This document shows positions 1 to 64,000 of a stretch of DNA of 64,000 bases, one piece after another. The notes under the pieces were generated by a model. That model saw nothing but the letters and a program-made list of their open reading frames with translations. It was not told the origin of the DNA and searched no databases. The DNA lies in assembly GCF_902833045.1 (NCBI RefSeq), contig NZ_CADFDU010000005.1:124583-188582 (forward strand). Direction: 5' to 3'. Each line of letters begins with the position of its first letter. The first letter of the stretch is position 1. Source of the stretch: Burkholderia sp. BCC0322 (GTDB lineage Bacteria > Pseudomonadota > Gammaproteobacteria > Burkholderiales > Burkholderiaceae). The position numbers and the translations under genes are program-made.

Positions 1-149
1 TCGATCTGATCACGCGCAAGGGGGAATTTCGTCCCGTTCCGCATATGACAGGCATGGATCTCATGGACGCGCTGAAGCGGGCATTCGACGTCGCCGAGCG
101 GCAACTTGCCGGGATCGCCGCTGCTGAAACCCACGAGAACCCGAGCTGA
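1..149 (+). CDS. 3' end of a gene, possibly HPF/YfiA-like ribosome hibernation factor
   Basis: An open frame enters from the left edge (first whole codon at 3) and stops at TGA 147-149, giving 48 residues that end LKRAFDVAERQLAG plus a short tail. The alternating basic/acidic end, with an AFD..ERQL helix, resembles the last helix of HPF/YfiA-type ribosome-hibernation proteins. Genes of that kind often sit beside phosphoketolase in low-oxygen stress clusters of Burkholderia and relatives. The fold core lies outside the window, so the family call is an inference from about 20 residues and the neighbourhood. What is visible directly is only that the codon use is coding-like and the frame terminates here. 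Confidence 0.4.
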   Translation, partial: DLITRKGEFRPVPHMTGMDLMDALKRAFDVAERQLAGIAAAETHENPS

Positions 150-277
150 CACGTTCCGCGCATCGGACGCCATTCGCCGTGGCCCGACGCATCGGCCCAT
201 CGGCCCACCGCGGTTCGCCAGGCGTGGGTCGATTCGCCGCGGTGATGGAGGCGGCGCAGTCGGCGCCGGTGGTCCGG

Positions 278-652
278 CTAATCTTCTTCGTCGCCCGTGA
301 ATATCTCGTGCTCCGGCGTCTCGGCCGTATCGTCGACACACTGCACCCGCCATGCGCCAGGCACTGGCGCCTGCCGGGCATCGCGCAGCCAACGCGCGAT
401 GCCGGCCTGGCCTTCGAACGGCCCGGACGGTGCGTCGAGATCGAAATCGTCGAGCCAGCACAGCGCGCCGGCGTCGTCGGGACCGGTCATCAGCGTGGCG
501 CTGCCTTCGCGGACGAGCGTCCCCCACGCGGGCAGGTCCATCCCCGCATGACCTTCGCGCGACCAGCGACGCATGGCCGTGTCGATCCAGAGAATGGCAT
601 AGGCCGAAGGGTTGTCGCAGGCGAAAGTATCGAGATGCAGGGTGATTCGCAC
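278..652 (-). CDS. hypothetical protein, 124 aa
   Basis: A 124-residue soluble, acidic protein that I do not recognise. The start is GTG, with GGAG about 7 bases upstream, and this is the best ribosome site in the stretch. The sequence begins MRITLHLDTFACDNPSAYA, is rich in Trp and Asp, and ends in an acidic tail (EIFTGDEED). It has no signal peptide and no membrane segment. It is transcribed leftward, like the phosphoketolase gene, but 450 bases separate them, so it probably has its own promoter. Coding-like codon use over the whole length and the good start context support a real gene. The function is unknown. Confidence 0.55.
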   Translation of the reverse strand: MRITLHLDTFACDNPSAYAILWIDTAMRRWSREGHAGMDLPAWGTLVREGSATLMTGPDDAGALCWLDDFDLDAPSGPFEGQAGIARWLRDARQAPVPGAWRVQCVDDTAETPEHEIFTGDEED

Positions 653-679
653 GATGGGCTCCGAATCGACGAAGGAGGG

Positions 680-701
680 CGGCCGCCGGCACCGGCGGCC
701 G
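680..701. other. GC-rich inverted repeat (hairpin)
   Basis: A perfect 10-base inverted repeat (cggccgccgg / ccggcggccg) is separated by only two bases. It lies 28 bases upstream of the GTG start of the gene at 278-652. There is no T-run on either side, so it is at best a weak terminator or an mRNA 5' structure. The rest of 653-935 shows no convincing gene. Confidence 0.35.
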
Positions 702-935
702 ACGCATTTACTGGCTCATGACCCAGCGAATCGCGTATGCGCGTCCTCGGAAGACAGCGGGCCGCCCACGCTCGGCAGGCAGCGGCGTCGCGGTGTCGCC
801 GCAGTGCGCGCGGCCGCCGAGTCTCGGCTTGGCCGCGAGGATGTCTTAGGCATGCGTGTCATGGGAGCGGTCGTCATCGCGCGGTGCGTTCGGCAAGTCG
901 TCCGACCCAGTCTATGCGCGGACTCGCGCAGGCGA

Positions 936-949
936 TTGATGCAAGTCAA
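936..949. promoter_or_regulatory. FNR/ANR-type box
   Basis: TTGAT-GCAA-GTCAA matches the FNR/ANR/DNR consensus TTGAT-N4-ATCAA except for one base. It lies just past the broken regulator remnant and is one of five such palindromes in the first 6 kb. Which gene it would control is unclear; the rightmost part of 653-935 could hold a promoter for the gene at 278-652. Confidence 0.5.
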
Positions 950-1108
950 ACGCCGGAACGCGCTCCCCGGCGATCTGGAATCCGGTCACTTGCGCGTGGC
1001 CGTCGCGATGCATGACGATCGTCTTGAACGAGCCGGTGCGGACCGAGTAGAGACGCTGGAACGGATCGTGCGCGCGGAACAGCGGCTCGCCCCGCTTGAC
1101 CGAGCGGC
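950..1108 (-). pseudogene. fragment of an FNR/CRP-family regulator (cyclic-nucleotide-fold domain)
   Basis: The leftward frame encodes VKRGEPLFRAHDPFQRLYSV followed by RTGSFKTIVMHRDGHAQVTG and FQIAGE. This is the characteristic N-terminal beta-roll segment of FNR/ANR regulators (..GE.LFR..D.F..LY.VR.G.FKT....DG..QV.GF..AGE). The upstream N-terminal Cys region, the rest of the roll and the C-terminal helix-turn-helix are all missing. The fragment abuts the stop of the phosphoketolase gene. It has no start codon or ribosome site of its own. I read it as a degraded relic of an FNR-type gene that once sat next to phosphoketolase. Recognition of the family is strong; the history is inferred. Confidence 0.7.
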
Positions 1109-3514
1109 TCACCGCATCGGGTTCCGGCTGCCCGGCGTCGCCTGCCAGCGCCAGTCGCGGATTTCCGGCAGGTCGTCGCCGTACCGGTCCACATGGCGTC
1201 GATGCTCGACCAGCCTGTCGCGCAGGTACTGCCTGAAATGCGCACCCGCCTGCACCTGTTCGCCCACGTGATCGAGCACGGCCTCGCACAGATGGAAGCG
1301 GTCGACCCGGTTGAGGACCGTCATGTCGAACGGCGTCGTGGTCGTCCCTTCCTCGATGAAACCGTGCACGTGGAAATTCGCGTGATTCGCGCGGCGATAG
1401 GTCAGCCGGTGAATCAGGGCGGGGTAGCTGTGATGCGCGAAGATCACCGGCCGGTTCGTCGTGAACATCGCGTCGAAATCCGCGTCGCTCAACCCGTGCG
1501 GATGGACGTCGGCAGGCTCCAGCGTCATCAGGTCGACGACGTTGACGACCCGGACGCGCAACGCCGGCAGATGGATGCGCAGCAGGTCGACGGCGGCGAG
1601 CGTCTCGAGCGTCGGCACGTCGCCCGCGCAAGCCATCACGACATCCGGTTCACCGTCGCCGTCGTTCCCCGCCCACTCCCAGATGCCCGCGCCGGCGCTG
1701 CAATGCCGGATCGCGGCATCCAGGTCGAGCCATTGCGGCGCCGGTTGCTTGCCGGCGACGATCACGTTGATCCGGTTCCAGGTGCGCAGCGCGTGATCGG
1801 TGACGACCAGCAGCGTGTTCGCGTCCGGCGGCAGGTAGACGCGCACCGTGTCGGCCTTCTTGTTGACCGCGAAATCGATGAAACCCGGATCCTGGTGGCT
1901 GAAGCCGTTGTGGTCCTGCCGCCAGACGTGCGAGGTCAGCAGGTAGTTGAGCGACGGCAGCGGCCGCCGCCAGCGGATTTCCCGGCACGCCTTCAACCAT
2001 TTCGCATGCTGGTTGAACATCGAATCCACGATATGGATGAACGCTTCGTAGCACGACATCAGCCCGTGCCGCCCGGTCAGCAGATAGCCTTCGAGCCAGC
2101 CCTGGCAGGTATGCTCGCTGAGCATCTCCATGACCCGGCCGTCGGGCGCGAGCTGGACGTCGTCGGGATCGGTCGCGGCCATCCAGGTGCGCGCGGTGAC
2201 GTCGAACAGCGCCGACAAGCGGTTGGATTCCGTTTCGTCCGGGCCGAACACGCGAAACGTGCGGTCGGCCAGATTCGCGGACATCACGTCGCGCAGGAAG
2301 CCGCCCATCACGCGCGTGGCCTGTGCGTCGACCTGCCCGGGCGCGGGCACCGCCACCGCGTGGCGGGTGAAATCCGGCATCCGCAACTCGCGCGCCTCGC
2401 CGCCGCCGTTCGCCACCGGATTCGCGCTCATCCGGCGCGATCCGGCCGGCGCCAGCGACCGGATCGCCTCGCACGGTCGCCCGTGCGCGTCGAACAGTTC
2501 GTCGGGGCGATAGCTGCTCAGCCAGTCTTCCAGCAAGTGCAGGTGCGCCGGTTGCTTCAGGTCCGCAATCGGCACCTGGTGCGAACGGAAGTGGCCTTCC
2601 GTTTTCAGGCCGTCGACGCGCGTCGGGCCGGTCCAGCCCTTGGGTGTGCGCAGCACGATCATCGGCCAGCGAGGGCGGGCGAGGTTGCCTGCGCTGCGCG
2701 CCCGCGCCTGGATGCCGCGAATGTCGTCCAGCGCGTCGTCGAGCGCGGCCGCCATGCGCTGGTGCGTGGCCATCGGCTCGTCGCCCGAGACGAACAGCGG
2801 CCGATAGCCATAGCCGGTCAGCAGGCTCTCCAGTTCGTCCTGCCCGATGCGGCTGAGGATCGACGGACTGGCAATCTTGTAGCCGTTCAGATGCAGGATG
2901 GGCAGCACCGCGCCGTCCGAGGCCGGATCGAGGAACTTGTTCGAATGCCAGGCGGTGGCGAGCGGCCCGGTTTCCGCCTCGCCGTCGCCCACGACGCAGG
3001 CGACGATCAGCCCGGGGTGATCGAAGGCCGCACCGAATGCATGCGACAGCGAGTAGCCGAGTTCGCCGCCTTCGTGAATGGAGCCCGGCGTCTGCGGCGC
3101 GATGTGGCTCGGCACGCCGCCGGGGAAGCTGAACTGGCGGAACAGCGCGGCCATGCCCTCGGCGTTTTGCGGCACGTTCGGATAGGTGTCGCTGTACGCC
3201 CCTTCGAGCCAGGCGTTGGCGAGCACGCCGGGGCCGCCGTGGCCCGGGCCGGCGATGAACAGCACGTCGAGATCGCGCGCGTTGATCGCGCGGTTCAGAT
3301 GGACGTAGATGAAGTTCAGCCCAGGCGTCGTGCCCCAGTGGCCGAGCAGGCGAGGCTTGACGTGCGCGATCTGCAGCGGCTCGCGAAGGAGCGGATTGTC
3401 GAGCAGGTAGATCTGCCCGACCGACAGATAGTTGGCGGCCCGCCACCACGCGTTCATGCGATGCAGCAGCGCGTCGGAAAGCGGGGCGGGGGAGGTTGGG
3501 TCGGCTTGGGTCAT
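1109..3514 (-). CDS. xfp: xylulose-5-phosphate/fructose-6-phosphate phosphoketolase
   Basis: A ThDP-dependent phosphoketolase (801 aa, normal length) that cleaves xylulose-5-P and/or fructose-6-P with phosphate to acetyl-P plus glyceraldehyde-3-P or erythrose-4-P, in the cytoplasm. Visible motifs are the family signature [15 protein letters not shown], the substrate/ThDP loop GPGHGGP and the ThDP-binding GDGEAETGP...N segment. The C-terminus keeps the NRVDRFHL block. I chose the ATG at 3514 ([11 protein letters not shown]) because AGGAG lies 7 bases upstream; an in-frame start 15 codons earlier has no such site. No acetate kinase gene is in the window, so the fate of acetyl-P is not shown. 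An FNR-type palindrome lies 277 bases upstream, which suggests expression at low oxygen. Confidence 0.95.
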
Positions 3515-3790
3515 GCCATGCTCCTGCAAGTGACGCGCCGCGTGACGGACACTCGACACGTGGCGAATCGCCCGGTTTTCACCGTGCGATGCGATAACGA
3601 CGAGGCCGGCCCTTCGTCACGCGCCGGCGTCGATGGGCGGCGTCCGATCATGCAGCCGCCGCGCGACAGTCGGATCGCGTCGGACGGACTCCGCGTGCGG
3701 CAGGGCCCGTCATTCGGATGTCTGCATGAAGCGCCACGGCGCACATCGTTCCGGGTGGCAACATCGTCGGTCGCGGCAGCGTCCGGGCCG

Positions 3791-3804
3791 TTGACATGGG
3801 TCAA
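3791..3804. promoter_or_regulatory. FNR/ANR-type box upstream of phosphoketolase
   Basis: TTGAC-ATGG-GTCAA is a perfect 5+5 palindrome of the FNR/ANR class. It lies in the 352-base gap between the oleate hydratase stop and the phosphoketolase start. No gene is seen in that gap. Low-oxygen activation of phosphoketolase is the natural inference. Confidence 0.6.
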
Positions 3805-3866
3805 GCATGCTCGGGGCGGGATCGGGAGGCCGGCAGCGCAACCCGCCAACCACGATCCGCCCGCGC

Positions 3867-5498
3867 TCAGGCATCGTGCAGCGTCGTGAATGCTCGATAC
3901 AGCACCCGTGGGTCGTGCTGTCCCTTGTAGACCGGGGGCGGCCGCCGGTCGAGATCGAGCAGTGCCGCGACGGCCGTCTGAGCGCTGCGGATCGAGTATT
4001 CGACGGTAAACACGACGTCGTCCGGCAACTCGCAGAACTGCCCGACGAAAGCAAGATTGGCCGTGCCTTCCGGCGTCACCTGCGGCCGGTCGCCGTCCTG
4101 GCGCGCCAGGAACTGGCTCGTGATGAACGGCATCATGCACGGGATGCAGGTGGGCCTGGCGAGGAGGTCGTCAGCCTGCTCGGCGAGTCGCAGATGTCCG
4201 AGCAATTCGGTCATGATCTCGCGCCCCGTGCAGGCCGCCATCGGCTTCTCGACGAAGTTGCCGGGCGCGTCGACGAACAGCCCGTATCCCCACAACACGC
4301 TGACGTCCTCGGGCTGGCCGAGGAAATGCGGCTGATGCGGCACGACGATCGACATCAGCCAGTTCGACTCCGCGAAGGTGATCAGGCCGCCCTCGCCGGG
4401 AACATTGCCGGTCAGGTCGCGAATCCGCTGGAGCAGGACGGGTTCGCGCAGCGTGGCCGTGAACGACAGCCATTTGGATTCGTCGATGTGATCGGCGAAC
4501 GCGGCCGGGCGTCCGAATGCAGGCCGTCCTGCGGCGATCTTCTCCCACAGCGCCCACGCGCCGGCGTCGGCCCGGCCGTTGAGCGTCGCGGGGCGGTCCA
4601 TGTCGCCGAGGCTCGATCCTTCCGTCATGGAGCCCAGCGTGACGATCGCGCAATCGCCTTCGCGCACCGCGATTCGGCGGGTGACGCCGTCGCGCTCGCA
4701 GACGATTTCCTCGACGCGGGTGTCGCCCTCGGTGCGGCTCAACACGAGATCGGTCACGCGGGTATTCGACTCGAACCGCACGCCGCGCTCGTCGAGCCAT
4801 TTCTCGAGCGGCCTCACCAGCGAGTCGTACTGGTTGTAGACCGTGCGCATGATTCCCTGGAGCTGGTTGAATCCGGACACCATGTGCGCGAACCGGAGCA
4901 GGTAGCGCCTGAATTCGACCGCGCTGTGCCAGGGCTGGAACGCGAAGGTCGTGCACCACATCAGCCAGAAATTCGTCGTGAAGAAGCCGGCGTTGAAGTG
5001 ATCCGAGATCCGGCTGTCTCCGAGCATGCTTTCCGGCTCGATCGACAGGCGTTCCAGCGCGACGATGTGCGCTTCGTCGAGCCCGAAGGGCGGCTTGTTC
5101 ACCCGTCGGCCGTCGCGCACCAGGCGCGACTTCGACGCGGTCCGCATGGTCTCGTTCCAGTCGAAGATTTCTCGGGTGACGGAACCTCGCTTGTCGAGCG
5201 TCGGGATCGATGAAAACAGATCGTAGGTGCAGAGGTATTTGCTTTCGAGCATGCGGCCGCCCCGGATCACGTAGCCTTCCTCGGCCGAACCCGCGCCGTC
5301 CAGGCTGCCGCCCAGGCGATCGAGCGCTTCGATGATCGTGATATTGCAGCCGCGTATGTCGCCGTCCCGGATCAGAAAGGCTGCCGCCGCCAGCGATGCG
5401 ATGCCGCCGCCCACCAGACAGAACCGGCTGTTGTCCCGATCGATGCCGGCCGCGCGTCGGCGGGCGGCTCGATCCGAATCCCGTGTGCTGCGTTGCAT
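3867..5498 (-). CDS. ohyA: oleate hydratase (MCRA family FAD protein)
   Basis: A 543-residue FAD protein of the oleate hydratase (myosin-cross-reactive antigen) family. It adds water to the C9 double bond of oleate or similar unsaturated fatty acids, giving 10-hydroxy acids (EC 4.2.1.53). The N-terminal Rossmann motif LVGGGIASLAAAAFLIRD starts near residue 28, followed by IIEALDRLGGSLDG (ribose-binding Glu). The family block with GGRMLESKYLCTYDL and the late CIPCMMPFITSQFL region are also present. I placed the start at MQRSTRD (5498), with AGGGG about 9 bases upstream; the longer open frame crosses two FNR-type boxes and looks non-coding. It is transcribed toward phosphoketolase, and the divergent neighbour is a membrane stress protein. 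A membrane-lipid or stress role is inferred. Confidence 0.93.
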   Translation of the reverse strand: MQRSTRDSDRAARRRAAGIDRDNSRFCLVGGGIASLAAAAFLIRDGDIRGCNITIIEALDRLGGSLDGAGSAEEGYVIRGGRMLESKYLCTYDLFSSIPTLDKRGSVTREIFDWNETMRTASKSRLVRDGRRVNKPPFGLDEAHIVALERLSIEPESMLGDSRISDHFNAGFFTTNFWLMWCTTFAFQPWHSAVEFRRYLLRFAHMVSGFNQLQGIMRTVYNQYDSLVRPLEKWLDERGVRFESNTRVTDLVLSRTEGDTRVEEIVCERDGVTRRIAVREGDCAIVTLGSMTEGSSLGDMDRPATLNGRADAGAWALWEKIAAGRPAFGRPAAFADHIDESKWLSFTATLREPVLLQRIRDLTGNVPGEGGLITFAESNWLMSIVVPHQPHFLGQPEDVSVLWGYGLFVDAPGNFVEKPMAACTGREIMTELLGHLRLAEQADDLLARPTCIPCMMPFITSQFLARQDGDRPQVTPEGTANLAFVGQFCELPDDVVFTVEYSIRSAQTAVAALLDLDRRPPPVYKGQHDPRVLYRAFTTLHDA

Positions 5499-5613
5499 GG
5501 AAATGCCCCTGTTCAGATTGGGTGAAACCGCTGCCGACGTCCGGGGACGCCGGATCGCGCTGCCGTCATTGGCGAGCGCTCGGGCCACGATATCCGCGTC
5601 CCGGGCACGGCGA

Positions 5614-5627
5614 TTGAGATGCGTCAA
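5614..5627. promoter_or_regulatory. FNR/ANR-type box
   Basis: TTGAG-ATGC-GTCAA is an imperfect FNR-type palindrome. It is about 116 bases upstream of the oleate hydratase ATG, in the divergent promoter region shared with the Bax-inhibitor-1 gene. Confidence 0.5.
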
Positions 5628-5672
5628 CCGATCCGGATGCGGCAGGCCAAGCCCGTGCGCATCGCGCGCGGC

Positions 5673-5686
5673 TTGACGCAACTCAA
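5673..5686. promoter_or_regulatory. FNR/ANR-type box
   Basis: TTGAC-GCAA-CTCAA lies in the same divergent intergenic region, centred 59 bases from the box at 5614. It matches the FNR-type consensus in both half-sites apart from the outermost variable bases. Confidence 0.45.
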
Positions 5687-5761
5687 GCAGATCCGCGGCT
5701 TCGTGCGCTGCAATTCGGATGCGCGCGAGGCCCTGCAGAGCGGGGGCGGCGCCGGATGGGC

Positions 5762-5775
5762 TTGATGTGCGTCAA
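5762..5775. promoter_or_regulatory. FNR/ANR-type box upstream of the Bax-inhibitor-1 gene
   Basis: TTGAT-GTGC-GTCAA lies 91-104 bases before the ATG at 5866. It is the best match of the three boxes in this divergent region. The distance fits activation of the rightward gene. Confidence 0.6.
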
Positions 5776-5865
5776 GGTGCCCGGTGACCCGATGGGCGAG
5801 ATTGATCACGGGAACGGCTACGACGAAGCGCGGCCGCCACGAATGCGATCCAAGGAGAATCGATC

Positions 5866-6585
5866 ATGGGAGGCGACTTTCGACAGGGGGCGCGACCAGA
5901 AGGGACGCAGCGCGTATTGGGTGGCGACGACGTCGGCCTTCGGCAGTATGTGCGGCGCATCTACAACTATATGGCCGGGGGCCTGGCGCTGACGGGCGCC
6001 GTTGCGTACCTCGGCGCGTCAACCGGGTTTTACCGGTCGATCGCCGGAACGCCCCTCTTCTGGGTGGTGCTGCTCGCACCGCTGGCGCTGGTCATGTTTC
6101 TGAGCTTGCGCATCGAGCACATCGGCTTCGGCGCGGCGCAGATCAGTTTCTGGGCCTACGCCGCGCTGGTCGGGCTCTCGCTTTCCGGCATCTTCCTCGT
6201 GTATACGGGCGAGAGCATTGCGCGCGTGTTCTTCATCAGCGCGGCCACGTTCGGCGCAACGAGCCTCTATGGCTACTCGACACGGGCCGATCTCTCGCGC
6301 TTCGGCTCCTTTCTGTTCATGGGGCTGATCGGCATCATCATCGCGGGGCTCGTGAATCTCTTCCTGGCTTCGTCGGCACTGCAGTTCGTCGTTTCCGTGA
6401 TCGGCGTGCTCGTGTTCACGGGGCTCACCGCGTACGACACGCAACGCATCAAGCGTATCTACATCGCGGGTGAAGAGGGCGAGATCGCCGGCAAGAAGGC
6501 GATCATGGGGGCGCTTGCGCTCTATCTCGACTTTCTCAACCTGTTCCTGATGCTGATGCGGCTCTTCGGCAGCCGCCGCAGCTAG
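5866..6585 (+). CDS. Bax inhibitor-1/YccA family membrane protein
   Basis: A 239-residue integral membrane protein with about seven hydrophobic helices starting near residue 37. It ends with a short charged loop (RIKRIYIAGEEGEIAGKKA), the last helix ALYLDFLNLFLMLMRLF and a basic tail, which is the typical BI-1/YbhL/YccA layout. The TAYDTQRIKR segment is the conserved family block. Proteins of this family act in the inner membrane as putative ion-leak channels or protease modulators. AAGGAG lies 8 bases before the ATG. It is divergent from oleate hydratase with three FNR-type boxes between them, so low-oxygen induction is likely. The stop codon abuts a dehydrogenase remnant on the other strand. 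Confidence 0.9.
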   Translation: MGGDFRQGARPEGTQRVLGGDDVGLRQYVRRIYNYMAGGLALTGAVAYLGASTGFYRSIAGTPLFWVVLLAPLALVMFLSLRIEHIGFGAAQISFWAYAALVGLSLSGIFLVYTGESIARVFFISAATFGATSLYGYSTRADLSRFGSFLFMGLIGIIIAGLVNLFLASSALQFVVSVIGVLVFTGLTAYDTQRIKRIYIAGEEGEIAGKKAIMGALALYLDFLNLFLMLMRLFGSRRS

Positions 6586-6696
6586 GCGAGCGATGGCGAT
6601 GACGCTTGCACCGGCATCGACACAGCGCTGTGCCAGTGCGAGCCCCATCCCTAAGCTGCCACCGAAGATCATTGTTCCGGCGTGTGCGATTTTCAT
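6586..6696 (-). pseudogene. N-terminal fragment of a short-chain dehydrogenase (SDR)
   Basis: The leftward frame from 6696 reads MKIAHAGTMIFGGSLGMGLA followed by LAQRCVDAGASVIAIAR. This is the start of an SDR with its NAD(P)-binding GGxxGxG motif and second strand. The SDR match stops exactly where the Bax-inhibitor-1 gene ends on the opposite strand. Everything after the first 37 residues is absent, including the catalytic Tyr-x-x-x-Lys. A matching C-terminal SDR piece lies 650 bases away on the far side of the VOC gene, in the wrong order to be one gene. Confidence 0.75.
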
Positions 6697-6776
6697 CGAT
6701 TCCCATTTTTCACGGCGGTTTGGCCAGTGAATTCTCAGGTAAACGATGCGGAACAAAAACTATGGATTCCTGTATT

Positions 6777-7187
6777 TCACTGCTGGGGCATCTGGGACAT
6801 ATCGACGAAAATCACTTCCCAGATATGGCCATCGGGGTCTTCGAAGCTGCGTCCGTACATGAAGCCGAGATCTTGCTTGGCATTGACGTCCGCCGTGCCG
6901 CCGTGCGCGCCGGCGGCTTCGGTCATCCTGTCCACGCTTTCGCGATCGTCGGCGCTGAGCGCCAGCATCACCTCGCTTTCGCGCCGCGAGTCGGCGATGG
7001 GTTTCTTCGTGAAATGCGCCCATTTTTCACGCGTCATGAGCATCACGAAGATGGTGTCCGACAACACCATGCAGGAACTTGTGTCGTCGCTGAATTGCGG
7101 ATTCTTGCCGGCGCCGATGGCGGTATAGAAGGCCGTCGCTTTTGTCAGGTCCTGAACGGGCAGGTTGATGAAGATTTGCCTGGACAT
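6777..7187 (-). CDS. VOC (glyoxalase/bleomycin-resistance fold) family protein
   Basis: A 136-residue single-domain vicinal-oxygen-chelate protein. The opening MSRQIFINLPVQDLTKATAF and the closing GRSFEDPDGHIWEVIFVDM are family hallmarks of the two beta-alpha-beta-beta-beta modules. The C-terminal Glu of WEV is a usual metal ligand. The substrate cannot be told. The start at 7187 has AGGAG 8 bases upstream; an upstream in-frame ATG six codons earlier overlaps that site. It is flanked by two SDR remnants on the same strand and faces away from the LysR gene, so it may be the surviving part of a LysR-controlled SDR/VOC operon. Confidence 0.85.
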   Translation of the reverse strand: MSRQIFINLPVQDLTKATAFYTAIGAGKNPQFSDDTSSCMVLSDTIFVMLMTREKWAHFTKKPIADSRRESEVMLALSADDRESVDRMTEAAGAHGGTADVNAKQDLGFMYGRSFEDPDGHIWEVIFVDMSQMPQQ

Positions 7188-7339
7188 CGATTTTTCTCCT
7201 TTCAAACAGGTTGAGATAAAAAGGCGTAGCGGCGCAAGGATCGACTTCTTCGCGTGCGCCTTGTCGTCACCGGCGCTCGAAATGCCAATGCCGTTCGATC
7301 ATGGGTCGCAGCGCCCGATGTCGAGCACGCATCTCGTGC

Positions 7340-7606
7340 TCAGATGAGACGCAAGCCGCCATCGCATTCCACGACGATGCTGGTGGCACAGCCATTCCCG
7401 ACGAGAAAGGCGATGACCTGCGCGCCATCGCCAGGCTGACCGACGCGCCCCACCGGCAATTCGCTTGAATGCGGTGCTAAGAAGGCCTGCCGGGCTTTGC
7501 TGGTCACGGTGTTCCACTACGGCGTATCCACCACACCGGGGGAGACTGCGTCGACCCGGGCCGCGGCCCGTTCGCGAGCATTCCTCGATGTTCGCGCTGC
7601 CCCGGT
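7340..7606 (-). pseudogene. C-terminal fragment of a short-chain dehydrogenase with in-frame stop
   Basis: The leftward frame reads ARVDAVSPGVVDTP, a TAG stop (7517-7519), then WNTVTSKARQAF and, further on, ELPVGRVGQPGDGAQVIAFL and CDGGLRLI, ending at the stop at 7340-7342. These are the classical SDR substrate-loop and C-terminal blocks (R.NAVSPG..DTP.W, P.GR.G.P.D.A, .DGG). The N-terminal half and the catalytic Tyr-Lys are missing, and one codon (probably Met) has become a stop. The remnant lies in the divergent region of the LysR gene, where a regulated SDR gene would be expected. Confidence 0.8.
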
Positions 7607-7662
7607 TGCAGCGGGTGGAGATAGCATGCATGCTAGGCCGACTATCACTCCAATCGTTTGTC

Positions 7663-8592
7663 ATGATGACTTCCATCATTGAGAATGATCTTCGTCGATT
7701 CGATCTCAATTTGCTGCTGGTCTTCCATGCGCTCATGCAGGAGCGCCACGTCACGCGTGCGGCGGAGCGGCTGTTTCTTGGTCAGCCCGCGGTGAGCGGT
7801 GCGCTGAAACGACTGCGCGCCGCCTTTGGCGACGAGTTGTTCGTGCGCGGCCGCTCGGGAATGGAACCCACGCCTCGCGCGCTGGAACTTTCCCGGCAGA
7901 TCGACGCGCTGCTGATCGGCCTTCACGAGACCATGCGGGTTGGCCAGCCGTTCGATGCCCGGGACGCCAATCGGACGTTCCGGGTCGGTGTTTCCGAGGC
8001 GATTGCGGTGACGCTGTTTCCTTCGTTGTTGAAATTGCTGGCCGCCGAGGCGCCGGGCGTGAAGCTCATCTCGCTGGATACGGACTGCCACCGTGTCTCC
8101 AGCATGTTTGAACGCAATGAGATCGAGGTCGCATTGGGGGTGTTCAACGAATGCGCTCAATGGCAACAGCAGCGCACGCTGCTGGATTGGCGCTTCGTCT
8201 GCCTCTACAACCCGGAGTTGATACGGACGCGAGGGGACACGTTGAGCTTGAGCGAGTTTCTGGCGCATCCGCATGCGCTCACCTCGTTCAAGGGAGAACT
8301 TCGAGGATTGATCGACGAACGGCTGGAGGCGCTGGGCAAGCAACGGCGCGTGATATTTTCCAATCCTCACTTTGCCACCCAGCCTTTCATCGCACGCGAC
8401 AACCCCGTGCTGGTGACGGTGCCCGACTACATCGCCCGCACCTGGAGCCGTAGTCTTGGCCTGCACATCAGCCCGTTGCCGTTCGATACGCCGATCCATC
8501 AGGTCAGCGCGTTGTGGAAGACCGCGCATCAGGGCGACAGCGGCCTGCGCTGGCTCATCGGATTGATCGGGCAGGCGGCCCGAATGAGTTGA
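7663..8592 (+). CDS. LysR-family transcriptional regulator (NodD-like)
   Basis: A DNA-binding regulator of about 309 residues. The winged helix-turn-helix is at the N-terminus (LRRFDLNLLLVFHALMQERH, then AAERLFLGQPAVSGALKRLR, ELFVRG..GMEPTPRA). The PTPRA ending and FDLNLL opening are typical of the NodD/LeuO/PNPR branch. A periplasmic-binding-type effector domain follows. Two adjacent ATGs (7663, 7666) lack a clear Shine-Dalgarno, but the longer open frame is excluded because its first 60 codons are antisense to the SDR remnant. Its usual partner would be a divergent SDR/VOC operon, of which only the VOC gene looks intact. Confidence 0.88.
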   Translation: MMTSIIENDLRRFDLNLLLVFHALMQERHVTRAAERLFLGQPAVSGALKRLRAAFGDELFVRGRSGMEPTPRALELSRQIDALLIGLHETMRVGQPFDARDANRTFRVGVSEAIAVTLFPSLLKLLAAEAPGVKLISLDTDCHRVSSMFERNEIEVALGVFNECAQWQQQRTLLDWRFVCLYNPELIRTRGDTLSLSEFLAHPHALTSFKGELRGLIDERLEALGKQRRVIFSNPHFATQPFIARDNPVLVTVPDYIARTWSRSLGLHISPLPFDTPIHQVSALWKTAHQGDSGLRWLIGLIGQAARMS

Positions 8593-8862
8593 ACCCGCGC
8601 ACGGGAGAACCTTGGTTCGAAACGCGCACCGCGTGGCGGGACGGTCGCGACGCGCTCGGGTGTCGGATCGGTCGCCGGCGGCAGGCGCCCGGTCAGGTCG
8701 AAGCCATGCGTCGCGACATCTGATTCGAAGCGCTGCAGCGTCGGCGCGCGTTCTCGCGTGACGCGCATCGCGTCGTTCGCATGCATCGTCGAGTACATCG
8801 TGCCGCGCGTCGTCGCCTAGACCGCGCCGATCAGCTTCAGGGCGGAGATAGCCCGCCGACCG
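8593..8862. other. intergenic region, no convincing gene
   Basis: 270 bases between the convergent LysR and MarR-acetyltransferase genes. A leftward frame starting near 8798 has protein-like composition (MYSTMHANDAMRVTRERAPT...), but it has no ribosome site, has a stop just upstream and runs into the LysR 3' end. It may be a decayed gene fragment; I cannot name it. Confidence 0.4.
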
Positions 8863-9843
8863 TCAACTGCCCGATGGCCCCGGCCGGCTGAAGCGCTGCT
8901 CGACCACCTCGGTTCCCCACTGCGTGCCCGCGGATTCGTGGGTCAGCGTGAAGCCGAACGACTCGTACAGATGGCGCGCCGAGTCCAGTCCCTTGAACGT
9001 CCACAGGCAGGTTTCGCGAAACCGCCGTGCGTCGACGAAGCGCATGGCTTCCGTCATGAGCCGGCGGCCGATGCCCGACCCGCGCAGCGCATCGTTCACG
9101 ATGAACCAGCGCAGGTGCGCGACGCCCGTTGCCGGGTTGCCATCGATCGCGAGCGACGCGAGCGTGCGCCCGTCTTCCTGGCACAGCCAAAGCGCCTTGC
9201 CTTCAGCCGGCAGCGCACCGGCGAACTCGGCCAGCTCGGTCGCCACCCGCTTTTCGAAAAAGGCGCCGAAGCCCCAGTGTTCCGAATAAAAGCGCGCATG
9301 AAGGCCCGCGATATCGCCGATACAACCCGGTTGGTAGCCTTCGCGGATCGTTGGCGCGTCGAGCGCCGCGGCAGGCGCTTTGGCGGCGTTGTCCTGGGCG
9401 AGCGCATCGGCATACAGCGCGAGCGAGCGCAGCAGTGCCTGCTGGTCGGCGGGCACCATGCGGCGCAGCGCATTCGACACCTGATCCGTCGCGAACGCGT
9501 CGATTCGTTTCTGGAGCTTTTTTCCGTCGGCGGTCAGGTACAGCTCGCTCGCTCGCGCATCGTCGCTCGACACGCGCCGCTCCACGACGCCGGCAGCCTC
9601 CAGCCGCGCGAGTTGCCGGCTCGTGTTCGATTTGTCCAGCCGCAGGAGGTTGCCCAGGTCGCGGGCGTTGATGCCGGGCGCCATCCCGATCTCGAGGATC
9701 GCGTGGACGGCCGAGGGCGCCCAGTCGCTGTCGGCCAGCGTCGCGCGCATGAAGCCGAGCTCGCGAACCAGTTTGCGGGAGAACTCGCGCAGCTCGAGGA
9801 TGGTCGCTTCGCGAGGCTTGGCGGGAGCGTCGATGAGGTCCAT
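8863..9843 (-). CDS. MarR-type regulator fused to a GNAT acetyltransferase
   Basis: A 326-residue two-domain protein. Residues about 10-150 form a MarR winged-helix domain (GINARDLGNLLRLDKSNTSR, then LARLEAAGVVERRVSSDDAR). Residues about 165-320 form a GNAT domain with the acetyl-CoA loop RGSGIGRRLM and the C-terminal ARHLYESFGFTLTHE block. Fusions of this kind are a known bacterial family; the acetylated substrate is unknown. I prefer the ATG at 9843: two palindromes lie directly upstream (9860-9896), and a TTG at 9876 would fall between them. No strong Shine-Dalgarno is visible. Autorepression through the tandem palindromes is the likely control. Confidence 0.85.
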   Translation of the reverse strand: MDLIDAPAKPREATILELREFSRKLVRELGFMRATLADSDWAPSAVHAILEIGMAPGINARDLGNLLRLDKSNTSRQLARLEAAGVVERRVSSDDARASELYLTADGKKLQKRIDAFATDQVSNALRRMVPADQQALLRSLALYADALAQDNAAKAPAAALDAPTIREGYQPGCIGDIAGLHARFYSEHWGFGAFFEKRVATELAEFAGALPAEGKALWLCQEDGRTLASLAIDGNPATGVAHLRWFIVNDALRGSGIGRRLMTEAMRFVDARRFRETCLWTFKGLDSARHLYESFGFTLTHESAGTQWGTEVVEQRFSRPGPSGS

Positions 9844-9859
9844 GGTTGGCCCGGGAAGG

Positions 9860-9896
9860 TTGCGGATCGCAATCAATAATAGTTGCGGGTCGCAAC
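9860..9896. promoter_or_regulatory. tandem palindromic operator of the MarR-GNAT gene
   Basis: Two near-identical palindromes, TTGCG-gat-CGCAA (9860-9872) and GTTGCG-ggt-CGCAAC (9882-9896), have centres 23 bases apart and begin 17 bases upstream of the ATG at 9843. The form and position are typical of MarR-family self-operators. Confidence 0.65.
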
Positions 9897-10111
9897 TTGA
9901 TCAAGGTGGATCTTCATTGGGGGCGGGTCATCCCCGGGGCCGCGTTTCCGGAGGCCGAAGTCGGCGTGAGCCGAGACGGCGGTGAGTGGTACTGGTGCCG
10001 ATGGCGGCGTGCCACGAACCGGACGCATACTGGGTGCATCCGGACGGCCTGCGATGCGAACGCGGGCGTCGGCCGATCATCGATCCGCGGCTGCGGACAA
10101 CGGAGCTCACC

Positions 10112-10486
10112 ATGAACCATCTGAAGCCGATGACGATTGCGTTGCTTGCCGGATGCGGCATCAGCGCCGGCGCGGTCCACGCCGCCGGCAGCATGGATGC
10201 GCCGCCTTGCAGCGCGGCGCAAGCGGCGGATCAGGGCGGGGTCGCCGCGATGCCGGGCACGTCGGTCCGCAGCTTCTCGACCGCCGGCTGTTCGGGCGCG
10301 GTGTTGCAGGGCGAGCGGGCCACCGCGATGGTCAACGGCGACCGGGTCGAGCTGCGGAACGGCACCGTCTACGTGAACGGTCGTTCGTACGGCGCGGTGA
10401 CGCCCGCGCAGACGGTCGAATACGAAGCCGCGCACGACCGGCGCACGCTGAGGGTCGACGGGAAAGTCCGTACGCCGGTGCGCTGA
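10112..10486 (+). CDS. small exported protein of unknown function
   Basis: A 124-residue protein starting MNHLKPMTIALLAGCGISAG with a Sec signal peptide probably cleaved after VHA-A (about residue 24). The mature part (about 100 residues) has two Cys residues (PPCSAAQ, AGCSGAV) that could pair. A beta-rich Val/Gly/Asn section follows (VELRNGTVYVNGRSYG), then a basic C-terminus. GGAG lies about 7 bases before the ATG. I do not recognise the family. It stands alone, convergent with the large fusion gene to its right. Confidence 0.65.
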   Translation: MNHLKPMTIALLAGCGISAGAVHAAGSMDAPPCSAAQAADQGGVAAMPGTSVRSFSTAGCSGAVLQGERATAMVNGDRVELRNGTVYVNGRSYGAVTPAQTVEYEAAHDRRTLRVDGKVRTPVR

Positions 10487-10500
10487 TTACACGCTCAGGG

Positions 10501-10520
10501 GCGCGGCAATCGCGCCGCGC
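10501..10520. terminator. bidirectional hairpin between convergent genes
   Basis: Inverted repeat gcgcggc / gccgcgc with a 6-base loop, in the 34-base gap between two convergent genes. There is no long T-run on either side, so termination strength is uncertain. Confidence 0.45.
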
Positions 10521-12956
10521 TTACTCGACCAGCGTCAGCTGGCCGTCGCTGAGCCGCACCTCGCGCCCGATCCACGCGGCATCGACGCGCGGCAGCACGG
10601 CCGACGGCTTGCGCAGTTCGCGCAGCAGCGTCGCGCCGTGCGACAGCCGGCCGCCCATGCGCGCGATCACGGCGCGCGCCGCCTGGTACTGCGCGTGCCG
10701 GCCCGGGTCGAGCGTGTCTTCTAGCAGGATGTCGAGGCCGAGCACACCTTGAGTGTGGCCCGGATAGATCATGAAGCCGGCCGCCTCGTCGACGCCTTCG
10801 CTGCCGTCCTGCCAGAAGCTGCCGTTGCGTTCGCGGCGATCGGGATGGGGCGCGAACCACACGTCGCGGTCGGCGGCCGGCATCGCATGATGCAGGCGGA
10901 AGAACACGCGCATCAGGTTGTCGCGATACCACTCGCGTACCTGTAGATACCAGCCGCGCATGCCGGGCGCGCCGAGTGCGTGGAGCACGCGGATGGGCAG
11001 CGGCCAGTCGGGAAATGGCTGTAGCGGCAGGTCGGTGGGCGCAGGCCGCGCGGTGCCCGGATCGGTTTCCCACGGCAGTCGATGCGGGCTGTCGTCGAGC
11101 TGGCCGTATGCGGTCGGCGGACGCCCCCACAGTGCGCCGCCGCTGCTGGCCAGCGATGACGCGATGCACAGGTTGCCCTGCACGACGAACACGTAGAAGC
11201 GCGTGAACCAGTCGGCCAGTTGCCGGCCGTCGGCGCGCCGCTCGACGAGCGTCGCGAGCTCCTGGTCGAAGCGCTGCAAGCCGCGCTCGAGCGTCGGCAG
11301 ATGCCCGCGTGCGACGCGCAGCATGCGCCAAAACACCGGCAGCGAACGCAGCAGCCGCAGCGGACGCCAGCGCAGCGGCGGCGTCGCGCCGCCGATCTCG
11401 CCGCTGTAGTTGCCGGCCGAGACGCCCCAGTCGGCGAGACGGGCGAGGAACAGGTCGTTGTTGATGTACGACGCGCCGCCATAGAGCGCGGTGAATGGTT
11501 CGTTATCCTGCAGTACGCGTGCATCCCAGCGCGCCATGATGGCCGGGATGCTGCCGGCCGCGCGTCGTTGCGCGTACTCGACCAGCCGGCTCGGCTGCGG
11601 CGGCAGGATCTCGGCGATGTTCGCGGCGGTCAGGTGGCGATGCCAGCCGTAGCGGCTGATCGGACGGTACTGCAGCAGCCACAGCTGCTGGCCGTCCCAC
11701 GCCCATTCGACATCGCCCGGCACGTAGTGGAACGCGCGCAGCACGCGCTGCAGGAAGGTCCACAGCTGCGTCGCGCTCAGGCCGTGCGCGGCCGGGAACG
11801 TGCCGCGCTGCCAGGGCTCGCCGAGCCGCGACAGGATCGCGCGTTGCGGGCTGGCCTGTCCGTCGGCGAGCGTTTCGAGGTGGCCTTCCACCCATTCGAC
11901 TTCGACGGCCAGATGCCGCACGAACGCGATGCCCGACAGCACGGGCGTGATGAAGCGCTGCACGACCGTTTCCTCGAGGCCGCTCTCGAGCAACTCGGCC
12001 ACGCGTGCGGCCGCCTGCGCGGCAGGGACGCGCAGGAACGTCGTATGCAGGCCGGCGTTGGCCGCGTCGGCCTGATCTTCACCGTGGCTCGACGAGCGGA
12101 TCGCCCACTCGGCGTCCGGCTGGCTCGCGAGAAAGCCGGGCAGGCGGGGATCGTCGGCGCGGGTCAGCGACAGCGCGGGCGGCACGGGCAGGCCGGCCAT
12201 CGCGGCGAGCGCGAGGCGCCCGCCTTTGGTGTGCGCGACGAAGCCGGCATCGCCCGCTTCGAGCCATTGCACGAATGCCGCCGGCGCGTCGATCCACGGA
12301 TAGTGTCCCCAGCCGGCCTGCAGCGTGACGGTGAGGTCGGCACGCGCGAGGATGGCCGACCACGCGGCGGCCTGGCGCACCCCGAGCACGTTGTCCTGGT
12401 CGCCCCACACGAGTTCGACGCGATCGGTGACCCACTCGAGCAGCGGCAGCGCGGTATCGGCGCGCACGAGATCCCAGTGCGGCAGGAACGCGCGGCAGCG
12501 CGCATAGCCGGCACCCATGCGGCGGTACTGCGCGTGTGTCCAGGTCAGGTTCGAGAATTTGCGGGCGAACAGCGCCGGGTAGTGCGCGAGCAGCCAGTGG
12601 ATCGTCTTGCGCAGCGGTTTCGGCGCCATCAGTTTCGGCAGGCGCCGTTCCCACAGAAATGCGCCGACGGGCGCGAGCAGCACGCTGCGGCTGAAGTGGC
12701 CGGGGCGTCGCTGCAATGCGTGCAGCACCAGCAGCGCATTCACGCCGACCGCCATGATCGCGTGGCCCGGCTCGGTCGCGTCCAGCAGCGCTTGCGCATA
12801 CGCGGCGAGATCCTCGCAGGGCGGCGCGGGGTTGTCGCCGAAGCCCGGGAGTTCCAGCGGCACGGGCCGGGAATGCCGGAAGTGGGGCAGCGCATCGTCC
12901 CACCAGTCGGCCGCGCTGCCGTTGCCGGCAAGGAGGTACAGGATCGGTTTGCTCAT
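10521..12956 (-). CDS. alpha/beta-hydrolase-like domain fused to a PEP-synthase-like protein
   Basis: 811 residues. Residues 1-240 look like an alpha/beta-hydrolase (LPGFGDNPAP, then VGVNALLVLHAL, GDQD and GWGHYPW). The nucleophile elbow G-x-S-x-G reads G-V-N-A-L, so the catalytic Ser is Asn73 while the Asp and His (H218) regions remain. Residues about 280-435 resemble the ATP-grasp domain of PEP synthase/pyruvate-phosphate dikinase (WAIRSSSHGEDQADAANAGL; VEWAWDGQQLWLLQYRPI). Residues 768-780 (GGRLSHGATLLREL) match the swivelling phosphohistidine domain, His773 being the predicted phosphate carrier. The middle (440-740) is unassigned. A phosphotransfer-driven modification of a small molecule is a reasonable guess, as in rifampin phosphotransferase-like enzymes. 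The substrate is unknown. Confidence 0.8.
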   Translation of the reverse strand: MSKPILYLLAGNGSAADWWDDALPHFRHSRPVPLELPGFGDNPAPPCEDLAAYAQALLDATEPGHAIMAVGVNALLVLHALQRRPGHFSRSVLLAPVGAFLWERRLPKLMAPKPLRKTIHWLLAHYPALFARKFSNLTWTHAQYRRMGAGYARCRAFLPHWDLVRADTALPLLEWVTDRVELVWGDQDNVLGVRQAAAWSAILARADLTVTLQAGWGHYPWIDAPAAFVQWLEAGDAGFVAHTKGGRLALAAMAGLPVPPALSLTRADDPRLPGFLASQPDAEWAIRSSSHGEDQADAANAGLHTTFLRVPAAQAAARVAELLESGLEETVVQRFITPVLSGIAFVRHLAVEVEWVEGHLETLADGQASPQRAILSRLGEPWQRGTFPAAHGLSATQLWTFLQRVLRAFHYVPGDVEWAWDGQQLWLLQYRPISRYGWHRHLTAANIAEILPPQPSRLVEYAQRRAAGSIPAIMARWDARVLQDNEPFTALYGGASYINNDLFLARLADWGVSAGNYSGEIGGATPPLRWRPLRLLRSLPVFWRMLRVARGHLPTLERGLQRFDQELATLVERRADGRQLADWFTRFYVFVVQGNLCIASSLASSGGALWGRPPTAYGQLDDSPHRLPWETDPGTARPAPTDLPLQPFPDWPLPIRVLHALGAPGMRGWYLQVREWYRDNLMRVFFRLHHAMPAADRDVWFAPHPDRRERNGSFWQDGSEGVDEAAGFMIYPGHTQGVLGLDILLEDTLDPGRHAQYQAARAVIARMGGRLSHGATLLRELRKPSAVLPRVDAAWIGREVRLSDGQLTLVE

Positions 12957-13319
12957 GAATGCTTCGTCGGCGGGCGATGTCGCGGTGGCGCCCGCCCGGT
13001 CGGGGCGGTGCCGTCGGCGGATGCCACGGGTCTTGTTCGTGTTGTCTTGTTCGCGTTGCGCCGGTGCGAGTGGAATGGAAGGGCGGCCCGCTCGGCTTGA
13101 TGCTTGATTGTCGCGGGCATTCTACGCGAGTCGATTCGAGGCGATCTTCATTCCGGGTTGGGGAATTTTCGATAAATGATCGATACGCATGACCGGATGT
13201 CGATCAACCGAAATACGTCGAGGCCGGCGAATGATCCGGATCGAAATGCGCACTTCGCGTCGACAGGGAAAGTAGAATCGGGACGCCGGAATTCATCGCA
13301 CCGGATTCGAGGAATGAAA
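12957..13319. other. divergent intergenic region, no gene seen
   Basis: 363 bases between the divergent fusion gene and the small exported protein. It must contain both promoters. The part from about 13130 is AT-richer (gggaattttcgataaatgat), but I cannot assign specific boxes. Confidence 0.4.
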
Positions 13320-13709
13320 ATGAAAAAACGCTGGATCGCGGGCGCATTGCTTGCGCTCGTCGCAAGCGGTACATGGGCGGAGAACTGGGTCACGCTTGGC
13401 CCGGGTCCGGCTATCGCGCTCTATGTCGACCCCGCTTCCGTCGAGCGACACCCGCTCAATTCGTGGGTGACGGTCAGGATCGTCTACGCCGAGCCGCGCC
13501 GTTATTCGGTGCCGTTTCCGGTGAAGAGTCTCGTTTCCATTTGGTCATTCGACTGCGCGAACAAGACCTGGGCGATGGGCAAGACCCGCATGACTGGAAC
13601 TCAACCGGGCCAGGTTCATGTTTCTCGTGAAGACGCGGATGACTACGACTACGTGCAGCGAGACTCCATTCAGACGCTGGTCATGAATTACGTGTGCGGA
13701 GCATCCTGA
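13320..13709 (+). CDS. small exported protein, surface-adhesin-E-like
   Basis: A 129-residue protein with a clear Sec signal peptide (MKKRWIAGALLALVASGTWA, then ENW). The mature part (about 109 residues) begins W-x-x-L and contains ALYVDPASVERHPLNSWVTV, a pattern seen in the short surface-adhesin-protein-E-like family of proteobacterial exported proteins. That assignment is tentative. It has two Cys residues (FDCANKTW, NYVCGAS) that may form a disulphide. Of two adjacent ATGs I chose 13320, because GAGGA lies 6 bases before it. It is convergent with the AraC gene. Confidence 0.7.
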   Translation: MKKRWIAGALLALVASGTWAENWVTLGPGPAIALYVDPASVERHPLNSWVTVRIVYAEPRRYSVPFPVKSLVSIWSFDCANKTWAMGKTRMTGTQPGQVHVSREDADDYDYVQRDSIQTLVMNYVCGAS

Positions 13710-13787
13710 TACCGGCAACGCAGCCGGATTGCCATCGTTCGTCGGGAGCGCTTACCGTGGGTTGTCCAGACGGGCGCCCGTTGCGCT

Positions 13788-14882
13788 TCACGCGTCGGAG
13801 TCCGTGCCGGCGCGCGGCGTGCGCCCGGTCCAGCGCCGATACGCATGGCGGAAACTGCGCGGCTCGCTGTAGCCGAGACGTTCCGCGATGGCCGCGACCG
13901 TCAGTTCAGGGTCGTCGAGCATCCGCTGCGCCTCGTCGCGGCGCACGTCGTCGAGCAGCGCCTGAAACGTGAGGCCGTCCTTGTCGAGCCGCCGGCGCAG
14001 CGTGCGCTCCGTCAGGTGCAGCGCGTTCGCGAGCGACGTCATCGACTTGAAGCGCGCGAGGTCGCGCGCCATCAGCTCCTTCGCGCGATCGGCGAAGCGC
14101 GTGCCGACCGACGCGGCCCACTGCCGTTCGAGCGCCTCGCACTGGCCATGCAACGCATTGAAGCTGACTTCGTTCGCGAGAAGCGGCATCTCCGTGCCGT
14201 TCACCGACGTGAACACGAGGCGGTTGTCGCTCGCGTTGAACGCGACCTTGCAGCCGAAGTGGCGCGTGTAGTCGGCCGCATTGCGCGGTGTGCGGCGCGC
14301 GAGCTGCACCTGCGCGGGCCAGACGGGCTTGCCGACGAGATCGGACACGATCAGGCGCAGGCTGGACAGGCACATGTCGACCTGGAACACCTCGAGATCG
14401 GGCTCGCCGTTGTAACGGCTGATCGTCACGCTCATGCCGTCCGGATGCGCATCGATACGCACGTCGAAATACAGCCCCATGAACAGCGGAAACTGGCTCA
14501 TGCACCGGAATGCCTGCATCACGGAGCCGCTGATCAGCATCGCGTAGCCGGCGAGGCCGAGCGTCGACACGTGCAGGCGCGCGCCGATCGACAGCCCGAT
14601 CGACGGCACGCCGCTGCGTTGCAGCAGGTTGCGGAAGCAGCGCTGCTCCTGGCCGCGATTCACGTGCAGGTTCGGCGACGCGACTTCGTCGGCGCCGAGC
14701 CCCGTGCCTTCGAGCAGCGCGGCGCCGTCGATATGCCGCACGCGGCACTCGTCCAGCGCGACCGCGATCGCGTGGACGGTGGCGGGAATGTCCTCCTGGC
14801 GCCCGGCCGGGCGCGCGAGCCCGAGCGACGAGCGCAGGCTGCGCTCGGCCCGGCTCGGGTTGGGATGGGAGCGGCTGTTCAT
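13788..14882 (-). CDS. AraC-family transcriptional regulator
   Basis: A 364-residue activator-type regulator. The N-terminal two thirds match the AraC-like ligand domain found in OruR/ArgR-type proteins (ASPNLHVNRGQEQRCFRNLL, SIGLSIGARLHVSTLG). The C-terminal about 90 residues carry the double helix-turn-helix (SLANALHLTERTLRRRLDKD; VAAIAERLGYSEPRSFRHAY, then RRWTGRTP). It is transcribed divergently from the permease/aminotransferase/aldehyde dehydrogenase operon, so it most likely controls that operon in response to the imported amine. The start at 14882 is the first ATG before the conserved region; no clear ribosome site is seen. Confidence 0.88.
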   Translation of the reverse strand: MNSRSHPNPSRAERSLRSSLGLARPAGRQEDIPATVHAIAVALDECRVRHIDGAALLEGTGLGADEVASPNLHVNRGQEQRCFRNLLQRSGVPSIGLSIGARLHVSTLGLAGYAMLISGSVMQAFRCMSQFPLFMGLYFDVRIDAHPDGMSVTISRYNGEPDLEVFQVDMCLSSLRLIVSDLVGKPVWPAQVQLARRTPRNAADYTRHFGCKVAFNASDNRLVFTSVNGTEMPLLANEVSFNALHGQCEALERQWAASVGTRFADRAKELMARDLARFKSMTSLANALHLTERTLRRRLDKDGLTFQALLDDVRRDEAQRMLDDPELTVAAIAERLGYSEPRSFRHAYRRWTGRTPRAGTDSDA

Positions 14883-15133
14883 GGTGCTGACGGGGCGACG
14901 GGGTCGCGTAGAACATAGCCGGAATGTCCGCAAAACGCCAGTGCGGCACCGCGTCATGCATGACTCGCCGGCGCGACGCGCGGCGCTGTGTCCGCCAATA
15001 TCCCCTGATTACGTCCGCTTTTCTCATTCGTGGCCGATTTTTTGGCGCACCACACTTTCTTCCAGCCGTGCGCTGCCGGCCGCGCCGGGCGAACGAGTGT
15101 TGAAGCCGTGAACGCCACCCACGTGAGGACAGC

Positions 15134-16525
15134 ATGGACAACGACAGCCCAGGTCGATACGCATCAGCCGCCGCGACGCATGACTTCGGCGCGCACGCCA
15201 TGCGAGGCGACGCGGACGAACGCCGCCAGCCCCGTCCGATCGGGCTCGCGACGCTGGTGATCTTCGGCCTTGCGTACATGTTGCCGATGACGGTGTTCAC
15301 GACCTACGGGCTCGTCACGAGCGAGACGAACGGGCACCTGACGGCCGCGTACGCGCTCACGCTGGTCGCCATGCTGTTCACCGCGCGCAGCTACGGCCAC
15401 ATGGCGCGGCTGATGCCGAGCGCCGGGTCCGCCTATACGTTCGCCAGCCGAAACTTCGGTACGTCGGCCGGCTTCATGGTCGGCTGGGCGTTGCTGATGG
15501 ACTACCTGTTCATCCCGATGATCAGCTACCTCGCGATCGGAATCTACATGAAGCAGATTTTCCCTGGCGTGCCGGCCGGCGTGTGGATCGTCGGCAGCAT
15601 CGTGCTGATCACCGGGCTGAACATCGTCGGCATCCGGCTCGTCAATCGCGTGAATCTGATCCTGATCGCGAGCCAGCTCGTGTTCATCGCGATCTTCTTC
15701 GTCGCTTCCGCGCGGGTCGCGGCGGGCGAAGGGCTGTCGATGGCCGTCGCGCTGCCGTCGTCGGGCGACGCGCATGCGATTTTCGCCGGGTCCGCGATCC
15801 TGTGCCTGTCGTTCCTCGGATTCGATGCGGTCACCACGCTGTCGGAGGAAACACGCGAGCCGACGCGCACGGTGCCGCGCGCGATCCTGCTCTGCACGCT
15901 GGCGAGCGGCGTGCTGTTCATGCTGGTCGCCTACGTCGGGCAAGTGGTGTTTCCCGACTGGCGCGCATTCAAGGATCTCGATTCGGCCAGCCTCGAACTG
16001 ATGCGGCGCATCGGCGGCGGCTCGCTTTCGGCGTTCTTCGTCGCGGTGTACGTGGCCGGCTGTTTCGCGAGCGCGATGGCCGGGCAGGCGAGCGTGACGC
16101 GCGTGCTGTTCGCGATGGGGCGCGACCGGGTGCTGTCCGAACGCGTATTCGGCCATCTGCATGCGCGGCTGCGCACGCCGGTGCGCGCGACGCTCGCGGT
16201 CGGCATCGTGTCGCTGTCCGCGCTGTTCATCACGCTCGACCTCGCGTCGACGATGATCAGCTTCGGTGCGCTCGTCGCGTTCGCGGTCGTGAACCTGTGC
16301 GTGATGCGCAGCTATCTGTGCCGCGCGGAGCATCGCCGCTTCGCGGGCTGGATCACGTTCGGCGTGATGCCGGCGATCGGCTTCGCGATGAACGTGTGGC
16401 TCTGGTCGGGCCTGTCGCGCCAGACGTTCTACGTCGGCATCGGCTGGCTCGTGCTCGGCCTCTGCCAGCTCGTGTGGCTGACGCGCGGCTTCACGCGCCC
16501 GGCGCCGACGCTGTCGATGAATTGA
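15134..16525 (+). CDS. APC-superfamily amino acid/polyamine permease
   Basis: A 463-residue inner-membrane permease with about twelve hydrophobic segments after a soluble 35-residue N-terminus. The first helix carries the APC substrate-binding loop (IFGLAYMLPMTVF), followed by SAGSAYTFASRNFG and the FLGFDAVTTLSEETREPTRT block, a hallmark of the putrescine-importer-like and related APC families. GAGGA lies 5 bases before the ATG. It is the first gene of a rightward operon with an aminotransferase and an aldehyde dehydrogenase (57-base and 30-base gaps), so it probably imports the amine or amino acid those enzymes degrade. Confidence 0.9.
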   Translation: MDNDSPGRYASAAATHDFGAHAMRGDADERRQPRPIGLATLVIFGLAYMLPMTVFTTYGLVTSETNGHLTAAYALTLVAMLFTARSYGHMARLMPSAGSAYTFASRNFGTSAGFMVGWALLMDYLFIPMISYLAIGIYMKQIFPGVPAGVWIVGSIVLITGLNIVGIRLVNRVNLILIASQLVFIAIFFVASARVAAGEGLSMAVALPSSGDAHAIFAGSAILCLSFLGFDAVTTLSEETREPTRTVPRAILLCTLASGVLFMLVAYVGQVVFPDWRAFKDLDSASLELMRRIGGGSLSAFFVAVYVAGCFASAMAGQASVTRVLFAMGRDRVLSERVFGHLHARLRTPVRATLAVGIVSLSALFITLDLASTMISFGALVAFAVVNLCVMRSYLCRAEHRRFAGWITFGVMPAIGFAMNVWLWSGLSRQTFYVGIGWLVLGLCQLVWLTRGFTRPAPTLSMN

Positions 16526-16582
16526 ATGACCGGTGGCCGACTGCCGGCCGCCGGCTCTGAAACCCTGAAGGAGGAATCATCC

Positions 16583-17980
16583 ATGAACGCTGTCGACGTC
16601 AATTCCGATGCGGACCTGCAGGCCATCGGCAAACGCCACCTGCTGATGCATTTCACGCACGCCGATGCGTATCGCGACCACGCGCTGACCGTGTTCGACC
16701 GCGGCGAAGGCTGCTGGCTCGTCGACCGCAACGGCAAGCGCTACTTCGACGGGCTGGCCGGGCTGTATTGCGTGCAGGTCGGCTACAGCCACGGCGCGGA
16801 AATCGGCGACGCGATCCGCGAGCAGATGGTGCGGCTGCCGTTCGCGACCAACTGGGGCTATGGCCACGAACCGGCGATCCGTCTCGCGCACAAGCTCGCG
16901 GCGCTCGCGCCGGAAGGCCTGAATCGCGTGTTCTTCACGTCGAGCGGGTCGGAGTCGAACGAAGCGGCGATCAAGCTGGTGCGCCAGTACCACCAGGCGC
17001 GCGGCGAGCCGCAGCGGCGCAAGTTCATCGCGCGGCGCGTCGCGTATCACGGCACGTCGTTCGGCGCGCTCGCGCTGAACGGGATGACGAATTTCCGCAA
17101 GCATTTCGAGCCGCTGATGTCGGGCGTGCGGCATGTGGGCAACACGAAGCGCTACGGGCGCCCGACGGGCGAGACGGAAGCGCAGTTCACGCGCCACCTG
17201 CTCGACGAGATCGAATCGCTGATCGTGCAGGAGGGGCCGGATACCGTCGCCGCGATCGTCGTCGAGCCGTTGCAGAATGCGGGCGGCAGCCTGACGCCGC
17301 CGGTCGGCTATACCGCCGGGCTGCGCGACATCTGCGACCGGCACGGGGTGCTGCTCGTCGCAGACGAAGTCATCTGCGGGTTCGGGCGGCTCGGCGAATA
17401 TTTCGGCTCCGCGCGCTACGGGTTGAAGCCGGACATCATCACGTTCGCAAAAGGCATCGCGTCGGGCTACGTGCCGCTCGGCGGCGTGATCGCGAGCGAT
17501 GCGGTGGTCGACACGGTGCTCGACGGCCCGCAGCAGATGTTCCTGCACGGCGCGACGTACGGCGGCCACCCGGTCGCGTGCACGGCCGCGCTCGCGAACC
17601 TCGCGATCATGGCGCGCGAAGGCGTGCTCGAGAACGTCCGCGACAACGAAGCGGTGTTCCGCCAGACGCTCGACGGCCTGCTCGAACTGCCGTGCGTCGG
17701 CGACGTGCGCGGCGACGGCTATCACTACTCGCTCGAACTCGTGACCGACAAGGCCGCGCGCCGCTGGGCGGCCGGCATCGGTGCGCAGGCGTTCGTGTCG
17801 ACGCTGCTCGCGCCCGCGATCTTCGACGCAGGACTGCTGTGTCGCGCGGGCGTCGATCACGAAGGCACGCCGATCGTGCAATTCTCGCCGCCGCTCGTGA
17901 TGTCGCGTGACGAGATCGTGTGGTTCGTCGCGAAGATCCGCGACATCCTCGTCGACACCTATGCACGGGCGACGCGCTGA
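16583..17980 (+). CDS. class III (omega-type) PLP aminotransferase
   Basis: A 465-residue PLP enzyme of the omega-amino-acid/putrescine:pyruvate aminotransferase group. The PLP lysine is K290 in ITFAKGIASGYVPLGG. The cofactor-binding FFTSSGSESNEAAIKLVRQY and the LLVADEVICGFGRLG block are also present. AGGAGG lies about 9 bases upstream of the ATG at 16583; an earlier in-frame start lacks a site. It would move the terminal amino group of an imported amine or omega-amino acid to pyruvate or 2-oxoglutarate, leaving an aldehyde for the next gene product. The exact substrate cannot be read from the sequence. Confidence 0.92.
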   Translation: MNAVDVNSDADLQAIGKRHLLMHFTHADAYRDHALTVFDRGEGCWLVDRNGKRYFDGLAGLYCVQVGYSHGAEIGDAIREQMVRLPFATNWGYGHEPAIRLAHKLAALAPEGLNRVFFTSSGSESNEAAIKLVRQYHQARGEPQRRKFIARRVAYHGTSFGALALNGMTNFRKHFEPLMSGVRHVGNTKRYGRPTGETEAQFTRHLLDEIESLIVQEGPDTVAAIVVEPLQNAGGSLTPPVGYTAGLRDICDRHGVLLVADEVICGFGRLGEYFGSARYGLKPDIITFAKGIASGYVPLGGVIASDAVVDTVLDGPQQMFLHGATYGGHPVACTAALANLAIMAREGVLENVRDNEAVFRQTLDGLLELPCVGDVRGDGYHYSLELVTDKAARRWAAGIGAQAFVSTLLAPAIFDAGLLCRAGVDHEGTPIVQFSPPLVMSRDEIVWFVAKIRDILVDTYARATR

Positions 17981-18010
17981 GCGCGGCGTCCTTCATTTCG
18001 GGAGCATGCG

Positions 18011-19435
18011 ATGCGAACTTCACAACAGTCCTATATCGACGGCCGGTGGCTCGATCCGGCCGATGCGCAGTCGATCGACGTGATCGACCCGAGCACCGCG
18101 CGGCCGTATGCGCAGCTCAGGATCGGCGGCGCGGCCGACGTCGATCGCGCGGTCGGCGCGGCGAAGCAGGTGTTCGACACGTATTCGCGCTGGCCGGTGG
18201 ACGAACGCGTCGCGCTGCTGCGGCGCGTGCTCGAGATCTATCAGCGCCGCTACGAGGAGGTCGCGCAGACGATCAGCCAGGAGATGGGCGCGCCGATCGC
18301 GTTCGCGCGCTCAGCGCAGGCCGCGGTCGGCACCGCGCACCTCGAGCAGACGATCCGCGCGCTGCAGTCGTTCCGTTTCAGCACGCAGACCGATGCGCTG
18401 CTGGTGTCGCACGAGCCGATCGGCGTGTGCGCGCTGATCACACCGTGGAACTGGCCGATCAACCAGATCGTGTGCAAGGTCGCGCCGGCGCTCGCGGCCG
18501 GCTGCACGATGGTGCTCAAGCCGAGCGAGATCGCGCCGTTCAGCGCGATCCTGTTCGCGGAGATCCTGCACAAAGCCGGCGTGCCGCCCGGCGTGTTCAA
18601 CCTCGTGCACGGCTACGGGCATGAGGTGGGCGACGCGCTGTCGCGGCATCCGGACGTCGACATGGTGTCGTTCACGGGGTCGACGCGCGCGGGTGTCGAG
18701 GTCGCGAAGGCGGCCGCCGATACCGTGAAGCGCGTGCACCAGGAACTCGGCAGCAAGAGCCCGAACCTGATCCTGCCCGACGCCGATATCGAGGAGGCGG
18801 TCACGCGCGGCGTGCGCAGCTGCTTCAGCAACAGCGGACAGTCGTGCAATGCGCCGACGCGCATGCTGGTGCATGTCGACCATCTCGCGCAGGCCGAGCA
18901 GGCGGCGCGGCGGGAAGCGGAACGCACGGTCGTCGGCGATCCGCGTTCGACGGAAACCGGCATCGGGCCGGTGGTCAGCCGCACGCAGTTCGACCGCATC
19001 CAGCACTTCATCCGGCTCGGAATCGAAGAAGGCGCGACGCTCGTCGCCGGCGGCCCCGGGCGGCCGGACGGGCTCGGCGACGGCTTCTACGTGCGGCCGA
19101 CGGTGTTCTCGAACGTCACGCCGGACATGACGATCGCGCGCGAGGAAATCTTCGGGCCGGTGCTCGCGATCATGACCTACCGCACCGAGGACGAGGCCGT
19201 CGCGCTCGCGAACGATTCGGTCTACGGGCTCGCGGGCTACGTGCAGTCGAAGGATCTCGAACGCGCACGCCGGATCGCGGCGCGGCTGCGGGTCGGCAAT
19301 GTCCACATCAACTACCCGCCATGGAACCCGGCCGCGCCGTTCGGCGGCTACAAGCGCTCGGGCAACGGCCGCGAGTACGCGGAGTTCGGCCTCGTCGAGT
19401 ATCTGGAGACGAAGGGCACGACGGGGTACGCTTGA
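18011..19435 (+). CDS. NAD(P)-dependent aldehyde dehydrogenase
   Basis: 474 residues, normal length for the family. The catalytic Cys279 lies in NSGQSCNAPTRML, the general-base Glu in HQELGSKSPNLI and the coenzyme loop in SFTGSTRAGVEVAK. TPWNWPINQI and EEIFGPVLAI are further family motifs. GGGAG lies upstream of the ATG, 30 bases after the aminotransferase stop. It probably oxidises the aldehyde made by the aminotransferase to the acid, completing a short amine-to-acid pathway. Confidence 0.93.
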   Translation: MRTSQQSYIDGRWLDPADAQSIDVIDPSTARPYAQLRIGGAADVDRAVGAAKQVFDTYSRWPVDERVALLRRVLEIYQRRYEEVAQTISQEMGAPIAFARSAQAAVGTAHLEQTIRALQSFRFSTQTDALLVSHEPIGVCALITPWNWPINQIVCKVAPALAAGCTMVLKPSEIAPFSAILFAEILHKAGVPPGVFNLVHGYGHEVGDALSRHPDVDMVSFTGSTRAGVEVAKAAADTVKRVHQELGSKSPNLILPDADIEEAVTRGVRSCFSNSGQSCNAPTRMLVHVDHLAQAEQAARREAERTVVGDPRSTETGIGPVVSRTQFDRIQHFIRLGIEEGATLVAGGPGRPDGLGDGFYVRPTVFSNVTPDMTIAREEIFGPVLAIMTYRTEDEAVALANDSVYGLAGYVQSKDLERARRIAARLRVGNVHINYPPWNPAAPFGGYKRSGNGREYAEFGLVEYLETKGTTGYA

Positions 19436-19529
19436 GCGACGCGCGGATGCGCTGACCGGGCGGCGGCGTCCTGCGGGAAAGGGCGCCGCACCGCTGTTCA
19501 TCGATGGATCGATTGGGAGGAATTCGACG

Positions 19530-19607
19530 ATGCAGATGACGGAGATGACGGAGACGACCGAACGCATGCGCGGCGCGGTGGCGCGCGCGGTGGGCCGCGT
19601 GCGATGA
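19530..19607 (+). CDS. 25-residue leader peptide coupled to the MlrC gene
   Basis: A short frame MQMTEMTETTERMRGAVARA plus five residues is preceded by a very strong site (GGGAGG, 9 bases before ATG). Its TGA overlaps the next ATG (ATGA at 19604-19607). The MlrC gene itself has no Shine-Dalgarno, so this frame probably delivers ribosomes to it by translational coupling. Alternatively, MlrC translation could begin elsewhere in its own frame, but I see no better site. Whether the peptide has a function of its own is unknown. Confidence 0.5.
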   Translation: MQMTEMTETTERMRGAVARAVGRVR

Positions 19608-21118
19608 AGATCCTGATCGCCCGGATGAACCACGAGACCAACACGTTCTCGCCGGTGCCGACGCCGCTCGCCGCGTTCGGCCGCACCGGCCCCGACTGGG
19701 GCGACGACGCGTACCGCGCGAATCGCGGGATGCGCACCGCGATGGCTGCGTTCATCGATGCGGCCGAGCGTGAGGGCGCTGAAATCGTGACGCCGGTGTC
19801 GGCGGCCGCGAACCCGAGCGGGCCCGTCGCGGCCGACGCGTATGCGGCGATCTGCGACGCGATCGTCGCGGCCGCGCCCGGCTGCGATGCGGTGATGCTC
19901 GACCTGCACGGCGCGATGGTCGCCGAGCAGAGCGTGGACGGCGAGGGCGACCTGCTCGCGCGCGTGCGCGCGGCGCTGCCCGGCGCACCGATCGCGGTCG
20001 CGCTCGACCTGCACGCGAACGTCACGCAGAAGATGATCGATCACGCGGACGTGATCGTCAGTTTCAAGACCTACCCGCACGTCGACATGGTCGAGACCGG
20101 CGAGCATGCGGCACGCGTGCTGCTCGACCGGCTGCACGGCCGCGCGCGGGCCGTGCTCGCGTGGCGGCAGCCGCCGCTGCTGACGTCGACGCTGCGCAGC
20201 GCAAGCGCGGAAGGCGCGATGCGGCGCGCGGTGGAGGCCGCGCGCGCGGCCGAGGCCGACGGGATGCTCGCCGTCTCGGTGCTGCCCGGCTTTTCGCTCG
20301 CGGACATTCCCGCGCCGTGCATCAGCGTCGTCGTGGTGGCCGATGGCGACCGGGCCGCCGCCGACGCGGTGGCTGAGCGCATCGCACGGCAGATCTGGGA
20401 TGAGCGCGACGATTTCGTCTATCGCAGTGCGCCGCTCGCCGAATCGGTTGCGCAGGCTGCGGCGCTCGCGCGCGGCGCGGATCGCCCCGTGCTGATGCTC
20501 GATCACGGCGACAACTGCATGTCGGGCGGCCCGTGCGACACGATGGACCTGCTCGAGGCCGCGCTCGCGCACGGCCTCGACGGCATCGTCAGCGGGCCGC
20601 TGTGCGACCCGCAGGCCGTCGCGGCGCTGATCGACGCGGGGGTCGGCGCGAGCGTCACGGTACCGGTCGGCAACCGCCTGCCGTCGCACGGCGGCGTGCG
20701 GCGCGAGCCGTTCCGCGCGACCGGCATCGTGCGCGCGCTCACCGACGGCGAATACGTGATCACGGGGCCGACTTACACGGGCCAGCGCGCGTACATGGGC
20801 CGCACGGCCGTGCTCGATATCGGCGCGGCCACGCTGGTCATCAGCGAGCGTACGCAGGAGCCCTGGGATCTCGGCGTGTTCGAGAGCGTCGGTGTCGATC
20901 CGCGCCGCGCGCGCTTCCTGCTGCTGAAGTCGCGGATGTATTGCCGGCCGGTGTTCGTGCCGATCGCGGCCGCGCTGGTCGAGTGCGACAGCCGCGGCGT
21001 GACGGGTTCCGACTACGGGCTGTTCCGCTACGAGCGGCTCGCGCGGCCCGTGTATCCGCTCGACGATGTCGACGCGTGGCCGTCGTCCGGCGCACAGCGG
21101 ACGCAGCGGACGGATTGA
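19604..21118 (+). CDS. M81-family (MlrC-like) metallopeptidase/hydrolase
   Basis: A 504-residue protein of the microcystinase C family. It opens MKILIARMNHETNTFSP with the HETNTF signature, followed by DLHGAMV and ALDLHANVT (metal-binding segment) and the DHGDNCMSGGPCDTMDLLEA block that starts the second domain. Family members are cytoplasmic zinc enzymes acting on peptides or amides; most, including this one, have no known substrate and are not for microcystin. It follows the amine-catabolism genes on the same strand. Its start overlaps the stop of a 25-codon frame. An accessory amidohydrolase role in the same pathway is inferred. Confidence 0.85.
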   Translation: MKILIARMNHETNTFSPVPTPLAAFGRTGPDWGDDAYRANRGMRTAMAAFIDAAEREGAEIVTPVSAAANPSGPVAADAYAAICDAIVAAAPGCDAVMLDLHGAMVAEQSVDGEGDLLARVRAALPGAPIAVALDLHANVTQKMIDHADVIVSFKTYPHVDMVETGEHAARVLLDRLHGRARAVLAWRQPPLLTSTLRSASAEGAMRRAVEAARAAEADGMLAVSVLPGFSLADIPAPCISVVVVADGDRAAADAVAERIARQIWDERDDFVYRSAPLAESVAQAAALARGADRPVLMLDHGDNCMSGGPCDTMDLLEAALAHGLDGIVSGPLCDPQAVAALIDAGVGASVTVPVGNRLPSHGGVRREPFRATGIVRALTDGEYVITGPTYTGQRAYMGRTAVLDIGAATLVISERTQEPWDLGVFESVGVDPRRARFLLLKSRMYCRPVFVPIAAALVECDSRGVTGSDYGLFRYERLARPVYPLDDVDAWPSSGAQRTQRTD

Positions 21119-21245
21119 CGGAAACGAACCGGGCGCGGGACGCCGGATTGGCCGGCTTTCGGGCATCATGCGGTGGCGTCGACCCGTCGAGCAGCTGGGT
21201 CGGCCCATTCATTGCGTCCGCAACCGATCCGGAGAACCGACCGCC

Positions 21246-22433
21246 ATGCATTCGAATCCTTTCCGCCCGCGCAGCGCGCGCCTGCTCGCCGCGCTGACCC
21301 TCGCCACGACGGCCGTTGCCGCCCATGCCGCCGATTGGATCGTGTCCGGCAACGACGGCAAGTACCAGCGCGTCGAGGGCCGCGACACCTATCTGGCCGC
21401 GCCGCCCGCGGACACGCTGACGCTGCTCGACGCCAGCACGTTCCCGCCGAAGGTCGCGCTGCAGGTCGATGTCGAGAACGGCATCCAGGGGCCGCCCCAG
21501 GCGGTCGCGATCACGCCCGACGCGAAGCTCGCGCTCGTCGGCGCGCCGACGCGCTACGACACGGTCGCGAAGCAGCTCGTGTTCGACACGTTCCTGCAAG
21601 TCGTGAATCTCGACGCCGCGCCGCCGTCGATCGCGCGCATCGAGCTCGGCACGCATCCGCAAGGGATCGCGATCGACCGCTCGGGCAAGCTCGCGCTGGT
21701 CGCGAACGTCGACGGCAGCGTGTCGATCCTGCGCATCGACGGCACGAACGTGACGCTCGACGGCAACCTGAAGATCGGCAAGAAGCGGCTGGCCGGGATC
21801 AGCTTCACCCATGACGGCAAGCATGCGCTCGTGTCGCTGCGCGACGAGCAGGGCATCGCGGTGCTGAACGTCGACGACGGCAAGGTGACCGACAGCGGGT
21901 CGCGCCTGAGCACCGGCGTCGCGCCTTACACGATCGACGTGTCGAGCGACAACCGCTGGGCCGTCGTCAGCAACGTCGGGCTCGCGGGGCTGCCGGGCTA
22001 TACGGGCACGCTGGCGGGCGACGCCGATTCGGTCGCGCTGATCGACGTGTCGCGCGTGCCGTTCCGCACGGTCCAGTACCTGACGGTGCCGTCGCTGCCG
22101 GAGGGCGTCGCGATCTCGCCGAACGGGAAGTGGATCGCCGTGCAGGCGATGGACGGCTCGAACCTGACGCCCGACAATCCGGGCCGCCACAAGATCGGCA
22201 AGGTGCTGCTGTTCGAGATCCGCAACGGGCAGGCCGTGAAGGTGAGCGAGCTGCCCGGCGGCGAAGCCGCGCAGGGCATCGTGTTCACCGCCGACAGCCG
22301 GCACGTGATCGTGCAGTTCAACGTCGAGCGGCAACTCGCGCTCTATTCGGTCGAAGGCGGCAAGCTGCACGATACGGGCAAGCGGATCGCGCTGACGGGC
22401 GGGCCGTCTTCGTTGCGCACGTTGCCGCGCTGA
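21246..22433 (+). CDS. periplasmic beta-propeller protein (YVTN/lactonase-like)
   Basis: 395 residues with a Sec signal peptide (ARLLAALTLATTAVAAHA, then ADW). The mature part has repeated blades with the motif D.....V.NV....V.VLR/NVDDGKV and several AI.PDAKLALV/GISFTHDGKHALV units, as in YVTN and 6-phosphogluconolactonase-like propellers. GGAG lies 11 bases upstream of the ATG. The gene follows MlrC on the same strand after 127 bases, and a hairpin terminator lies 40 bases downstream, so it may be the last gene of the operon. The binding partner or reaction is unknown. Confidence 0.82.
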   Translation: MHSNPFRPRSARLLAALTLATTAVAAHAADWIVSGNDGKYQRVEGRDTYLAAPPADTLTLLDASTFPPKVALQVDVENGIQGPPQAVAITPDAKLALVGAPTRYDTVAKQLVFDTFLQVVNLDAAPPSIARIELGTHPQGIAIDRSGKLALVANVDGSVSILRIDGTNVTLDGNLKIGKKRLAGISFTHDGKHALVSLRDEQGIAVLNVDDGKVTDSGSRLSTGVAPYTIDVSSDNRWAVVSNVGLAGLPGYTGTLAGDADSVALIDVSRVPFRTVQYLTVPSLPEGVAISPNGKWIAVQAMDGSNLTPDNPGRHKIGKVLLFEIRNGQAVKVSELPGGEAAQGIVFTADSRHVIVQFNVERQLALYSVEGGKLHDTGKRIALTGGPSSLRTLPR

Positions 22434-22473
22434 CGCGCACGGCATCGACTCGTTCGGTTTCGTTAGTTCATGC

Positions 22474-22496
22474 GGCGCCCGGATTCGCCGGGCGCC
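22474..22496 (+). terminator. rho-independent-like terminator after the propeller gene
   Basis: Perfect 9-base stem ggcgcccgg / ccgggcgcc with a 5-base loop, about 40 bases after the stop. It is followed by a pyrimidine-rich but not T-run tail. Confidence 0.6.
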
Positions 22497-22537
22497 CGTC
22501 CGTGCCCCTTCCATGAGCCGCCGTTGCAACGTAACAA

Positions 22538-22789
22538 ATGGCGGGAGTTTGCACCCCAAGCCGCTTGACGCCGGATTGGTTGGTTAAACGAATCAACGCG
22601 GATGCCGGTTGCGCCGGCAACGTGAGCCTGGGCGCAATGGCGCCGTTCGGGAGGTTGAATGTCGGGCCGAACACGCCGCGCTACGACTTCAACGGCTCGG
22701 GCGGCTACCTGTCGTCGGGCGGGACGGGCGGCGCGATCGACTGCTTCAGCGTGACGCTGAACAACGGGCCGCCGTTCGCAGGCTGCTGA
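22538..22789 (+). CDS. small unknown ORF, possibly a remnant of a secreted protein
   Basis: 83 residues, with a Gly/Asn-rich second half (NVSLGAMAPFGRLNVGPN, then YDFNGSGGYLSSGGTGGA) ending DCFSVTLNNGPPFAGC. The composition looks like the C-terminal part of an exported beta-sheet protein, and codon use is coding-like from about residue 20. There is no signal peptide and no good ribosome site before the ATG, so a truncated gene is as likely as an intact small one. I cannot name a family. Confidence 0.4.
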   Translation: MAGVCTPSRLTPDWLVKRINADAGCAGNVSLGAMAPFGRLNVGPNTPRYDFNGSGGYLSSGGTGGAIDCFSVTLNNGPPFAGC

Positions 22790-22873
22790 CGGTGGCGTGT
22801 GCCGCGTGATGCCGCGCCAGCAGGCGCGGGAGCCAGCCGGTGAAACGCCGCGTGAATGCGCGCGGCGCTCGTT

Positions 22874-22895
22874 GCTTGCCGGCGGGCCGGCAAGC
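22874..22895 (-). terminator. hairpin after the methyltransferase gene
   Basis: Perfect 9-base stem gcttgccgg / ccggcaagc with a 4-base loop, 2 bases beyond the leftward methyltransferase stop. There is no T-run. Confidence 0.55.
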
Positions 22896-22897
22896 CG

Positions 22898-23674
22898 TTA
22901 CGGCTTGAGATACCTGTCGAGCCAGCGCGGTGTCGCCGCACGATCGAAGACGACGTGCAACTCGGAGCTGAACGCGCCGTATTCGAGCCCGTGGCGTTGG
23001 GCGAGCAGCGTCAGTGATTGCGTGGTGTGAAACGAGATGTGCCCGTTGCGCGGCGCGCAGTACCACCACTGATCGATGCCGCGTTCGATGATGTCGCGGT
23101 CGATCAGCGACGTCTGGAACAGCAATGCGCCGTCGGGCTTCCGGTAGCGCTCGATCTGGTCGAAGAGATCCAGCGGCGCCGGATGATGCTCGAACACTTC
23201 GAACGACAGGATCGTATCGAACCGGCCTTCGGGCGGAACCGGGTGCGAGAACGGGTCGTACGAGGTGACGTCCGCGAAGCCGCGCGACGACAGCTTCCGT
23301 TCCAGCAAGCCCAGCCCCGAGCCGAAGTCGAGAATCCGGCCTTCGCGCATTTCCGGAAAACTGCCGCAGATCAGGTCGGCGTGCTGTTGCGGACGGGTCT
23401 CGAGATAATCGGGGTCGTGGCGCGCATAGTCGGCGTTGTACACATGCTGCGCGAAATCGTCGTGCGTCCAGTCGTCGAACGCGGGCGCCCACGTGAAGCC
23501 GCATTGCTCGCAGGCGTAGTAGTAGATCGGGATGCCGGCATACGGGTCGACTTTCTTGCCGGCCATGACATCGGCGCCGCAGCGCGAAAAATCGACCAGG
23601 CCGCAGATGCGCGCCTGGGCCGAACACACTTTGCAGGCGAGGGCCGTTGGATGGCGGTTCAGGTCGTGATTCAA
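22898..23674 (-). CDS. SAM-dependent methyltransferase with N-terminal zinc ribbon
   Basis: 258 residues. An N-terminal CxxC pair (ACKVCSAQA) and a second one (YYACEQCGF) about 40 residues on suggest a small zinc ribbon. A class I methyltransferase follows, with motif I GRILDFGSGLGLLERKL, motif II-like DVTSYDPF and FDTILSFEVFEHHPAPLDLF, and a motif IV/V region LLFQTSLIDRD. This layout is seen in methyltransferases of sugar or glycan pathways, but the substrate here is unknown. The start is a TTG at 23674, with GGGAG 8 bases upstream; the longer frame to 23995 is antisense-like and contains the next small gene on the same strand. Confidence 0.82.
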   Translation of the reverse strand: MNHDLNRHPTALACKVCSAQARICGLVDFSRCGADVMAGKKVDPYAGIPIYYYACEQCGFTWAPAFDDWTHDDFAQHVYNADYARHDPDYLETRPQQHADLICGSFPEMREGRILDFGSGLGLLERKLSSRGFADVTSYDPFSHPVPPEGRFDTILSFEVFEHHPAPLDLFDQIERYRKPDGALLFQTSLIDRDIIERGIDQWWYCAPRNGHISFHTTQSLTLLAQRHGLEYGAFSSELHVVFDRAATPRWLDRYLKP

Positions 23675-23784
23675 GTTCCTGTCTCCCGTTCGCCGGCGAG
23701 GCGTGCGCGTGATGGATGGTGCGGGAGAGGCTATCACAGTCGAGTCGGCCGTCGCGGCTGCGCAGGGCGAGCCGCCACGCGCGC

Positions 23785-23919
23785 TTACGGACGCAGCAGG
23801 TCGAATCCGCCGAAGACGACGACACCGCTCAACACGATCATCGCGACGGAGTGCTGGCCGAAGTAGAGAATCGCGGCGGCAAGCCACGTCGTGATGCAGA
23901 AGGCGCCGATGCGGGCCAT
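23785..23919 (-). CDS. 44-residue membrane protein
   Basis: MARIGAFCITTWLAAAILYF is followed by a second hydrophobic stretch (SVAMIVLSGVVVFGGFDLL) and ends RP. There are two likely transmembrane helices with a short loop and almost nothing else. AGGA lies 8 bases before the ATG. It is upstream of, and on the same strand as, the methyltransferase gene (110 bases between). Tiny two-helix proteins of this type are common and poorly annotated; no function is inferred. Confidence 0.6.
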   Translation of the reverse strand: MARIGAFCITTWLAAAILYFGQHSVAMIVLSGVVVFGGFDLLRP

Positions 23920-24330
23920 CGTGTGTTCCTCGAATGCGTGATGAAGTGAGTGCGCGCCGAACGGCGTTCGCCGCTCGAATCGGCGCGCGGGGCATGCCGG
24001 CGGACGGAAAAGCCGACCGCGAAGCCGCGACCGCGGCGCCAACGCGCGTGGCGCGCCGAACCCGGAAGGACGGGAGCCGAGGCCGGCGGCGTCGCGCGCG
24101 AGCCCGGCGGCGGTCGGCGCGCGAATCCGGGGCGGCAAACCGGCGATTTTACCAGCGCCGCCGTGTCGCCAATCTGGCCCTTTCGCGGCGAAAACGCGGC
24201 GATCTTCGGCCAATCCCGTCCGGCCCCGAGACTCAAGTTTCGTGTGACGAATGCCGTAAACGAGTTGGAAGGCAGCTTCTGCCTCCGTCACGATTCGTTT
24301 ACCGACCCAACCGACTTACGGACCGACACG
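23920..24330. other. intergenic region, no gene seen
   Basis: 411 bases between the divergent small membrane protein and the FlxA-like gene. It contains a short inverted repeat (gccgaacggcgttcgcc near 23958). It presumably carries both promoters; nothing else is recognisable. Confidence 0.4.
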
Positions 24331-24813
24331 ATGCAAATCGATTTCTCCACGACCACGCGCGCCCCGCTGGCGGACGGCGGCCTGACCGCGAATACGTCGT
24401 CGGGCGCCGCGGCGACCCACTCGGCCGCGGCCGCCGCAACGTCGTCCACCGACGGCGCGACGAATACCACCGGTGCGACCAGCACGACAGGCGCCACCGG
24501 CACGCAGGGTTCGACCGGCGCCACCGGCGGAACGCTCGGCGCATCGGGCGGATCGTCGGACAGCCCGGCGGTCGCCCAACTGAAAGCGTTGATCGACCGG
24601 CTGCAGAAACAGCTGGCCACGATCGAGCGCCAGATGGCGAGCGCGGCGCAGCGCGCGAAGGACGATCCGGCCGCGGCGGTCGAACAGCAGTCGCTGAGCG
24701 CGGAAGCCGGCGCGATCTCGGGCGCGCTCGCGACCGCGGTCTCGCAACTGGCGGCGGCGATCGAGAAAGCGGGCGGCTCGACGGCAGGCGGGCTGGTGTC
24801 GACGCAGGCCTGA
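24331..24813 (+). CDS. FlxA-like protein with Thr/Gly/Ala-rich N-terminus
   Basis: 160 residues. Residues 20-75 are low-complexity Ser/Thr/Gly/Ala with imperfect TGAT(G/S)TTGA-like units (GATNTTGATSTTGATGTQGS). Residues about 80-155 form amphipathic helices beginning VAQLKALIDRLQKQLATIER, the coiled-coil segment typical of FlxA-like family proteins. FlxA itself is a flagellar-regulon gene of unknown role in E. coli; members in Burkholderia are stand-alone. There is no signal peptide. The ATG at 24331 is the first start of the conserved N-terminal MQIDFS; the ribosome site is weak. Confidence 0.65.
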   Translation: MQIDFSTTTRAPLADGGLTANTSSGAAATHSAAAAATSSTDGATNTTGATSTTGATGTQGSTGATGGTLGASGGSSDSPAVAQLKALIDRLQKQLATIERQMASAAQRAKDDPAAAVEQQSLSAEAGAISGALATAVSQLAAAIEKAGGSTAGGLVSTQA

Positions 24814-24847
24814 CCGGCTGCGGCCGCGGCCCGCGCCACGACCGGCC

Positions 24848-25045
24848 CTGTTCCGCTGCTTCGCGCGGCACCGCAAGGACGACGCGGAACCGTGCGCGAC
24901 GCCGGACCGGGTCGACGCATTCGCAGCGGCGGTCGGCGAAACGATGCGCACGCAACCGATTACAGCGCGCAGGATCTCGCGGCGATCGCCGTGCCGGTCA
25001 CGATCGTGCCGGGCGAGCACGATGAATTCATCCGGCCCGACCGTG
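24848..25045 (+). pseudogene. frameshifted C-terminal fragment of an alpha/beta-hydrolase
   Basis: One frame reads RVDAFAAAVGETMRTQP. The next frame continues DYSAQDLAAIAVPVTIVPGE followed by HDEFIRPD. Together they give the acid-residue region of an alpha/beta-hydrolase (RTQPDYSAQDLA.I.VPV.IV.GEHDEFI). The join is CCG/GAT sharing one G at 24958, that is, a single-base deletion. The nucleophile half and the C-terminal His region are missing. Confidence 0.65.
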
Positions 25046-25070
25046 GGCCCGCGCGTTCGCCGCCCGGGGT

Positions 25071-25427
25071 TCATACCATCGCGTTGTCGCTGCCCGGAAT
25101 CTCGTGCGCCTTGATCTGCTTTCGGTGCAGCTTGTACAACAGCTTGCCGAGCATGCCGTCCTCGTGGCACGCGCGCGTCATGTTGAGCACGTATGCGTCG
25201 TCGGGTGCGACGGCCTGTGCCCCCATGACCCAGCGCACGCTTTCGCGGTAGTTGTCGTGCGACTTGTCGCGGCCGTCGCAGAGGAAACCCGATAACGCGG
25301 CCATCGCCGCCGGATGACCGACCTCGGCGTGCCGTCGCAGTTCGTCGATGTAGCGATGGCGGGAATGCGCGCCGTCGCGGGCGAAGCCGAATGCGCCCGC
25401 GCGGTGTCCGTAGCCGCGCAGGACCAT
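25071..25427 (-). CDS. hypothetical protein with Sel1/TPR-like helical repeat
   Basis: 118 residues, soluble. Residues 30-90 (ELRRHAEVGHPAAMAALSGF, then CDGRDKSHDNYRESVRWVMG) follow the A..G...AM..L...LC.G....D...A..W...A pattern of Sel1-like repeats. It ends with a basic stretch. The ATG at 25427 has no clear Shine-Dalgarno, so the true start could be further inside. It is divergent from the beta-lactamase gene. The function is unknown; repeat proteins of this type mediate protein contacts. Confidence 0.5.
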   Translation of the reverse strand: MVLRGYGHRAGAFGFARDGAHSRHRYIDELRRHAEVGHPAAMAALSGFLCDGRDKSHDNYRESVRWVMGAQAVAPDDAYVLNMTRACHEDGMLGKLLYKLHRKQIKAHEIPGSDNAMV

Positions 25428-25576
25428 GGCCGCCGTGCACGCGCGCGTCGGGATGCCCGTTCGATCGCGCCGCGTACCGGCGTATGCGGATCTGACAAGA
25501 CTTATCTCTTTTTCAGCGATTTTCGACGCGGTGCGATTCGGCCGTCGGATTGAATGCTGTTAACACCGACAGGTTG

Positions 25577-25605
25577 TTCCGGGAAACCGGCGAGCGTTCC
25601 CGGAA
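25577..25605. promoter_or_regulatory. tandem TTCC(G/C)GGAA palindromes upstream of the beta-lactamase
   Basis: TTCCGGGAA (25577-25585) and TTCCCGGAA (25597-25605) have centres exactly 20 bases apart, on the same helix face. They also form one larger 8+8 inverted repeat. They lie about 190 bases before the beta-lactamase ATG, in a 368-base divergent region with no gene. This is a likely operator for an unidentified dimeric regulator. Confidence 0.45.
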
Positions 25606-25795
25606 TGGCGTCCGGTAACGCAAGGCTTCGGGTATCTCATTAGTTTTTCTTTAGGCTCGCGCAACATATCGTCGATTGTCCGCCGCGTGCCGACAGGGGA
25701 TAGTCCTGCTTCGGCAGGCCGGCCACTGCGATTGCCGCGTGGCGCGGCCGGATCCGTTGTCCACACAACCATCAGAAATCAAGGGAACCGCAACC

Positions 25796-26965
25796 ATGCG
25801 ATTCAACGCGACACGCTTCGCCGCGACCCTGCTCGTCGCCGCATGCGCCGCCGCCACGGCCGGCCGCGCGGCCGCCGCCACGCAGGACGATCTCCACGAC
25901 ACCGTCACCCGCCACATCGCGCCGCTGATGAAGCAGTATGCGATTCCCGGCATGGCGGTCGGCATCGTCGCCGACGGCAAGCCCTACGTGTTCGACTACG
26001 GCGTGATGTCGACGCAAACCGGCAAGCCCGTCACGGGCGATACGCTGTTCGAAATCGGCTCCGTCAGCAAGACACTGACCGCGACACTCGCGGCCGACGC
26101 GCAGGAGGGCGGCGAACTGTCGCTCACCGACCCGGCTGCCAAGTACCTGCCCGCGCTGCAGGGCAAGCCGTTCGGTGTCCTGACGCTGCTGCAGCTCGGC
26201 ACGCACACGTCCGGCGGCATGCCGGTGCAGGTGCCGGACAGCATCCGCGACGACGCAGGCCTGATCCGCTATCTCGACGCGTGGCGGCCCGCGCATGCGC
26301 CGGGTACGTACCGGACCTATTCGAACGTGTCGGTCGGCATGCTCGGGTGGCTTACCGCGAAGGCGATGCACAAGGATTTCGCGGCGCTGATGGAGCAGCG
26401 GCTCTTTCCCGCGCTCTGCATGACGCACACGTACATCAACGTGCCGGAAGCACGCCAGGCCGACTATGCGCAGGGCTATACGCAGGACGGCAAGCCCATC
26501 CGGATGACGGGCGGCATGCTGTGGCAGCCGGCGTACGGCGTGCGGACCACGGCGGCCGATTTGCTGCGCTTCGTGCAGGCGAACATGGGGCTGACCGGAA
26601 CCGCGCCGCGCCTGCAGCGCGCGCTCGAACGCACGCATACCGGCTATTTCCGCGCGGGGCCGCTGACGCAGGACCTGATCTGGGAACAGTATCCGTATCC
26701 GGTCGCGCTGCCGACGCTGCTCGAAGGCAACTCGATGAAGATGCTGCGCGACGGGTTGCCGGCCGCCGCGATCAAGCCGCCGCTCGCGCCGAGCGCGGAT
26801 ACGTGGATCAACAAGACGGGCTCGACCAACGGCTTCAGTACCTATGTCGCGTTCGTCCCGTCGAAGCGGATCGCGATCGTGATGCTCGCGAACCGCAGCT
26901 ATCCGAACGAGGACCGCGTGAAGGCCGCGTACGGGATCCTCGCGGCGCTCGACGGCAGGCGGTAA
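25796..26965 (+). CDS. class C (AmpC-type) serine beta-lactamase
   Basis: 389 residues, the usual AmpC length, with a Sec signal peptide (ending about GRAAA-ATQDD). The three catalytic elements are present: S89-V-S-K92, Y175-S-N177 and K340-T-G342 in WINKTGSTNGFSTYVAF. It would act in the periplasm on beta-lactams by acylation and hydrolysis. AAGGGA lies upstream of the ATG. No divergent ampR-type LysR gene is adjacent; tandem palindromes upstream may serve regulation. A weak possibility is a related serine esterase, but the spacing of all three motifs favours a true class C enzyme. A hairpin follows the gene. Confidence 0.9.
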   Translation: MRFNATRFAATLLVAACAAATAGRAAAATQDDLHDTVTRHIAPLMKQYAIPGMAVGIVADGKPYVFDYGVMSTQTGKPVTGDTLFEIGSVSKTLTATLAADAQEGGELSLTDPAAKYLPALQGKPFGVLTLLQLGTHTSGGMPVQVPDSIRDDAGLIRYLDAWRPAHAPGTYRTYSNVSVGMLGWLTAKAMHKDFAALMEQRLFPALCMTHTYINVPEARQADYAQGYTQDGKPIRMTGGMLWQPAYGVRTTAADLLRFVQANMGLTGTAPRLQRALERTHTGYFRAGPLTQDLIWEQYPYPVALPTLLEGNSMKMLRDGLPAAAIKPPLAPSADTWINKTGSTNGFSTYVAFVPSKRIAIVMLANRSYPNEDRVKAAYGILAALDGRR

Positions 26966-26978
26966 CGTTTCCACCGAC

Positions 26979-27005
26979 GAGCCGGCCGTTCCACCTGGCC
27001 GGCTC
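26979..27005 (+). terminator. hairpin after the beta-lactamase gene
   Basis: Perfect 9-base stem gagccggcc / ggccggctc with a 9-base loop, 14 bases after the stop. It is followed by tcccc rather than a T-run. Confidence 0.6.
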
Positions 27006-27128
27006 TCCCCAAAAAAACCGATACCTGTATCGGCACGCTTCTGCAAAACGAAATACGTGCATCGCATCCCCTGAGCAGAATCCGGGCAGATCTCCGGGCG
27101 TGTCCGGATAGTCCAGTCAGGGGGGAAC

Positions 27129-29246
27129 ATGCGGAAGACCACTCTCGCGCGGCTGCTGTGCGGGCTGACCTTGGTCGGCGCGCTCGGCGCGTGCGGCGGC
27201 AACATGGATGGAACGGGCGCGGCAGGCGCGTCGGCGAACGCGGCCGGCGGGTCCGGCGGCACCGATAACGGCACGGGCAACGGCGGCAACCCGCCGGGCC
27301 AGCAGGTCGCGAACCGCGCGCTCGTGATCGAGATCGACGGCGTCACCTATGCGGCGCTGCAGGCCGGCATCGCGGGCGGCACGCTGCCGAATCTCGCGAA
27401 GCTGCACGCCGCGCCCGCGTACAGCGGCGGCGTCAACGGCCTGCTGTCGCAGCAGCCGAACCTCGACACGCCGAGCTGGGCCACGCTGCTCACCGGCGCG
27501 TGGGGCAACCGTCACCAGGTGCTGTCCGACGCACCGAACCAGGCGCTGCAGGCGCCGACCGCCTTCGACACGCTGAAGACCGCGAACGCGGGCCTGCTCG
27601 GCGCGGCCGTCGGGTCGCCGGCGCTCGCGTCGCTGCTGACCGCCGGGCGCAACGCGGGCAGCCTCGACACGCTCGCGAACTGCGCGGCGGTCGACAGCTG
27701 CGTCACGCAGCAAGGCGCCGCGATGATCCAGCAGGGCTACTCGCTCGTCGTCGCGCAGTACCACTCGGCGCAGGATGCCGCGCTGAACTACGGCCTCGGC
27801 GCGTCGGCGTACGCGAACACGCTGCATCAGCTCGACGCGGCCGTCGGCGCGCTCGTCGCCGAAACCGCGAAACGCAACAACGAGAACTGGCTGGTCGTCG
27901 TGACCGGCGGCCACGGCCTGAACGCGGCCGGCGGCAGCGACGGCCTGCCGCTGCTGTCCGAATCGACGACCTTCATCGCGATGAACCAGGCCGACAACGG
28001 GCGGCTGGGCAGCGCCGCGCAGCCGGCGTCGCTGGCCGACCTGCACACGCGCGCCAGCATCGCCGATATCGCGCCGACCGTGCTCGCGCAGCTCGGCGCG
28101 CTGCCCGCACCGTCCGCGTATGAAATGGACGGCGGCGAACTGATCGGCACGCAGCCGGTGTCGCAGCTCGCCGGCGCGACGAGTGCCGATGGCCATGGCG
28201 TCGTGCTGACGTGGGCCGCGCCCGCGAGCGGTGCGATCGCGGTGTACCGCGCGGGCCAGCCGATCGCGACGCTGCCGGCCGGCACGATGACCTATACCGA
28301 CAGCAATCTCGGCCTGACCGCGGCCGGCACCTACAGCGTCGACTACGTGGTGACGGCGGGCGGCGCACCGGTCGGCAGCATCGCGCAGATCGCGTACGTG
28401 CCGCCGCCCCCGCCGCCGCCGCCGCTCGCGGCGACGCTGAAGAACGGTCTTGCGTCGTACTATCCGTTCGGTGCGCTGCCGGCCGTCGATGCACTGAGCG
28501 CGACGACGATGGGCCCGTTTTCGGCCGCCGCGAACGGCGGCTCGCTCACCGCCGATCCGTTCGGCGGGCAGGCGCTGCAGGTGACGACGCAGACCGTCGA
28601 CACGAACGGCTACGACGGCTACAAGCTCGTGCAGAACGCCGATATCGCGACGCAGGCGCAGTTCACGATCGGCATGTGGCTGAAGACGCCGTGTACCGAC
28701 GTGGTCGGCTTCGGCACGCCGGTGTTCGCGAACAAGAACTGGCAGAGCGGCAAGAACGCGGGCCTCGCGATCGGGCTGTTCCCGCAGGCATCGGGCGCGC
28801 CGTCGGGCACCTGCAACATCCAGTACAACGCGGGCGACGGCAGCACCCGCAACGACCTGAAGACGATGAGCGTGACGGCGAACCAGTGGGTGTATGCGGC
28901 GTTCGTGATCGACACGGTCGGCAAGACGATGACCGCCTACACGTTCGACCCGGTGCTCGGCGAGCAGAAGCAGAGCACGCCGCTCACGGTGTCGGTGGCC
29001 GCGCTGCCGGGCCTCGGCACGAAGACGTTCGGCGTGAACGAGGACGGCACGGGCCAGTACCACATGCTCGCGTGCGGGTACCCTGCGAGCCACTACAGCG
29101 GCGGCTACACGGTCAACGCGTGCACGACGGTCAAGCCGAACGTCGAGAGCTTCTCCGACGTCGCGATGTGGAACCGCGTCGTGACCGAAGCCGAACTGCA
29201 GTCGATCGCGGGCTCGGGCAAGCCGCTGTCGACGATCCTTCACTGA
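27129..29246 (+). CDS. lipoprotein with alkaline-phosphatase fold, Pro linker and LamG-like domain
   Basis: 705 residues. The signal peptide ends in a lipobox (GALGAC, Cys22), so it is a lipoprotein, followed by a Gly/Asn/Ala spacer. Residues about 64-350 match the alkaline phosphatase/phosphodiesterase superfamily (ALVIEIDGVTYAALQAG, LDTPSWATLLTGAWGNRH, VVVTGGHGL, IADIAPTVLAQLG). A fibronectin-like region (about 355-420) ends in an eight-proline stretch. The C-terminal about 270 residues form a LamG/concanavalin-type domain (FTIGMWLKTPC, YAAFVIDTVGKTMTAYTFDP, VESFSDVAMWNRVVTEAELQ) that probably binds a glycan or polymer. It is the first gene of a rightward set with a tiny lipoprotein and phospholipase C (12- and 37-base gaps). 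The substrate is unknown; a secreted phosphorus-scavenging role is inferred. Confidence 0.82.
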   Translation: MRKTTLARLLCGLTLVGALGACGGNMDGTGAAGASANAAGGSGGTDNGTGNGGNPPGQQVANRALVIEIDGVTYAALQAGIAGGTLPNLAKLHAAPAYSGGVNGLLSQQPNLDTPSWATLLTGAWGNRHQVLSDAPNQALQAPTAFDTLKTANAGLLGAAVGSPALASLLTAGRNAGSLDTLANCAAVDSCVTQQGAAMIQQGYSLVVAQYHSAQDAALNYGLGASAYANTLHQLDAAVGALVAETAKRNNENWLVVVTGGHGLNAAGGSDGLPLLSESTTFIAMNQADNGRLGSAAQPASLADLHTRASIADIAPTVLAQLGALPAPSAYEMDGGELIGTQPVSQLAGATSADGHGVVLTWAAPASGAIAVYRAGQPIATLPAGTMTYTDSNLGLTAAGTYSVDYVVTAGGAPVGSIAQIAYVPPPPPPPPLAATLKNGLASYYPFGALPAVDALSATTMGPFSAAANGGSLTADPFGGQALQVTTQTVDTNGYDGYKLVQNADIATQAQFTIGMWLKTPCTDVVGFGTPVFANKNWQSGKNAGLAIGLFPQASGAPSGTCNIQYNAGDGSTRNDLKTMSVTANQWVYAAFVIDTVGKTMTAYTFDPVLGEQKQSTPLTVSVAALPGLGTKTFGVNEDGTGQYHMLACGYPASHYSGGYTVNACTTVKPNVESFSDVAMWNRVVTEAELQSIAGSGKPLSTILH

Positions 29247-29258
29247 CGGAGTGCCGAC

Positions 29259-29519
29259 ATGAACCTGACGAACCTGCGCCGCGTGCGCGTCGCGCTCGCC
29301 GCCTGTGTGCTGAGCGCGCTGGTCGCCGGCTGTGGCGGCGACGATTCGGGCGGCACGGCCGCCAGTGTCGCGAAGGCGAATGCCGCGCCGGCAGGCGCGG
29401 GCGGCGCGAGCGCCCCCGTGCCGATCGTCGTGGCGCCGGGCGCCGGCCCGTGCCCCGCGTCGGGCACGGCCGCGCTGCAATCGCCGTCGCTGAACTCGCA
29501 GCTGCGCTGCGCGCCGTGA
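29259..29519 (+). CDS. small lipoprotein, 86 aa
   Basis: Begins MNLTNLRRVRVALAACVLSA, with a lipobox LVAGC (Cys about residue 25), leaving a mature peptide of about 60 residues rich in Ala, Gly and Pro. Two further Cys residues (GPCPASG and LRCAP) may pair. It lies between the phosphatase-fold lipoprotein and phospholipase C with gaps of 12 and 37 bases, so all three are probably co-transcribed. No family is recognised; a chaperone or anchoring role for the neighbouring exported enzymes is only a guess. Confidence 0.7.
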   Translation: MNLTNLRRVRVALAACVLSALVAGCGGDDSGGTAASVAKANAAPAGAGGASAPVPIVVAPGAGPCPASGTAALQSPSLNSQLRCAP

Positions 29520-29556
29520 CGCGCGCGGCTTTCCGGGACGACCTACCTTCTCGACC

Positions 29557-31698
29557 ATGACTTCCATCGACCGCCGTTCGTTTCTCCGTGCCGCCGCCGC
29601 CGGCACGGCCTTCTCGATGTTCCCGCCGGCGATCCGGCGCGCACTGGCGATTCCGGCCAACAACCAGACCGGCACGATCAACGACGTGCAGCACATCGTG
29701 ATCTTCATGCAGGAAAACCGCTCGTTCGACCACTACTTCGGCACGATGCCCGGCGTGCGCGGCTTCGGCGATCGCGTGACGATCCCGCAGCCGGGCGGGT
29801 CGCCCGTGTGGCAGCAGAGCGACGGCAAGCGCCCGGTGCTGCCGTTCTACCTCGACAGCACGAAGGGCAATGCGCTGCTCGTCGGCGGCACGCACTCGTG
29901 GACCGATTCGCACTCGGCGTGGGACAACGGCCGGATGACCGCGTGGCCCGCGTCGAAGGGCGACGCGTCGATGGGCTACCTGCGGCAGTCCGACCTGCCG
30001 TTCCATTTCGCGCTGGCGAACGCGTTCACGCTGTGCGATGCGTATCACTGCTCGCTGCACGGCGGCACCAACTCGAACCGGATTTTCCTGTGGACCGGCA
30101 CGAACGGCCCGACGGCATCGTCGAACGTGGCCGTCGTGAACAACGACGGCTGGGACGGCCTCGGTTCGTCGAAGACGGGCCTGACCTGGACGACCTACCC
30201 GGAGCGCCTCCAGGCGGCCGGCGTGAGCTGGAAGGTCTACCAGAACATGCCGGACAACTACACGGACAACCCGCTCGCGGGTTTCGCGGCGTTCCGCAAG
30301 GTCAACGAGACGGTGCCGGGTTCGCCGAATGCGCCCTATACGCCGGCGATGGAAGCGCTGTCGCCGCTGTACAAGGGGATCGGCAACACGATGCCCGACG
30401 GCGGCTTCCTGCAGTCGCTCGCCGACGACATCGCGGCGAACCGGATGCCGCAGGTGAGCTGGATCGTGTCGCCCACGGCGTACTGCGAGCATCCGGGTGC
30501 ATCGACGCCGGGGCAGGGCGCGTACTACCTGCAGCGCCTGCTCGACACGCTGACCGCGAACCCCGACGTGTGGAGCAAGACCGTGCTCATCGTGAACTAC
30601 GACGAGAACGACTGCTTCTTCGATCACATGCCGCCGCCGAACGCGCCGTCGCGCAACGCGGACGGCACGTATGCGGGCAAGTCGACCGTGACCACGCAGT
30701 ACGAGTACTTCACCGTGCCGAACCCGCCCGGCGATGCGTCGCCGCTCGCGCCGGACGGCCGCCCGTACGGGCCAGGCCCGCGCGTGCCGATGTTCGTGGT
30801 GTCGCCGTGGAGCACGGGCGGCTGGGTCAACTCCGAGGTGTTCGACCATACGTCGGTGCTGCGCTTCATCGAGAAGCGCTTCGGCGTGCAGGAGCCGAAC
30901 ATCAGCCCGTGGCGTCGCGCGGTGTGCGGCGACCTGACGTCGGCCTTCAACTTCAAGAACCCGAACGGCAACCCGACGACGTCGCTCCCGGCGCCGACCA
31001 AGGCCGCGGCCGATGCGCAGCACGTGCAGCAAAGCCTGCTAGGCGCGGTGCCGGTGCCGTCGGTCGGCACGCAGCAGATGCCGACGCAGCCGGCCGGTAC
31101 GCGCGCGTCGCGTGCGCTGCCGTACGAACTGCACACGAGCGCGAGCGCCGATGTGTCGGGCGGGCTGGTGTGGCTCACGTTCAGCAATACCGGCACGGCC
31201 GGTGCGGTGTTCCATGTGTACGACAAGCTGCATCTCGATCGCGTGCCGCGCCGCTATACGGTCGAAGCGGGCAAGCAGTTGTCGGATTCGTGGCGCGCGG
31301 TGGCCGACGATGCGGGCAACTACGACCTGTGGGTGCTCGGGCCGAACGGCTTCCTGCGCGAATTCCAGGGCAACGTCGCGAAGGCCGCGAGCGGGCCCGT
31401 GCCGGAAATCCGCGTGTGCTACGACCCGGCGAACGACGCCGTGTACCTGACGATCATGAACGTCGGCAACGCGGCGAGCCAGGTCACGGTCACGTCGAAC
31501 GCGTACCGCACCGACGGCCCGTGGTACTACGCGGTGCCGGCCGGGATGCAGGTCGAGCCGTACTGGACGCTCGCCGCGTCGAGCGGCTGGTACGACTTCA
31601 CGTTGACGGCCGAGAACGGTCTCATGCGCCGCTTCGCGGGCCGCGTCGAGACCGGCAAGGACAGCATCAGCGATCCGGCGATGGGCGTGTCCAGCTGA
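29557..31698 (+). CDS. plcN: phosphocholine-specific phospholipase C, Tat-exported
   Basis: 713 residues, the standard length for the PlcN/PlcH family. The N-terminus has a twin-arginine signal (DRRSFLRAAAAG). The family signature IFMQENRSFDHYFGTMPGVR provides the metal and nucleophile region, and the later NYDENDCFFDHMPPP and VFDHTSVLRFIEKRFG blocks are conserved. Two C-terminal repeats of about 90 residues (after 520) match the domain found at the end of these enzymes. It hydrolyses phosphatidylcholine or sphingomyelin to phosphocholine outside the cytoplasmic membrane. It is the last gene of a three-gene set closed by a strong terminator. The gene symbol is by family; haemolytic or not cannot be told. 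Confidence 0.93.
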   Translation: MTSIDRRSFLRAAAAGTAFSMFPPAIRRALAIPANNQTGTINDVQHIVIFMQENRSFDHYFGTMPGVRGFGDRVTIPQPGGSPVWQQSDGKRPVLPFYLDSTKGNALLVGGTHSWTDSHSAWDNGRMTAWPASKGDASMGYLRQSDLPFHFALANAFTLCDAYHCSLHGGTNSNRIFLWTGTNGPTASSNVAVVNNDGWDGLGSSKTGLTWTTYPERLQAAGVSWKVYQNMPDNYTDNPLAGFAAFRKVNETVPGSPNAPYTPAMEALSPLYKGIGNTMPDGGFLQSLADDIAANRMPQVSWIVSPTAYCEHPGASTPGQGAYYLQRLLDTLTANPDVWSKTVLIVNYDENDCFFDHMPPPNAPSRNADGTYAGKSTVTTQYEYFTVPNPPGDASPLAPDGRPYGPGPRVPMFVVSPWSTGGWVNSEVFDHTSVLRFIEKRFGVQEPNISPWRRAVCGDLTSAFNFKNPNGNPTTSLPAPTKAAADAQHVQQSLLGAVPVPSVGTQQMPTQPAGTRASRALPYELHTSASADVSGGLVWLTFSNTGTAGAVFHVYDKLHLDRVPRRYTVEAGKQLSDSWRAVADDAGNYDLWVLGPNGFLREFQGNVAKAASGPVPEIRVCYDPANDAVYLTIMNVGNAASQVTVTSNAYRTDGPWYYAVPAGMQVEPYWTLAASSGWYDFTLTAENGLMRRFAGRVETGKDSISDPAMGVSS

Positions 31699-31736
31699 CC
31701 GGCGCCGGCCGCGCGGCCGGCGTCGCATCACCGGTT

Positions 31737-31771
31737 GCCGCCGGCGCGCCGACCCGCGCCGGCGGCTTTTT
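31737..31771 (+). terminator. strong rho-independent terminator after phospholipase C
   Basis: Perfect 12-base stem gccgccggcgcg / cgcgccggcggc with a 6-base loop, followed by TTTTT. A 20-base perfect palindrome (31703-31722) lies just upstream, directly after the phospholipase stop. Confidence 0.85.
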
Positions 31772-31839
31772 GTGCGCGGCCTCGATTCGACGGGGCCGCG
31801 CGTTTTTCATTCATTCCTGTTCACACGACGCTTCATTCG

Positions 31840-32526
31840 ATGACGCAACTCGCGCTTTTCGATCTCGACTTCACCCTCATTCCGTTCGACAGCGACCAGG
31901 CCTGGGGCCACTTCATGGTCGAGCACGGCCTGGTCGACGCGGCTGAATTCGCGCGCATCGACGCCGCGTTCTCGGCCGGCTACGCGGCCGGCACGCTCGA
32001 CATCCACGCGCATCTGCGCAATATGCTCGCGCCGCTCGCGCGCCATTCGCGGGCACGGCTCGCGCACTGGCATGCGTGTTTCATGGCCGACGTCGTGCGG
32101 CCCGCGATCTCGCCGGCCGCGCTCGACCTCGTGCGTCATCATCGCTCTCGCGGCGACCTGTGCTGCGTCGTCACCGCGACGAACGCGTTCATCACGCGGC
32201 CGATCGCGCGTGCGTTCGGCATCGATGCGCTGATCGCGTGCGAGCTCGAAACCGTCGACGGGCGGCCCGATTCGCGCTATACGGGGCGTCCGTCCGGCGT
32301 GCCGAGCTACCGGGAAGGGAAGGTCGTGCGTACCGACACATGGCTCGCGTCGCTCGGGCTCGCGTGGTCCGACTTCGAGCGCAGCTGGTTCTACAGCGAT
32401 TCGCACAACGACATCCCGCTGCTCGAGCGCGTCACCGACGCGGTCGCGACGAATCCGGACGAGCGGCTGCGCGCGCTGGCGACGGCACGCGGCTGGCGGA
32501 TCGTGGAGCTGTTCGAAACGGCGTGA
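31840..32526 (+). CDS. HAD-family hydrolase, SerB-like (class IB)
   Basis: 228 residues. The nucleophile motif I is LALFDLDFTLIPFDSD (D-x-D-x-T), motif II is the CCVVTATNAFITRP threonine region and motif III/IV is WFYSDSHNDIPLLERVTDAV. The cap is helical and inserted after motif I, as in phosphoserine phosphatase-like HAD-IB enzymes. The ATG at 31840 starts the conserved sequence directly; the ribosome site is not obvious. It follows a strong terminator and is convergent with a LysR gene, so it is its own unit. The substrate, a small phosphomonoester, is unknown. Confidence 0.88.
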   Translation: MTQLALFDLDFTLIPFDSDQAWGHFMVEHGLVDAAEFARIDAAFSAGYAAGTLDIHAHLRNMLAPLARHSRARLAHWHACFMADVVRPAISPAALDLVRHHRSRGDLCCVVTATNAFITRPIARAFGIDALIACELETVDGRPDSRYTGRPSGVPSYREGKVVRTDTWLASLGLAWSDFERSWFYSDSHNDIPLLERVTDAVATNPDERLRALATARGWRIVELFETA

Positions 32527-32538
32527 ACGCGCGTACCG

Positions 32539-33426
32539 TCACGCGCCGGCCTGCGTGCGCCCGTCGTGGCGTTCGACGTTGGCCATGAACGCGGTAATCA
32601 GCCGCGTGCCGGCGCGCGCGTCGAGGTAGTACAGGTATTCGTGCATCGGCGGCAGATTGTCGTCGAACGCGACCGCGCGCAGTTCCGGATGCGCGCCGAC
32701 CTCGCCGCGCGGCATCAGCGTGCAGCCCATGTCGTGCCGCACGGCTTCGCGGATCGCTTCGCGACTGCCGAGCTCGATCGCGTTCGCGGGCAGCCCGATG
32801 CCCGCGTGCTTCAGCACGTGCTCCATCAGCGCGCGCGTGCGCGAGCCGCTCTCGCGCAGCAGCAGCGTCTCGCCGGCCAGCGCGGCGAGCGCGACCGACT
32901 CGCGCGCGGCGAGCCGGTGCGAACGATGCACGACCAGCACGAGCGGATCGTTCGCGATCGTATGCCGCACGAAACGCGGATCGTCGTCGCGTTGCGACGA
33001 CACGGCGACGTCGCAGCGGAAATCGACGAGCGCGTCGAGCACCTGCTGCGAGTTGCCGATCTCGATGCTGATCTTCACGGCCGGATACTGGCGGCGAAAC
33101 GCGGCGATCGCGGGCAGGATGTAGAACGGGCCGGTCGTGCCGACGCGCAGGTTGCCGGTCTGCAGTTCGCGCTCGTTGCGCAGCGCGAAATCGATATCGT
33201 TCTCCATCTGCAGCATCTGGCCGATCATCGGCATCAGCGACGCGCCCGCGTCACTGAGATCGAGCCGGTTGCCGCGGCGATGGAACAGCTCGACGCCGTA
33301 ATGGCGTTCGAGCTGCTGGATGCGCGACGTGATCGTCGGCTGGCTCACGTCGAGGCGCTTCGCGGCTGCGGTCACGCTTCCCTGGCGGGCGGTTTCGTAG
33401 AAGGCGGCGAGAAGCAGGGCAAGCAT
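32539..33426 (-). CDS. LysR-family transcriptional regulator (CysB/CbbR-like)
   Basis: 295 residues. The helix-turn-helix opens MLALLLAAFYETARQGSVTA, then AAKRLDVSQPTITSRIQQLE and VELFHRRG. The effector domain begins GNLRVGTTGPFYILPAIAAF and contains LLLRESGSRTRALMEHVL. It lies downstream of the cupin and polyamine-binding protein genes on the same strand (128-base gap), so it could be their regulator or be read through from them. No Shine-Dalgarno is evident at the ATG. Confidence 0.88.
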   Translation of the reverse strand: MLALLLAAFYETARQGSVTAAAKRLDVSQPTITSRIQQLERHYGVELFHRRGNRLDLSDAGASLMPMIGQMLQMENDIDFALRNERELQTGNLRVGTTGPFYILPAIAAFRRQYPAVKISIEIGNSQQVLDALVDFRCDVAVSSQRDDDPRFVRHTIANDPLVLVVHRSHRLAARESVALAALAGETLLLRESGSRTRALMEHVLKHAGIGLPANAIELGSREAIREAVRHDMGCTLMPRGEVGAHPELRAVAFDDNLPPMHEYLYYLDARAGTRLITAFMANVERHDGRTQAGA

Positions 33427-33554
33427 GGCGGCACACGGGACGAGACGAGCGGAACTTACCGGCCGCGTGTGTCAGCGCCGTGTCATTGACGTGGAAATGC
33501 GTGGCGAATTGGGGCGTGATGTTGCGCGCGCGGTGCGCCGCACGCCGGCGCCGC

Positions 33555-33926
33555 TTATTCGGGCGGCTGCTCGTCGTACGCGACGAAGATCTTCCGCGTG
33601 TGTTCGACGACTTCCCAGGTGCCGCGAAAACCCGGCGGAATCACGAAGCGATGGCCTGCGCGAACGGTCTTCCGGTTTCCCTCCGTGTCGGTGATCACGG
33701 ACGTGCCTGCCAGGATCTCGCAGTATTCCGCTTCCGTGTAGGCGACGTGCCAGCAACCGGGCGTGCTTTCCCAGATGCCGGTCGAGAAACGGCCGCACGG
33801 GCTCGCGAAACCCGGCGTGAGCGTTTGCAGCGGATCGCCCGCAATCAGCTTGTCGGGCGACACGCGGTACTGCGTCGGCTCGCCGCTCGGGATGAGCGCG
33901 TCGGTAATGGATGAAACGTCGATCAT
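33555..33926 (-). CDS. small cupin (DUF861-type)
   Basis: 123 residues, a single cupin barrel. It contains STPGCWHVAYTEAEYCEILA and GHRFVIPPGFRGTWEVVE, the two conserved cupin boxes of the DUF861/ethanolamine-utilisation-Q-like group. The usual metal His/Glu set is only partly present (E.Y..E; no second-motif His), so it may bind a ligand without catalysis. It is 77 bases downstream of the polyamine-binding protein gene and probably co-transcribed. Members next to polyamine or amino acid transport genes are frequent; their function is unproven. Confidence 0.85.
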   Translation of the reverse strand: MIDVSSITDALIPSGEPTQYRVSPDKLIAGDPLQTLTPGFASPCGRFSTGIWESTPGCWHVAYTEAEYCEILAGTSVITDTEGNRKTVRAGHRFVIPPGFRGTWEVVEHTRKIFVAYDEQPPE

Positions 33927-34003
33927 GATGGGCCTGCTTCGTCGAGTTGAAATGAACGCGCCGACGGCGCGTTCGCATGATTTCATACTTGCGGCCGGGC
34001 GGG

Positions 34004-35122
34004 TCAGTTGCCGGTTTTCAGTTGTTGCCACAGCCGGTTCTCGAGCCGCGCGATGTCCGCCGGGCGCGGCTTCGAGAGCGTCATCCTGTCGAGCACGTCG
34101 GCGGGCAAATAGACATTCGGATCGTGCGCGACGGCCGGCGTCACGTACTGATGGGCCGCCTTGTTCGCGCTCGGATAGTAGATCTCGTTGGTGATGTCCG
34201 CGTTGACCTTCGGATCCTCGATGTAGTTGATCCATTGCAACGCGGCTTCCGGATGCGGCGCGTCCTTCGGAATGGCCATCACGTCGAACCACAGGATGCC
34301 GCCCTCCTTCGGGTTCGCATAACGAATCTCGTAGCCGCGTTTCGCCGCGATCGCTTCGCGGCGCGCGACGCTGACGTCGCCCGACCAGCCCAGCACGACG
34401 CAGACGTCGTTGTTCGCGAGGTCGTTGTTGTAACCCGACGAGTTGAACTGCGTGATGTACGGGCGCACCTTCCTGAGCATCTCGAACGCCGTCTGATAAT
34501 CGGCGGGGCTTTTGCTGTTCGGGTCTTTCCCGAGGTACTGGAGCGCGGCGGCGAACACGTCGTCCGGCGCATCGAGGAACGACACGCCGCAGCTCTTCAG
34601 CTTCGACACGTTGGCCGGATCGAACACCAGTGCCCAGCTGTCGAGCGGCGCGCCGTCGCCGAGCGCTTTCCTGACCGCCTGCACGTTGTAGCCGACCCCG
34701 TCGGTGCCGTAGGCCCACGGCACGCCGTACTGGTTGCCGGGATCGGATTCCGCGATCTTCTTCATCAGCGCGGGATCGAGGTTCGCGAGGTTCGGCAGCT
34801 TCGATTTGTCGAGCTTCTGGTACACGCCGGCCTGGATCTGTTTCGCCATGTAGTTCGAGGTCGGCACCACGATGTCGTAGCCGGAGCTGCCGGCCAGCAG
34901 CTTCGACTGCAGCGTGTCGTCGCTGTCGTAGACGTCGTAGCGGACGTGAACGCCCGTTTGCTTCTGGAAGTCGGGAATCGTGGTTTTCGCGATGTACTCG
35001 GACCAGTTGTAGACGTTCAGTTCGGCATCCGCAGCATGGGCGGGCATCGCCGCCGGCGGCGCGAAACAGGCAGCGGCTGCGATCGCAACCGGGAAGGCGA
35101 GACGGAAAACGCGGACGATCAT
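34004..35122 (-). CDS. periplasmic polyamine (putrescine/spermidine)-binding protein
   Basis: 372 residues with a Sec signal peptide (FRLAFPVAIAAAACFAPP, mature near AHA-ADAELNVY). It is a PotF/PotD-type solute-binding protein: ELNVYNWSEYIAKTTIPDFQ, YDVYDSDDTLQSKLLAGSSG, YDIVVPTSNYMAKQI and the ligand-site GVPWAYGTDGVGYN. GGGAG lies 6 bases before the ATG. No permease or ATPase genes are adjacent, so it must share a transporter encoded elsewhere or act as a sensor partner. It is upstream of a cupin and divergent from a LuxR gene. Confidence 0.92.
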   Translation of the reverse strand: MIVRVFRLAFPVAIAAAACFAPPAAMPAHAADAELNVYNWSEYIAKTTIPDFQKQTGVHVRYDVYDSDDTLQSKLLAGSSGYDIVVPTSNYMAKQIQAGVYQKLDKSKLPNLANLDPALMKKIAESDPGNQYGVPWAYGTDGVGYNVQAVRKALGDGAPLDSWALVFDPANVSKLKSCGVSFLDAPDDVFAAALQYLGKDPNSKSPADYQTAFEMLRKVRPYITQFNSSGYNNDLANNDVCVVLGWSGDVSVARREAIAAKRGYEIRYANPKEGGILWFDVMAIPKDAPHPEAALQWINYIEDPKVNADITNEIYYPSANKAAHQYVTPAVAHDPNVYLPADVLDRMTLSKPRPADIARLENRLWQQLKTGN

Positions 35123-35393
35123 GATCACTCCCTTTTCGAAACGAGGGCGGGCGCTGCATCGCGCATGCGCGCCGCGGGTCGGTCGATGAGGCTCGCGGCG
35201 GCTTGCTGCGCTGCGTGTGCGCACCGGCGGGCCTCGCCGAATCTCGGGGATGACTGTATGCGGCGGCGGTTGGCGTGTCTGTCCATGAAATCCGTACAGC
35301 GGTACCGCGGCATGCGCCGGAAATCCGTGCGAGGGAATTGGCAGCGCACTTTTGGCGTGGTAACGGTAAGCGTCCCATTCTTCCGTGCATCGT

Positions 35394-36251
35394 ATGACCG
35401 ACCGTGACGCCGACGCGACGATCGATATCCAGCTGGGCCAGCTCGTGTTCATGTCCGACGCGCTGTCGGCCGTGGCCGCCGCGATCGGCTCGCCGGATTT
35501 CGTCGCGGTCGTGTTCGAGAACCTGACGCGCATCGTCGATTGCGATTCCATTCACCTCGATTACGAGGACGAATCGCTGCACGATCGCCGGGTCGGCTGG
35601 ATCGGCAGCTACGGCACCTATCCGGACCAGATCGAGCGCACGATGACGCGCTATTACCGCGATTTCGCGCGGATCGACACGACGTTCGACTGCATCCGCG
35701 GCGAACGCGACACGCAGTTGCTGCAGCTTTCGACGCTGCGGCTGAACCCCGAGATCCGGCGCGCGTTTTACGACACCGAGGACATCCACGACGAGTGCGT
35801 GGTCACCTATCACGTGGACGAGCTGACCTATGCGCTGTCGGTGTGCCGCGCGCGACGGCTGCCGGCGTTTTCGCTGAAGGAGCTGAGCATCGTCCGGCAT
35901 GTCGCGCTGATCGTGTTACCGCTGGCGGTCGCGCATCGGCGCATCGTCGGCGACCGCCGGGCCGATGCGGGCGCGGATGCGCCGCGCGCGCAGGAAAGCG
36001 GTGCCGCGCAGCGCTTGAGCGACGTGTTCGGGAAGCTGACGTCCCGCGAATCGGAGGTGTGCGCGCGGCTCATTCGCGGCAGGAAGACGCAGGACATCGC
36101 GCATGAACTCGGCATCCGGCCGTCGTCGATCGACACCTACGCGCGGCGCGCGTTTGCGAAGCTCGGCATCGAATCACGCCGCCAGCTTCTGAACCTGCTG
36201 CTGGATCATGACGTGCTCGATGCGTCGTCTACCCGGAGCGGCATTGCGTGA
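35394..36251 (+). CDS. LuxR-type HTH regulator
   Basis: 285 residues. The last 65 carry the GerE-type helix-turn-helix (LTSRESEVCARLIRGRKTQD, then IAHELGIRPSSIDTYARRAF). The N-terminal 190 residues do not show the acyl-homoserine-lactone-binding Trp/Tyr/Asp pattern, so a quorum-sensing ligand is not supported. I used the ATG at 35394; a GTG nine bases upstream is possible, and neither has a strong site. It is divergent from the polyamine-binding protein gene (271-base gap without other features) and likely controls it. Confidence 0.85.
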   Translation: MTDRDADATIDIQLGQLVFMSDALSAVAAAIGSPDFVAVVFENLTRIVDCDSIHLDYEDESLHDRRVGWIGSYGTYPDQIERTMTRYYRDFARIDTTFDCIRGERDTQLLQLSTLRLNPEIRRAFYDTEDIHDECVVTYHVDELTYALSVCRARRLPAFSLKELSIVRHVALIVLPLAVAHRRIVGDRRADAGADAPRAQESGAAQRLSDVFGKLTSRESEVCARLIRGRKTQDIAHELGIRPSSIDTYARRAFAKLGIESRRQLLNLLLDHDVLDASSTRSGIA

Positions 36252-36293
36252 TCGCGCTACGATAGCGCCGGCGCGAAACACGAGGAGAGCCGA

Positions 36294-36956
36294 TTGAGCA
36301 TCACATGGGATGGGATCACGGGCGCCGACGTGCTCGACGAAGCCGAGGTCGCACGCCGGCACGCGTTGGCCGATGCGGCGCGCAACGGCGACTGGGCGAC
36401 GATGCTGGATCTCGTGGCGAAACAGTCGAGGCTCGTCAACGCGACGCGGCTGGGCGGCACGTCGCGCGATACGCCGCTGCATCAGGCGGCCTGCGGCGGC
36501 GCACCGAAACAGGTTGTCGTCGAGCTGTTGCAGCTCGGTGCATCACGCATGCTGCGCAATGCACAGGGTGCGCGCCCGGTCGATCTTGCCGAGCGGCGCG
36601 GGCATCGACATCTCGTCGATCTGCTGACGCCGCAGCCGCGGCGCTTCGTACCCGACGCAACGCTGCGCGACATCCAGCGCCACTTCCACGAGATGATTCT
36701 CGGCCGCATCGCACACTTGCGCGTCGACGCGCTGCGCCTGCCCGAACTCGAGCCGCTGCTTGAACTCGATGGGCAGGCCGAACGCGCATGGTTCGCGGTG
36801 CCGGGCATGTATGGCGGGTTCGGCTATGCGCTGCGCAACGACGGCGCCGCGGCCGTGCTCGTGTCCGACAGCTGGAGCCGCGTGGCCGGGGGCTCGGGCC
36901 AGCGGCACGAGATCACGGCGCAGGGTTGTACGCTCGTCGACGAGGGCTTCGTGTGA
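36294..36956 (+). CDS. ankyrin-repeat protein
   Basis: 220 residues with a TTG start and AGGAG 6 bases upstream. Residues about 25-115 contain two to three ankyrin units (HALADAARNGDWATMLDLVA; DTPLHQAACGGAPKQVVVEL; RNAQGARPVDLAERRGHRHL). The remaining about 100 residues (RFVPDATLRDIQRHFHEMIL to the end) form an unrecognised compact domain with many aromatic and Gly residues. There is no signal peptide. It follows the LuxR gene after 42 bases on the same strand, so co-transcription is possible. A protein-binding role is all that can be said. Confidence 0.8.
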   Translation: MSITWDGITGADVLDEAEVARRHALADAARNGDWATMLDLVAKQSRLVNATRLGGTSRDTPLHQAACGGAPKQVVVELLQLGASRMLRNAQGARPVDLAERRGHRHLVDLLTPQPRRFVPDATLRDIQRHFHEMILGRIAHLRVDALRLPELEPLLELDGQAERAWFAVPGMYGGFGYALRNDGAAAVLVSDSWSRVAGGSGQRHEITAQGCTLVDEGFV

Positions 36957-36981
36957 CGGCCTTGCGCCGCCACGTGAGCGC

Positions 36982-39024
36982 TCAGGCGACCGCCGTGTCC
37001 GGTGCGGCGACCGCCGCGGCACCGCGCGCGGCCGAAGCCCGCGCCGCCGCTGCGCCCGCCAGCCGCCGATAGCGCGCCAGCGCCCACAGCGGGAAGTACG
37101 CGGTATAGCCGTGATACTTCAGGTAGAAGATGCGCGGAAAGCCCGGCGCGTTGTGCGAGCGGTGCCACCAGAAGCCGTCTTCCTGCTGGACCGACTGCAG
37201 ATATGCGATGCCGCGCTTCACCGAATCGGATTCGCAGTCGCCGAACGCCATCTGCGCGAGCAGCGCCCACGCGGTGAAGTTCGACGTGCTCTCGCCGCCA
37301 TTGGTGCCGCCCAGCTTCGGGTCGATGTAGCTGTCGTTCGTCTCGCCCCAGCCGCCGTCCGCATGCTGCCGTGAGCGCAGCCATTCGATCGCGCGTTGGA
37401 TATACGGCTGCGACTTGTCCTCGCCGGCAAGCGCGAGGCCGGCCAGCACGCTCCACGTACCGTAGATGTAGTTCGTGCCCCAGCGGCCCCACCAGCTGCC
37501 GTCGGGCTGCTGCGTGCGCTTCACGTAGTCGATGCAGCGCGCGAGCGATGCGCGTTCGTCCGCGCGTTTCGTCACGCCGAAGCACAGCAGCACGCGGCCC
37601 GACACGTCCTCGGTCGGCGGATCGAGCAGCGCGCCGTGATCGGCGAACGGGATCGCGTTCAGGTACATGCGGTCGCAGTTGGCGTCGAACGCCGCGAAGC
37701 CGCCGTTGCGCGATTGCAGCCCGCGCATCCAGTCGAGCGCGCGCGCGACGCGCGGCGCATACGGGTTCGTGCCGTCCGCGTTGCAATGCGTACGGCCGCG
37801 GCGATCGAGCATCGCGGTGACGACCGCCGTGTCGTCGATGTCGGGGTAGTACGGGTTCGCGTACTGGAACGCCCATCCGCCCGGCTGGACGTCGGCCGGC
37901 GCGTTCTCGATCCAGTCGCCGCGCAGGTCGTTCACCTGGCGTTGGGCCAGCCAGTCGTAGGCGCGCGCGATGCGCTCGTCGAGTACGCGCCGTGCGTCGC
38001 CGGGCTCGCCGTCTTCCGCCACCGCCACGCCGCGCGCCTGCTCGAGCGCCATCGTGCTCCACGCGGTATCCCACACCGGCGACAGGCACGGCTGGCAAAC
38101 CATGCTCCCGTCGGGCCGCGTGACCAGCAGCTTTTCCAGCGCATCGTCGCAGTCGCGACGATGCGGGTGATCGTCCGGGTAGCCGAGCACCTGCATCATT
38201 TGATTGGCATACACGATCGGCGGGAAGATGCCGCCGAGCCCGTCCTCGCCGTTCATGCGCTCCGCGCACCACGCCTCGGCGTGGCGGATCGCGCGCTGCC
38301 GCAGGCGCTTCGGCATCAGCGGCTCGACGTGACGCACCGTGCGATCGAGCGCGAGGAACAGCTTGCGCATGCCGCGCGCGGGCGGGAAGTAGTGGCGCTC
38401 CTCGTCCGGCGGCGTGACGAACAGCTCGCGGATCGAGACGTTGCGCGGATTGCGGGCGCGCGCCTTCAGCGAACACAGCACGAGCAGCGGCACCATCGTC
38501 GTGCGCGCCCAGTACGCGACCTTGTACATCGAGATCGGCACCCACTTCGGGAACAGCACGAATTCGATCGGCATGAACGGCGTCGCGCGCCACGGCACCT
38601 GGCCGAACGTCGCGAGCAGGATGCGCGTGAACACGTTCGAGCGTGCCGCGCCGCCGAGTTTCAGGATCGCGTCGCGCGCGCGGATCATGTGCGGCGCATG
38701 CTCGCTGTCGCCGGCCGCCTTCAGCGCGAAGTACGCCTTCACGCTGCACGACACGTCCGGATCGCCGTCGACGTACAGCGCCCAGCCGCCGTGTGTGTCG
38801 AGCCGCTGGTTCGCGCGCAGGTAGCGCGCCATCTTCTCCTGGCGGATGTCGTCGATCTTGTCCATGAAATGCATCATCAGGATGTATTCCGCGGTGATCG
38901 TCGCGTCGGATTCGAGTTCGAAACACCAGCTGCCGTCGGGCTGCTGGAGACGCACGAGGGCGTCGCGTCCGCGGGCGATGGCGGTATCGAGCGCGGACCA
39001 GGGGGAGGCGGTGGATGTCGTCAT
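36982..39024 (-). CDS. shc: squalene-hopene cyclase
   Basis: 680 residues, the normal length. It cyclises squalene to hopene/hopanol on the inner membrane, the first step to hopanoids. The catalytic acid motif D-x-D-D is D395-I-D397-D398 in YYPDIDDTAVV. Several QW repeats are visible (QQPDGSWCFE, QSRNGGFAAFD, QQPDGSWWGRWG, QHADGGWGE, QQEDGFWWH). The start at 39024 (MTTSTAS) is preferred over an ATG four codons earlier. A Val/Ala-rich tail ends the protein. It is divergent from a TetR gene (64-base shared promoter region), which probably regulates it. Burkholderia cepacia complex genomes can carry more than one shc copy. Confidence 0.96.
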   Translation of the reverse strand: MTTSTASPWSALDTAIARGRDALVRLQQPDGSWCFELESDATITAEYILMMHFMDKIDDIRQEKMARYLRANQRLDTHGGWALYVDGDPDVSCSVKAYFALKAAGDSEHAPHMIRARDAILKLGGAARSNVFTRILLATFGQVPWRATPFMPIEFVLFPKWVPISMYKVAYWARTTMVPLLVLCSLKARARNPRNVSIRELFVTPPDEERHYFPPARGMRKLFLALDRTVRHVEPLMPKRLRQRAIRHAEAWCAERMNGEDGLGGIFPPIVYANQMMQVLGYPDDHPHRRDCDDALEKLLVTRPDGSMVCQPCLSPVWDTAWSTMALEQARGVAVAEDGEPGDARRVLDERIARAYDWLAQRQVNDLRGDWIENAPADVQPGGWAFQYANPYYPDIDDTAVVTAMLDRRGRTHCNADGTNPYAPRVARALDWMRGLQSRNGGFAAFDANCDRMYLNAIPFADHGALLDPPTEDVSGRVLLCFGVTKRADERASLARCIDYVKRTQQPDGSWWGRWGTNYIYGTWSVLAGLALAGEDKSQPYIQRAIEWLRSRQHADGGWGETNDSYIDPKLGGTNGGESTSNFTAWALLAQMAFGDCESDSVKRGIAYLQSVQQEDGFWWHRSHNAPGFPRIFYLKYHGYTAYFPLWALARYRRLAGAAAARASAARGAAAVAAPDTAVA

Positions 39025-39088
39025 GCGGCGGATCATACCATCCAGCCGGAATGTTTATATCGAGACGCCGGGTGCTACCATCCGCACC

Positions 39089-39790
39089 ATGAAAAAACAC
39101 CTCGAACCTGCGCCGCACGCTGCGTCCGCGCCCGTCGAACCGGCTGGAACGGCCGGTGCGCGGGCGCCCGAGGCATCGTCGGCGCCGGCTGCCGCCACCG
39201 CCGGCGTGCGTCGAAAAAAAGCGCCTGACCAGGTGCGCGCGCAGTTGCTGGCGGCCGCATCGGAAATCGCGACACATCACGGCGTGGCCGCGTTGACGCT
39301 CGACGCGGTGGCCGAGCGCGCCGGCGTGACGAAGGGCGCGCTGCAATATCACTTCGCGAACAAGCAGGGGTTGCTGGATGCGCTGTTCGGTCAGGCGACC
39401 GAGCGGTTCGCCGCGCAGATGGCCGCGCGGGTGGCGGCGGATGCCGGCGGCGCCGGTGCGGCGGCGCGGGCGTACGTGCACGCGGTGCTCGACGAGTCGC
39501 ATCCGGCTGCGAGCACGGATGTGCTGCGCGTGCTGGTTGCGTCGATGATTACCGACCAGGACACGCGCGAGCGATGGTCGGTGCCGATGCGCGAATGGAC
39601 GCGGCCCGACCCGGTGCCGCTCGAGCAGGCCGCGACCTTGATGATTTGCCGGCTCGCCGCCGACGGGCTGTGGATCTCGAAACTGCTCGACAGCATCGAG
39701 GTGTCGGCCGAGTTGCGCGCGGAGATCGTTCGGCAACTCGACGCGATGAGCCGCGGCGTGTTTCCGAAGGGGCGCGACGGCGCCGCGTGA
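39089..39790 (+). CDS. TetR-family transcriptional regulator
   Basis: 233 residues. After an unusual Ala/Pro-rich N-terminal extension of about 45 residues comes the TetR DNA-binding domain (QVRAQLLAAASEIATHHGVA, then LDAVAERAGVTKGALQYHFA, NKQGLLDALF). A ligand-binding helical domain follows, with ESHPAASTDVLRVLVASMIT. It is divergent from squalene-hopene cyclase, with start codons only 65 bases apart, so it likely represses that gene and itself. The ATG at 39089 lacks a strong site; the extension is Ala/Pro-rich and a later start near residue 40 cannot be excluded. Confidence 0.86.
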   Translation: MKKHLEPAPHAASAPVEPAGTAGARAPEASSAPAAATAGVRRKKAPDQVRAQLLAAASEIATHHGVAALTLDAVAERAGVTKGALQYHFANKQGLLDALFGQATERFAAQMAARVAADAGGAGAAARAYVHAVLDESHPAASTDVLRVLVASMITDQDTRERWSVPMREWTRPDPVPLEQAATLMICRLAADGLWISKLLDSIEVSAELRAEIVRQLDAMSRGVFPKGRDGAA

Positions 39791-39870
39791 TGCATGTGTC
39801 GCGGCGCCTGGCCGCCCCGGCGAGCGCGCGACTGTCGGCCAGTGCGCGCCGCCGGCTTCCGCCGGGATCG

Positions 39871-41619
39871 CTACGGCATCAGCCGGTCGAGCAGCGGCGA
39901 CCGGAAGATCCGGTGCGGGTCGTAGCGTTCGAGGGTCGCGCGCGCCGTATCCCAGTTGCTCGACGCCGGCTGGCCTTCACGATGCAGGTTCGGAATCGTG
40001 GTGGTGAGCATCGTGTCGTCTTGCCAGGCGGCCGCGTCGGTATAGGCCCAGCCCTTCGACCATTCCGGGCGCACCGTCGCATACGAGCCGGTGTAGTTCG
40101 CGAGCATCCATTGCTCGATCTCGCGATAGAAGCGACCGGCGGCCGGCGTGCCCGGCAACGTCAGGATATCGAACCACACGGCGGTATCCCATTCCGGCCG
40201 GTCGGGGCGCGGCTTGAGTCCGGACAAGGCGGGCACGACCGCGCCCGCGCCGGCATCGGCCGGCTTGTCGAGACCGGTGACACGGATCTCGACGGGACCG
40301 TTCATCGGATACTCGCCGCGCGCCTTGTACGTGTCGACGCGGTTCTGATAGAACTGCACGAATTCGCTGATCACGCGCTGCACGTCGGCGCGCCGCGCCA
40401 GTACCGCGTAGCCGTTCGCGGTGACGCGCAGCGTCGTCGGTCGAATGTACTGCAGCACGGTGCGCGACCAGCCCCAGATGTCCCCGCTGAGCGTGAGTGC
40501 GAGACCGGCCGTCGTGATGGCCAGCTGCGTCTGGCCGAACAGCGGCGTCAATCCGCCTTCGCCGCCGATCACGATCCGCTTGACGAGATCCGAGATGGAC
40601 TGCGAGATCGAATCGGAGAACGGATAGTTGTACGGCTGCGTGACGGCGCGCGACAGGAACGGCTTGCTGGGCGTCGGCGTCCAGACCTTGAGCCACGGCT
40701 TGGTCGTAAACGGGAACCAGATGGCTTCCACCCGGCCCGAGGCGTCGAGAAACGACGTGATCGTGCGGCCCGTCGCGCCGGCCGGGGCAAACAGTTCGGA
40801 TGCCGGAATGTCGACGTAGCTCTGGCAGCGTAGCCGCTGGTTCGGGCCTGCCGTCAGCGTGACTTCGACGATGAACGCGCGCCCGATGTGCGCGAGGAAC
40901 GCGCCGATCTCGGGATCGCTGCGCTCGAACCGGCGCAGCACGTATTGCTGCCGGGCCGGATCGAACACGACCGCGGTGAGCGCGACCACGAGATTGCTCA
41001 GCGAGCCGTAGGTCTGGCCCGGTTGCAAGGTTTCGCCGGCCGCCGGCACGGCGGTGCCGTGGGCGTCGATCGCGAGCGCGCCGCCGAGCGTGATGTCGCC
41101 CGGTGCGGGCGCGGCAATCACGCCGAGGCCATATTGCTCGAGCGTCGCGAGCAGCGACTCCAGCGAGACGCCCGTCTGGGCGGTGACGCGCGCCGGACGC
41201 GCCGTCGTGTCGACGGAGACGGCCGTCAGCGACTTCGTCGTATCGAGCAGCACGAGGTTCGCGGCGCCCGCGCCCGGGTCCAGCGTCAACGGCGACCAGT
41301 TGTGCATGTAGCCGCGCGGGCGTATCCGGTAGCCGTTTGCGCGCGCCCAGTTGACCGCCGCGACGACGTCGTCGGCGGAGCGCGGCGCGGCGGTCCATAC
41401 GTCCTGCACGGCGATCTCGCCGCTCCAGTTCTGGAACGCCTGCTTGTAAAGCGGGATGTCGGCCGGGAAGCCGGGCGGCGTGTCGCCGGCCGTCCGCGCG
41501 TGCGCCGCAATCTGATAGAGCGGTGTCCAGCCGGTGACGATGCCGGCCGCCGCGAGCTTCGCCATGTCGGCCAGGAAGGCGCGACGCGGCGCAGGTTCGT
41601 CTCGGAAGTCGTGACTCAT
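39871..41619 (-). CDS. cholesterol oxidase, covalent-FAD (VAO-type)
   Basis: 582 residues. A Tat-like signal (RRAFLADMAKLAAAG) precedes a VAO-fold FAD domain. The flavin-linking His106 lies in RGYMHNWSPLTL, matching the HNWSP motif of type II cholesterol oxidases in which FAD is bound through this His. LGGALAIDAHGT is the second FAD-binding segment. The enzyme oxidises cholesterol to cholest-4-en-3-one (and further hydroperoxide in some) with release of H2O2, outside the cell. Length and motif agree with the enzyme known from Burkholderia cepacia ST-200 as I remember it. GGAG lies 7 bases before the ATG at 41619. The nearest regulator is the convergent TetR. Confidence 0.93.
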   Translation of the reverse strand: MSHDFRDEPAPRRAFLADMAKLAAAGIVTGWTPLYQIAAHARTAGDTPPGFPADIPLYKQAFQNWSGEIAVQDVWTAAPRSADDVVAAVNWARANGYRIRPRGYMHNWSPLTLDPGAGAANLVLLDTTKSLTAVSVDTTARPARVTAQTGVSLESLLATLEQYGLGVIAAPAPGDITLGGALAIDAHGTAVPAAGETLQPGQTYGSLSNLVVALTAVVFDPARQQYVLRRFERSDPEIGAFLAHIGRAFIVEVTLTAGPNQRLRCQSYVDIPASELFAPAGATGRTITSFLDASGRVEAIWFPFTTKPWLKVWTPTPSKPFLSRAVTQPYNYPFSDSISQSISDLVKRIVIGGEGGLTPLFGQTQLAITTAGLALTLSGDIWGWSRTVLQYIRPTTLRVTANGYAVLARRADVQRVISEFVQFYQNRVDTYKARGEYPMNGPVEIRVTGLDKPADAGAGAVVPALSGLKPRPDRPEWDTAVWFDILTLPGTPAAGRFYREIEQWMLANYTGSYATVRPEWSKGWAYTDAAAWQDDTMLTTTIPNLHREGQPASSNWDTARATLERYDPHRIFRSPLLDRLMP

Positions 41620-42782
41620 GGTGTGCTCCAATTTTTCGGAATTGTTTTGCAGATCGGAAAGACGACAAATGACGCGTTGAGACTCGTATGGCAATTCGAG
41701 CAGGCGCGGCGCGTGAAAAGCGTTGCGCGTTGGCAGGCCGGGATTGAAAAAGACGGTGCGTTCGGCAATGCGCGGCCGCGCATCGCCACGGACGTCCAAA
41801 AGGAAATCGAAAAACCGCCGGGCGATTTCTTCAATTGGCCGTCGGCCCGTTCTGGCGGCAAGCAGATACGGAGATTCGACGAAATCGCGTGCGGCGAAGC
41901 GCTAGCCGCGACGGTCGATAAAAAATGATTTCACGTGAATATTAATTCCCATGTTTCGGTTTTTTAAATAAACCCGGCCGAAGTTTAAAATTGATTGACG
42001 ATAGGCTGTGTATTTCGGTCGAAAGCCTAGCAATTTATCTGTCGCGAGGCAAGCGGCGGGTTGGCGAATTTCCGATTACTTAATATGGAAATTTCGTGAC
42101 GAGAGGTGGCTTCTCACCTTGTGGATATTTTGCAACGCCGGTGTCGGTGGCAAGCTGTCGTGGGCTGGAAGCGGAAATTATGCTTTGCCGCCGCGCGAAT
42201 TGAATCGATCGTTGAGCGAATCGAAATAACGTCCGGTAGACAATATTTGAAGCCAACTCGGTGAGCGGGTGGATATGGTGAAATTCGGAAATTCTTTGAT
42301 CGAATAAGGCACCCGGATGAAAATTCGTGGTATGCGTCGCTTGGGTGATTGTTGCAAAAGTTCGTGGTAAACAGATTTTGGTTTATCCGCGCATTCATAA
42401 TCATGCCAATCGGTGGCGTGCGGATTGAACGATTTCCGGTTCGCGAGCGGAATGATTTAAAAAATAGATGTCAGGTTAACCGCAAATGTCTTAAATCGTC
42501 GCTATCATACGCGGCTGGGATATACATGGATAAAATTCAATGGAAAGAATCGTTTCGATTTTTGATCGCGATTATTCGTTGAATTCGCCGGGCACGCGCC
42601 CACTCCGGGGCGGCGCCGGGTTTTCCAATTCAGGTATTCAGCACGTCCGGCGGCGGCGCGTTTTCATCCAGCAACGCGTATCGATTGAAATGGACGTTTC
42701 AGCCTGTTGCGGCTTCGCCAGTCATGATCGTCCATCAATGCGACGCCTGCCGCATCGCGTCGTCCAATACGGGGGAAACATC
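41620..42782. other. AT-richer intergenic region between cholesterol oxidase and the antibiotic regulators
   Basis: About 1.16 kb without a convincing gene. From about 41920 to 42560 the sequence is clearly richer in A/T than any other part of the window (e.g. ttttttaaataaa, gatttaaaaaatagatg). It holds an imperfect hairpin at 42065-42096 (cgaatttcc ... ggaaatttcg). It probably contains the promoters of cholesterol oxidase (leftward) and of the LuxR gene (rightward), and may be a silencing or H-NS-like target; that is inference. Confidence 0.55.
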
Positions 42783-43043
42783 GTGCCTGTTTCACGCTTG
42801 TCATCGGATCGCTCGATCGTCGGTGTCGAGGCGGCATTCGCCGCGCCTGAAGATCGTTCGCACGCGCACTGCGTCTTACGGATCGCGGGCTATAGACGCA
42901 TGCCCGACGGCCCGCGCCACGTTGCCGGGCCATTCGACGCGCGCTGGCGCGTTCGCGAACGGGTCGCCGACGCATTGGGCACGCAGCCGACCGTTGAGTG
43001 CGGCGCGGCCACCGTCCCCGCATGCGATCTCGCATCGGGCTGA
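42783..43043 (+). CDS. possible small gene upstream of the LuxR regulator
   Basis: A GTG preceded by GGGGGA (6-base spacing) opens an 86-residue frame (VPVSRLSSDRSIVGVEAAFA...TVECGAATVPACDLASG). Codon use is moderately coding-like. There is no recognisable domain, signal or membrane segment. It is followed 184 bases later by the LuxR gene on the same strand. It could equally be part of an untranslated leader. Confidence 0.3.
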   Translation: MPVSRLSSDRSIVGVEAAFAAPEDRSHAHCVLRIAGYRRMPDGPRHVAGPFDARWRVRERVADALGTQPTVECGAATVPACDLASG

Positions 43044-43227
43044 ACAGGGAACGGCGCGCCGTCGTTTCGCGTGAGCCGAACGCATCGGCACGCGAGGGTG
43101 GCGGCGCGTGGCCCGTCGAAGAAGGCGCGCGACGCAGCGCGACCAGACGCGTGCCGCGCAAACCGTGCCGGCTCGCCCGCGCTGGCGTTGCGCCACGTCC
43201 TCAAGCACGCACAACAAGGAGAATCAG

Positions 43228-44049
43228 ATGTTCGCGAAGCTCGGGAAGGTGATTTCGAGCGCCGGCAGTGAGCGGTTCGCATCCGACATGCATGCATTGC
43301 TGGTCGAATCGATTCCGCTCGCGATCACCCGGATGACCGAATGGACGCTCGACGAGCCGGCGGGCGAAGTCGTCCGCGTCCAGTCGCTCGGCGCGTTCGG
43401 CGCGCCGGGCGGCGACGGGCGCGGCGCGCCGGCCGCGCACGGCGAGCGGGAACCGGCCGCGCATCCGCCGTTGAACCGGATCCTGGCGGCCTGCGACCGG
43501 CAGCTCATTCACATCAATCCGCTGCTGCGGGGCGGCAATGGCGGCGAAGCCGCGCCGCCGGGCGGACCGGGCGGCGGATTTCAGTGCCATCTCGTGTCGG
43601 GCAAGGCGAATCGCCGCTACGTGATCTCGCTGCATCGCACGGCATCGCATCGCGATTTCTCGTTGCAGGAGATGTCGTTCCTGAAGAATTTCGCCGATAC
43701 GCTGCTGCCGCTCGTCGAGTGGCATGCGTCGACGCGCCGGCACGGCGAGCTCGAATGCACGACGGCGCCCGGTGCGACGGCAGGCATGCCCGGCGTCGAG
43801 GCGCTGCGCCACGAGTTCGAATCGCGGCTCGCGCGCGCGGGCGTCGCGCTGTCGGCGCGTGAAAACGAAGTGTGCCTCGGCCTGCTCGCGGGCAAGATGC
43901 TGCGCGAAATGGCCGGCGAACTCGGCGTGAAGGAGAGTACGGTCGAGACGTACATCAAGCGCGCCGCGGTGAAGCTGGGTATCAGCGGCCGGCACGGGCT
44001 CACGAAATGGATGATCGACGATTCCGTACCGTGCGCGTCGGCGGCGTGA
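43228..44049 (+). CDS. LuxR-type regulator of the lipopeptide cluster (AmbR-like)
   Basis: 273 residues. The C-terminal HTH is LSARENEVCLGLLAGKMLRE, then MAGELGVKESTVETYIKRAA. The N-terminal domain (MFAKLGKVISSAGSERFASD) is clearly related to that of the next LuxR gene (MEFSRLFAHVGEAISSSGSR) and is not an AHL-binding domain. Such paired SalA/SyrF-like regulators activate lipopeptide operons; the occidiofungin cluster has two, ambR1 and ambR2, but I cannot tell which this is. AAGGAG lies 7 bases before the ATG at 43228. It is convergent with the second LuxR gene; the 276-base gap between them holds no gene. Confidence 0.88.
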   Translation: MFAKLGKVISSAGSERFASDMHALLVESIPLAITRMTEWTLDEPAGEVVRVQSLGAFGAPGGDGRGAPAAHGEREPAAHPPLNRILAACDRQLIHINPLLRGGNGGEAAPPGGPGGGFQCHLVSGKANRRYVISLHRTASHRDFSLQEMSFLKNFADTLLPLVEWHASTRRHGELECTTAPGATAGMPGVEALRHEFESRLARAGVALSARENEVCLGLLAGKMLREMAGELGVKESTVETYIKRAAVKLGISGRHGLTKWMIDDSVPCASAA

Positions 44050-44325
44050 CGCGGTCACGCCGTCGACGCACAACGAACACCGCCGGGTGATGTGCCGGTA
44101 TGGCTGCCGCGCGTGCCCGCGCCGACGACGATGTCACCGGGTGTGGCAGCCTGGGCTGCGTTGCCGGCCGGATTGCCGGCGTGCGACTCGACGTGGAGGC
44201 CGGCGGCAGCCGCCCCCCGTTGTTTCGTGCGTCGCCTGCGTCGGCGTCGTGCGCGCTGAAGTGCCTGGCGTGCCGCACCTGACGCACGCCACGCCGCCGG
44301 GCATGCGCGTTCGGGCCGCGGGGCC

Positions 44326-45225
44326 TCAGGTTCCGATGCGCGCCGACGTGTAGTCGCGCCGCACGCTTCTCGCGCTGTCCCGGCCGGCTTCCGTCGCGGC
44401 TCCGGCCGCCTCGTCGAGCATCCAGCGCGTCAGGCCGTGACGCCCGCCGAAGCCCAGCTTGACGGCTGCCCGCTTCAGGTAGGTCTCGACGGTGCTTTCG
44501 CACAGCGCGAAACGTGCGGCGATGGCGGGCACCGTGTCGCCGGCCAGCAGAGCCGTGCAGGCCTCGATCTCGCGCGTCGACAGCTTCACGCCGGCTTGCT
44601 GCAGCCGGTCGGCGAACCGCCGCGCCACGCGCTCCCGGCCCGATTGCGTCGCCGGCGGCGCGGCGGTGATCACACGGGCGGCCGGCGCAGCCGAATCGCG
44701 CGCCGCGACATGGCTCGCGACGATCGGAAACAGCACGTGCGAGAGTTCCTTGAGGAAGGTCCGCTCCAGCGGCGAGAAATCGTCGAACGTACTCGTGCGA
44801 TACAACGAGATCACGTAACAGTGGTTCCGCTTGCGGGTCACGAGGTGGAATTGCGCGCAACGCGGCGACACGATCGCCGCCTGCATGAGGACGAAACGGT
44901 CGAGCTGCGCGTGGATCGGGTCGTGGCCGGCGAGCGTGTCGTCGACGTGCAGGCGGCTCGCACCCGGGTGCGGCGGCATCTGCGGCCCGCAACAGGCAGC
45001 GGCCGGGCCGGCGTTCGCGAGCGCCGCGCCGACCGCACCGACCGCACCGAGGCTGCGCACCCCGGGGTTGCCGTCGGGCGCGGCGTCGACCGCAAGCTCC
45101 GAAATGCGGATCTCGTCGACGGGGATCGCCGCGGAGATCAGGTTGTACATCATTCGGGGAAAACGTCGGCTGCCGCTGCTCGAGATCGCTTCGCCGACGT
45201 GTGCGAACAATCTGCTGAACTCCAT
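44326..45225 (-). CDS. second LuxR-type regulator of the lipopeptide cluster (AmbR-like)
   Basis: 299 residues. The HTH is LSTREIEACTALLAGDTVPA, then IAARFALCESTVETYLKRAA. The N-terminal half shares the FxxxGxxISSSGSxRF opening and the YVISLYRTSTFDDFSPLERT block with its convergent paralogue (YVISLHRTASHRDFSLQEMS), so the two arose by duplication. AGGA lies 8 bases before the ATG. It is in the same orientation as the NRPS/transport operon, 203 bases downstream of the exporter gene. It could therefore be the last cistron or have its own promoter in that gap, which contains no gene and only a weak hairpin (45359-45372). Confidence 0.88.
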   Translation of the reverse strand: MEFSRLFAHVGEAISSSGSRRFPRMMYNLISAAIPVDEIRISELAVDAAPDGNPGVRSLGAVGAVGAALANAGPAAACCGPQMPPHPGASRLHVDDTLAGHDPIHAQLDRFVLMQAAIVSPRCAQFHLVTRKRNHCYVISLYRTSTFDDFSPLERTFLKELSHVLFPIVASHVAARDSAAPAARVITAAPPATQSGRERVARRFADRLQQAGVKLSTREIEACTALLAGDTVPAIAARFALCESTVETYLKRAAVKLGFGGRHGLTRWMLDEAAGAATEAGRDSARSVRRDYTSARIGT

Positions 45226-45428
45226 GAAAGAATTCCTGATGAGACGTTGAAGCTGCGCTTGCGCGCATGGATGCCGACATGATTTAAACACCTGGCCGCA
45301 AACGCGTCTGTAACGGATTGCCGGGACAACCGCGGCATCGCCGGCCGCCGAATCCGGTCCGCCGCACGGCGGCTGTTCCGCCCGTCGGCGACAGGCAGCG
45401 TGCACGGTGTCCGCATCCGGATCGCCGC

Positions 45429-47132
45429 TCATCCGGCAGCTTCGGCCCGGGCATCGCACAGGGCCGTATCGGAGAAGATGCGGCCGCTATCCAGGCGAAT
45501 GACCCGATCCGCCAGCTTGAAATACTGATCGTCGTGGGTAATGATGACGACGCATTTCCCGCGGGACTTCAGATCGGGTACCAGCACTTCATAGAAAAAT
45601 CGCTTGAAGACCGGATCCTGATCGGCGGCCCATTCGTCCAGGATATAAATCGGACGATCCTCGATGTAGGCGCAAAGCAACGCCAGGCGCTTGCGTTGCC
45701 CGGTCGACAAGGCCCGGGTCGTCGAGTAAGTCCGGCCGGAAATCTCGATCTTGTCCGCCAATTTCAGGGTTTCAAGGTATTTCCGCGCAAGCTCGATGCG
45801 TTCATTGCCCCGGTCCGGTCCTATGACGCGATTGAACAAATGGAAATCGGTGAAGACGGCGGAAAACAGGTTTCGGTACCGTTCCCTGGCAGCGTCGTCA
45901 ATGACTCTTCCGTCGAGGGAGATGGTGCCGCCGGTAGGCGCATAGAGGCCGCTGAGCACCTTGCCCAACGTGCTCTTGCCGCTGCCGTTTCCGCCGATGA
46001 CATAGACGAGTTCGCCCGCATGAATCGTCATGTTGATGGGGCCGAGCACGAAGTCGACAGACGACGCGTCGTCACGGTAGTTCATCGTCACCTCGTTCAA
46101 CTCGATGACCTTCCATGACTTCGCCGATGGGGATTCCACGGTGCCCGGAGAGGGCGGTTCGTTGCGTGAATCCTGCGTGTCGTCGATCAGGAAGCCGAAT
46201 TCAGCCAGCCTGGCGAGCGCGGTCTTGCCTTCGGCCACCACCGGCAGGATATTGATCAGCATGGTCAAGGGCCCCATCATGTAGAGCACGGCCAGAATGC
46301 TCGCCGTGAGTACGGAAGGGTCCACGACGCCGAGCGACGGTACGCCGAACAACAGGAACCCGAGCAGGACCGCTACCGTGATCTGGCCGATGCTGTCGCC
46401 GCTCATGAACCAGAAGCGTTCGATGTAATTGAAGCCTGCCACGCGCTTCGACGACAACTCGATCGCGGCCCGGGTAAACCAGCGTCGCCTGGCCCGGTTG
46501 AGCTTGAGCTCCTTGATTCCGAACACGAGGCCATGGGTATATTCGTTGAACTGGACGAATTCATCGCGAACCCGCTCCGTGAAATTGACCGCCTTTCGAT
46601 AGAAAAACAGATAAAGCAGCAGGCCGACGAGGGTCAGGATGATCGTCGAAGCGAACACGATCCACGAGAGATAGGCGAGATAGGCGATGCTGCAGATCAG
46701 GACGACCGATTGAACGATGATCGTCGGGATGGTGAGCAGGGTCTGGCTCAGCTGCGGAATGTCTTGCGTCAGCATCGTCAGGACATTGGGGGCGCCGCGG
46801 CGGTCGATTTCATCCAGCGGGGTCGCCAGGATCCTCTTGCACAGGTTGACGCGCAATCGCGTCATGACTTTCATGCAGGCATAGGAAGGCATCACGGCAG
46901 CGCCGCTCCTGCAGACCACCGCGACGACATTCACCGCAATGAAGATCAGCAACAGCGTTTGCCGATCATCCCGGTCGTGCAGCGCGGTGCTGATCAACCC
47001 GACGCCCACGATCGACGCGATGCCGCTGACGAGGCCCGTCAGGACCGTGCCCAGCGTCAGCCAGGGATGACTGCGCCACATCAGGGTGACGGCGGAATGC
47101 CATGGCGGCGATTTGCTTTGAGCGGAATCCAT
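45429..47132 (-). CDS. ocfA: cyclic-peptide export ABC transporter (SyrD/PvdE type)
   Basis: 567 residues, a fused permease-ATPase. Six transmembrane helices (about residues 25-300) are followed by an ATPase with Walker A VIGGNGSGKSTLGK, signature LSTGQRKRL, Walker B PIYILDEWAADQDP and switch His ITHDDQYF. The layout matches cyclic-peptide/siderophore exporters such as SyrD and PvdE. It lies 16 bases downstream of the ocfB-like gene in the NRPS operon and would carry the finished lipopeptide across the inner membrane. The gene symbol follows the position and family in the published occidiofungin cluster. Confidence 0.9.
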   Translation of the reverse strand: MDSAQSKSPPWHSAVTLMWRSHPWLTLGTVLTGLVSGIASIVGVGLISTALHDRDDRQTLLLIFIAVNVVAVVCRSGAAVMPSYACMKVMTRLRVNLCKRILATPLDEIDRRGAPNVLTMLTQDIPQLSQTLLTIPTIIVQSVVLICSIAYLAYLSWIVFASTIILTLVGLLLYLFFYRKAVNFTERVRDEFVQFNEYTHGLVFGIKELKLNRARRRWFTRAAIELSSKRVAGFNYIERFWFMSGDSIGQITVAVLLGFLLFGVPSLGVVDPSVLTASILAVLYMMGPLTMLINILPVVAEGKTALARLAEFGFLIDDTQDSRNEPPSPGTVESPSAKSWKVIELNEVTMNYRDDASSVDFVLGPINMTIHAGELVYVIGGNGSGKSTLGKVLSGLYAPTGGTISLDGRVIDDAARERYRNLFSAVFTDFHLFNRVIGPDRGNERIELARKYLETLKLADKIEISGRTYSTTRALSTGQRKRLALLCAYIEDRPIYILDEWAADQDPVFKRFFYEVLVPDLKSRGKCVVIITHDDQYFKLADRVIRLDSGRIFSDTALCDARAEAAG

Positions 47133-47148
47133 GAGTGGCCAGTAGGTC

Positions 47149-47685
47149 TCAGTTGATCAGGTGGCTGAGTTCGACGTTTCTTGCCGCTGATCTCAACCTC
47201 GACGAGGTTTCGTGCTTGCCCAGGAACGTGATGCTCTTCACGATTTCCAGCGGCGAATCGGAAAACAGGATGCAGCACTTCAGCAGGCGCTGCGCACGAT
47301 CCCAGCCGACGCCGTCCGTCGAATCGGCCACGCTGCGCAACGCGGCCTCGACCGACGCGGCCGTCCAGTTTTCGTTCCCTGTCAGCCGCGCATCGACCTG
47401 CCGAAGAAATTGCAGGAGCGTGCGGGGATTGCTTTCGATGCTGTACATGAGGATGTAATCGATCCGCACTTTCTTCGTGATCAACGGAAAAATCAGGTCG
47501 ATCACGCCGGCAGCCGATTCGCATTTCCCATAAGCCAGTGAAATCGCGTCGCCGAGCTTGCAGTCCCGGTGAAGCGCATTCAGCGCGGCCTGTACGAACG
47601 CCGCTTCGGGGTCAACAGGGGTGATTTGCATGAGGGTCAATGGCTTGTCGAGTGAGGGATCGCGGCGGGCACGAGCCGCAGGCAT
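47149..47685 (-). CDS. ocfB: protein of unknown function in the lipopeptide operon
   Basis: 178 residues if the ATG overlapping the glycosyltransferase stop (TAATG at 47683-47687) is used; 160 if translation begins at MQITPVDPEAAFV (47631), where I see no ribosome site. It is soluble and mostly helical (AAFVQAALNALHRDCKLGDA, RIDYILMYSIESNPRTLLQF, SVEAALRSVADSTDGVGWDR). It has three Cys residues and no recognised motif. Its position between the glycosyltransferase and the exporter, with start/stop overlap on one side and a 16-base gap on the other, ties it firmly to the pathway. The symbol is assigned by position only; the job could be glycosylation partner, escort or tailoring. Confidence 0.75.
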   Translation of the reverse strand: MPAARARRDPSLDKPLTLMQITPVDPEAAFVQAALNALHRDCKLGDAISLAYGKCESAAGVIDLIFPLITKKVRIDYILMYSIESNPRTLLQFLRQVDARLTGNENWTAASVEAALRSVADSTDGVGWDRAQRLLKCCILFSDSPLEIVKSITFLGKHETSSRLRSAARNVELSHLIN

Positions 47686-48341
47686 TACCAGCCGTCCGGA
47701 ATGGGCATCGAATAGGTCAGCGGCTTTTCCGGCATCACTTCGTCCATGATGTCGGAGTAGCCGGACTCCTGTCCGACCAGGTTCGGCTCGAAGCAGTAGC
47801 AATTGAACGTCTGCTGCAGGACGAGGTTGTTACGGTCGTTGATCGCCGGCGGGTTTTCGTTGATCGCGATGAACGCGTCGTACAGCGAGTCCCGGACGAC
47901 ATACGCGTGTGCGGTGAGCGTCTCCACGGCCTTGACGATGTTCGGTGCGACGGGAATGGGCGGCGTGAAGTGATACGCGCCCAGGAACAGCATGTGCCAG
48001 TCATCCGGCACTTGCGCGATGAACTCGGGAAAGCGCGCGGCGAAATCGGCGTCGAAGAACGCGTCGTCCTCGAAGATCAGGACTTCGCTCGCGCCGGCAG
48101 CCTTGGCCTGTTTCACGGCGGCGAGATGGCTCATCGTGCAGCCGTAGTCCTGCGGACGCATATGGCTCAACGATTCCGGCACGCTCACCAGCCTGGCATC
48201 GACGGCGGACAGCCGTTCCACCGTGCGGATGTTCTGCTCTGCGAATTTTCGTTGCATCGCTTCCCAGCGGTCGGGGCGCCGGTCCAGGTTGATGCAGACC
48301 TTGCGGGCGAAAGTGTTGTCGATCGTCGGCGTTGATTTCAT
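47685..48341 (-). CDS. ocfC: family 25 glycosyltransferase (probable xylosyltransferase of the lipopeptide)
   Basis: 218 residues. It opens with CINLDRRPDRWEAMQRKF, the GT25 N-terminal block, then GCTMSHLAAVKQAKAAGASE and the nucleotide-sugar/metal motif VLIFEDDAFFD. There is no signal or membrane segment, so it is cytoplasmic. Its ATG overlaps the NRPS stop (ATGA at 48338-48341), indicating coupled translation with the NRPS. In the occidiofungin cluster as I remember it, the gene in this place (ocfC) adds xylose to the fatty amino acid residue. Most GT25 members act on lipopolysaccharide, so the peptide role rests on context. Confidence 0.88.
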   Translation of the reverse strand: MKSTPTIDNTFARKVCINLDRRPDRWEAMQRKFAEQNIRTVERLSAVDARLVSVPESLSHMRPQDYGCTMSHLAAVKQAKAAGASEVLIFEDDAFFDADFAARFPEFIAQVPDDWHMLFLGAYHFTPPIPVAPNIVKAVETLTAHAYVVRDSLYDAFIAINENPPAINDRNNLVLQQTFNCYCFEPNLVGQESGYSDIMDEVMPEKPLTYSMPIPDGW

Positions 48342-51300
48342 GAGGGCAGTTTTTCCAGAAACGAATTGACATGGGCGGCGAGGACGCCGGCATGCGGATC
48401 GAGCAGCATGGTCAGGTGGTCGCCGGGGACGTCCGTCACCGCGACGGGGAGCGCCGAGAAGCGGGACCACCCCCAGCTCGGGTCCAGGCGAAGCTGCGCG
48501 ATCTCGGCAGACGGCGCGTAGTCGCCGGGATCGCGTTCGGTGCTGCGGAACAGCGCGATCGGCACGGGCAGCGGGGTGGCTTGCGGCGCGTAGTGCGACT
48601 TGAAGTTGGCCTGGTAGACGCGCAGGTAGGCGCGCAGGCGGTCGGACCCGGCGTCCGCGAACCAGTTGCCGCGGTCGCCGATCCGCTCGAGGATCAGGCC
48701 GGCCTGGGCGTCGGGATCGAGATCGACGAGGTCGGTTCGCGTCACCTGAAGGTCGGTCCCGAGGAAGGTGCCGATTTCATGGGCGATCGCGACCAGCCAT
48801 TCGGTGTCGTCCCAGTCCTGCCAGTAAGCGGCGGCCGGGCTGTCGATGGGCGCGGACGCGTCGAAGATCGCCAGCAGTTTCACGTCGGCGCCCCTGGCGA
48901 CAAGTTGCCGGCTCATCTCGAGCGCCACCTGCGCGCCGAACGAGTGGCCCGCCAGGTAGTACGGCCCCGCGCCCACCCGCGGCCAGATGCGTTCGATATG
49001 ACGGGCCGCGATGTCTTCCACGCGGGTGAGCGGCATGCACGAGCCGTCGAGGCCGAGCGCTTCCAGCCCGTGAATCGCGTGGGCGCCGCTCAGGTGGTGC
49101 GCGAGCGGGTGGAAGTAGACCACGTTCCCGCCGGCGCCCGGCAGGAGGAAGAGCGGCGCGGCGGGGCCGCCGTCGCGAATCGGCACGAGTCCGCCGGCGG
49201 GCGCGGACGGTTCCTTCGCGGCCAGCGCCGCCGCCAGTTTCTCGATGGTCGGATTCTCGAACAGGCAGGAAATCGGCAGCCGGCGATCGAACGCCTTCTC
49301 GACATGGGCCATCAGCTGGATCGCGATGATCGAGTGGCCGCCGAGGTCGAAATAGTTGTCGCCGATCTTGATGTCGTCTCGTTTGAAGATCCGCCGCCAG
49401 ATCTCCAGCAACGTGCTTTCGTCCGCCGTAGGCGCGGCGGCGCGTGCCGCCGTGGCCGCCCCGGCAGCGGCTTCGATGGCCGGCTCGGCCGCGCCGCGCG
49501 ATGCGCTCGGCAGGCCACCGGCGGCCTGCGGATCGGCGAGCTCGCCGGTGCGCCGGGTCGGGTCGTCGGCGAATCGTTCCAGCAACGTGCGGAGGGTGCC
49601 GAGCATCTGCCGCACGACATCCGGCGCGACGCGGTGTGCATCGTGCGAAATGTGGAAACCGATGCGCTCGTTCGGGTGCACCGTCAGGGTCAGCGGGTAA
49701 TTCGATTCCGCGAACGCGCGGGTGTCGAGAATCTCGATGTCGTCCGGCCCGAGATCGGGGGCGGCGGCCACCGGGAAGTTCTCGAAGACGAGCAGGCTGT
49801 CGAACAGACTGTCGCGGGCGGGCACGTCGCTCCACGACTGGATATCGACCAGCGAGCTGTACGAATGCGGCTCCATTGCCGTCTGGGCCGCATGGACTTC
49901 CGCCAGCCATTCGATGAACGGCCGCTCCGGTGCGATACGCAAGCGCAGCGGCAGCGTGTTGATGAACAGCCCCACGATCGACTCGACGCCGTCGAGCATC
50001 GGCGGGCGACCGGACACGGTGACGCCGAAGACGACATCGTCCGTTCCGGCGTGGCGCCGCAGCACCAACGCCCAGACCGCGCGGATCAGGACGTTGAGCG
50101 TGACGCGATGCGCGCGCGTCAGCGCTTGCAGCCGCGCGGTCAGGGTCTCGTCCAGCAGGAATTGCTGTGTCCTGCGCGTGTCCTCGCGCGCGGCGTCGCC
50201 GGCGTTCTGCCGGGCCGGACTGGCCGCGATCGGCGTGGCGGCATGGAAGCCGGCCAGTTCGGCGCGCCACCAGGTTTCGTCGGCCGAGCGAGGATGACGC
50301 GCGAGCCAGTCGATGTACGCGCGGTAGCCCGGCGCCGACGCTGCGACCGCGGGCACGCCGGTGCGGGCGAGCGACAGGTAGTCGTCGAACACCTCCTTCA
50401 TCAGGGTCGCGGTGCTCCAGCCGTCCAAGATGATGTGGTGCGCGCTCCAGCAGAAGCGATGGCGCGTGTCCGTTTCCTGGATCAGCGTGCAGCGGAACAA
50501 CGGCGCCCGCTGAAGATCGAAGCCGCGCTTGCGGTCGTCGGCGAGGAACGCATCGAAGTCCTGCGCGCGGCGGGACGTATCGCGGTGCCGCCAGTCGAGC
50601 ATTGTCCACGGCAGCTCGACCGCGCGTAGCACGGTCTGGACGGGGTGATCGCGATTGGCCCACGCGAACGCGGTGCGCAGCACGCCATGGCGCGCGAGCG
50701 CATTGGCCCACGCCTGCCGGAGCGCCGGCACCTGGAGCGGGCCGCTGACGACAAAGCTGAACTGCTGGAAATAGGCGGCAGGATCCAGGTCGTACAGCGA
50801 ATGGAACAGGATGCCCTGCTGCAGCGACGAAAGTGGGTAGCTGTCCTCGATGTCGTCCCACGCGGTGTCGGGGACCGACGCCGCGAAGTCGAGCAACCGG
50901 TCCTTGAAGTGCGCGGCCAGGTTCTCGACCGTCTGCCGCCGGTGGAGCCGTTCGCCGTAGCGCCAGTCCACCTGAAGCTTGCCGTCGACGACGGCGGCGA
51001 CGATCTCGAATGCGTGCGTGCGCTGTGACCGCCCGGCGCGCAGCGAGCCGAGATCTTCGGCCGCCGGGCGCCAGCCGTCGGATTGCCGCAACACGGTATC
51101 GAGCTGCCCGTGATAGTTGAAGAGGATATCGGCCTTCGGCAACGCGGCGAGACTGTCGCGCACGGCGGCGTCGGGGCTCAGGTAGCGGAGCAGCGAATAA
51201 CCGAGACCGTCGGCCGGAATCCGGCGCAGCTGCTGCCGCGCGTCACGCAGCGCGTCCTCCGGCGTGTGCATCGCGTCGGCGTCGAGCACGACGGGGTAGA

Positions 51301-54300
51301 TGGACGTGAACCAGCCCACCGTCCGCGTGAGGTCGAGCGGCGCATCCGACACGTGGCGGCCGTGACTCTCGAGATCGATCCGGGTGCGGGTGTTGCCCGT
51401 GACCATGCTGCAGGCTTGCGCGAGCGCGACGAGCAGGACGTCGTTGATGCGGGTGTCGTAGGCCCGTGGCAGCCGGCGCAGCAACGCGGTGGTGGCGGCT
51501 TCGTCCAGCTCGAATGAAACGGATGACGCGTCGCCGACCGCGTTGTTGGCCCTGTAGTTGGCGCCGTGGTTGTCCGCACCCGCGGCCGGATAGTCGACCG
51601 GAATCGGTTCGACGTGCTGCGCAAGGAGGGCTTGCCACAGTCGGGCTTCGTCGCCGATGGCGGGCGACCGGGCCAGTTGCTGCAGATGCAATGCCCATTC
51701 GCGGAACGAAGTCGTCTTCTCGGGCAGCGGCCGGCCATGGTAGGCGGCATGCAAGTCCTCGAGGAGCACGCGCCACGACACGCCGTCCACCGCCAGGTGA
51801 TGGACCGACACGAACAGGCGGGCGAGCGGCTCGTCGGCCAGGCAGAAGAGCCGGGCCGCGAGCAACGGGCCGTGCGTGATGTCGATGCCGCGCTCCGCGT
51901 CGGCGGCGGCGGTGCGCATCGCCGCCAGGCGCTCGTCGGGGTCGCCGGCGATCACCTGTTTCGCAAAGAGCGCCGGCATCTCGCCGCCCGCGACGACTTG
52001 CTGGGTCCATCCGCCCGCACCGTGCGAGAAACGCAGTCGCAACGCGTCGTGATGTTCGTAGACTTGCCGGAACGCGTCGGCGAGCCTCGACGCGTCGATA
52101 TCCGCCGGCACCTGGATCAGGACCGTTTGATTGTAGTGTGACGGCGCATCGATCTCCTGTTCGAAGAACCAGTGCTGCACCGGTGTGAGCGGCGCATCGC
52201 CCAGCGGGCTCACGGTTGGCGCGTGTGCGGCCCGCGCCTCGGGTGCGGCGGCCAGCTGCGCGATCGTCTGATACTGGAACAGCTGCTTCGCCGTCACGCG
52301 CAGCCCGGCCTGGTTGGCGCGCGCGATCACCTGGATGCTCAGGATGGAGTCGCCGCCGAGTTCGAAGAAATTGTCGTGGATGCCGACGGAAGGCAGTTGC
52401 AGCACGTCTTGCCAGATCGACGCCAGCAGGATTTCCCGCGGCGTGACCGCGGGCGCGTGCGGCGGGGGCGCGTCGGCCCCATTCGCCGGAAGCGGCAGCG
52501 CCTTGCGGTTGATCTTGCCGTTGGGCAGCGTCGGCAGGGACGCGAGCGCGACGAACTGCGACGGCACCATGTAGTCGGCCAGCTTGCCGCTCAGGAAGCC
52601 GCGCAGATCGGCGAGGTCCGCCGCCGCGGTCGCGACATAGGCGATCAGGAAGGTTCGGGTTCCTTCGGTTCTCGCGATCACGACGCAGTCGTCGATCGAC
52701 GGATGCGCGCGCAGCGCCGCCTCGATTTCGCCGGGTTCGATGCGCAGGCCGCGCAGCTTGATCTGGTGATCGATGCGGCCGAGGAACGCGATGTTGCCGT
52801 CGGGGCGGTAGCGCGCGAGATCGCCGGTGCGGTAGAGGCGCGCGAGCGGGTCGGAGGAGAACGGATCGGCGATGAACTTTTCGGCGCTCAGTTCGGGTTC
52901 GCCGTGGTAGCCGCGCCCGACCGGCGTGCCGCCGATCAGCAATTCTCCGGGCACGCCCACCGGCACGGGCTGCATCTGCGCGTCGACGATGTAGAGGCGG
53001 GTGTTGGCGATGGGCCGGCCGATCGGGACGATGCGGTTCGGGTCGTCGCGCCGGCATTCCCACGCGGTTACGTCGACGGCGGCCTCGGTGGGGCCGTAGA
53101 GGTTGTAGAGCTTGACGTCCAGGCGCTCGAGGCAACGCTGCTGCAGGTCGTGGGGCAGCGCCTCGCCGCTGCACACGACGCGCCGCAGCGACGCGCAGTG
53201 CGCGTCGAGGTCCGGATGGTCGAGGAACGCGCGCAGCATCGACGGCACGAAGTGGATCGTGGTGATCCGTTCGCGCTCGATGAGATCGACGAGGTAGTCG
53301 GTTTCGCGCTGGCCGCCGGGGCGGGCGAACACCAGGCGCGCGCCGGTGACGAGCGGCCAGAAGAGTTCCCAGACCGAGACGTCGAAGCTGAACGGGGTCT
53401 TCTGCAGCACGGCATCGTCGGTGCCGAGCGCGTAGGCGTGCTGCATCCAGAGGATGCGGTTGGTGATGGCGCGATGGGTGTTGAGCGCGCCCTTGGGCCG
53501 GCCGGTCGACCCGGACGTGTAGATCATGTAGGCGAGGTTGTCGCCGTTCAGCGCGGGCGCGGGGTTCGACACGGGCGCGGCATCAAGATCGAGTGCGTCG
53601 GTATCGATGGCGATCACGCGGGCGCCGGTGTCGGGCAGCGCGGCGAGCAGGTGCTGCTGGGTGAGGAGCCAGCGCAACTGCGCGTGGTCGATCATGAAGC
53701 GCACGCGTTCGGCGGGGTAGTCGGGGTCGACGGGGACATAAGCGCCGCCGGCCTTGAGGATCGCGAGCAGCGCGACGCTCATGTCGAGCGAGCGTTCCAT
53801 GGCGACGCCGACGAGTGCGTCGGGGCCGACGCCGAGTGCGATGAGATGGTGGGCGAGGCGGTTGGCGCGCAGGTTGAGTTCGGCGTAGGTGAGCGAGACG
53901 TCATCGAAGACGGCGGCGATGGCGTCCGGCGTGCGCTCGACCTGCCGTTCGAACAACCGATGCAACGGCTGCGCGGCGGCCTCGCCGAAGTCCATGTCGG
54001 TGCGGTTCCACTCGACGGTCAGCAAGTGCCGCTCCGCATCGCTCGTCAACGGCAGCGCGCCGAACGGCCGGTCCGGATCGGCGATCACGGCATCGATGAG
54101 CGTACGGAAGTGTTCCGCCATGCGCTCGATCGTGGCGGCGTCGAACAGGTCCAGGTTGTATTCCAGCGAGCCCGCGAGACCGTCGTCGGCATCCTGGACA
54201 TGGAGCGTGAGGTCGAATTTCGCGGTGTGGGTCTCCACCGATACCGGCGTGGCCACGAGACCGGGGAAGCTCGCCGTCTGGGCCTGCGCTTTCTCGTACG

Positions 54301-57300
54301 CGAACACGACCTGGAAAACCGGCGTGCGGCTCAGGTTGCGTTCGAGTTCGAGCGCGTCCACCACCTGCTCGAACGGAATCTCCTGTCGGCTGTAGCCGTC
54401 CAGCGCGACGCGCTTCACGCGCGCGAGCAGTTCGCCGAAGGTCGGATTGCCCGACAGGTCCACGCGCAGCGCGAGCATGTTCGCGAAGAAGCCGATCAGC
54501 GGCTCGGTCATGCTGGAACGCCGATTGGCGATCGGGGAGCCGATGACGAGATCCTGCTGGTTGCTGTATCGCGACAGCAGCAGCGCATACGCGGCGAGCA
54601 CGACCATGAACGTGCTGGTGCCGGACGCGCGCGCAATCGCGCGCAGCCCGTCGGCGCGTGCGCCGCTCAACCGGAACGGTAGGACCGCGCCGCGGAACTG
54701 CTGGACGGCGGGCCGGGGGCGGTCGGTGGGCAGTTCGATCAGGTCCGGCGCGTCCGCCAGCGCGGCGCTCAGCAGCGCCAGTTCCCGATGCGTGTCGGCG
54801 GACGCCAGGCGCTCGTGCTGCCACACCGCGTAGTCCGCGTACTGGACGGCCAGTTCCGGCAGCGGCCGGCCGGCATAGAGCGCGGCCAGTTCGCCGATGA
54901 GGATGCCTGACGACCACGCATCGGAAACGATGTGATGCATCACGATGCCGAAGACGTGCAGGCGTTCATGGACGCGGTACAGCACGACGCGATAGAGCGG
55001 CCCGGCGGCGAGATCGAACGGGCGGTCGGCTTGCGCCGCGAGCAGCGCGAGCGTGTCGGATTCGTCGGCGACGTCGACGACGTCGAGCGCGACCGGCGCC
55101 GGCGGTGCGATGCGTTGAACCCCGCGGCCGTCGACGGCGGGAAACGTCGTGCGCAGGATCTCGTGACGCCGGCTGATCTCGGACACGGCATCCCGCAGGC
55201 GCGCGATGTCCAGTTCGCCGTCGAAGCGCAGCGCGCTCGCGATATTGTAGGTGGCCGACGGGCCTTCCAGTTGCGCGAGGAACCACAGCCGCTGCTGCGG
55301 AAACGACAGCGGCAGGTCGTTCGCGCGCGAGCGGGGCAGGATGTGGCCGGCCGTCGAACCGGCGCGGGGCGACGACGCTTCGATCAGGTCGGACACCGCG
55401 CTGATGGTCTGGAGTTCGAAGATCGCGTCGATGCCGATCTCGACGGCGAAGCTGCTCCAGATCCGCGAAACCAGCTGCATGGCCTGCAGCGAATCGCCGC
55501 CGTAGTCGAAGAAGCGGCCGGTGAGATCGACGGCCGGATTGTCGAGCACGTCGCGCCAGATGCGCACCAGCTCGAGCTGGATCGGCGTGGCGTCGAGACG
55601 GGCGGCGTCGGGCGCGGCGGCAGGCTCCAGGGCCAGGAGCGCCGGGCGATCCAGCTTGCCGTTCGCGTTGAGCGGGAATTCGGCGATCGGGACGATGTCG
55701 GACGGGACCATGTAGTCCGGCAGCTTCGCGGCCAGATAGGCCCGAAGGTCCGGCACGTTCAGGCTCGCGGCGCCCTTGACATAGGCCGCCAGCTTGCGCA
55801 CCCCGTGGGCGGATTCGCGCACCATGACCGCCGCGCCGACGACATCCTCGTGCGCGGCGATCGCGGCCTCGATCTCGCCGAGTTCGATACGGTGCCCGCG
55901 GATCTTGACCTGGTGGTCGACGCGTCCGTAGCACTGGATACGTCCGTCGGGCAGCCACCGGCCGATGTCGCCGGTGCGATAGATGCGCGCTTCGCCGGGA
56001 AACGGATGCTCGACAAATTTAGAGGCGGTGACGTCGGGCCGCTGGTGGTAGCCGCGCGCTAGGCCGGCGCCGGCGAGGCAGATTTCCCCGGGCACGCCGA
56101 GCGGAACCGGCCGCAGCGCGTCGTCGAGCATGTACACCCGGGTGTTGGCGATGGGACGGCCGATCAGCACCGTGGACGGCGCGTCCTCGACGCGCTCGAC
56201 GATGCAGCCGACCGTCGCCTCGGTGGGGCCGTACTCGTTGTAGATTTCGATCGCGGGATCGATCTTGCGCAGCGTGGCGATGTGCTGGGGCGTCAGCTCC
56301 TCGCCGCCGACGATGACCTTGCGCACGCCGGAGCGTGGCAGGTTCATGTATTCCAGCAGGTGAATGTGGGTGGGCGTGAGCTTGACGGTGTCGACGCCGC
56401 TGCCGGGCTGGAACATCCGGGCCAGGATGGTGTCGATGCTTTCCGACTGCGGATAGATGCGCAGCGTCTTGCCGCGCACCAGCGGGCAGAAGATGTTGGT
56501 GAGCGTGAAATCGAAGCACAGCGAGCTGTACAGGCCGAAACTGCCGGTCGTGCCGTCCGGAAAGTAATACCCGACGGCCCACGCGATGTAGTGGGCCAGG
56601 TTCCGGTGTTCGAGCAGGCAGCCCTTGGGTTTCCCGGTCGAGCCGGACGTGTAGAGCACGTAGGCCAGGTGCGCCGGTTCGGCACGGCAAGGCGGGTTGT
56701 CCGGCAGCGGCGTCCAGCCGGGGAGTGCCTGGTCCAGCAGCAGCGTCGCGCCGGAGAATTCATACCACTGCGCGAGCTGGCTCGATTGGGTCACCAGCAG
56801 CGACAGGCCGGTGTCGCCGAGGATGTGATTGATCCGTTCGGCCGGATATGCCGGGTCCAGCGGAACGAACGCCGCCCCCGCCTTCAATATGCCGAGAATC
56901 GCGACGATCATCCATTCGGAACGGTCGAGCATGATGCCGACCAGCGATTCCGGCCCGACGCCGTGGTGTTCGCGCAATTGATGCGCGAGGCTGTTGGCGC
57001 GGGCGTTCAGATCGGCGTAGGTCATCAGCGAACTGTCGGTGACCAGGGCCGGCGCCGCCGGCGTGCGGGCGACCTGCGCTTCGAACATGTCGACGACCGT
57101 CGGGTGGCTGGGGCCGACCGTCGCGGTTGCGTTGAAGGCGGCCAGCAGCGGGCGCTCTTCCGGCGGGGCCGCTTCGATGTCGCCGACCAGTGTGTCGAGG
57201 TGTTCGAAGGCCTCCAGCACCACGCCCAGGCTGCCGGCGAAACCGTCGATGACGAAAGGCTCGATGGCCCCGCTATAGCGGAGCGCGATTTCACCGCGCG

Positions 57301-57853
57301 CGAGCCGCAGATGCAACTGCAGGTCGTCGTCCCGGCTGGCCGGTGCGTGGTGCACCCGATCGTCCGCCAGCGCGACTTTCGTGAGCTGCGCGAGATCCAT
57401 GTCCTTTTCGTTGCGCACGAGCGTTTCGAGCGGGAATTGAGGCTCGGCGTAGCTGTCTTCCACGATCGCCGCCACGCGCGACAGGTAGTCCTCGATGCGC
57501 TCGTCGGGACGGACCTCGATGATCAGCGGAACGGTGGCCGCCTGAGCCGGCGGATGCTCGGCCAGCCCCGGCGTGCCGAGCACCGTGACCGGCATCCGGA
57601 AGTATTTCCAGAGCAGGAACGCAATGCCCGCCGCCGTGACCGCGAATTCGGCAAGCTCGCCGTCGCCGATGCGCCGCAGCAGGTCGAGCGACGCGGGCGT
57701 GAGCCGCACCGAGCGGGACAGCCGGTCCGGCTGTCGACTCGGGGCGTGCGGCGCGATCCGGTAGACGCCGGCGACCTGGGAAAGGCTGTCGCGCCAGAAC
57801 TGCGCGATGTGCGCATAGCGATGGTCGGTGACCAGCACGTTATTGTTTTGCAC
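48338..57853 (-). CDS. ocfD: NRPS: partial C - A(Asn) - PCP - C - A(Ser) - PCP - E - C - PCP - TE
   Basis: 3171 residues, GTG start with AAGGAG 6 bases upstream. Domains by residue: decapitated condensation remnant (10-235, no HHxxxDG); A1 (255-735); PCP (Ser788); C (847-1280, HHIVSDAWS); A2 (1297-1780); PCP (Ser1836); epimerase (1887-2320, HHLAVDGVSW); C of the D-donor type (2335-2770, HHIILDGWS); PCP (Ser2841); thioesterase (2898-3168, GHSFG with Ser2971, His3146). Pocket residues read by eye: A1 D-F-T-K-I-G-E-V-G, near the Asn code DLTKLGEVG; A2 D-V-W-H-V-S-L-V-D, a Ser code. So it adds Asn, then Ser made D, then one more residue whose module has no A domain, and cyclises. This matches OcfD of the occidiofungin pathway. 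Confidence 0.92.
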   Translation of the reverse strand: MQNNNVLVTDHRYAHIAQFWRDSLSQVAGVYRIAPHAPSRQPDRLSRSVRLTPASLDLLRRIGDGELAEFAVTAAGIAFLLWKYFRMPVTVLGTPGLAEHPPAQAATVPLIIEVRPDERIEDYLSRVAAIVEDSYAEPQFPLETLVRNEKDMDLAQLTKVALADDRVHHAPASRDDDLQLHLRLARGEIALRYSGAIEPFVIDGFAGSLGVVLEAFEHLDTLVGDIEAAPPEERPLLAAFNATATVGPSHPTVVDMFEAQVARTPAAPALVTDSSLMTYADLNARANSLAHQLREHHGVGPESLVGIMLDRSEWMIVAILGILKAGAAFVPLDPAYPAERINHILGDTGLSLLVTQSSQLAQWYEFSGATLLLDQALPGWTPLPDNPPCRAEPAHLAYVLYTSGSTGKPKGCLLEHRNLAHYIAWAVGYYFPDGTTGSFGLYSSLCFDFTLTNIFCPLVRGKTLRIYPQSESIDTILARMFQPGSGVDTVKLTPTHIHLLEYMNLPRSGVRKVIVGGEELTPQHIATLRKIDPAIEIYNEYGPTEATVGCIVERVEDAPSTVLIGRPIANTRVYMLDDALRPVPLGVPGEICLAGAGLARGYHQRPDVTASKFVEHPFPGEARIYRTGDIGRWLPDGRIQCYGRVDHQVKIRGHRIELGEIEAAIAAHEDVVGAAVMVRESAHGVRKLAAYVKGAASLNVPDLRAYLAAKLPDYMVPSDIVPIAEFPLNANGKLDRPALLALEPAAAPDAARLDATPIQLELVRIWRDVLDNPAVDLTGRFFDYGGDSLQAMQLVSRIWSSFAVEIGIDAIFELQTISAVSDLIEASSPRAGSTAGHILPRSRANDLPLSFPQQRLWFLAQLEGPSATYNIASALRFDGELDIARLRDAVSEISRRHEILRTTFPAVDGRGVQRIAPPAPVALDVVDVADESDTLALLAAQADRPFDLAAGPLYRVVLYRVHERLHVFGIVMHHIVSDAWSSGILIGELAALYAGRPLPELAVQYADYAVWQHERLASADTHRELALLSAALADAPDLIELPTDRPRPAVQQFRGAVLPFRLSGARADGLRAIARASGTSTFMVVLAAYALLLSRYSNQQDLVIGSPIANRRSSMTEPLIGFFANMLALRVDLSGNPTFGELLARVKRVALDGYSRQEIPFEQVVDALELERNLSRTPVFQVVFAYEKAQAQTASFPGLVATPVSVETHTAKFDLTLHVQDADDGLAGSLEYNLDLFDAATIERMAEHFRTLIDAVIADPDRPFGALPLTSDAERHLLTVEWNRTDMDFGEAAAQPLHRLFERQVERTPDAIAAVFDDVSLTYAELNLRANRLAHHLIALGVGPDALVGVAMERSLDMSVALLAILKAGGAYVPVDPDYPAERVRFMIDHAQLRWLLTQQHLLAALPDTGARVIAIDTDALDLDAAPVSNPAPALNGDNLAYMIYTSGSTGRPKGALNTHRAITNRILWMQHAYALGTDDAVLQKTPFSFDVSVWELFWPLVTGARLVFARPGGQRETDYLVDLIERERITTIHFVPSMLRAFLDHPDLDAHCASLRRVVCSGEALPHDLQQRCLERLDVKLYNLYGPTEAAVDVTAWECRRDDPNRIVPIGRPIANTRLYIVDAQMQPVPVGVPGELLIGGTPVGRGYHGEPELSAEKFIADPFSSDPLARLYRTGDLARYRPDGNIAFLGRIDHQIKLRGLRIEPGEIEAALRAHPSIDDCVVIARTEGTRTFLIAYVATAAADLADLRGFLSGKLADYMVPSQFVALASLPTLPNGKINRKALPLPANGADAPPPHAPAVTPREILLASIWQDVLQLPSVGIHDNFFELGGDSILSIQVIARANQAGLRVTAKQLFQYQTIAQLAAAPEARAAHAPTVSPLGDAPLTPVQHWFFEQEIDAPSHYNQTVLIQVPADIDASRLADAFRQVYEHHDALRLRFSHGAGGWTQQVVAGGEMPALFAKQVIAGDPDERLAAMRTAAADAERGIDITHGPLLAARLFCLADEPLARLFVSVHHLAVDGVSWRVLLEDLHAAYHGRPLPEKTTSFREWALHLQQLARSPAIGDEARLWQALLAQHVEPIPVDYPAAGADNHGANYRANNAVGDASSVSFELDEAATTALLRRLPRAYDTRINDVLLVALAQACSMVTGNTRTRIDLESHGRHVSDAPLDLTRTVGWFTSIYPVVLDADAMHTPEDALRDARQQLRRIPADGLGYSLLRYLSPDAAVRDSLAALPKADILFNYHGQLDTVLRQSDGWRPAAEDLGSLRAGRSQRTHAFEIVAAVVDGKLQVDWRYGERLHRRQTVENLAAHFKDRLLDFAASVPDTAWDDIEDSYPLSSLQQGILFHSLYDLDPAAYFQQFSFVVSGPLQVPALRQAWANALARHGVLRTAFAWANRDHPVQTVLRAVELPWTMLDWRHRDTSRRAQDFDAFLADDRKRGFDLQRAPLFRCTLIQETDTRHRFCWSAHHIILDGWSTATLMKEVFDDYLSLARTGVPAVAASAPGYRAYIDWLARHPRSADETWWRAELAGFHAATPIAASPARQNAGDAAREDTRRTQQFLLDETLTARLQALTRAHRVTLNVLIRAVWALVLRRHAGTDDVVFGVTVSGRPPMLDGVESIVGLFINTLPLRLRIAPERPFIEWLAEVHAAQTAMEPHSYSSLVDIQSWSDVPARDSLFDSLLVFENFPVAAAPDLGPDDIEILDTRAFAESNYPLTLTVHPNERIGFHISHDAHRVAPDVVRQMLGTLRTLLERFADDPTRRTGELADPQAAGGLPSASRGAAEPAIEAAAGAATAARAAAPTADESTLLEIWRRIFKRDDIKIGDNYFDLGGHSIIAIQLMAHVEKAFDRRLPISCLFENPTIEKLAAALAAKEPSAPAGGLVPIRDGGPAAPLFLLPGAGGNVVYFHPLAHHLSGAHAIHGLEALGLDGSCMPLTRVEDIAARHIERIWPRVGAGPYYLAGHSFGAQVALEMSRQLVARGADVKLLAIFDASAPIDSPAAAYWQDWDDTEWLVAIAHEIGTFLGTDLQVTRTDLVDLDPDAQAGLILERIGDRGNWFADAGSDRLRAYLRVYQANFKSHYAPQATPLPVPIALFRSTERDPGDYAPSAEIAQLRLDPSWGWSRFSALPVAVTDVPGDHLTMLLDPHAGVLAAHVNSFLEKLPS

Positions 57854-57919
57854 AGGAAACTCCTTGAAACGTTTTGTTCACCTGAAACAACCCGAAGCAG
57901 CACGCTCGGCGGGCCCGCA

Positions 57920-60900
57920 TCACGTCTTCTCCTCGAGCGCGCCGTCGGCCGTGACCTCGGGCGCGCGCTTCAGGCGCAGGCCGACCCGGACCCGCGGGCC
58001 GGCGGCGGGCGCATCGCCGGAGAGCGGGATGCGATCGACCGGCGTGGCCGGATCGCGGCGGAAGACGTCGTGGATCGCGAGCAGTCGATCGCGCATCGCG
58101 GCGATGGTCGACGGGCGGAACAGGTGGGTGTTGTAGATGAACTGGATCAGGTGCCGGCCTTCGCTTTCCACGACCTGGAAGGACAGGTCGAACTTGGCCG
58201 TCGTGTCCGCCTGCGAGAGGTCCGTGATGCGGAGGCCGGGCCGCGGCGCCGGCATCGACACGGAGTTCGCTTGAATGTCGAAGATCGGAAAATGGCCCGC
58301 CGGGGTGCGAATCTTCAGGTCCTCCAGCAACACGTCGAACGGATAGGACGCATGCGCCAGCGCGTCCGCGGAGGCTTTCGCCACGCCGTCGATCACCTCC
58401 GCGACGGTCGCGGATTTCCGCACCGGGACGCGCAGCACGACGGTGTTCAGATACACGCCGATCTGCGATTCGAGCTGCTCGCTGTCGCGCCCGGCCGACA
58501 CGCTGCCGATGACGATGTCCTCACGCCCCGTATAGCAGTGCATCAGCACGCAGAACGACGCGAGGAGCACCGCATGGAGCGACGTATGGTGAGCGCGCGC
58601 CAGCGTCGCGAGTCCCGCCGCCTGCGGCTCCGGTAGCTCGACTTCGAGCGTCTGCCCGGCATGACCGGGCCGCTCGGGACGCGGGAAGTCCGACGCCAGT
58701 TGCAGGCGGGGCAGCGGCGCCGCCAGTTGTCCGAGCCAGTACGCGCGATGCGCGGCGGCGCGCGGACCGGCGAGGCTCGCGTTGTGCCATGCGGCGTAGT
58801 CGCGATACTGGATCGACAGCGGCGGCAGGTCGCGTCCCGCATACAGCGCATGCAGGTCGTCGGTCAGCACGCGGATCGACCATGCATCCGATATCACGTG
58901 GTGCATGTTCAGCAGTAGCAGATGCTTCGCGGGCGAGAGCCGAACCAGCTTGACGCGAAAGAGCGGCCCCGTCGCGAGATCGAACGGCTGCGCGCTTTCC
59001 GCGCGAATCAGCGCATCGATCGCCTGCGGCCCGGCGTCGTCCGCGAGATCCTGCTGCTCGACCCGGAAACCGGAGGCTTCGCGGGTGAGGATGCGTTGCC
59101 GCAACTCGCCTTCGATCATCGCAAACACGGTGCGCAGGCTCTCGTGGCGATCGACCAGCAAGTCGAACGCACGAACGAGGCGCGCGGTGTCGACGGCGCC
59201 GTCCAGTTGCAGCGCGCCTGCCATGTTGTACGTGGATGGATCCGCGCTGCGGCTGGCGAGCCAGATCCGCTTCTGGGCGCGAGACACCGCGTAGGACGGT
59301 TGCACGGCCAGCGCCGGGATGAGCGCGTCGGCGTCGTCGGCGGCGGTGCCGTCGGCAGGCAGCGAAGCCAGCTTCCGCGCGAGCGCGCGCGGCGTCGGCG
59401 CATGGAAGATGTCGGCGACCGCGACGTCCAGTTTCAGTTCGCGCCGGATCCGGCTGACCATCTGGATCGCCTTGAGGCTTTGGCCGCCATGCTCGAAGAA
59501 ATCGTCGTCGACGCCGTTCGGCCGGCGGCCCAGCACCTCGGCGAAGATACGCAGCAGCGCCGCTTCGACCGGCGTCCGCGGTTCGGCCGCCACGCCGTCG
59601 GGCACGGACGCGGCCTCCGGGAGCGGCAGCGCGGCGCGGTTGATCTTGCCGTTCGGCATGACCGGTAGCGCCGGCAGCAGCATCACGGTGTCGGGCACCA
59701 TATGCGCGGGCAACTGTTCGCGCAGGGCGTCGCGCAGCCGTTGGGGCGTCCAGCCGGACCCCGACGCATAGCCGCACAGGGTCATGCCCGCATCCGGCGT
59801 CTCGCGGGCGACCACGACGGCGTGGGAGATGCCGGCGAGACCGGTCAGCGCGGCTTCGATTTCGCCGAGCTCGATGCGATATCCGCGGATCTTGACCTGG
59901 AAGTCGCGGCGGCCGAAGAAGTGGAGATTGCCGTCCGCCCCGAAGCAGCCGATATCGCCGGTGCGATACAGGCGCGCGCCCGGTTCCGGGCTGAACGGAT
60001 CGTCGCGGAACACCGCCAGGGTGCGGGCTTCGTCGAACAGGTAGCCGCGCCCGACGCCGACGCCCCCGATGCAGATCTCGCCCTTGACGCCGGCCGGGCA
60101 CGGATTCATGTCGGCGTCCACGACGTAGACGCGCAGGTTCTCGATCGGCCGGCCGATCGGAATCGCCGGCAGATCCGGGGCGCGCGTCATGCTGTAATGC
60201 GCGACGGAATCCGACGCTTCGGTCGGCCCATAGGCGTTGATGAGCCGGACCGCCGGATTCAGGCGGAACCAGGCTTGTACGGACGCGGGCTGCAGCGTTT
60301 CGCCGATCGTCAGCAGCGTTTCTAGGTGCGGGAAGGCCGGTGCCGCGTGCCGTTCCAGTTCGTCGAGAAAGGTCGCCAGATAGGACGGCACGAATTGCAT
60401 CGCCGTGATGCGGTCGCGGTGCAGGCTGTCGATCAGGCGCGCGGGCTCGAGAATCACGGCATCGGGATAGATCACCGTTGTGCCGCCCGACGCCAGCGCC
60501 GCGAAGCACTGCCAGACCGAAATGTCGGAGCAGTGCGAAGCGGTCTGGGCGACCGCGCTCCGCGCGCCGAGCCCGACCCTGCGCGCCATCGCGAGCACGT
60601 GATTGAGCATGCCGCGATGTTCGACCATCGCGCCTTTCGGCTGGCCGGTCGAACCCGACGTGAAGATCACGTAGGCGAGGTCCGCGGGCCGGCAGCGCGG
60701 CGTCGGCGCTTCGGCATCCTGATGGGCGGGCAGGCGAACGGGATCGACCCGCGGGATCGACGCAAGCGCCGGCGGCGGCTGGCAGTCCGTGCCGACGATG
60801 ACGGCCGGCCGGGCCAGCGTCAGCAGGGTCTCGACCCGCTGGGCCGGATAGGCCGGATCGACCGGCACATACGCCGCACCGCACTTCCAGATGGCCAGGA

Positions 60901-63900
60901 TCGTTTCCAGCATCAGCGGCGAGCGCGGCATCCACACGGCGATCCGGTCGTCCGGCTGGAGCGGCGCCGTCCGCAGCAGATGCGCGGCGATCCGGCCGGC
61001 GCCTTCGACGAGCTCCCGATAGGTGCGCACCTCCGTGCCGCAGCGGACGGCGATGCGTTCCGGGTGCGCGGCGGCGACGGCCTCGATCAGTTCGGGCAGC
61101 GTCCGGTCGAGCGGAACCGGCGCGAACGTGTCGTTGCCGCCGTGCAGGATGGCGTCCCGCTCGGCGGCGGTGAGCAGCGCAAGGCTGCGGTTCGGGCGAT
61201 CCGCCGCGCCGGCCAGGCCGGTGAGCAGGGTCTCGACATGGCGCAGCAGGCGGACGATCGTTTCGCGATCGAACCGGCCGTCGTCGTACAGCACCTGCAG
61301 CGACAGGCGCTTGCCCGGCGTCACGACCAGCGTCAGCGGGTAATTGTTCGGATCGGACACCTGGAATGCGCCGATCCGCAGGCCGGGCAGCGCCTCGGCC
61401 AGCGCTTCCTCGACCGGATAGTTCTGGAAGATGAGCAGGCTTTCGAAGAGCGGCACGCCGGGCGGCAGGCCGGCGAATGTCTGGATGTCGGCCAGCGGAT
61501 AGTGCGCATAGTCCTCCTGCTGCGCGAGGTCCATCTGCAATTGCGCGAGCCACGCGGACGTCGGGCGCGCGTCGATGCGCACCCGCACCGGCAGCGTGTT
61601 GATGAACAGCCCGACCATTTCGTCCGACGCCGGCAGCGATGCCGGCCGGCCGGACACGATCGTGCCGAACACGACGTCCGGTTCGCCGCTATAGCGGCTC
61701 AGCAACTGCGCCCACGCGCCCTGCGCGAGCGTGTTCAGGGTGAGGCGGCTGGATTGCGCGAAGGCGACGAGCCGTTGCGTGTCGCTTTCGGAGAGCAGCA
61801 GCGGCTCTTCCACGTAGGCGCCCGGCGCGGCCGTGCCGTCGAGTTCGGGGCGGCCCAGCACGAGCGGCGTCGTCGCCGGGAAATCCGCCAGCTTCGTCTT
61901 CCAGAAACGTTCCGCCGCGGCGGCGTCCTGGCGCGCCAGCCAGCGCACGTAATCGGCGAAGGCGGGCGGCGCGTCCCGCTCCGGCGTGGCTTCGGCCGGC
62001 GGCGTCTGATAGGCGGCGGCCACTTCGCTCAGGAGCCGCGCGGAGCTCCACCCGTCGAGCAGGATGTGGTGATGGCTCCAATGGAAGCGCCATGCGTGAT
62101 CGCCCACGCGGAACAGTGCGAGCCGCATCAGCGGGGCGCGGGTAAAGTCGAAGCCGCGCGCCCGGTCTTGCGCCACGTAGGCTTCCCAGCGTTGTTCGGC
62201 CTCCGCGGCGGACGCCGCGCGCAGATCCTCGTCGTGCCACGGCAAGTCGATGCGGCGATGCACGACCTGCACGGGGCTTTCGATGTCTTCCCAGTGAAAC
62301 GAGGTTCGCAGGATGTCGTGCCGGTGCGCCACGGTATCCCACGCGCGGCGGAACCGTTCGGTGTCGAGCGCCCCGTCGATCGTGAAATTCAGGCTGCTGA
62401 AGTACGCATCCGACGCGGGTTCGTACAGGCTGTGGAACAGCATGCCCTGCTGGGTCGGCGTAAGCGCATAGACGTCGGCGATCTCGTCCGGCAGCACCGA
62501 GGCCGGCGCCTGCGGCAAGCCGGTCGCGGGCCGGGACGACGCGGACTCCACGGCGTGCCCGGCGACCAGGGTGTCGAGCGCCGCGATGAAGGCCTGCGCG
62601 ACGCGCCGGATGGTGTCCGTGTCGTGGCAGGCCCGGCTGAACTCCCACGCAACGTGCAGGCGGTTGCCGGTCACGTAGGCGTTGACGTCGAGCAGGTGCT
62701 CGCGCCGCTGGTTCGCATGGCGGCCATCGCCGCTTGGCTCCGCGGCCTGTTTCCAGTCGCGTGCAGCGGTGAACAGCTGGTCGGTCTGGCCCAGGTAGTT
62801 GAACAGCAGTCGCGGCTGCGGAGCCGGGCCGTCGAGCCGGTCCTGCAGCAGGCCGTAGCTGATGCCCGCGCGCGGCACGGCGCGCAGTCGCTTCTTGACC
62901 GACGCAATCAGGCGCGCCGGATCCTGCGAGCCGGCATCGACGGTCAGCACGACCGGGAAAACCGACGTAAACCAGCCCACCGTGCGCGAGATGTCGAGGT
63001 CGTCGATCAGTTCCTCGCGCCCATGCGCTTCGAGATCCAGCAGGACGTCGGCGCAGCCGCTCCAGTCGCTGACGGCACGCGCAAGCGCGGCGAGCAGCAG
63101 GTCGTTGACCTGCGCGTCATGGGCGCGGGGCGCGGCGCCCAGCAAGGCCGTCGTGGCGGCTTCGCCCAGCTCGACCACGATCGTTTCGGCGGACGACACG
63201 GTATTGGCGTCGGCGGGCGCATCGCGATCGAGCGGCAGGCCGGGCAGCGCGGCACGCGCGAGGGCCTGCCAATGGGCGATGTCGGCGTCGGCGGCGCCGG
63301 AGCCGGCCCAGTTCGAGATCGCCCGGGTCCATGCGGTCCAGGTCGCGCTGCCGCCCGCGAATTCGGGCGCCTTGCCGTTGCGCAGGCGCGTATAGGCGTC
63401 GTACACGGTTTCGAGCAGCGCGCCCCACGACACGCCGTCGACCACGAGATGATGGGCGACCAGCAGCAGGCGGAGCGAACGGCCTTCGTCGAGGCGAAAC
63501 AGGTCCGCGCGCACGACGGGGCCGTCCGCGAGATTCAGGCTCGCATGCGACTGCGCGACGTGCTGCGCGAGCTGATCGCGCGCAAGGTCGGACACGACGA
63601 CGGGCACTTCCGGATCGTCGACGACTGCCTGGATCCAGCCGGCTGCGCCCGCGCGAAAACGCAGCCGCAGCGCGTCATGCCATTTGGCCGCGTGCCGCAG
63701 CGCCTGGCGCAGCACGACCGGATCGAAATCGGCCGGCACGTCGAGCAGGATCGCCTGGTTGTACTGGTCCGGGTCGTCCTTGCGCTGCGCGAAGAAACGC
63801 TTCTGGATGGGCGTGAGCGGCAGCGGGCCGGACGACGCGACGAACTCGGCCGCGCCGACCGTGCCGCGCGTCGCCACGGCGGCGAGTTCGGCAACCGTCG

Positions 63901-64000
63901 GATGCTGGAAGATGAGCCGGGTGGTGATCTTCAGGCCCGCCTTCGCGGCCAGCGACACGATGCGCATGCTGAGAATCGAGTCGCCGCCCAGCGCGAAGAG
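57920..64000 (-). CDS. ocfE: NRPS, 5' part outside the window: ...PCP - E - C - A - PCP - C
   Basis: 2026 residues are visible; the gene enters from the right edge inside a PCP (LFALGGDSILSM, phosphopantetheine Ser codon 63977-63979). Counting from the Met at 63967: epimerase (47-480, HHLVVDGVSW), C of the D-donor type (497-925, HHHILLDGWS), A (955-1450), PCP (GGQSLKAI, Ser1497), C (1558-1990, HHVISDAWS), then stop. Ending on a C domain means the growing chain is joined to the residue carried by the first PCP of the next protein. Pocket residues of the A domain read D-I-W-Q-L-I-A-D-S, which matches no code I know well. In occidiofungin this position is Gly6. It lies 66 bases upstream of the next NRPS gene. 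Confidence 0.9.
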   Translation of the reverse strand, partial: LFALGGDSILSMRIVSLAAKAGLKITTRLIFQHPTVAELAAVATRGTVGAAEFVASSGPLPLTPIQKRFFAQRKDDPDQYNQAILLDVPADFDPVVLRQALRHAAKWHDALRLRFRAGAAGWIQAVVDDPEVPVVVSDLARDQLAQHVAQSHASLNLADGPVVRADLFRLDEGRSLRLLLVAHHLVVDGVSWGALLETVYDAYTRLRNGKAPEFAGGSATWTAWTRAISNWAGSGAADADIAHWQALARAALPGLPLDRDAPADANTVSSAETIVVELGEAATTALLGAAPRAHDAQVNDLLLAALARAVSDWSGCADVLLDLEAHGREELIDDLDISRTVGWFTSVFPVVLTVDAGSQDPARLIASVKKRLRAVPRAGISYGLLQDRLDGPAPQPRLLFNYLGQTDQLFTAARDWKQAAEPSGDGRHANQRREHLLDVNAYVTGNRLHVAWEFSRACHDTDTIRRVAQAFIAALDTLVAGHAVESASSRPATGLPQAPASVLPDEIADVYALTPTQQGMLFHSLYEPASDAYFSSLNFTIDGALDTERFRRAWDTVAHRHDILRTSFHWEDIESPVQVVHRRIDLPWHDEDLRAASAAEAEQRWEAYVAQDRARGFDFTRAPLMRLALFRVGDHAWRFHWSHHHILLDGWSSARLLSEVAAAYQTPPAEATPERDAPPAFADYVRWLARQDAAAAERFWKTKLADFPATTPLVLGRPELDGTAAPGAYVEEPLLLSESDTQRLVAFAQSSRLTLNTLAQGAWAQLLSRYSGEPDVVFGTIVSGRPASLPASDEMVGLFINTLPVRVRIDARPTSAWLAQLQMDLAQQEDYAHYPLADIQTFAGLPPGVPLFESLLIFQNYPVEEALAEALPGLRIGAFQVSDPNNYPLTLVVTPGKRLSLQVLYDDGRFDRETIVRLLRHVETLLTGLAGAADRPNRSLALLTAAERDAILHGGNDTFAPVPLDRTLPELIEAVAAAHPERIAVRCGTEVRTYRELVEGAGRIAAHLLRTAPLQPDDRIAVWMPRSPLMLETILAIWKCGAAYVPVDPAYPAQRVETLLTLARPAVIVGTDCQPPPALASIPRVDPVRLPAHQDAEAPTPRCRPADLAYVIFTSGSTGQPKGAMVEHRGMLNHVLAMARRVGLGARSAVAQTASHCSDISVWQCFAALASGGTTVIYPDAVILEPARLIDSLHRDRITAMQFVPSYLATFLDELERHAAPAFPHLETLLTIGETLQPASVQAWFRLNPAVRLINAYGPTEASDSVAHYSMTRAPDLPAIPIGRPIENLRVYVVDADMNPCPAGVKGEICIGGVGVGRGYLFDEARTLAVFRDDPFSPEPGARLYRTGDIGCFGADGNLHFFGRRDFQVKIRGYRIELGEIEAALTGLAGISHAVVVARETPDAGMTLCGYASGSGWTPQRLRDALREQLPAHMVPDTVMLLPALPVMPNGKINRAALPLPEAASVPDGVAAEPRTPVEAALLRIFAEVLGRRPNGVDDDFFEHGGQSLKAIQMVSRIRRELKLDVAVADIFHAPTPRALARKLASLPADGTAADDADALIPALAVQPSYAVSRAQKRIWLASRSADPSTYNMAGALQLDGAVDTARLVRAFDLLVDRHESLRTVFAMIEGELRQRILTREASGFRVEQQDLADDAGPQAIDALIRAESAQPFDLATGPLFRVKLVRLSPAKHLLLLNMHHVISDAWSIRVLTDDLHALYAGRDLPPLSIQYRDYAAWHNASLAGPRAAAHRAYWLGQLAAPLPRLQLASDFPRPERPGHAGQTLEVELPEPQAAGLATLARAHHTSLHAVLLASFCVLMHCYTGREDIVIGSVSAGRDSEQLESQIGVYLNTVVLRVPVRKSATVAEVIDGVAKASADALAHASYPFDVLLEDLKIRTPAGHFPIFDIQANSVSMPAPRPGLRITDLSQADTTAKFDLSFQVVESEGRHLIQFIYNTHLFRPSTIAAMRDRLLAIHDVFRRDPATPVDRIPLSGDAPAAGPRVRVGLRLKRAPEVTADGALEEKT

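Follow-up and report, generated by a model that had tools for sequence, protein, structure and literature searches.

We identify a terminal C-PCP-TE module that has no adenylation (A) domain at the end of the OcfD homologue in a Burkholderia occidiofungin/burkholdine synthetase. We consider it probable, with some reserve, that this is a functional module for elongation and release which borrows A1, the A domain that loads Asn7, and that the chain is built with the fatty acid first and Asn1 last. The stretch of DNA analyzed here (the window, 64,000 nucleotides of Burkholderia sp. BCC0322) carries ocfA-ocfD and part of ocfE (Table 1). The sizes and order of ocfA-ocfD agree with the ocf/bks clusters of B. 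contaminans MS14 and B. ambifaria AMMD, including the match of the OcfD homologue to MS14 ocfD in the available text of PMC9494966, as do the NRPS/PKS genes of relatives, so that an earlier reading of the cluster as occidiofungin/burkholdine type is borne out. The remainder of the cluster, beyond the window end, was read in relatives rather than in the window's own genome. Its NRPS/PKS genes were recognized by size and domains in five relatives, and ocfK and ocfN are present in all five.

Table 1. Features of the window, in window coordinates; domain borders are from Pfam and window-built profiles.
Feature	Position	Strand	Remark
OcfD homologue, 3171 aa	48338..57853	-	half-C, A1, PCP, C, A2, PCP, E, C, PCP, TE
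N-terminal orphan C-lobe of OcfD (half C domain, without HHxxxDG), aa 1-245	57119..57853	-	Pfam Condensation just E 0.089
OcfD A1, code DFTKIGEVG (Asn type)	55640..57103	-	proposed loader for its own PCP and the terminal PCP
OcfD PCP, Asn7 module	55376..55570	-
OcfD C domain preceding Ser8	54035..55321	-
OcfD A2, code DVWHVSLVD (Ser type), Ser8	52499..53968	-
OcfD PCP, Ser8 module	52235..52438	-
OcfD epimerase domain (D-Ser8)	50864..52201	-
OcfD terminal C domain, HHIILDG	49535..50842	-	homologues cluster with other post-E C domains
OcfD Ala/Pro-rich spacer	49424..49534	-	length and sequence vary between species
OcfD terminal PCP, Ser2841, without its own A domain (Asn1)	49217..49423	-
OcfD thioesterase, intact GHSFG and GDH	48344..49183	-	would release and cyclize the product
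OcfE homologue, C-terminal part (continues past the window end)	57920..64000	-	PCP fragment, E, C, A, PCP, C; A-domain code DIWQLIADS, Gly6 by position
OcfC homologue, glycosyltransferase family 25	47688..48470	-	ORF overlaps the ocfD end; true start further in
OcfB homologue, 160 aa	47149..47631	-	stand-alone GluRS anticodon-binding-domain homologue
OcfA homologue, ABC transporter	45429..47132	-
Two LuxR-type (GerE) regulator ORFs	43108..44049; 44326..45459	+; -	in the place of ambR1/ambR2 (names from the available text of PMC9494966)
Cholesterol-oxidase-like FAD protein	39871..41799	-	beside the ocf cluster
Squalene-hopene cyclase	36982..39036	-	beside the ocf cluster

The epimerase (E) domain of the OcfD homologue ends at about residue 2330 and is followed by a condensation (C) domain (residues 2338-2773, HHIILDG at 2472), a spacer (residues 2774-2810 by profile borders; 37 residues, of which we count 17 Ala and 4 Pro), a PCP (residues 2811-2879, LGGHSI with Ser2841) and the thioesterase (TE; residues 2891-3170, GHSFG with Ser2971 and GDH with His3146). 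Pfam scans of the protein in ten pieces place Condensation (285 bits) and PP-binding (58 bits) between E and TE, detect Thioesterase after them, and find no AMP-binding domain there at E values up to 10. Simple patterns for A3, A5, A7 and A8 are confined to the two real OcfD A domains, the last at residue 1674, with none after, and a six-frame search of the window, using a profile of the three A domains that it contains, returns those three alone at E ≤ 1e-3. The OcfD line thus ends in C-PCP-TE without an A domain and with its other catalytic residues intact; the sequence-only reading had already described this A-less end, Ser2841 included, and the Pfam, motif and six-frame profile searches confirm it.

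This end recurs across the genus. Among 65 Burkholderia genomes, 14 have the C-PCP-TE stretch, aligned across no fewer than 829 of its 831 residues at 83-93% identity; domain scans detect no A domain in the terminal stretch of any of the 14, and an A-bearing version of the module was not found among these relatives. With such recurrence the A-less end is neither chance nor a sequencing accident. At two loci (L006 and L007) the matches span 3525 bases as against about 2490, and the domain scan of the same places (L061 and L059) finds no A domain. Mean identity to the window over 14 rows is 0.89 for the terminal C domain, 0.90 for its PCP and 0.90 for the TE, but 0.61 for the spacer, from which we read the module as being under selection and the spacer as a linker of little constraint. 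The remaining OcfD domains range from 0.81 (half-C) to 0.95 (the two other PCPs, both more conserved than the terminal one). In a class-level sample, 21 of 369 genomes match at E ≤ 1e-60, some aligning through the C domain into the PCP-TE part. One B. arboris replicon carries the stretch in a search among plasmids, and one genome (G064, at L065) has an OcfD copy spread over several reading frames, either a broken gene or a sequencing error.

The earlier suggestion that the Ala/Pro-rich spacer marks a lost A domain is not supported, as the spacer holds no trace of one: the best A-profile match is 0.8 bits (E 0.13) in maximum-sensitivity mode over 15 rows. When 28 C and 8 E domains of four clusters are placed in one tree, the terminal C domain joins the remaining two C domains located behind an E domain (SH-aLRT 100). 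It would accordingly be of the D-donor type and act on a D-residue, which fits the D-Ser8 of the product; in the available text of PMC10897925, the D assignment at position 8 rests partly on a predicted epimerase.

Counting the assembly line assigns the unpartnered carrier. Five clusters were read whole (G001, G003, G012, G034 and G065), and each has seven amino-acid PCPs against six amino-acid A domains, where PCPs are T-profile matches above 40 bits and weaker OcfH T matches are excluded as PKS ACPs. Seven C domains are found in each of the four whole clusters used for the C-domain tree. The six specificity codes, read at nine positions by motif anchors, are identical in the five clusters: DVWHVSLVD, DGMNIASVC, DIWELTADD, DIWQLIADS, DFTKIGEVG and DVWHVSLVD. 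Taken in product order they would correspond to Ser3, Tyr4, Dab5, Gly6, Asn7 and Ser8, where Ser, Dab and Asn are what we take these code types to be and Tyr and Gly are assigned by position and by the CmlA-type hydroxylase OcfG, which adjoins OcfF. Since the product contains seven amino acids beside the fatty one, the seventh, Asn1, would have a PCP but no A domain. The assignment of the A-less PCP to Asn1, already made from the window alone, gains support from this count together with a chain start at the fatty end.

That start is read from OcfJ and OcfH. The published domain map reportedly goes back to Gu et al. 2011, and Simonetti et al. 2021 is cited for a FAAL start. OcfJ of G034 (L034:11387-15844, -) consists of FAAL, ACP, KS and part of a DH domain, with no C domain. 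Over its first 600 residues NCBIfam fatty acyl-AMP ligase models score up to 438 bits versus 159 bits for amino-acid adenylation, none reaching its curated cut-off, and OcfJ in the four other clusters gives the same weak, split A-profile match. OcfH of G001 comprises two KS, two AT and one KR domain, carriers and an aminotransferase, and then C, A, PCP and C, a layout that would be that of a beta-amino fatty acid start. One of its two C domains precedes the Ser3 A domain and the other follows it, so that nothing there could join Asn ahead of NAA2. Because OcfJ is FAAL-ACP-KS in the copy scanned, the chain would start at the fatty acid and end at Asn1, and the ring would then close from Asn1 onto the beta-amine. 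A start at the fatty end had been supposed from the window, and the domain content of OcfJ supports it. A FAAL review, in its available part, gives occidiofungin as FAAL-started, as a hypothesis.

We propose A1 as the loader of the terminal PCP. Its code is of the Asn type in all 15 rows, as had been claimed from the window, and it is the sole Asn-type A domain of the ocf line. Outside ocf, the 14 ocf genomes hold 124 A-domain hits at E ≤ 1e-40, of which 123 have readable codes; the unreadable one is a contig-end fragment in G006, possibly itself an ocf piece. A code identical to that of A1 occurs once among the 123, in G063, and the next closest codes are of the ornibactin type (DLTKVGHVG), which share six of nine positions with A1. 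With no other Asn-coded A domain at hand, A1 would by elimination be the loader in 13 genomes if the G006 fragment is disregarded, and probably in all 14. The central idea of the sequence-only reading, that A1 may load the terminal PCP, is therefore the best available one, the loading itself being reached by elimination.

An A-less module served by another A domain is already known. In yersiniabactin biosynthesis, the A domain of HMWP2 serves several carriers, HMWP1 included, one of them next to the terminal TE; that system differs in its cyclization domains and its substrate. The available text of PMC12400406 names yersiniabactin as iterative and reports that the A-less CmnI receives its residue from CmnA-A1 in E. 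coli, as CmnI-T does in vitro. Capreomycin CmnI thus resembles the OcfD end as an A-less module served by another module's A domain of the needed specificity (for OcfD, a proposal), but CmnI is a separate internal module, whereas the A-less module of OcfD is terminal, has a TE at its end and shares one protein with the A domain. Both sequence features of trans-iterative loading are present, namely a carrier without its own A domain and another A domain of the same line with an Asn-type code, the latter in 15 of 15 rows. What is new here is the corrected occidiofungin order and a loader that can be tested directly.

Several observations temper this proposal. In the available text of PMC10897925, position 7 of the B. 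contaminans MS14 product is Asn, Asp, Gln or Glu (peaks of 66.4% Asn, 26.0% Asp and 7.6% Gln), position 1 is Asn or beta-hydroxy-Asn, NMR places Asp at position 7 and at no other position, and Gln7 and Glu7 are found solely alongside hydroxy-Asn1. A shared loader should make the same errors at positions 1 and 7 unless these are removed later, by the terminal C domain, hydroxylase or TE acting as a filter. Likeness between the terminal and Asn7 PCPs, a possible sign of a shared loader, is not seen: their identity is 26%, the lowest of its row, though middling by alignment score, and the PCP tree is long-branched. Nor does A1 show the extra conservation that double duty might leave (0.922, versus 0.900-0.925 for the other A domains), and the lower conservation of the terminal PCP relative to the two other OcfD PCPs also counts against the proposal. 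It is the differing error patterns and the unlikeness of the PCPs that keep our confidence in A1 at probable and no higher.

Two loaders would account for those unlike error patterns, and a separate Asn-activating enzyme elsewhere in the genome, acting alone or with a shuttle in the manner of SyrB1/SyrC/SyrE, could load the terminal PCP; we regard this as unlikely. SyrC-type aminoacyl shuttles have a Cys nucleophile, and OcfN, which occurs in all five whole clusters, has Ser (GHSMG) at that place in the one copy read, that of G001. The closest architectural parallel to the OcfD end is the ninth module of syringomycin SyrE, a terminal C-T-TE without an A domain (available text of PMC8949500). 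Unlike the SyrE/SyrB1/SyrC system, the 80 kb round each of the five ocf clusters contains no dedicated Asn-type A-T protein detectable with the A profile, one 62-bit match in G034 being uncoded. Beyond the six A domains and OcfJ, the extra matches in these regions are one in G001 (305143, code DVENVGAIT) and three in G034: that at 528826 is the acyl-ligase-like 62-bit match, its code not read and absent from the hits at E ≤ 1e-40, that at 535970 is acyl-ligase-like with code TFGFVAGHI, and that at 472284 covers 29 residues. The domain in G063 with the exact A1 code (L152:9945-11516, -; a 527-aa frame) is stand-alone and is the one fit for such an enzyme among the 124 hits of the 14 genomes. 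It lies outside ocf beside its own PCP-methyltransferase, an aromatic amino acid lyase and a transporter, and none of the other 64 Burkholderia genomes holds a relative at E ≤ 1e-90. The sequence-only reading had named as evidence against itself a stand-alone Asn-activating enzyme within the cluster; a stand-alone Asn-coded A domain is found in one genome of 14, and there outside the cluster.

A very improbable alternative is that Asn1 is loaded with no A domain involved, for instance from aminoacyl-tRNA and assisted by OcfB; its specific form, in which OcfB binds the tRNA from which the last Asn is charged, is more improbable still. OcfB is called hypothetical in print. Sequence comparison and the predicted fold identify it as a stand-alone homologue of the GluRS anticodon-binding domain (PF19269), with an HHalign probability of 95.3% against GltX over 79 columns; the block of residues 1-60 is modeled at pLDDT of about 49-65, and the fold match rests on residues 55-160. 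OcfB is present in all 14 ocf genomes. In a phylum sample, 67 of 398 genomes gave a match; besides that of ocf (in G001), all score weakly (E 2.7e-10 to 1e-3), in open frames at least 468 aa long that are mostly GltX-sized (not each checked). The order sample gave 6 of 399 (ocf in G001, four matches with frames of 472-491 aa and one with a frame of 1274 aa), and the family sample 10 of 299, comprising nine ocf genomes and G1238, whose weak match lies in a 1102-aa frame with a stop.

Two distant OcfB relatives in G015 (L090:14716-15180, -, and L088:8988-9458, +) stand beside another FAAL-PKS-aminotransferase lipopeptide NRPS cluster, yet every NRPS PCP in the 100 kb read there has an A domain; there is no A-less module, and the single unpaired carrier, at the margin of the region, is a PKS ACP. 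Conversely, G018 (L056:12483-18287, +) and G053 (L057:12571-18813, +) each encode a different NRPS ending C-A-PCP-C-PCP-TE, a second, unrelated A-less terminal module, but neither has a second PF19269 match. OcfB-like genes and A-less ends therefore occur apart, which argues against the tRNA route, and OcfB contains no catalytic Pfam domain. As a candidate loader, OcfB is weakened by all three genomes. The A domain before the A-less module of G018 and G053 has the code DFWSFGLVH, which we take to be Thr-like, and an Ala-rich spacer similar by eye to that of OcfD is present in this end.

It is highly doubtful that the terminal PCP is charged by a different A domain of this line, for Ser or otherwise, or by an ornibactin-type Asp A domain, ahead of amidation. 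The six positions that the ornibactin-type code shares with A1 speak for it, but an additional amidation would be needed, for which the scanned ocf genes offer no candidate, and the available text of PMC10897925 reports no free-acid position 1 products for MS14. Least credible is the published order, stated in the available texts of PMC10897925 and PMC9494966, in which the chain begins with Asn1 or hydroxy-Asn1 placed by OcfJ and the terminal C-PCP-TE serves for release alone: it is already contradicted by domain content, as OcfJ of G034 is a FAAL protein with no C domain, OcfH of G001 has no C domain able to join Asn to NAA2, and the terminal C domain is intact and conserved, as is its PCP. 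Where published accounts thus put Asn1 first on OcfJ, or, in another text, predict a peptide without the final Asn, the order proposed here puts Asn1 last.

Starting from the domain content, domain counts, codes, conservation and C-domain grouping observed here, we infer a loader, an order of events, a ring closure and a role for OcfK under the A1-borrowing, Asn1-last account. The FAAL of OcfJ would activate the fatty chain, which would be extended and aminated on OcfJ, OcfI and OcfH, and the chain would grow to NAA2-Ser3-Tyr4-Dab5-Gly6-Asn7-D-Ser8. A1 of OcfD would charge its own PCP with Asn7 and also, acting in trans or over the length of the protein, the terminal PCP. As a D-donor type, the terminal C domain would couple the D-Ser8 peptide to the terminal Asn, part of which would be beta-hydroxylated, with the TauD protein OcfK as a possible catalyst. 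The TE would cyclize the product at the beta-amine that the fatty amino acid carries.

OcfK (L034:15978-16964, -) is TauD-family and has HCE, not HxG/HxA, at the first iron-binding motif in all five clusters. TauD-family halogenases generally lack the carboxylate at that motif. Its sequence thus makes OcfK a better candidate for hydroxylation of Asn1 than for chlorination of Tyr4, in place of the halogenase named in the available texts of PMC10897925 and PMC9494966. OcfD and OcfF both start with a lone C-lobe, and the two are mutually homologous (HHalign 97.3%); the relation to C domains is clear for that of OcfF (94.5%) and weak for that of OcfD (30.7%). The A domain after each lobe is for a residue type found beta-hydroxylated in the product; but as the preceding protein has in either case a C domain at its end, a docking role is as likely.

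Occidiofungin is an antifungal studied as a drug lead. If Asn1 is indeed added last by a loader shared with Asn7, the published assembly order would be wrong at both ends, and the origin of the beta-hydroxy-Asn and the closure of the ring would shift to the OcfD terminus. OcfD would offer a clean test case in which one A domain serves two carriers with different error patterns. OcfB raises the question of what job the anticodon domain of a tRNA synthetase has in a lipopeptide cluster; a tRNA route, were it true, would mean an NRPS carrier loaded from the translation machinery, a new principle.
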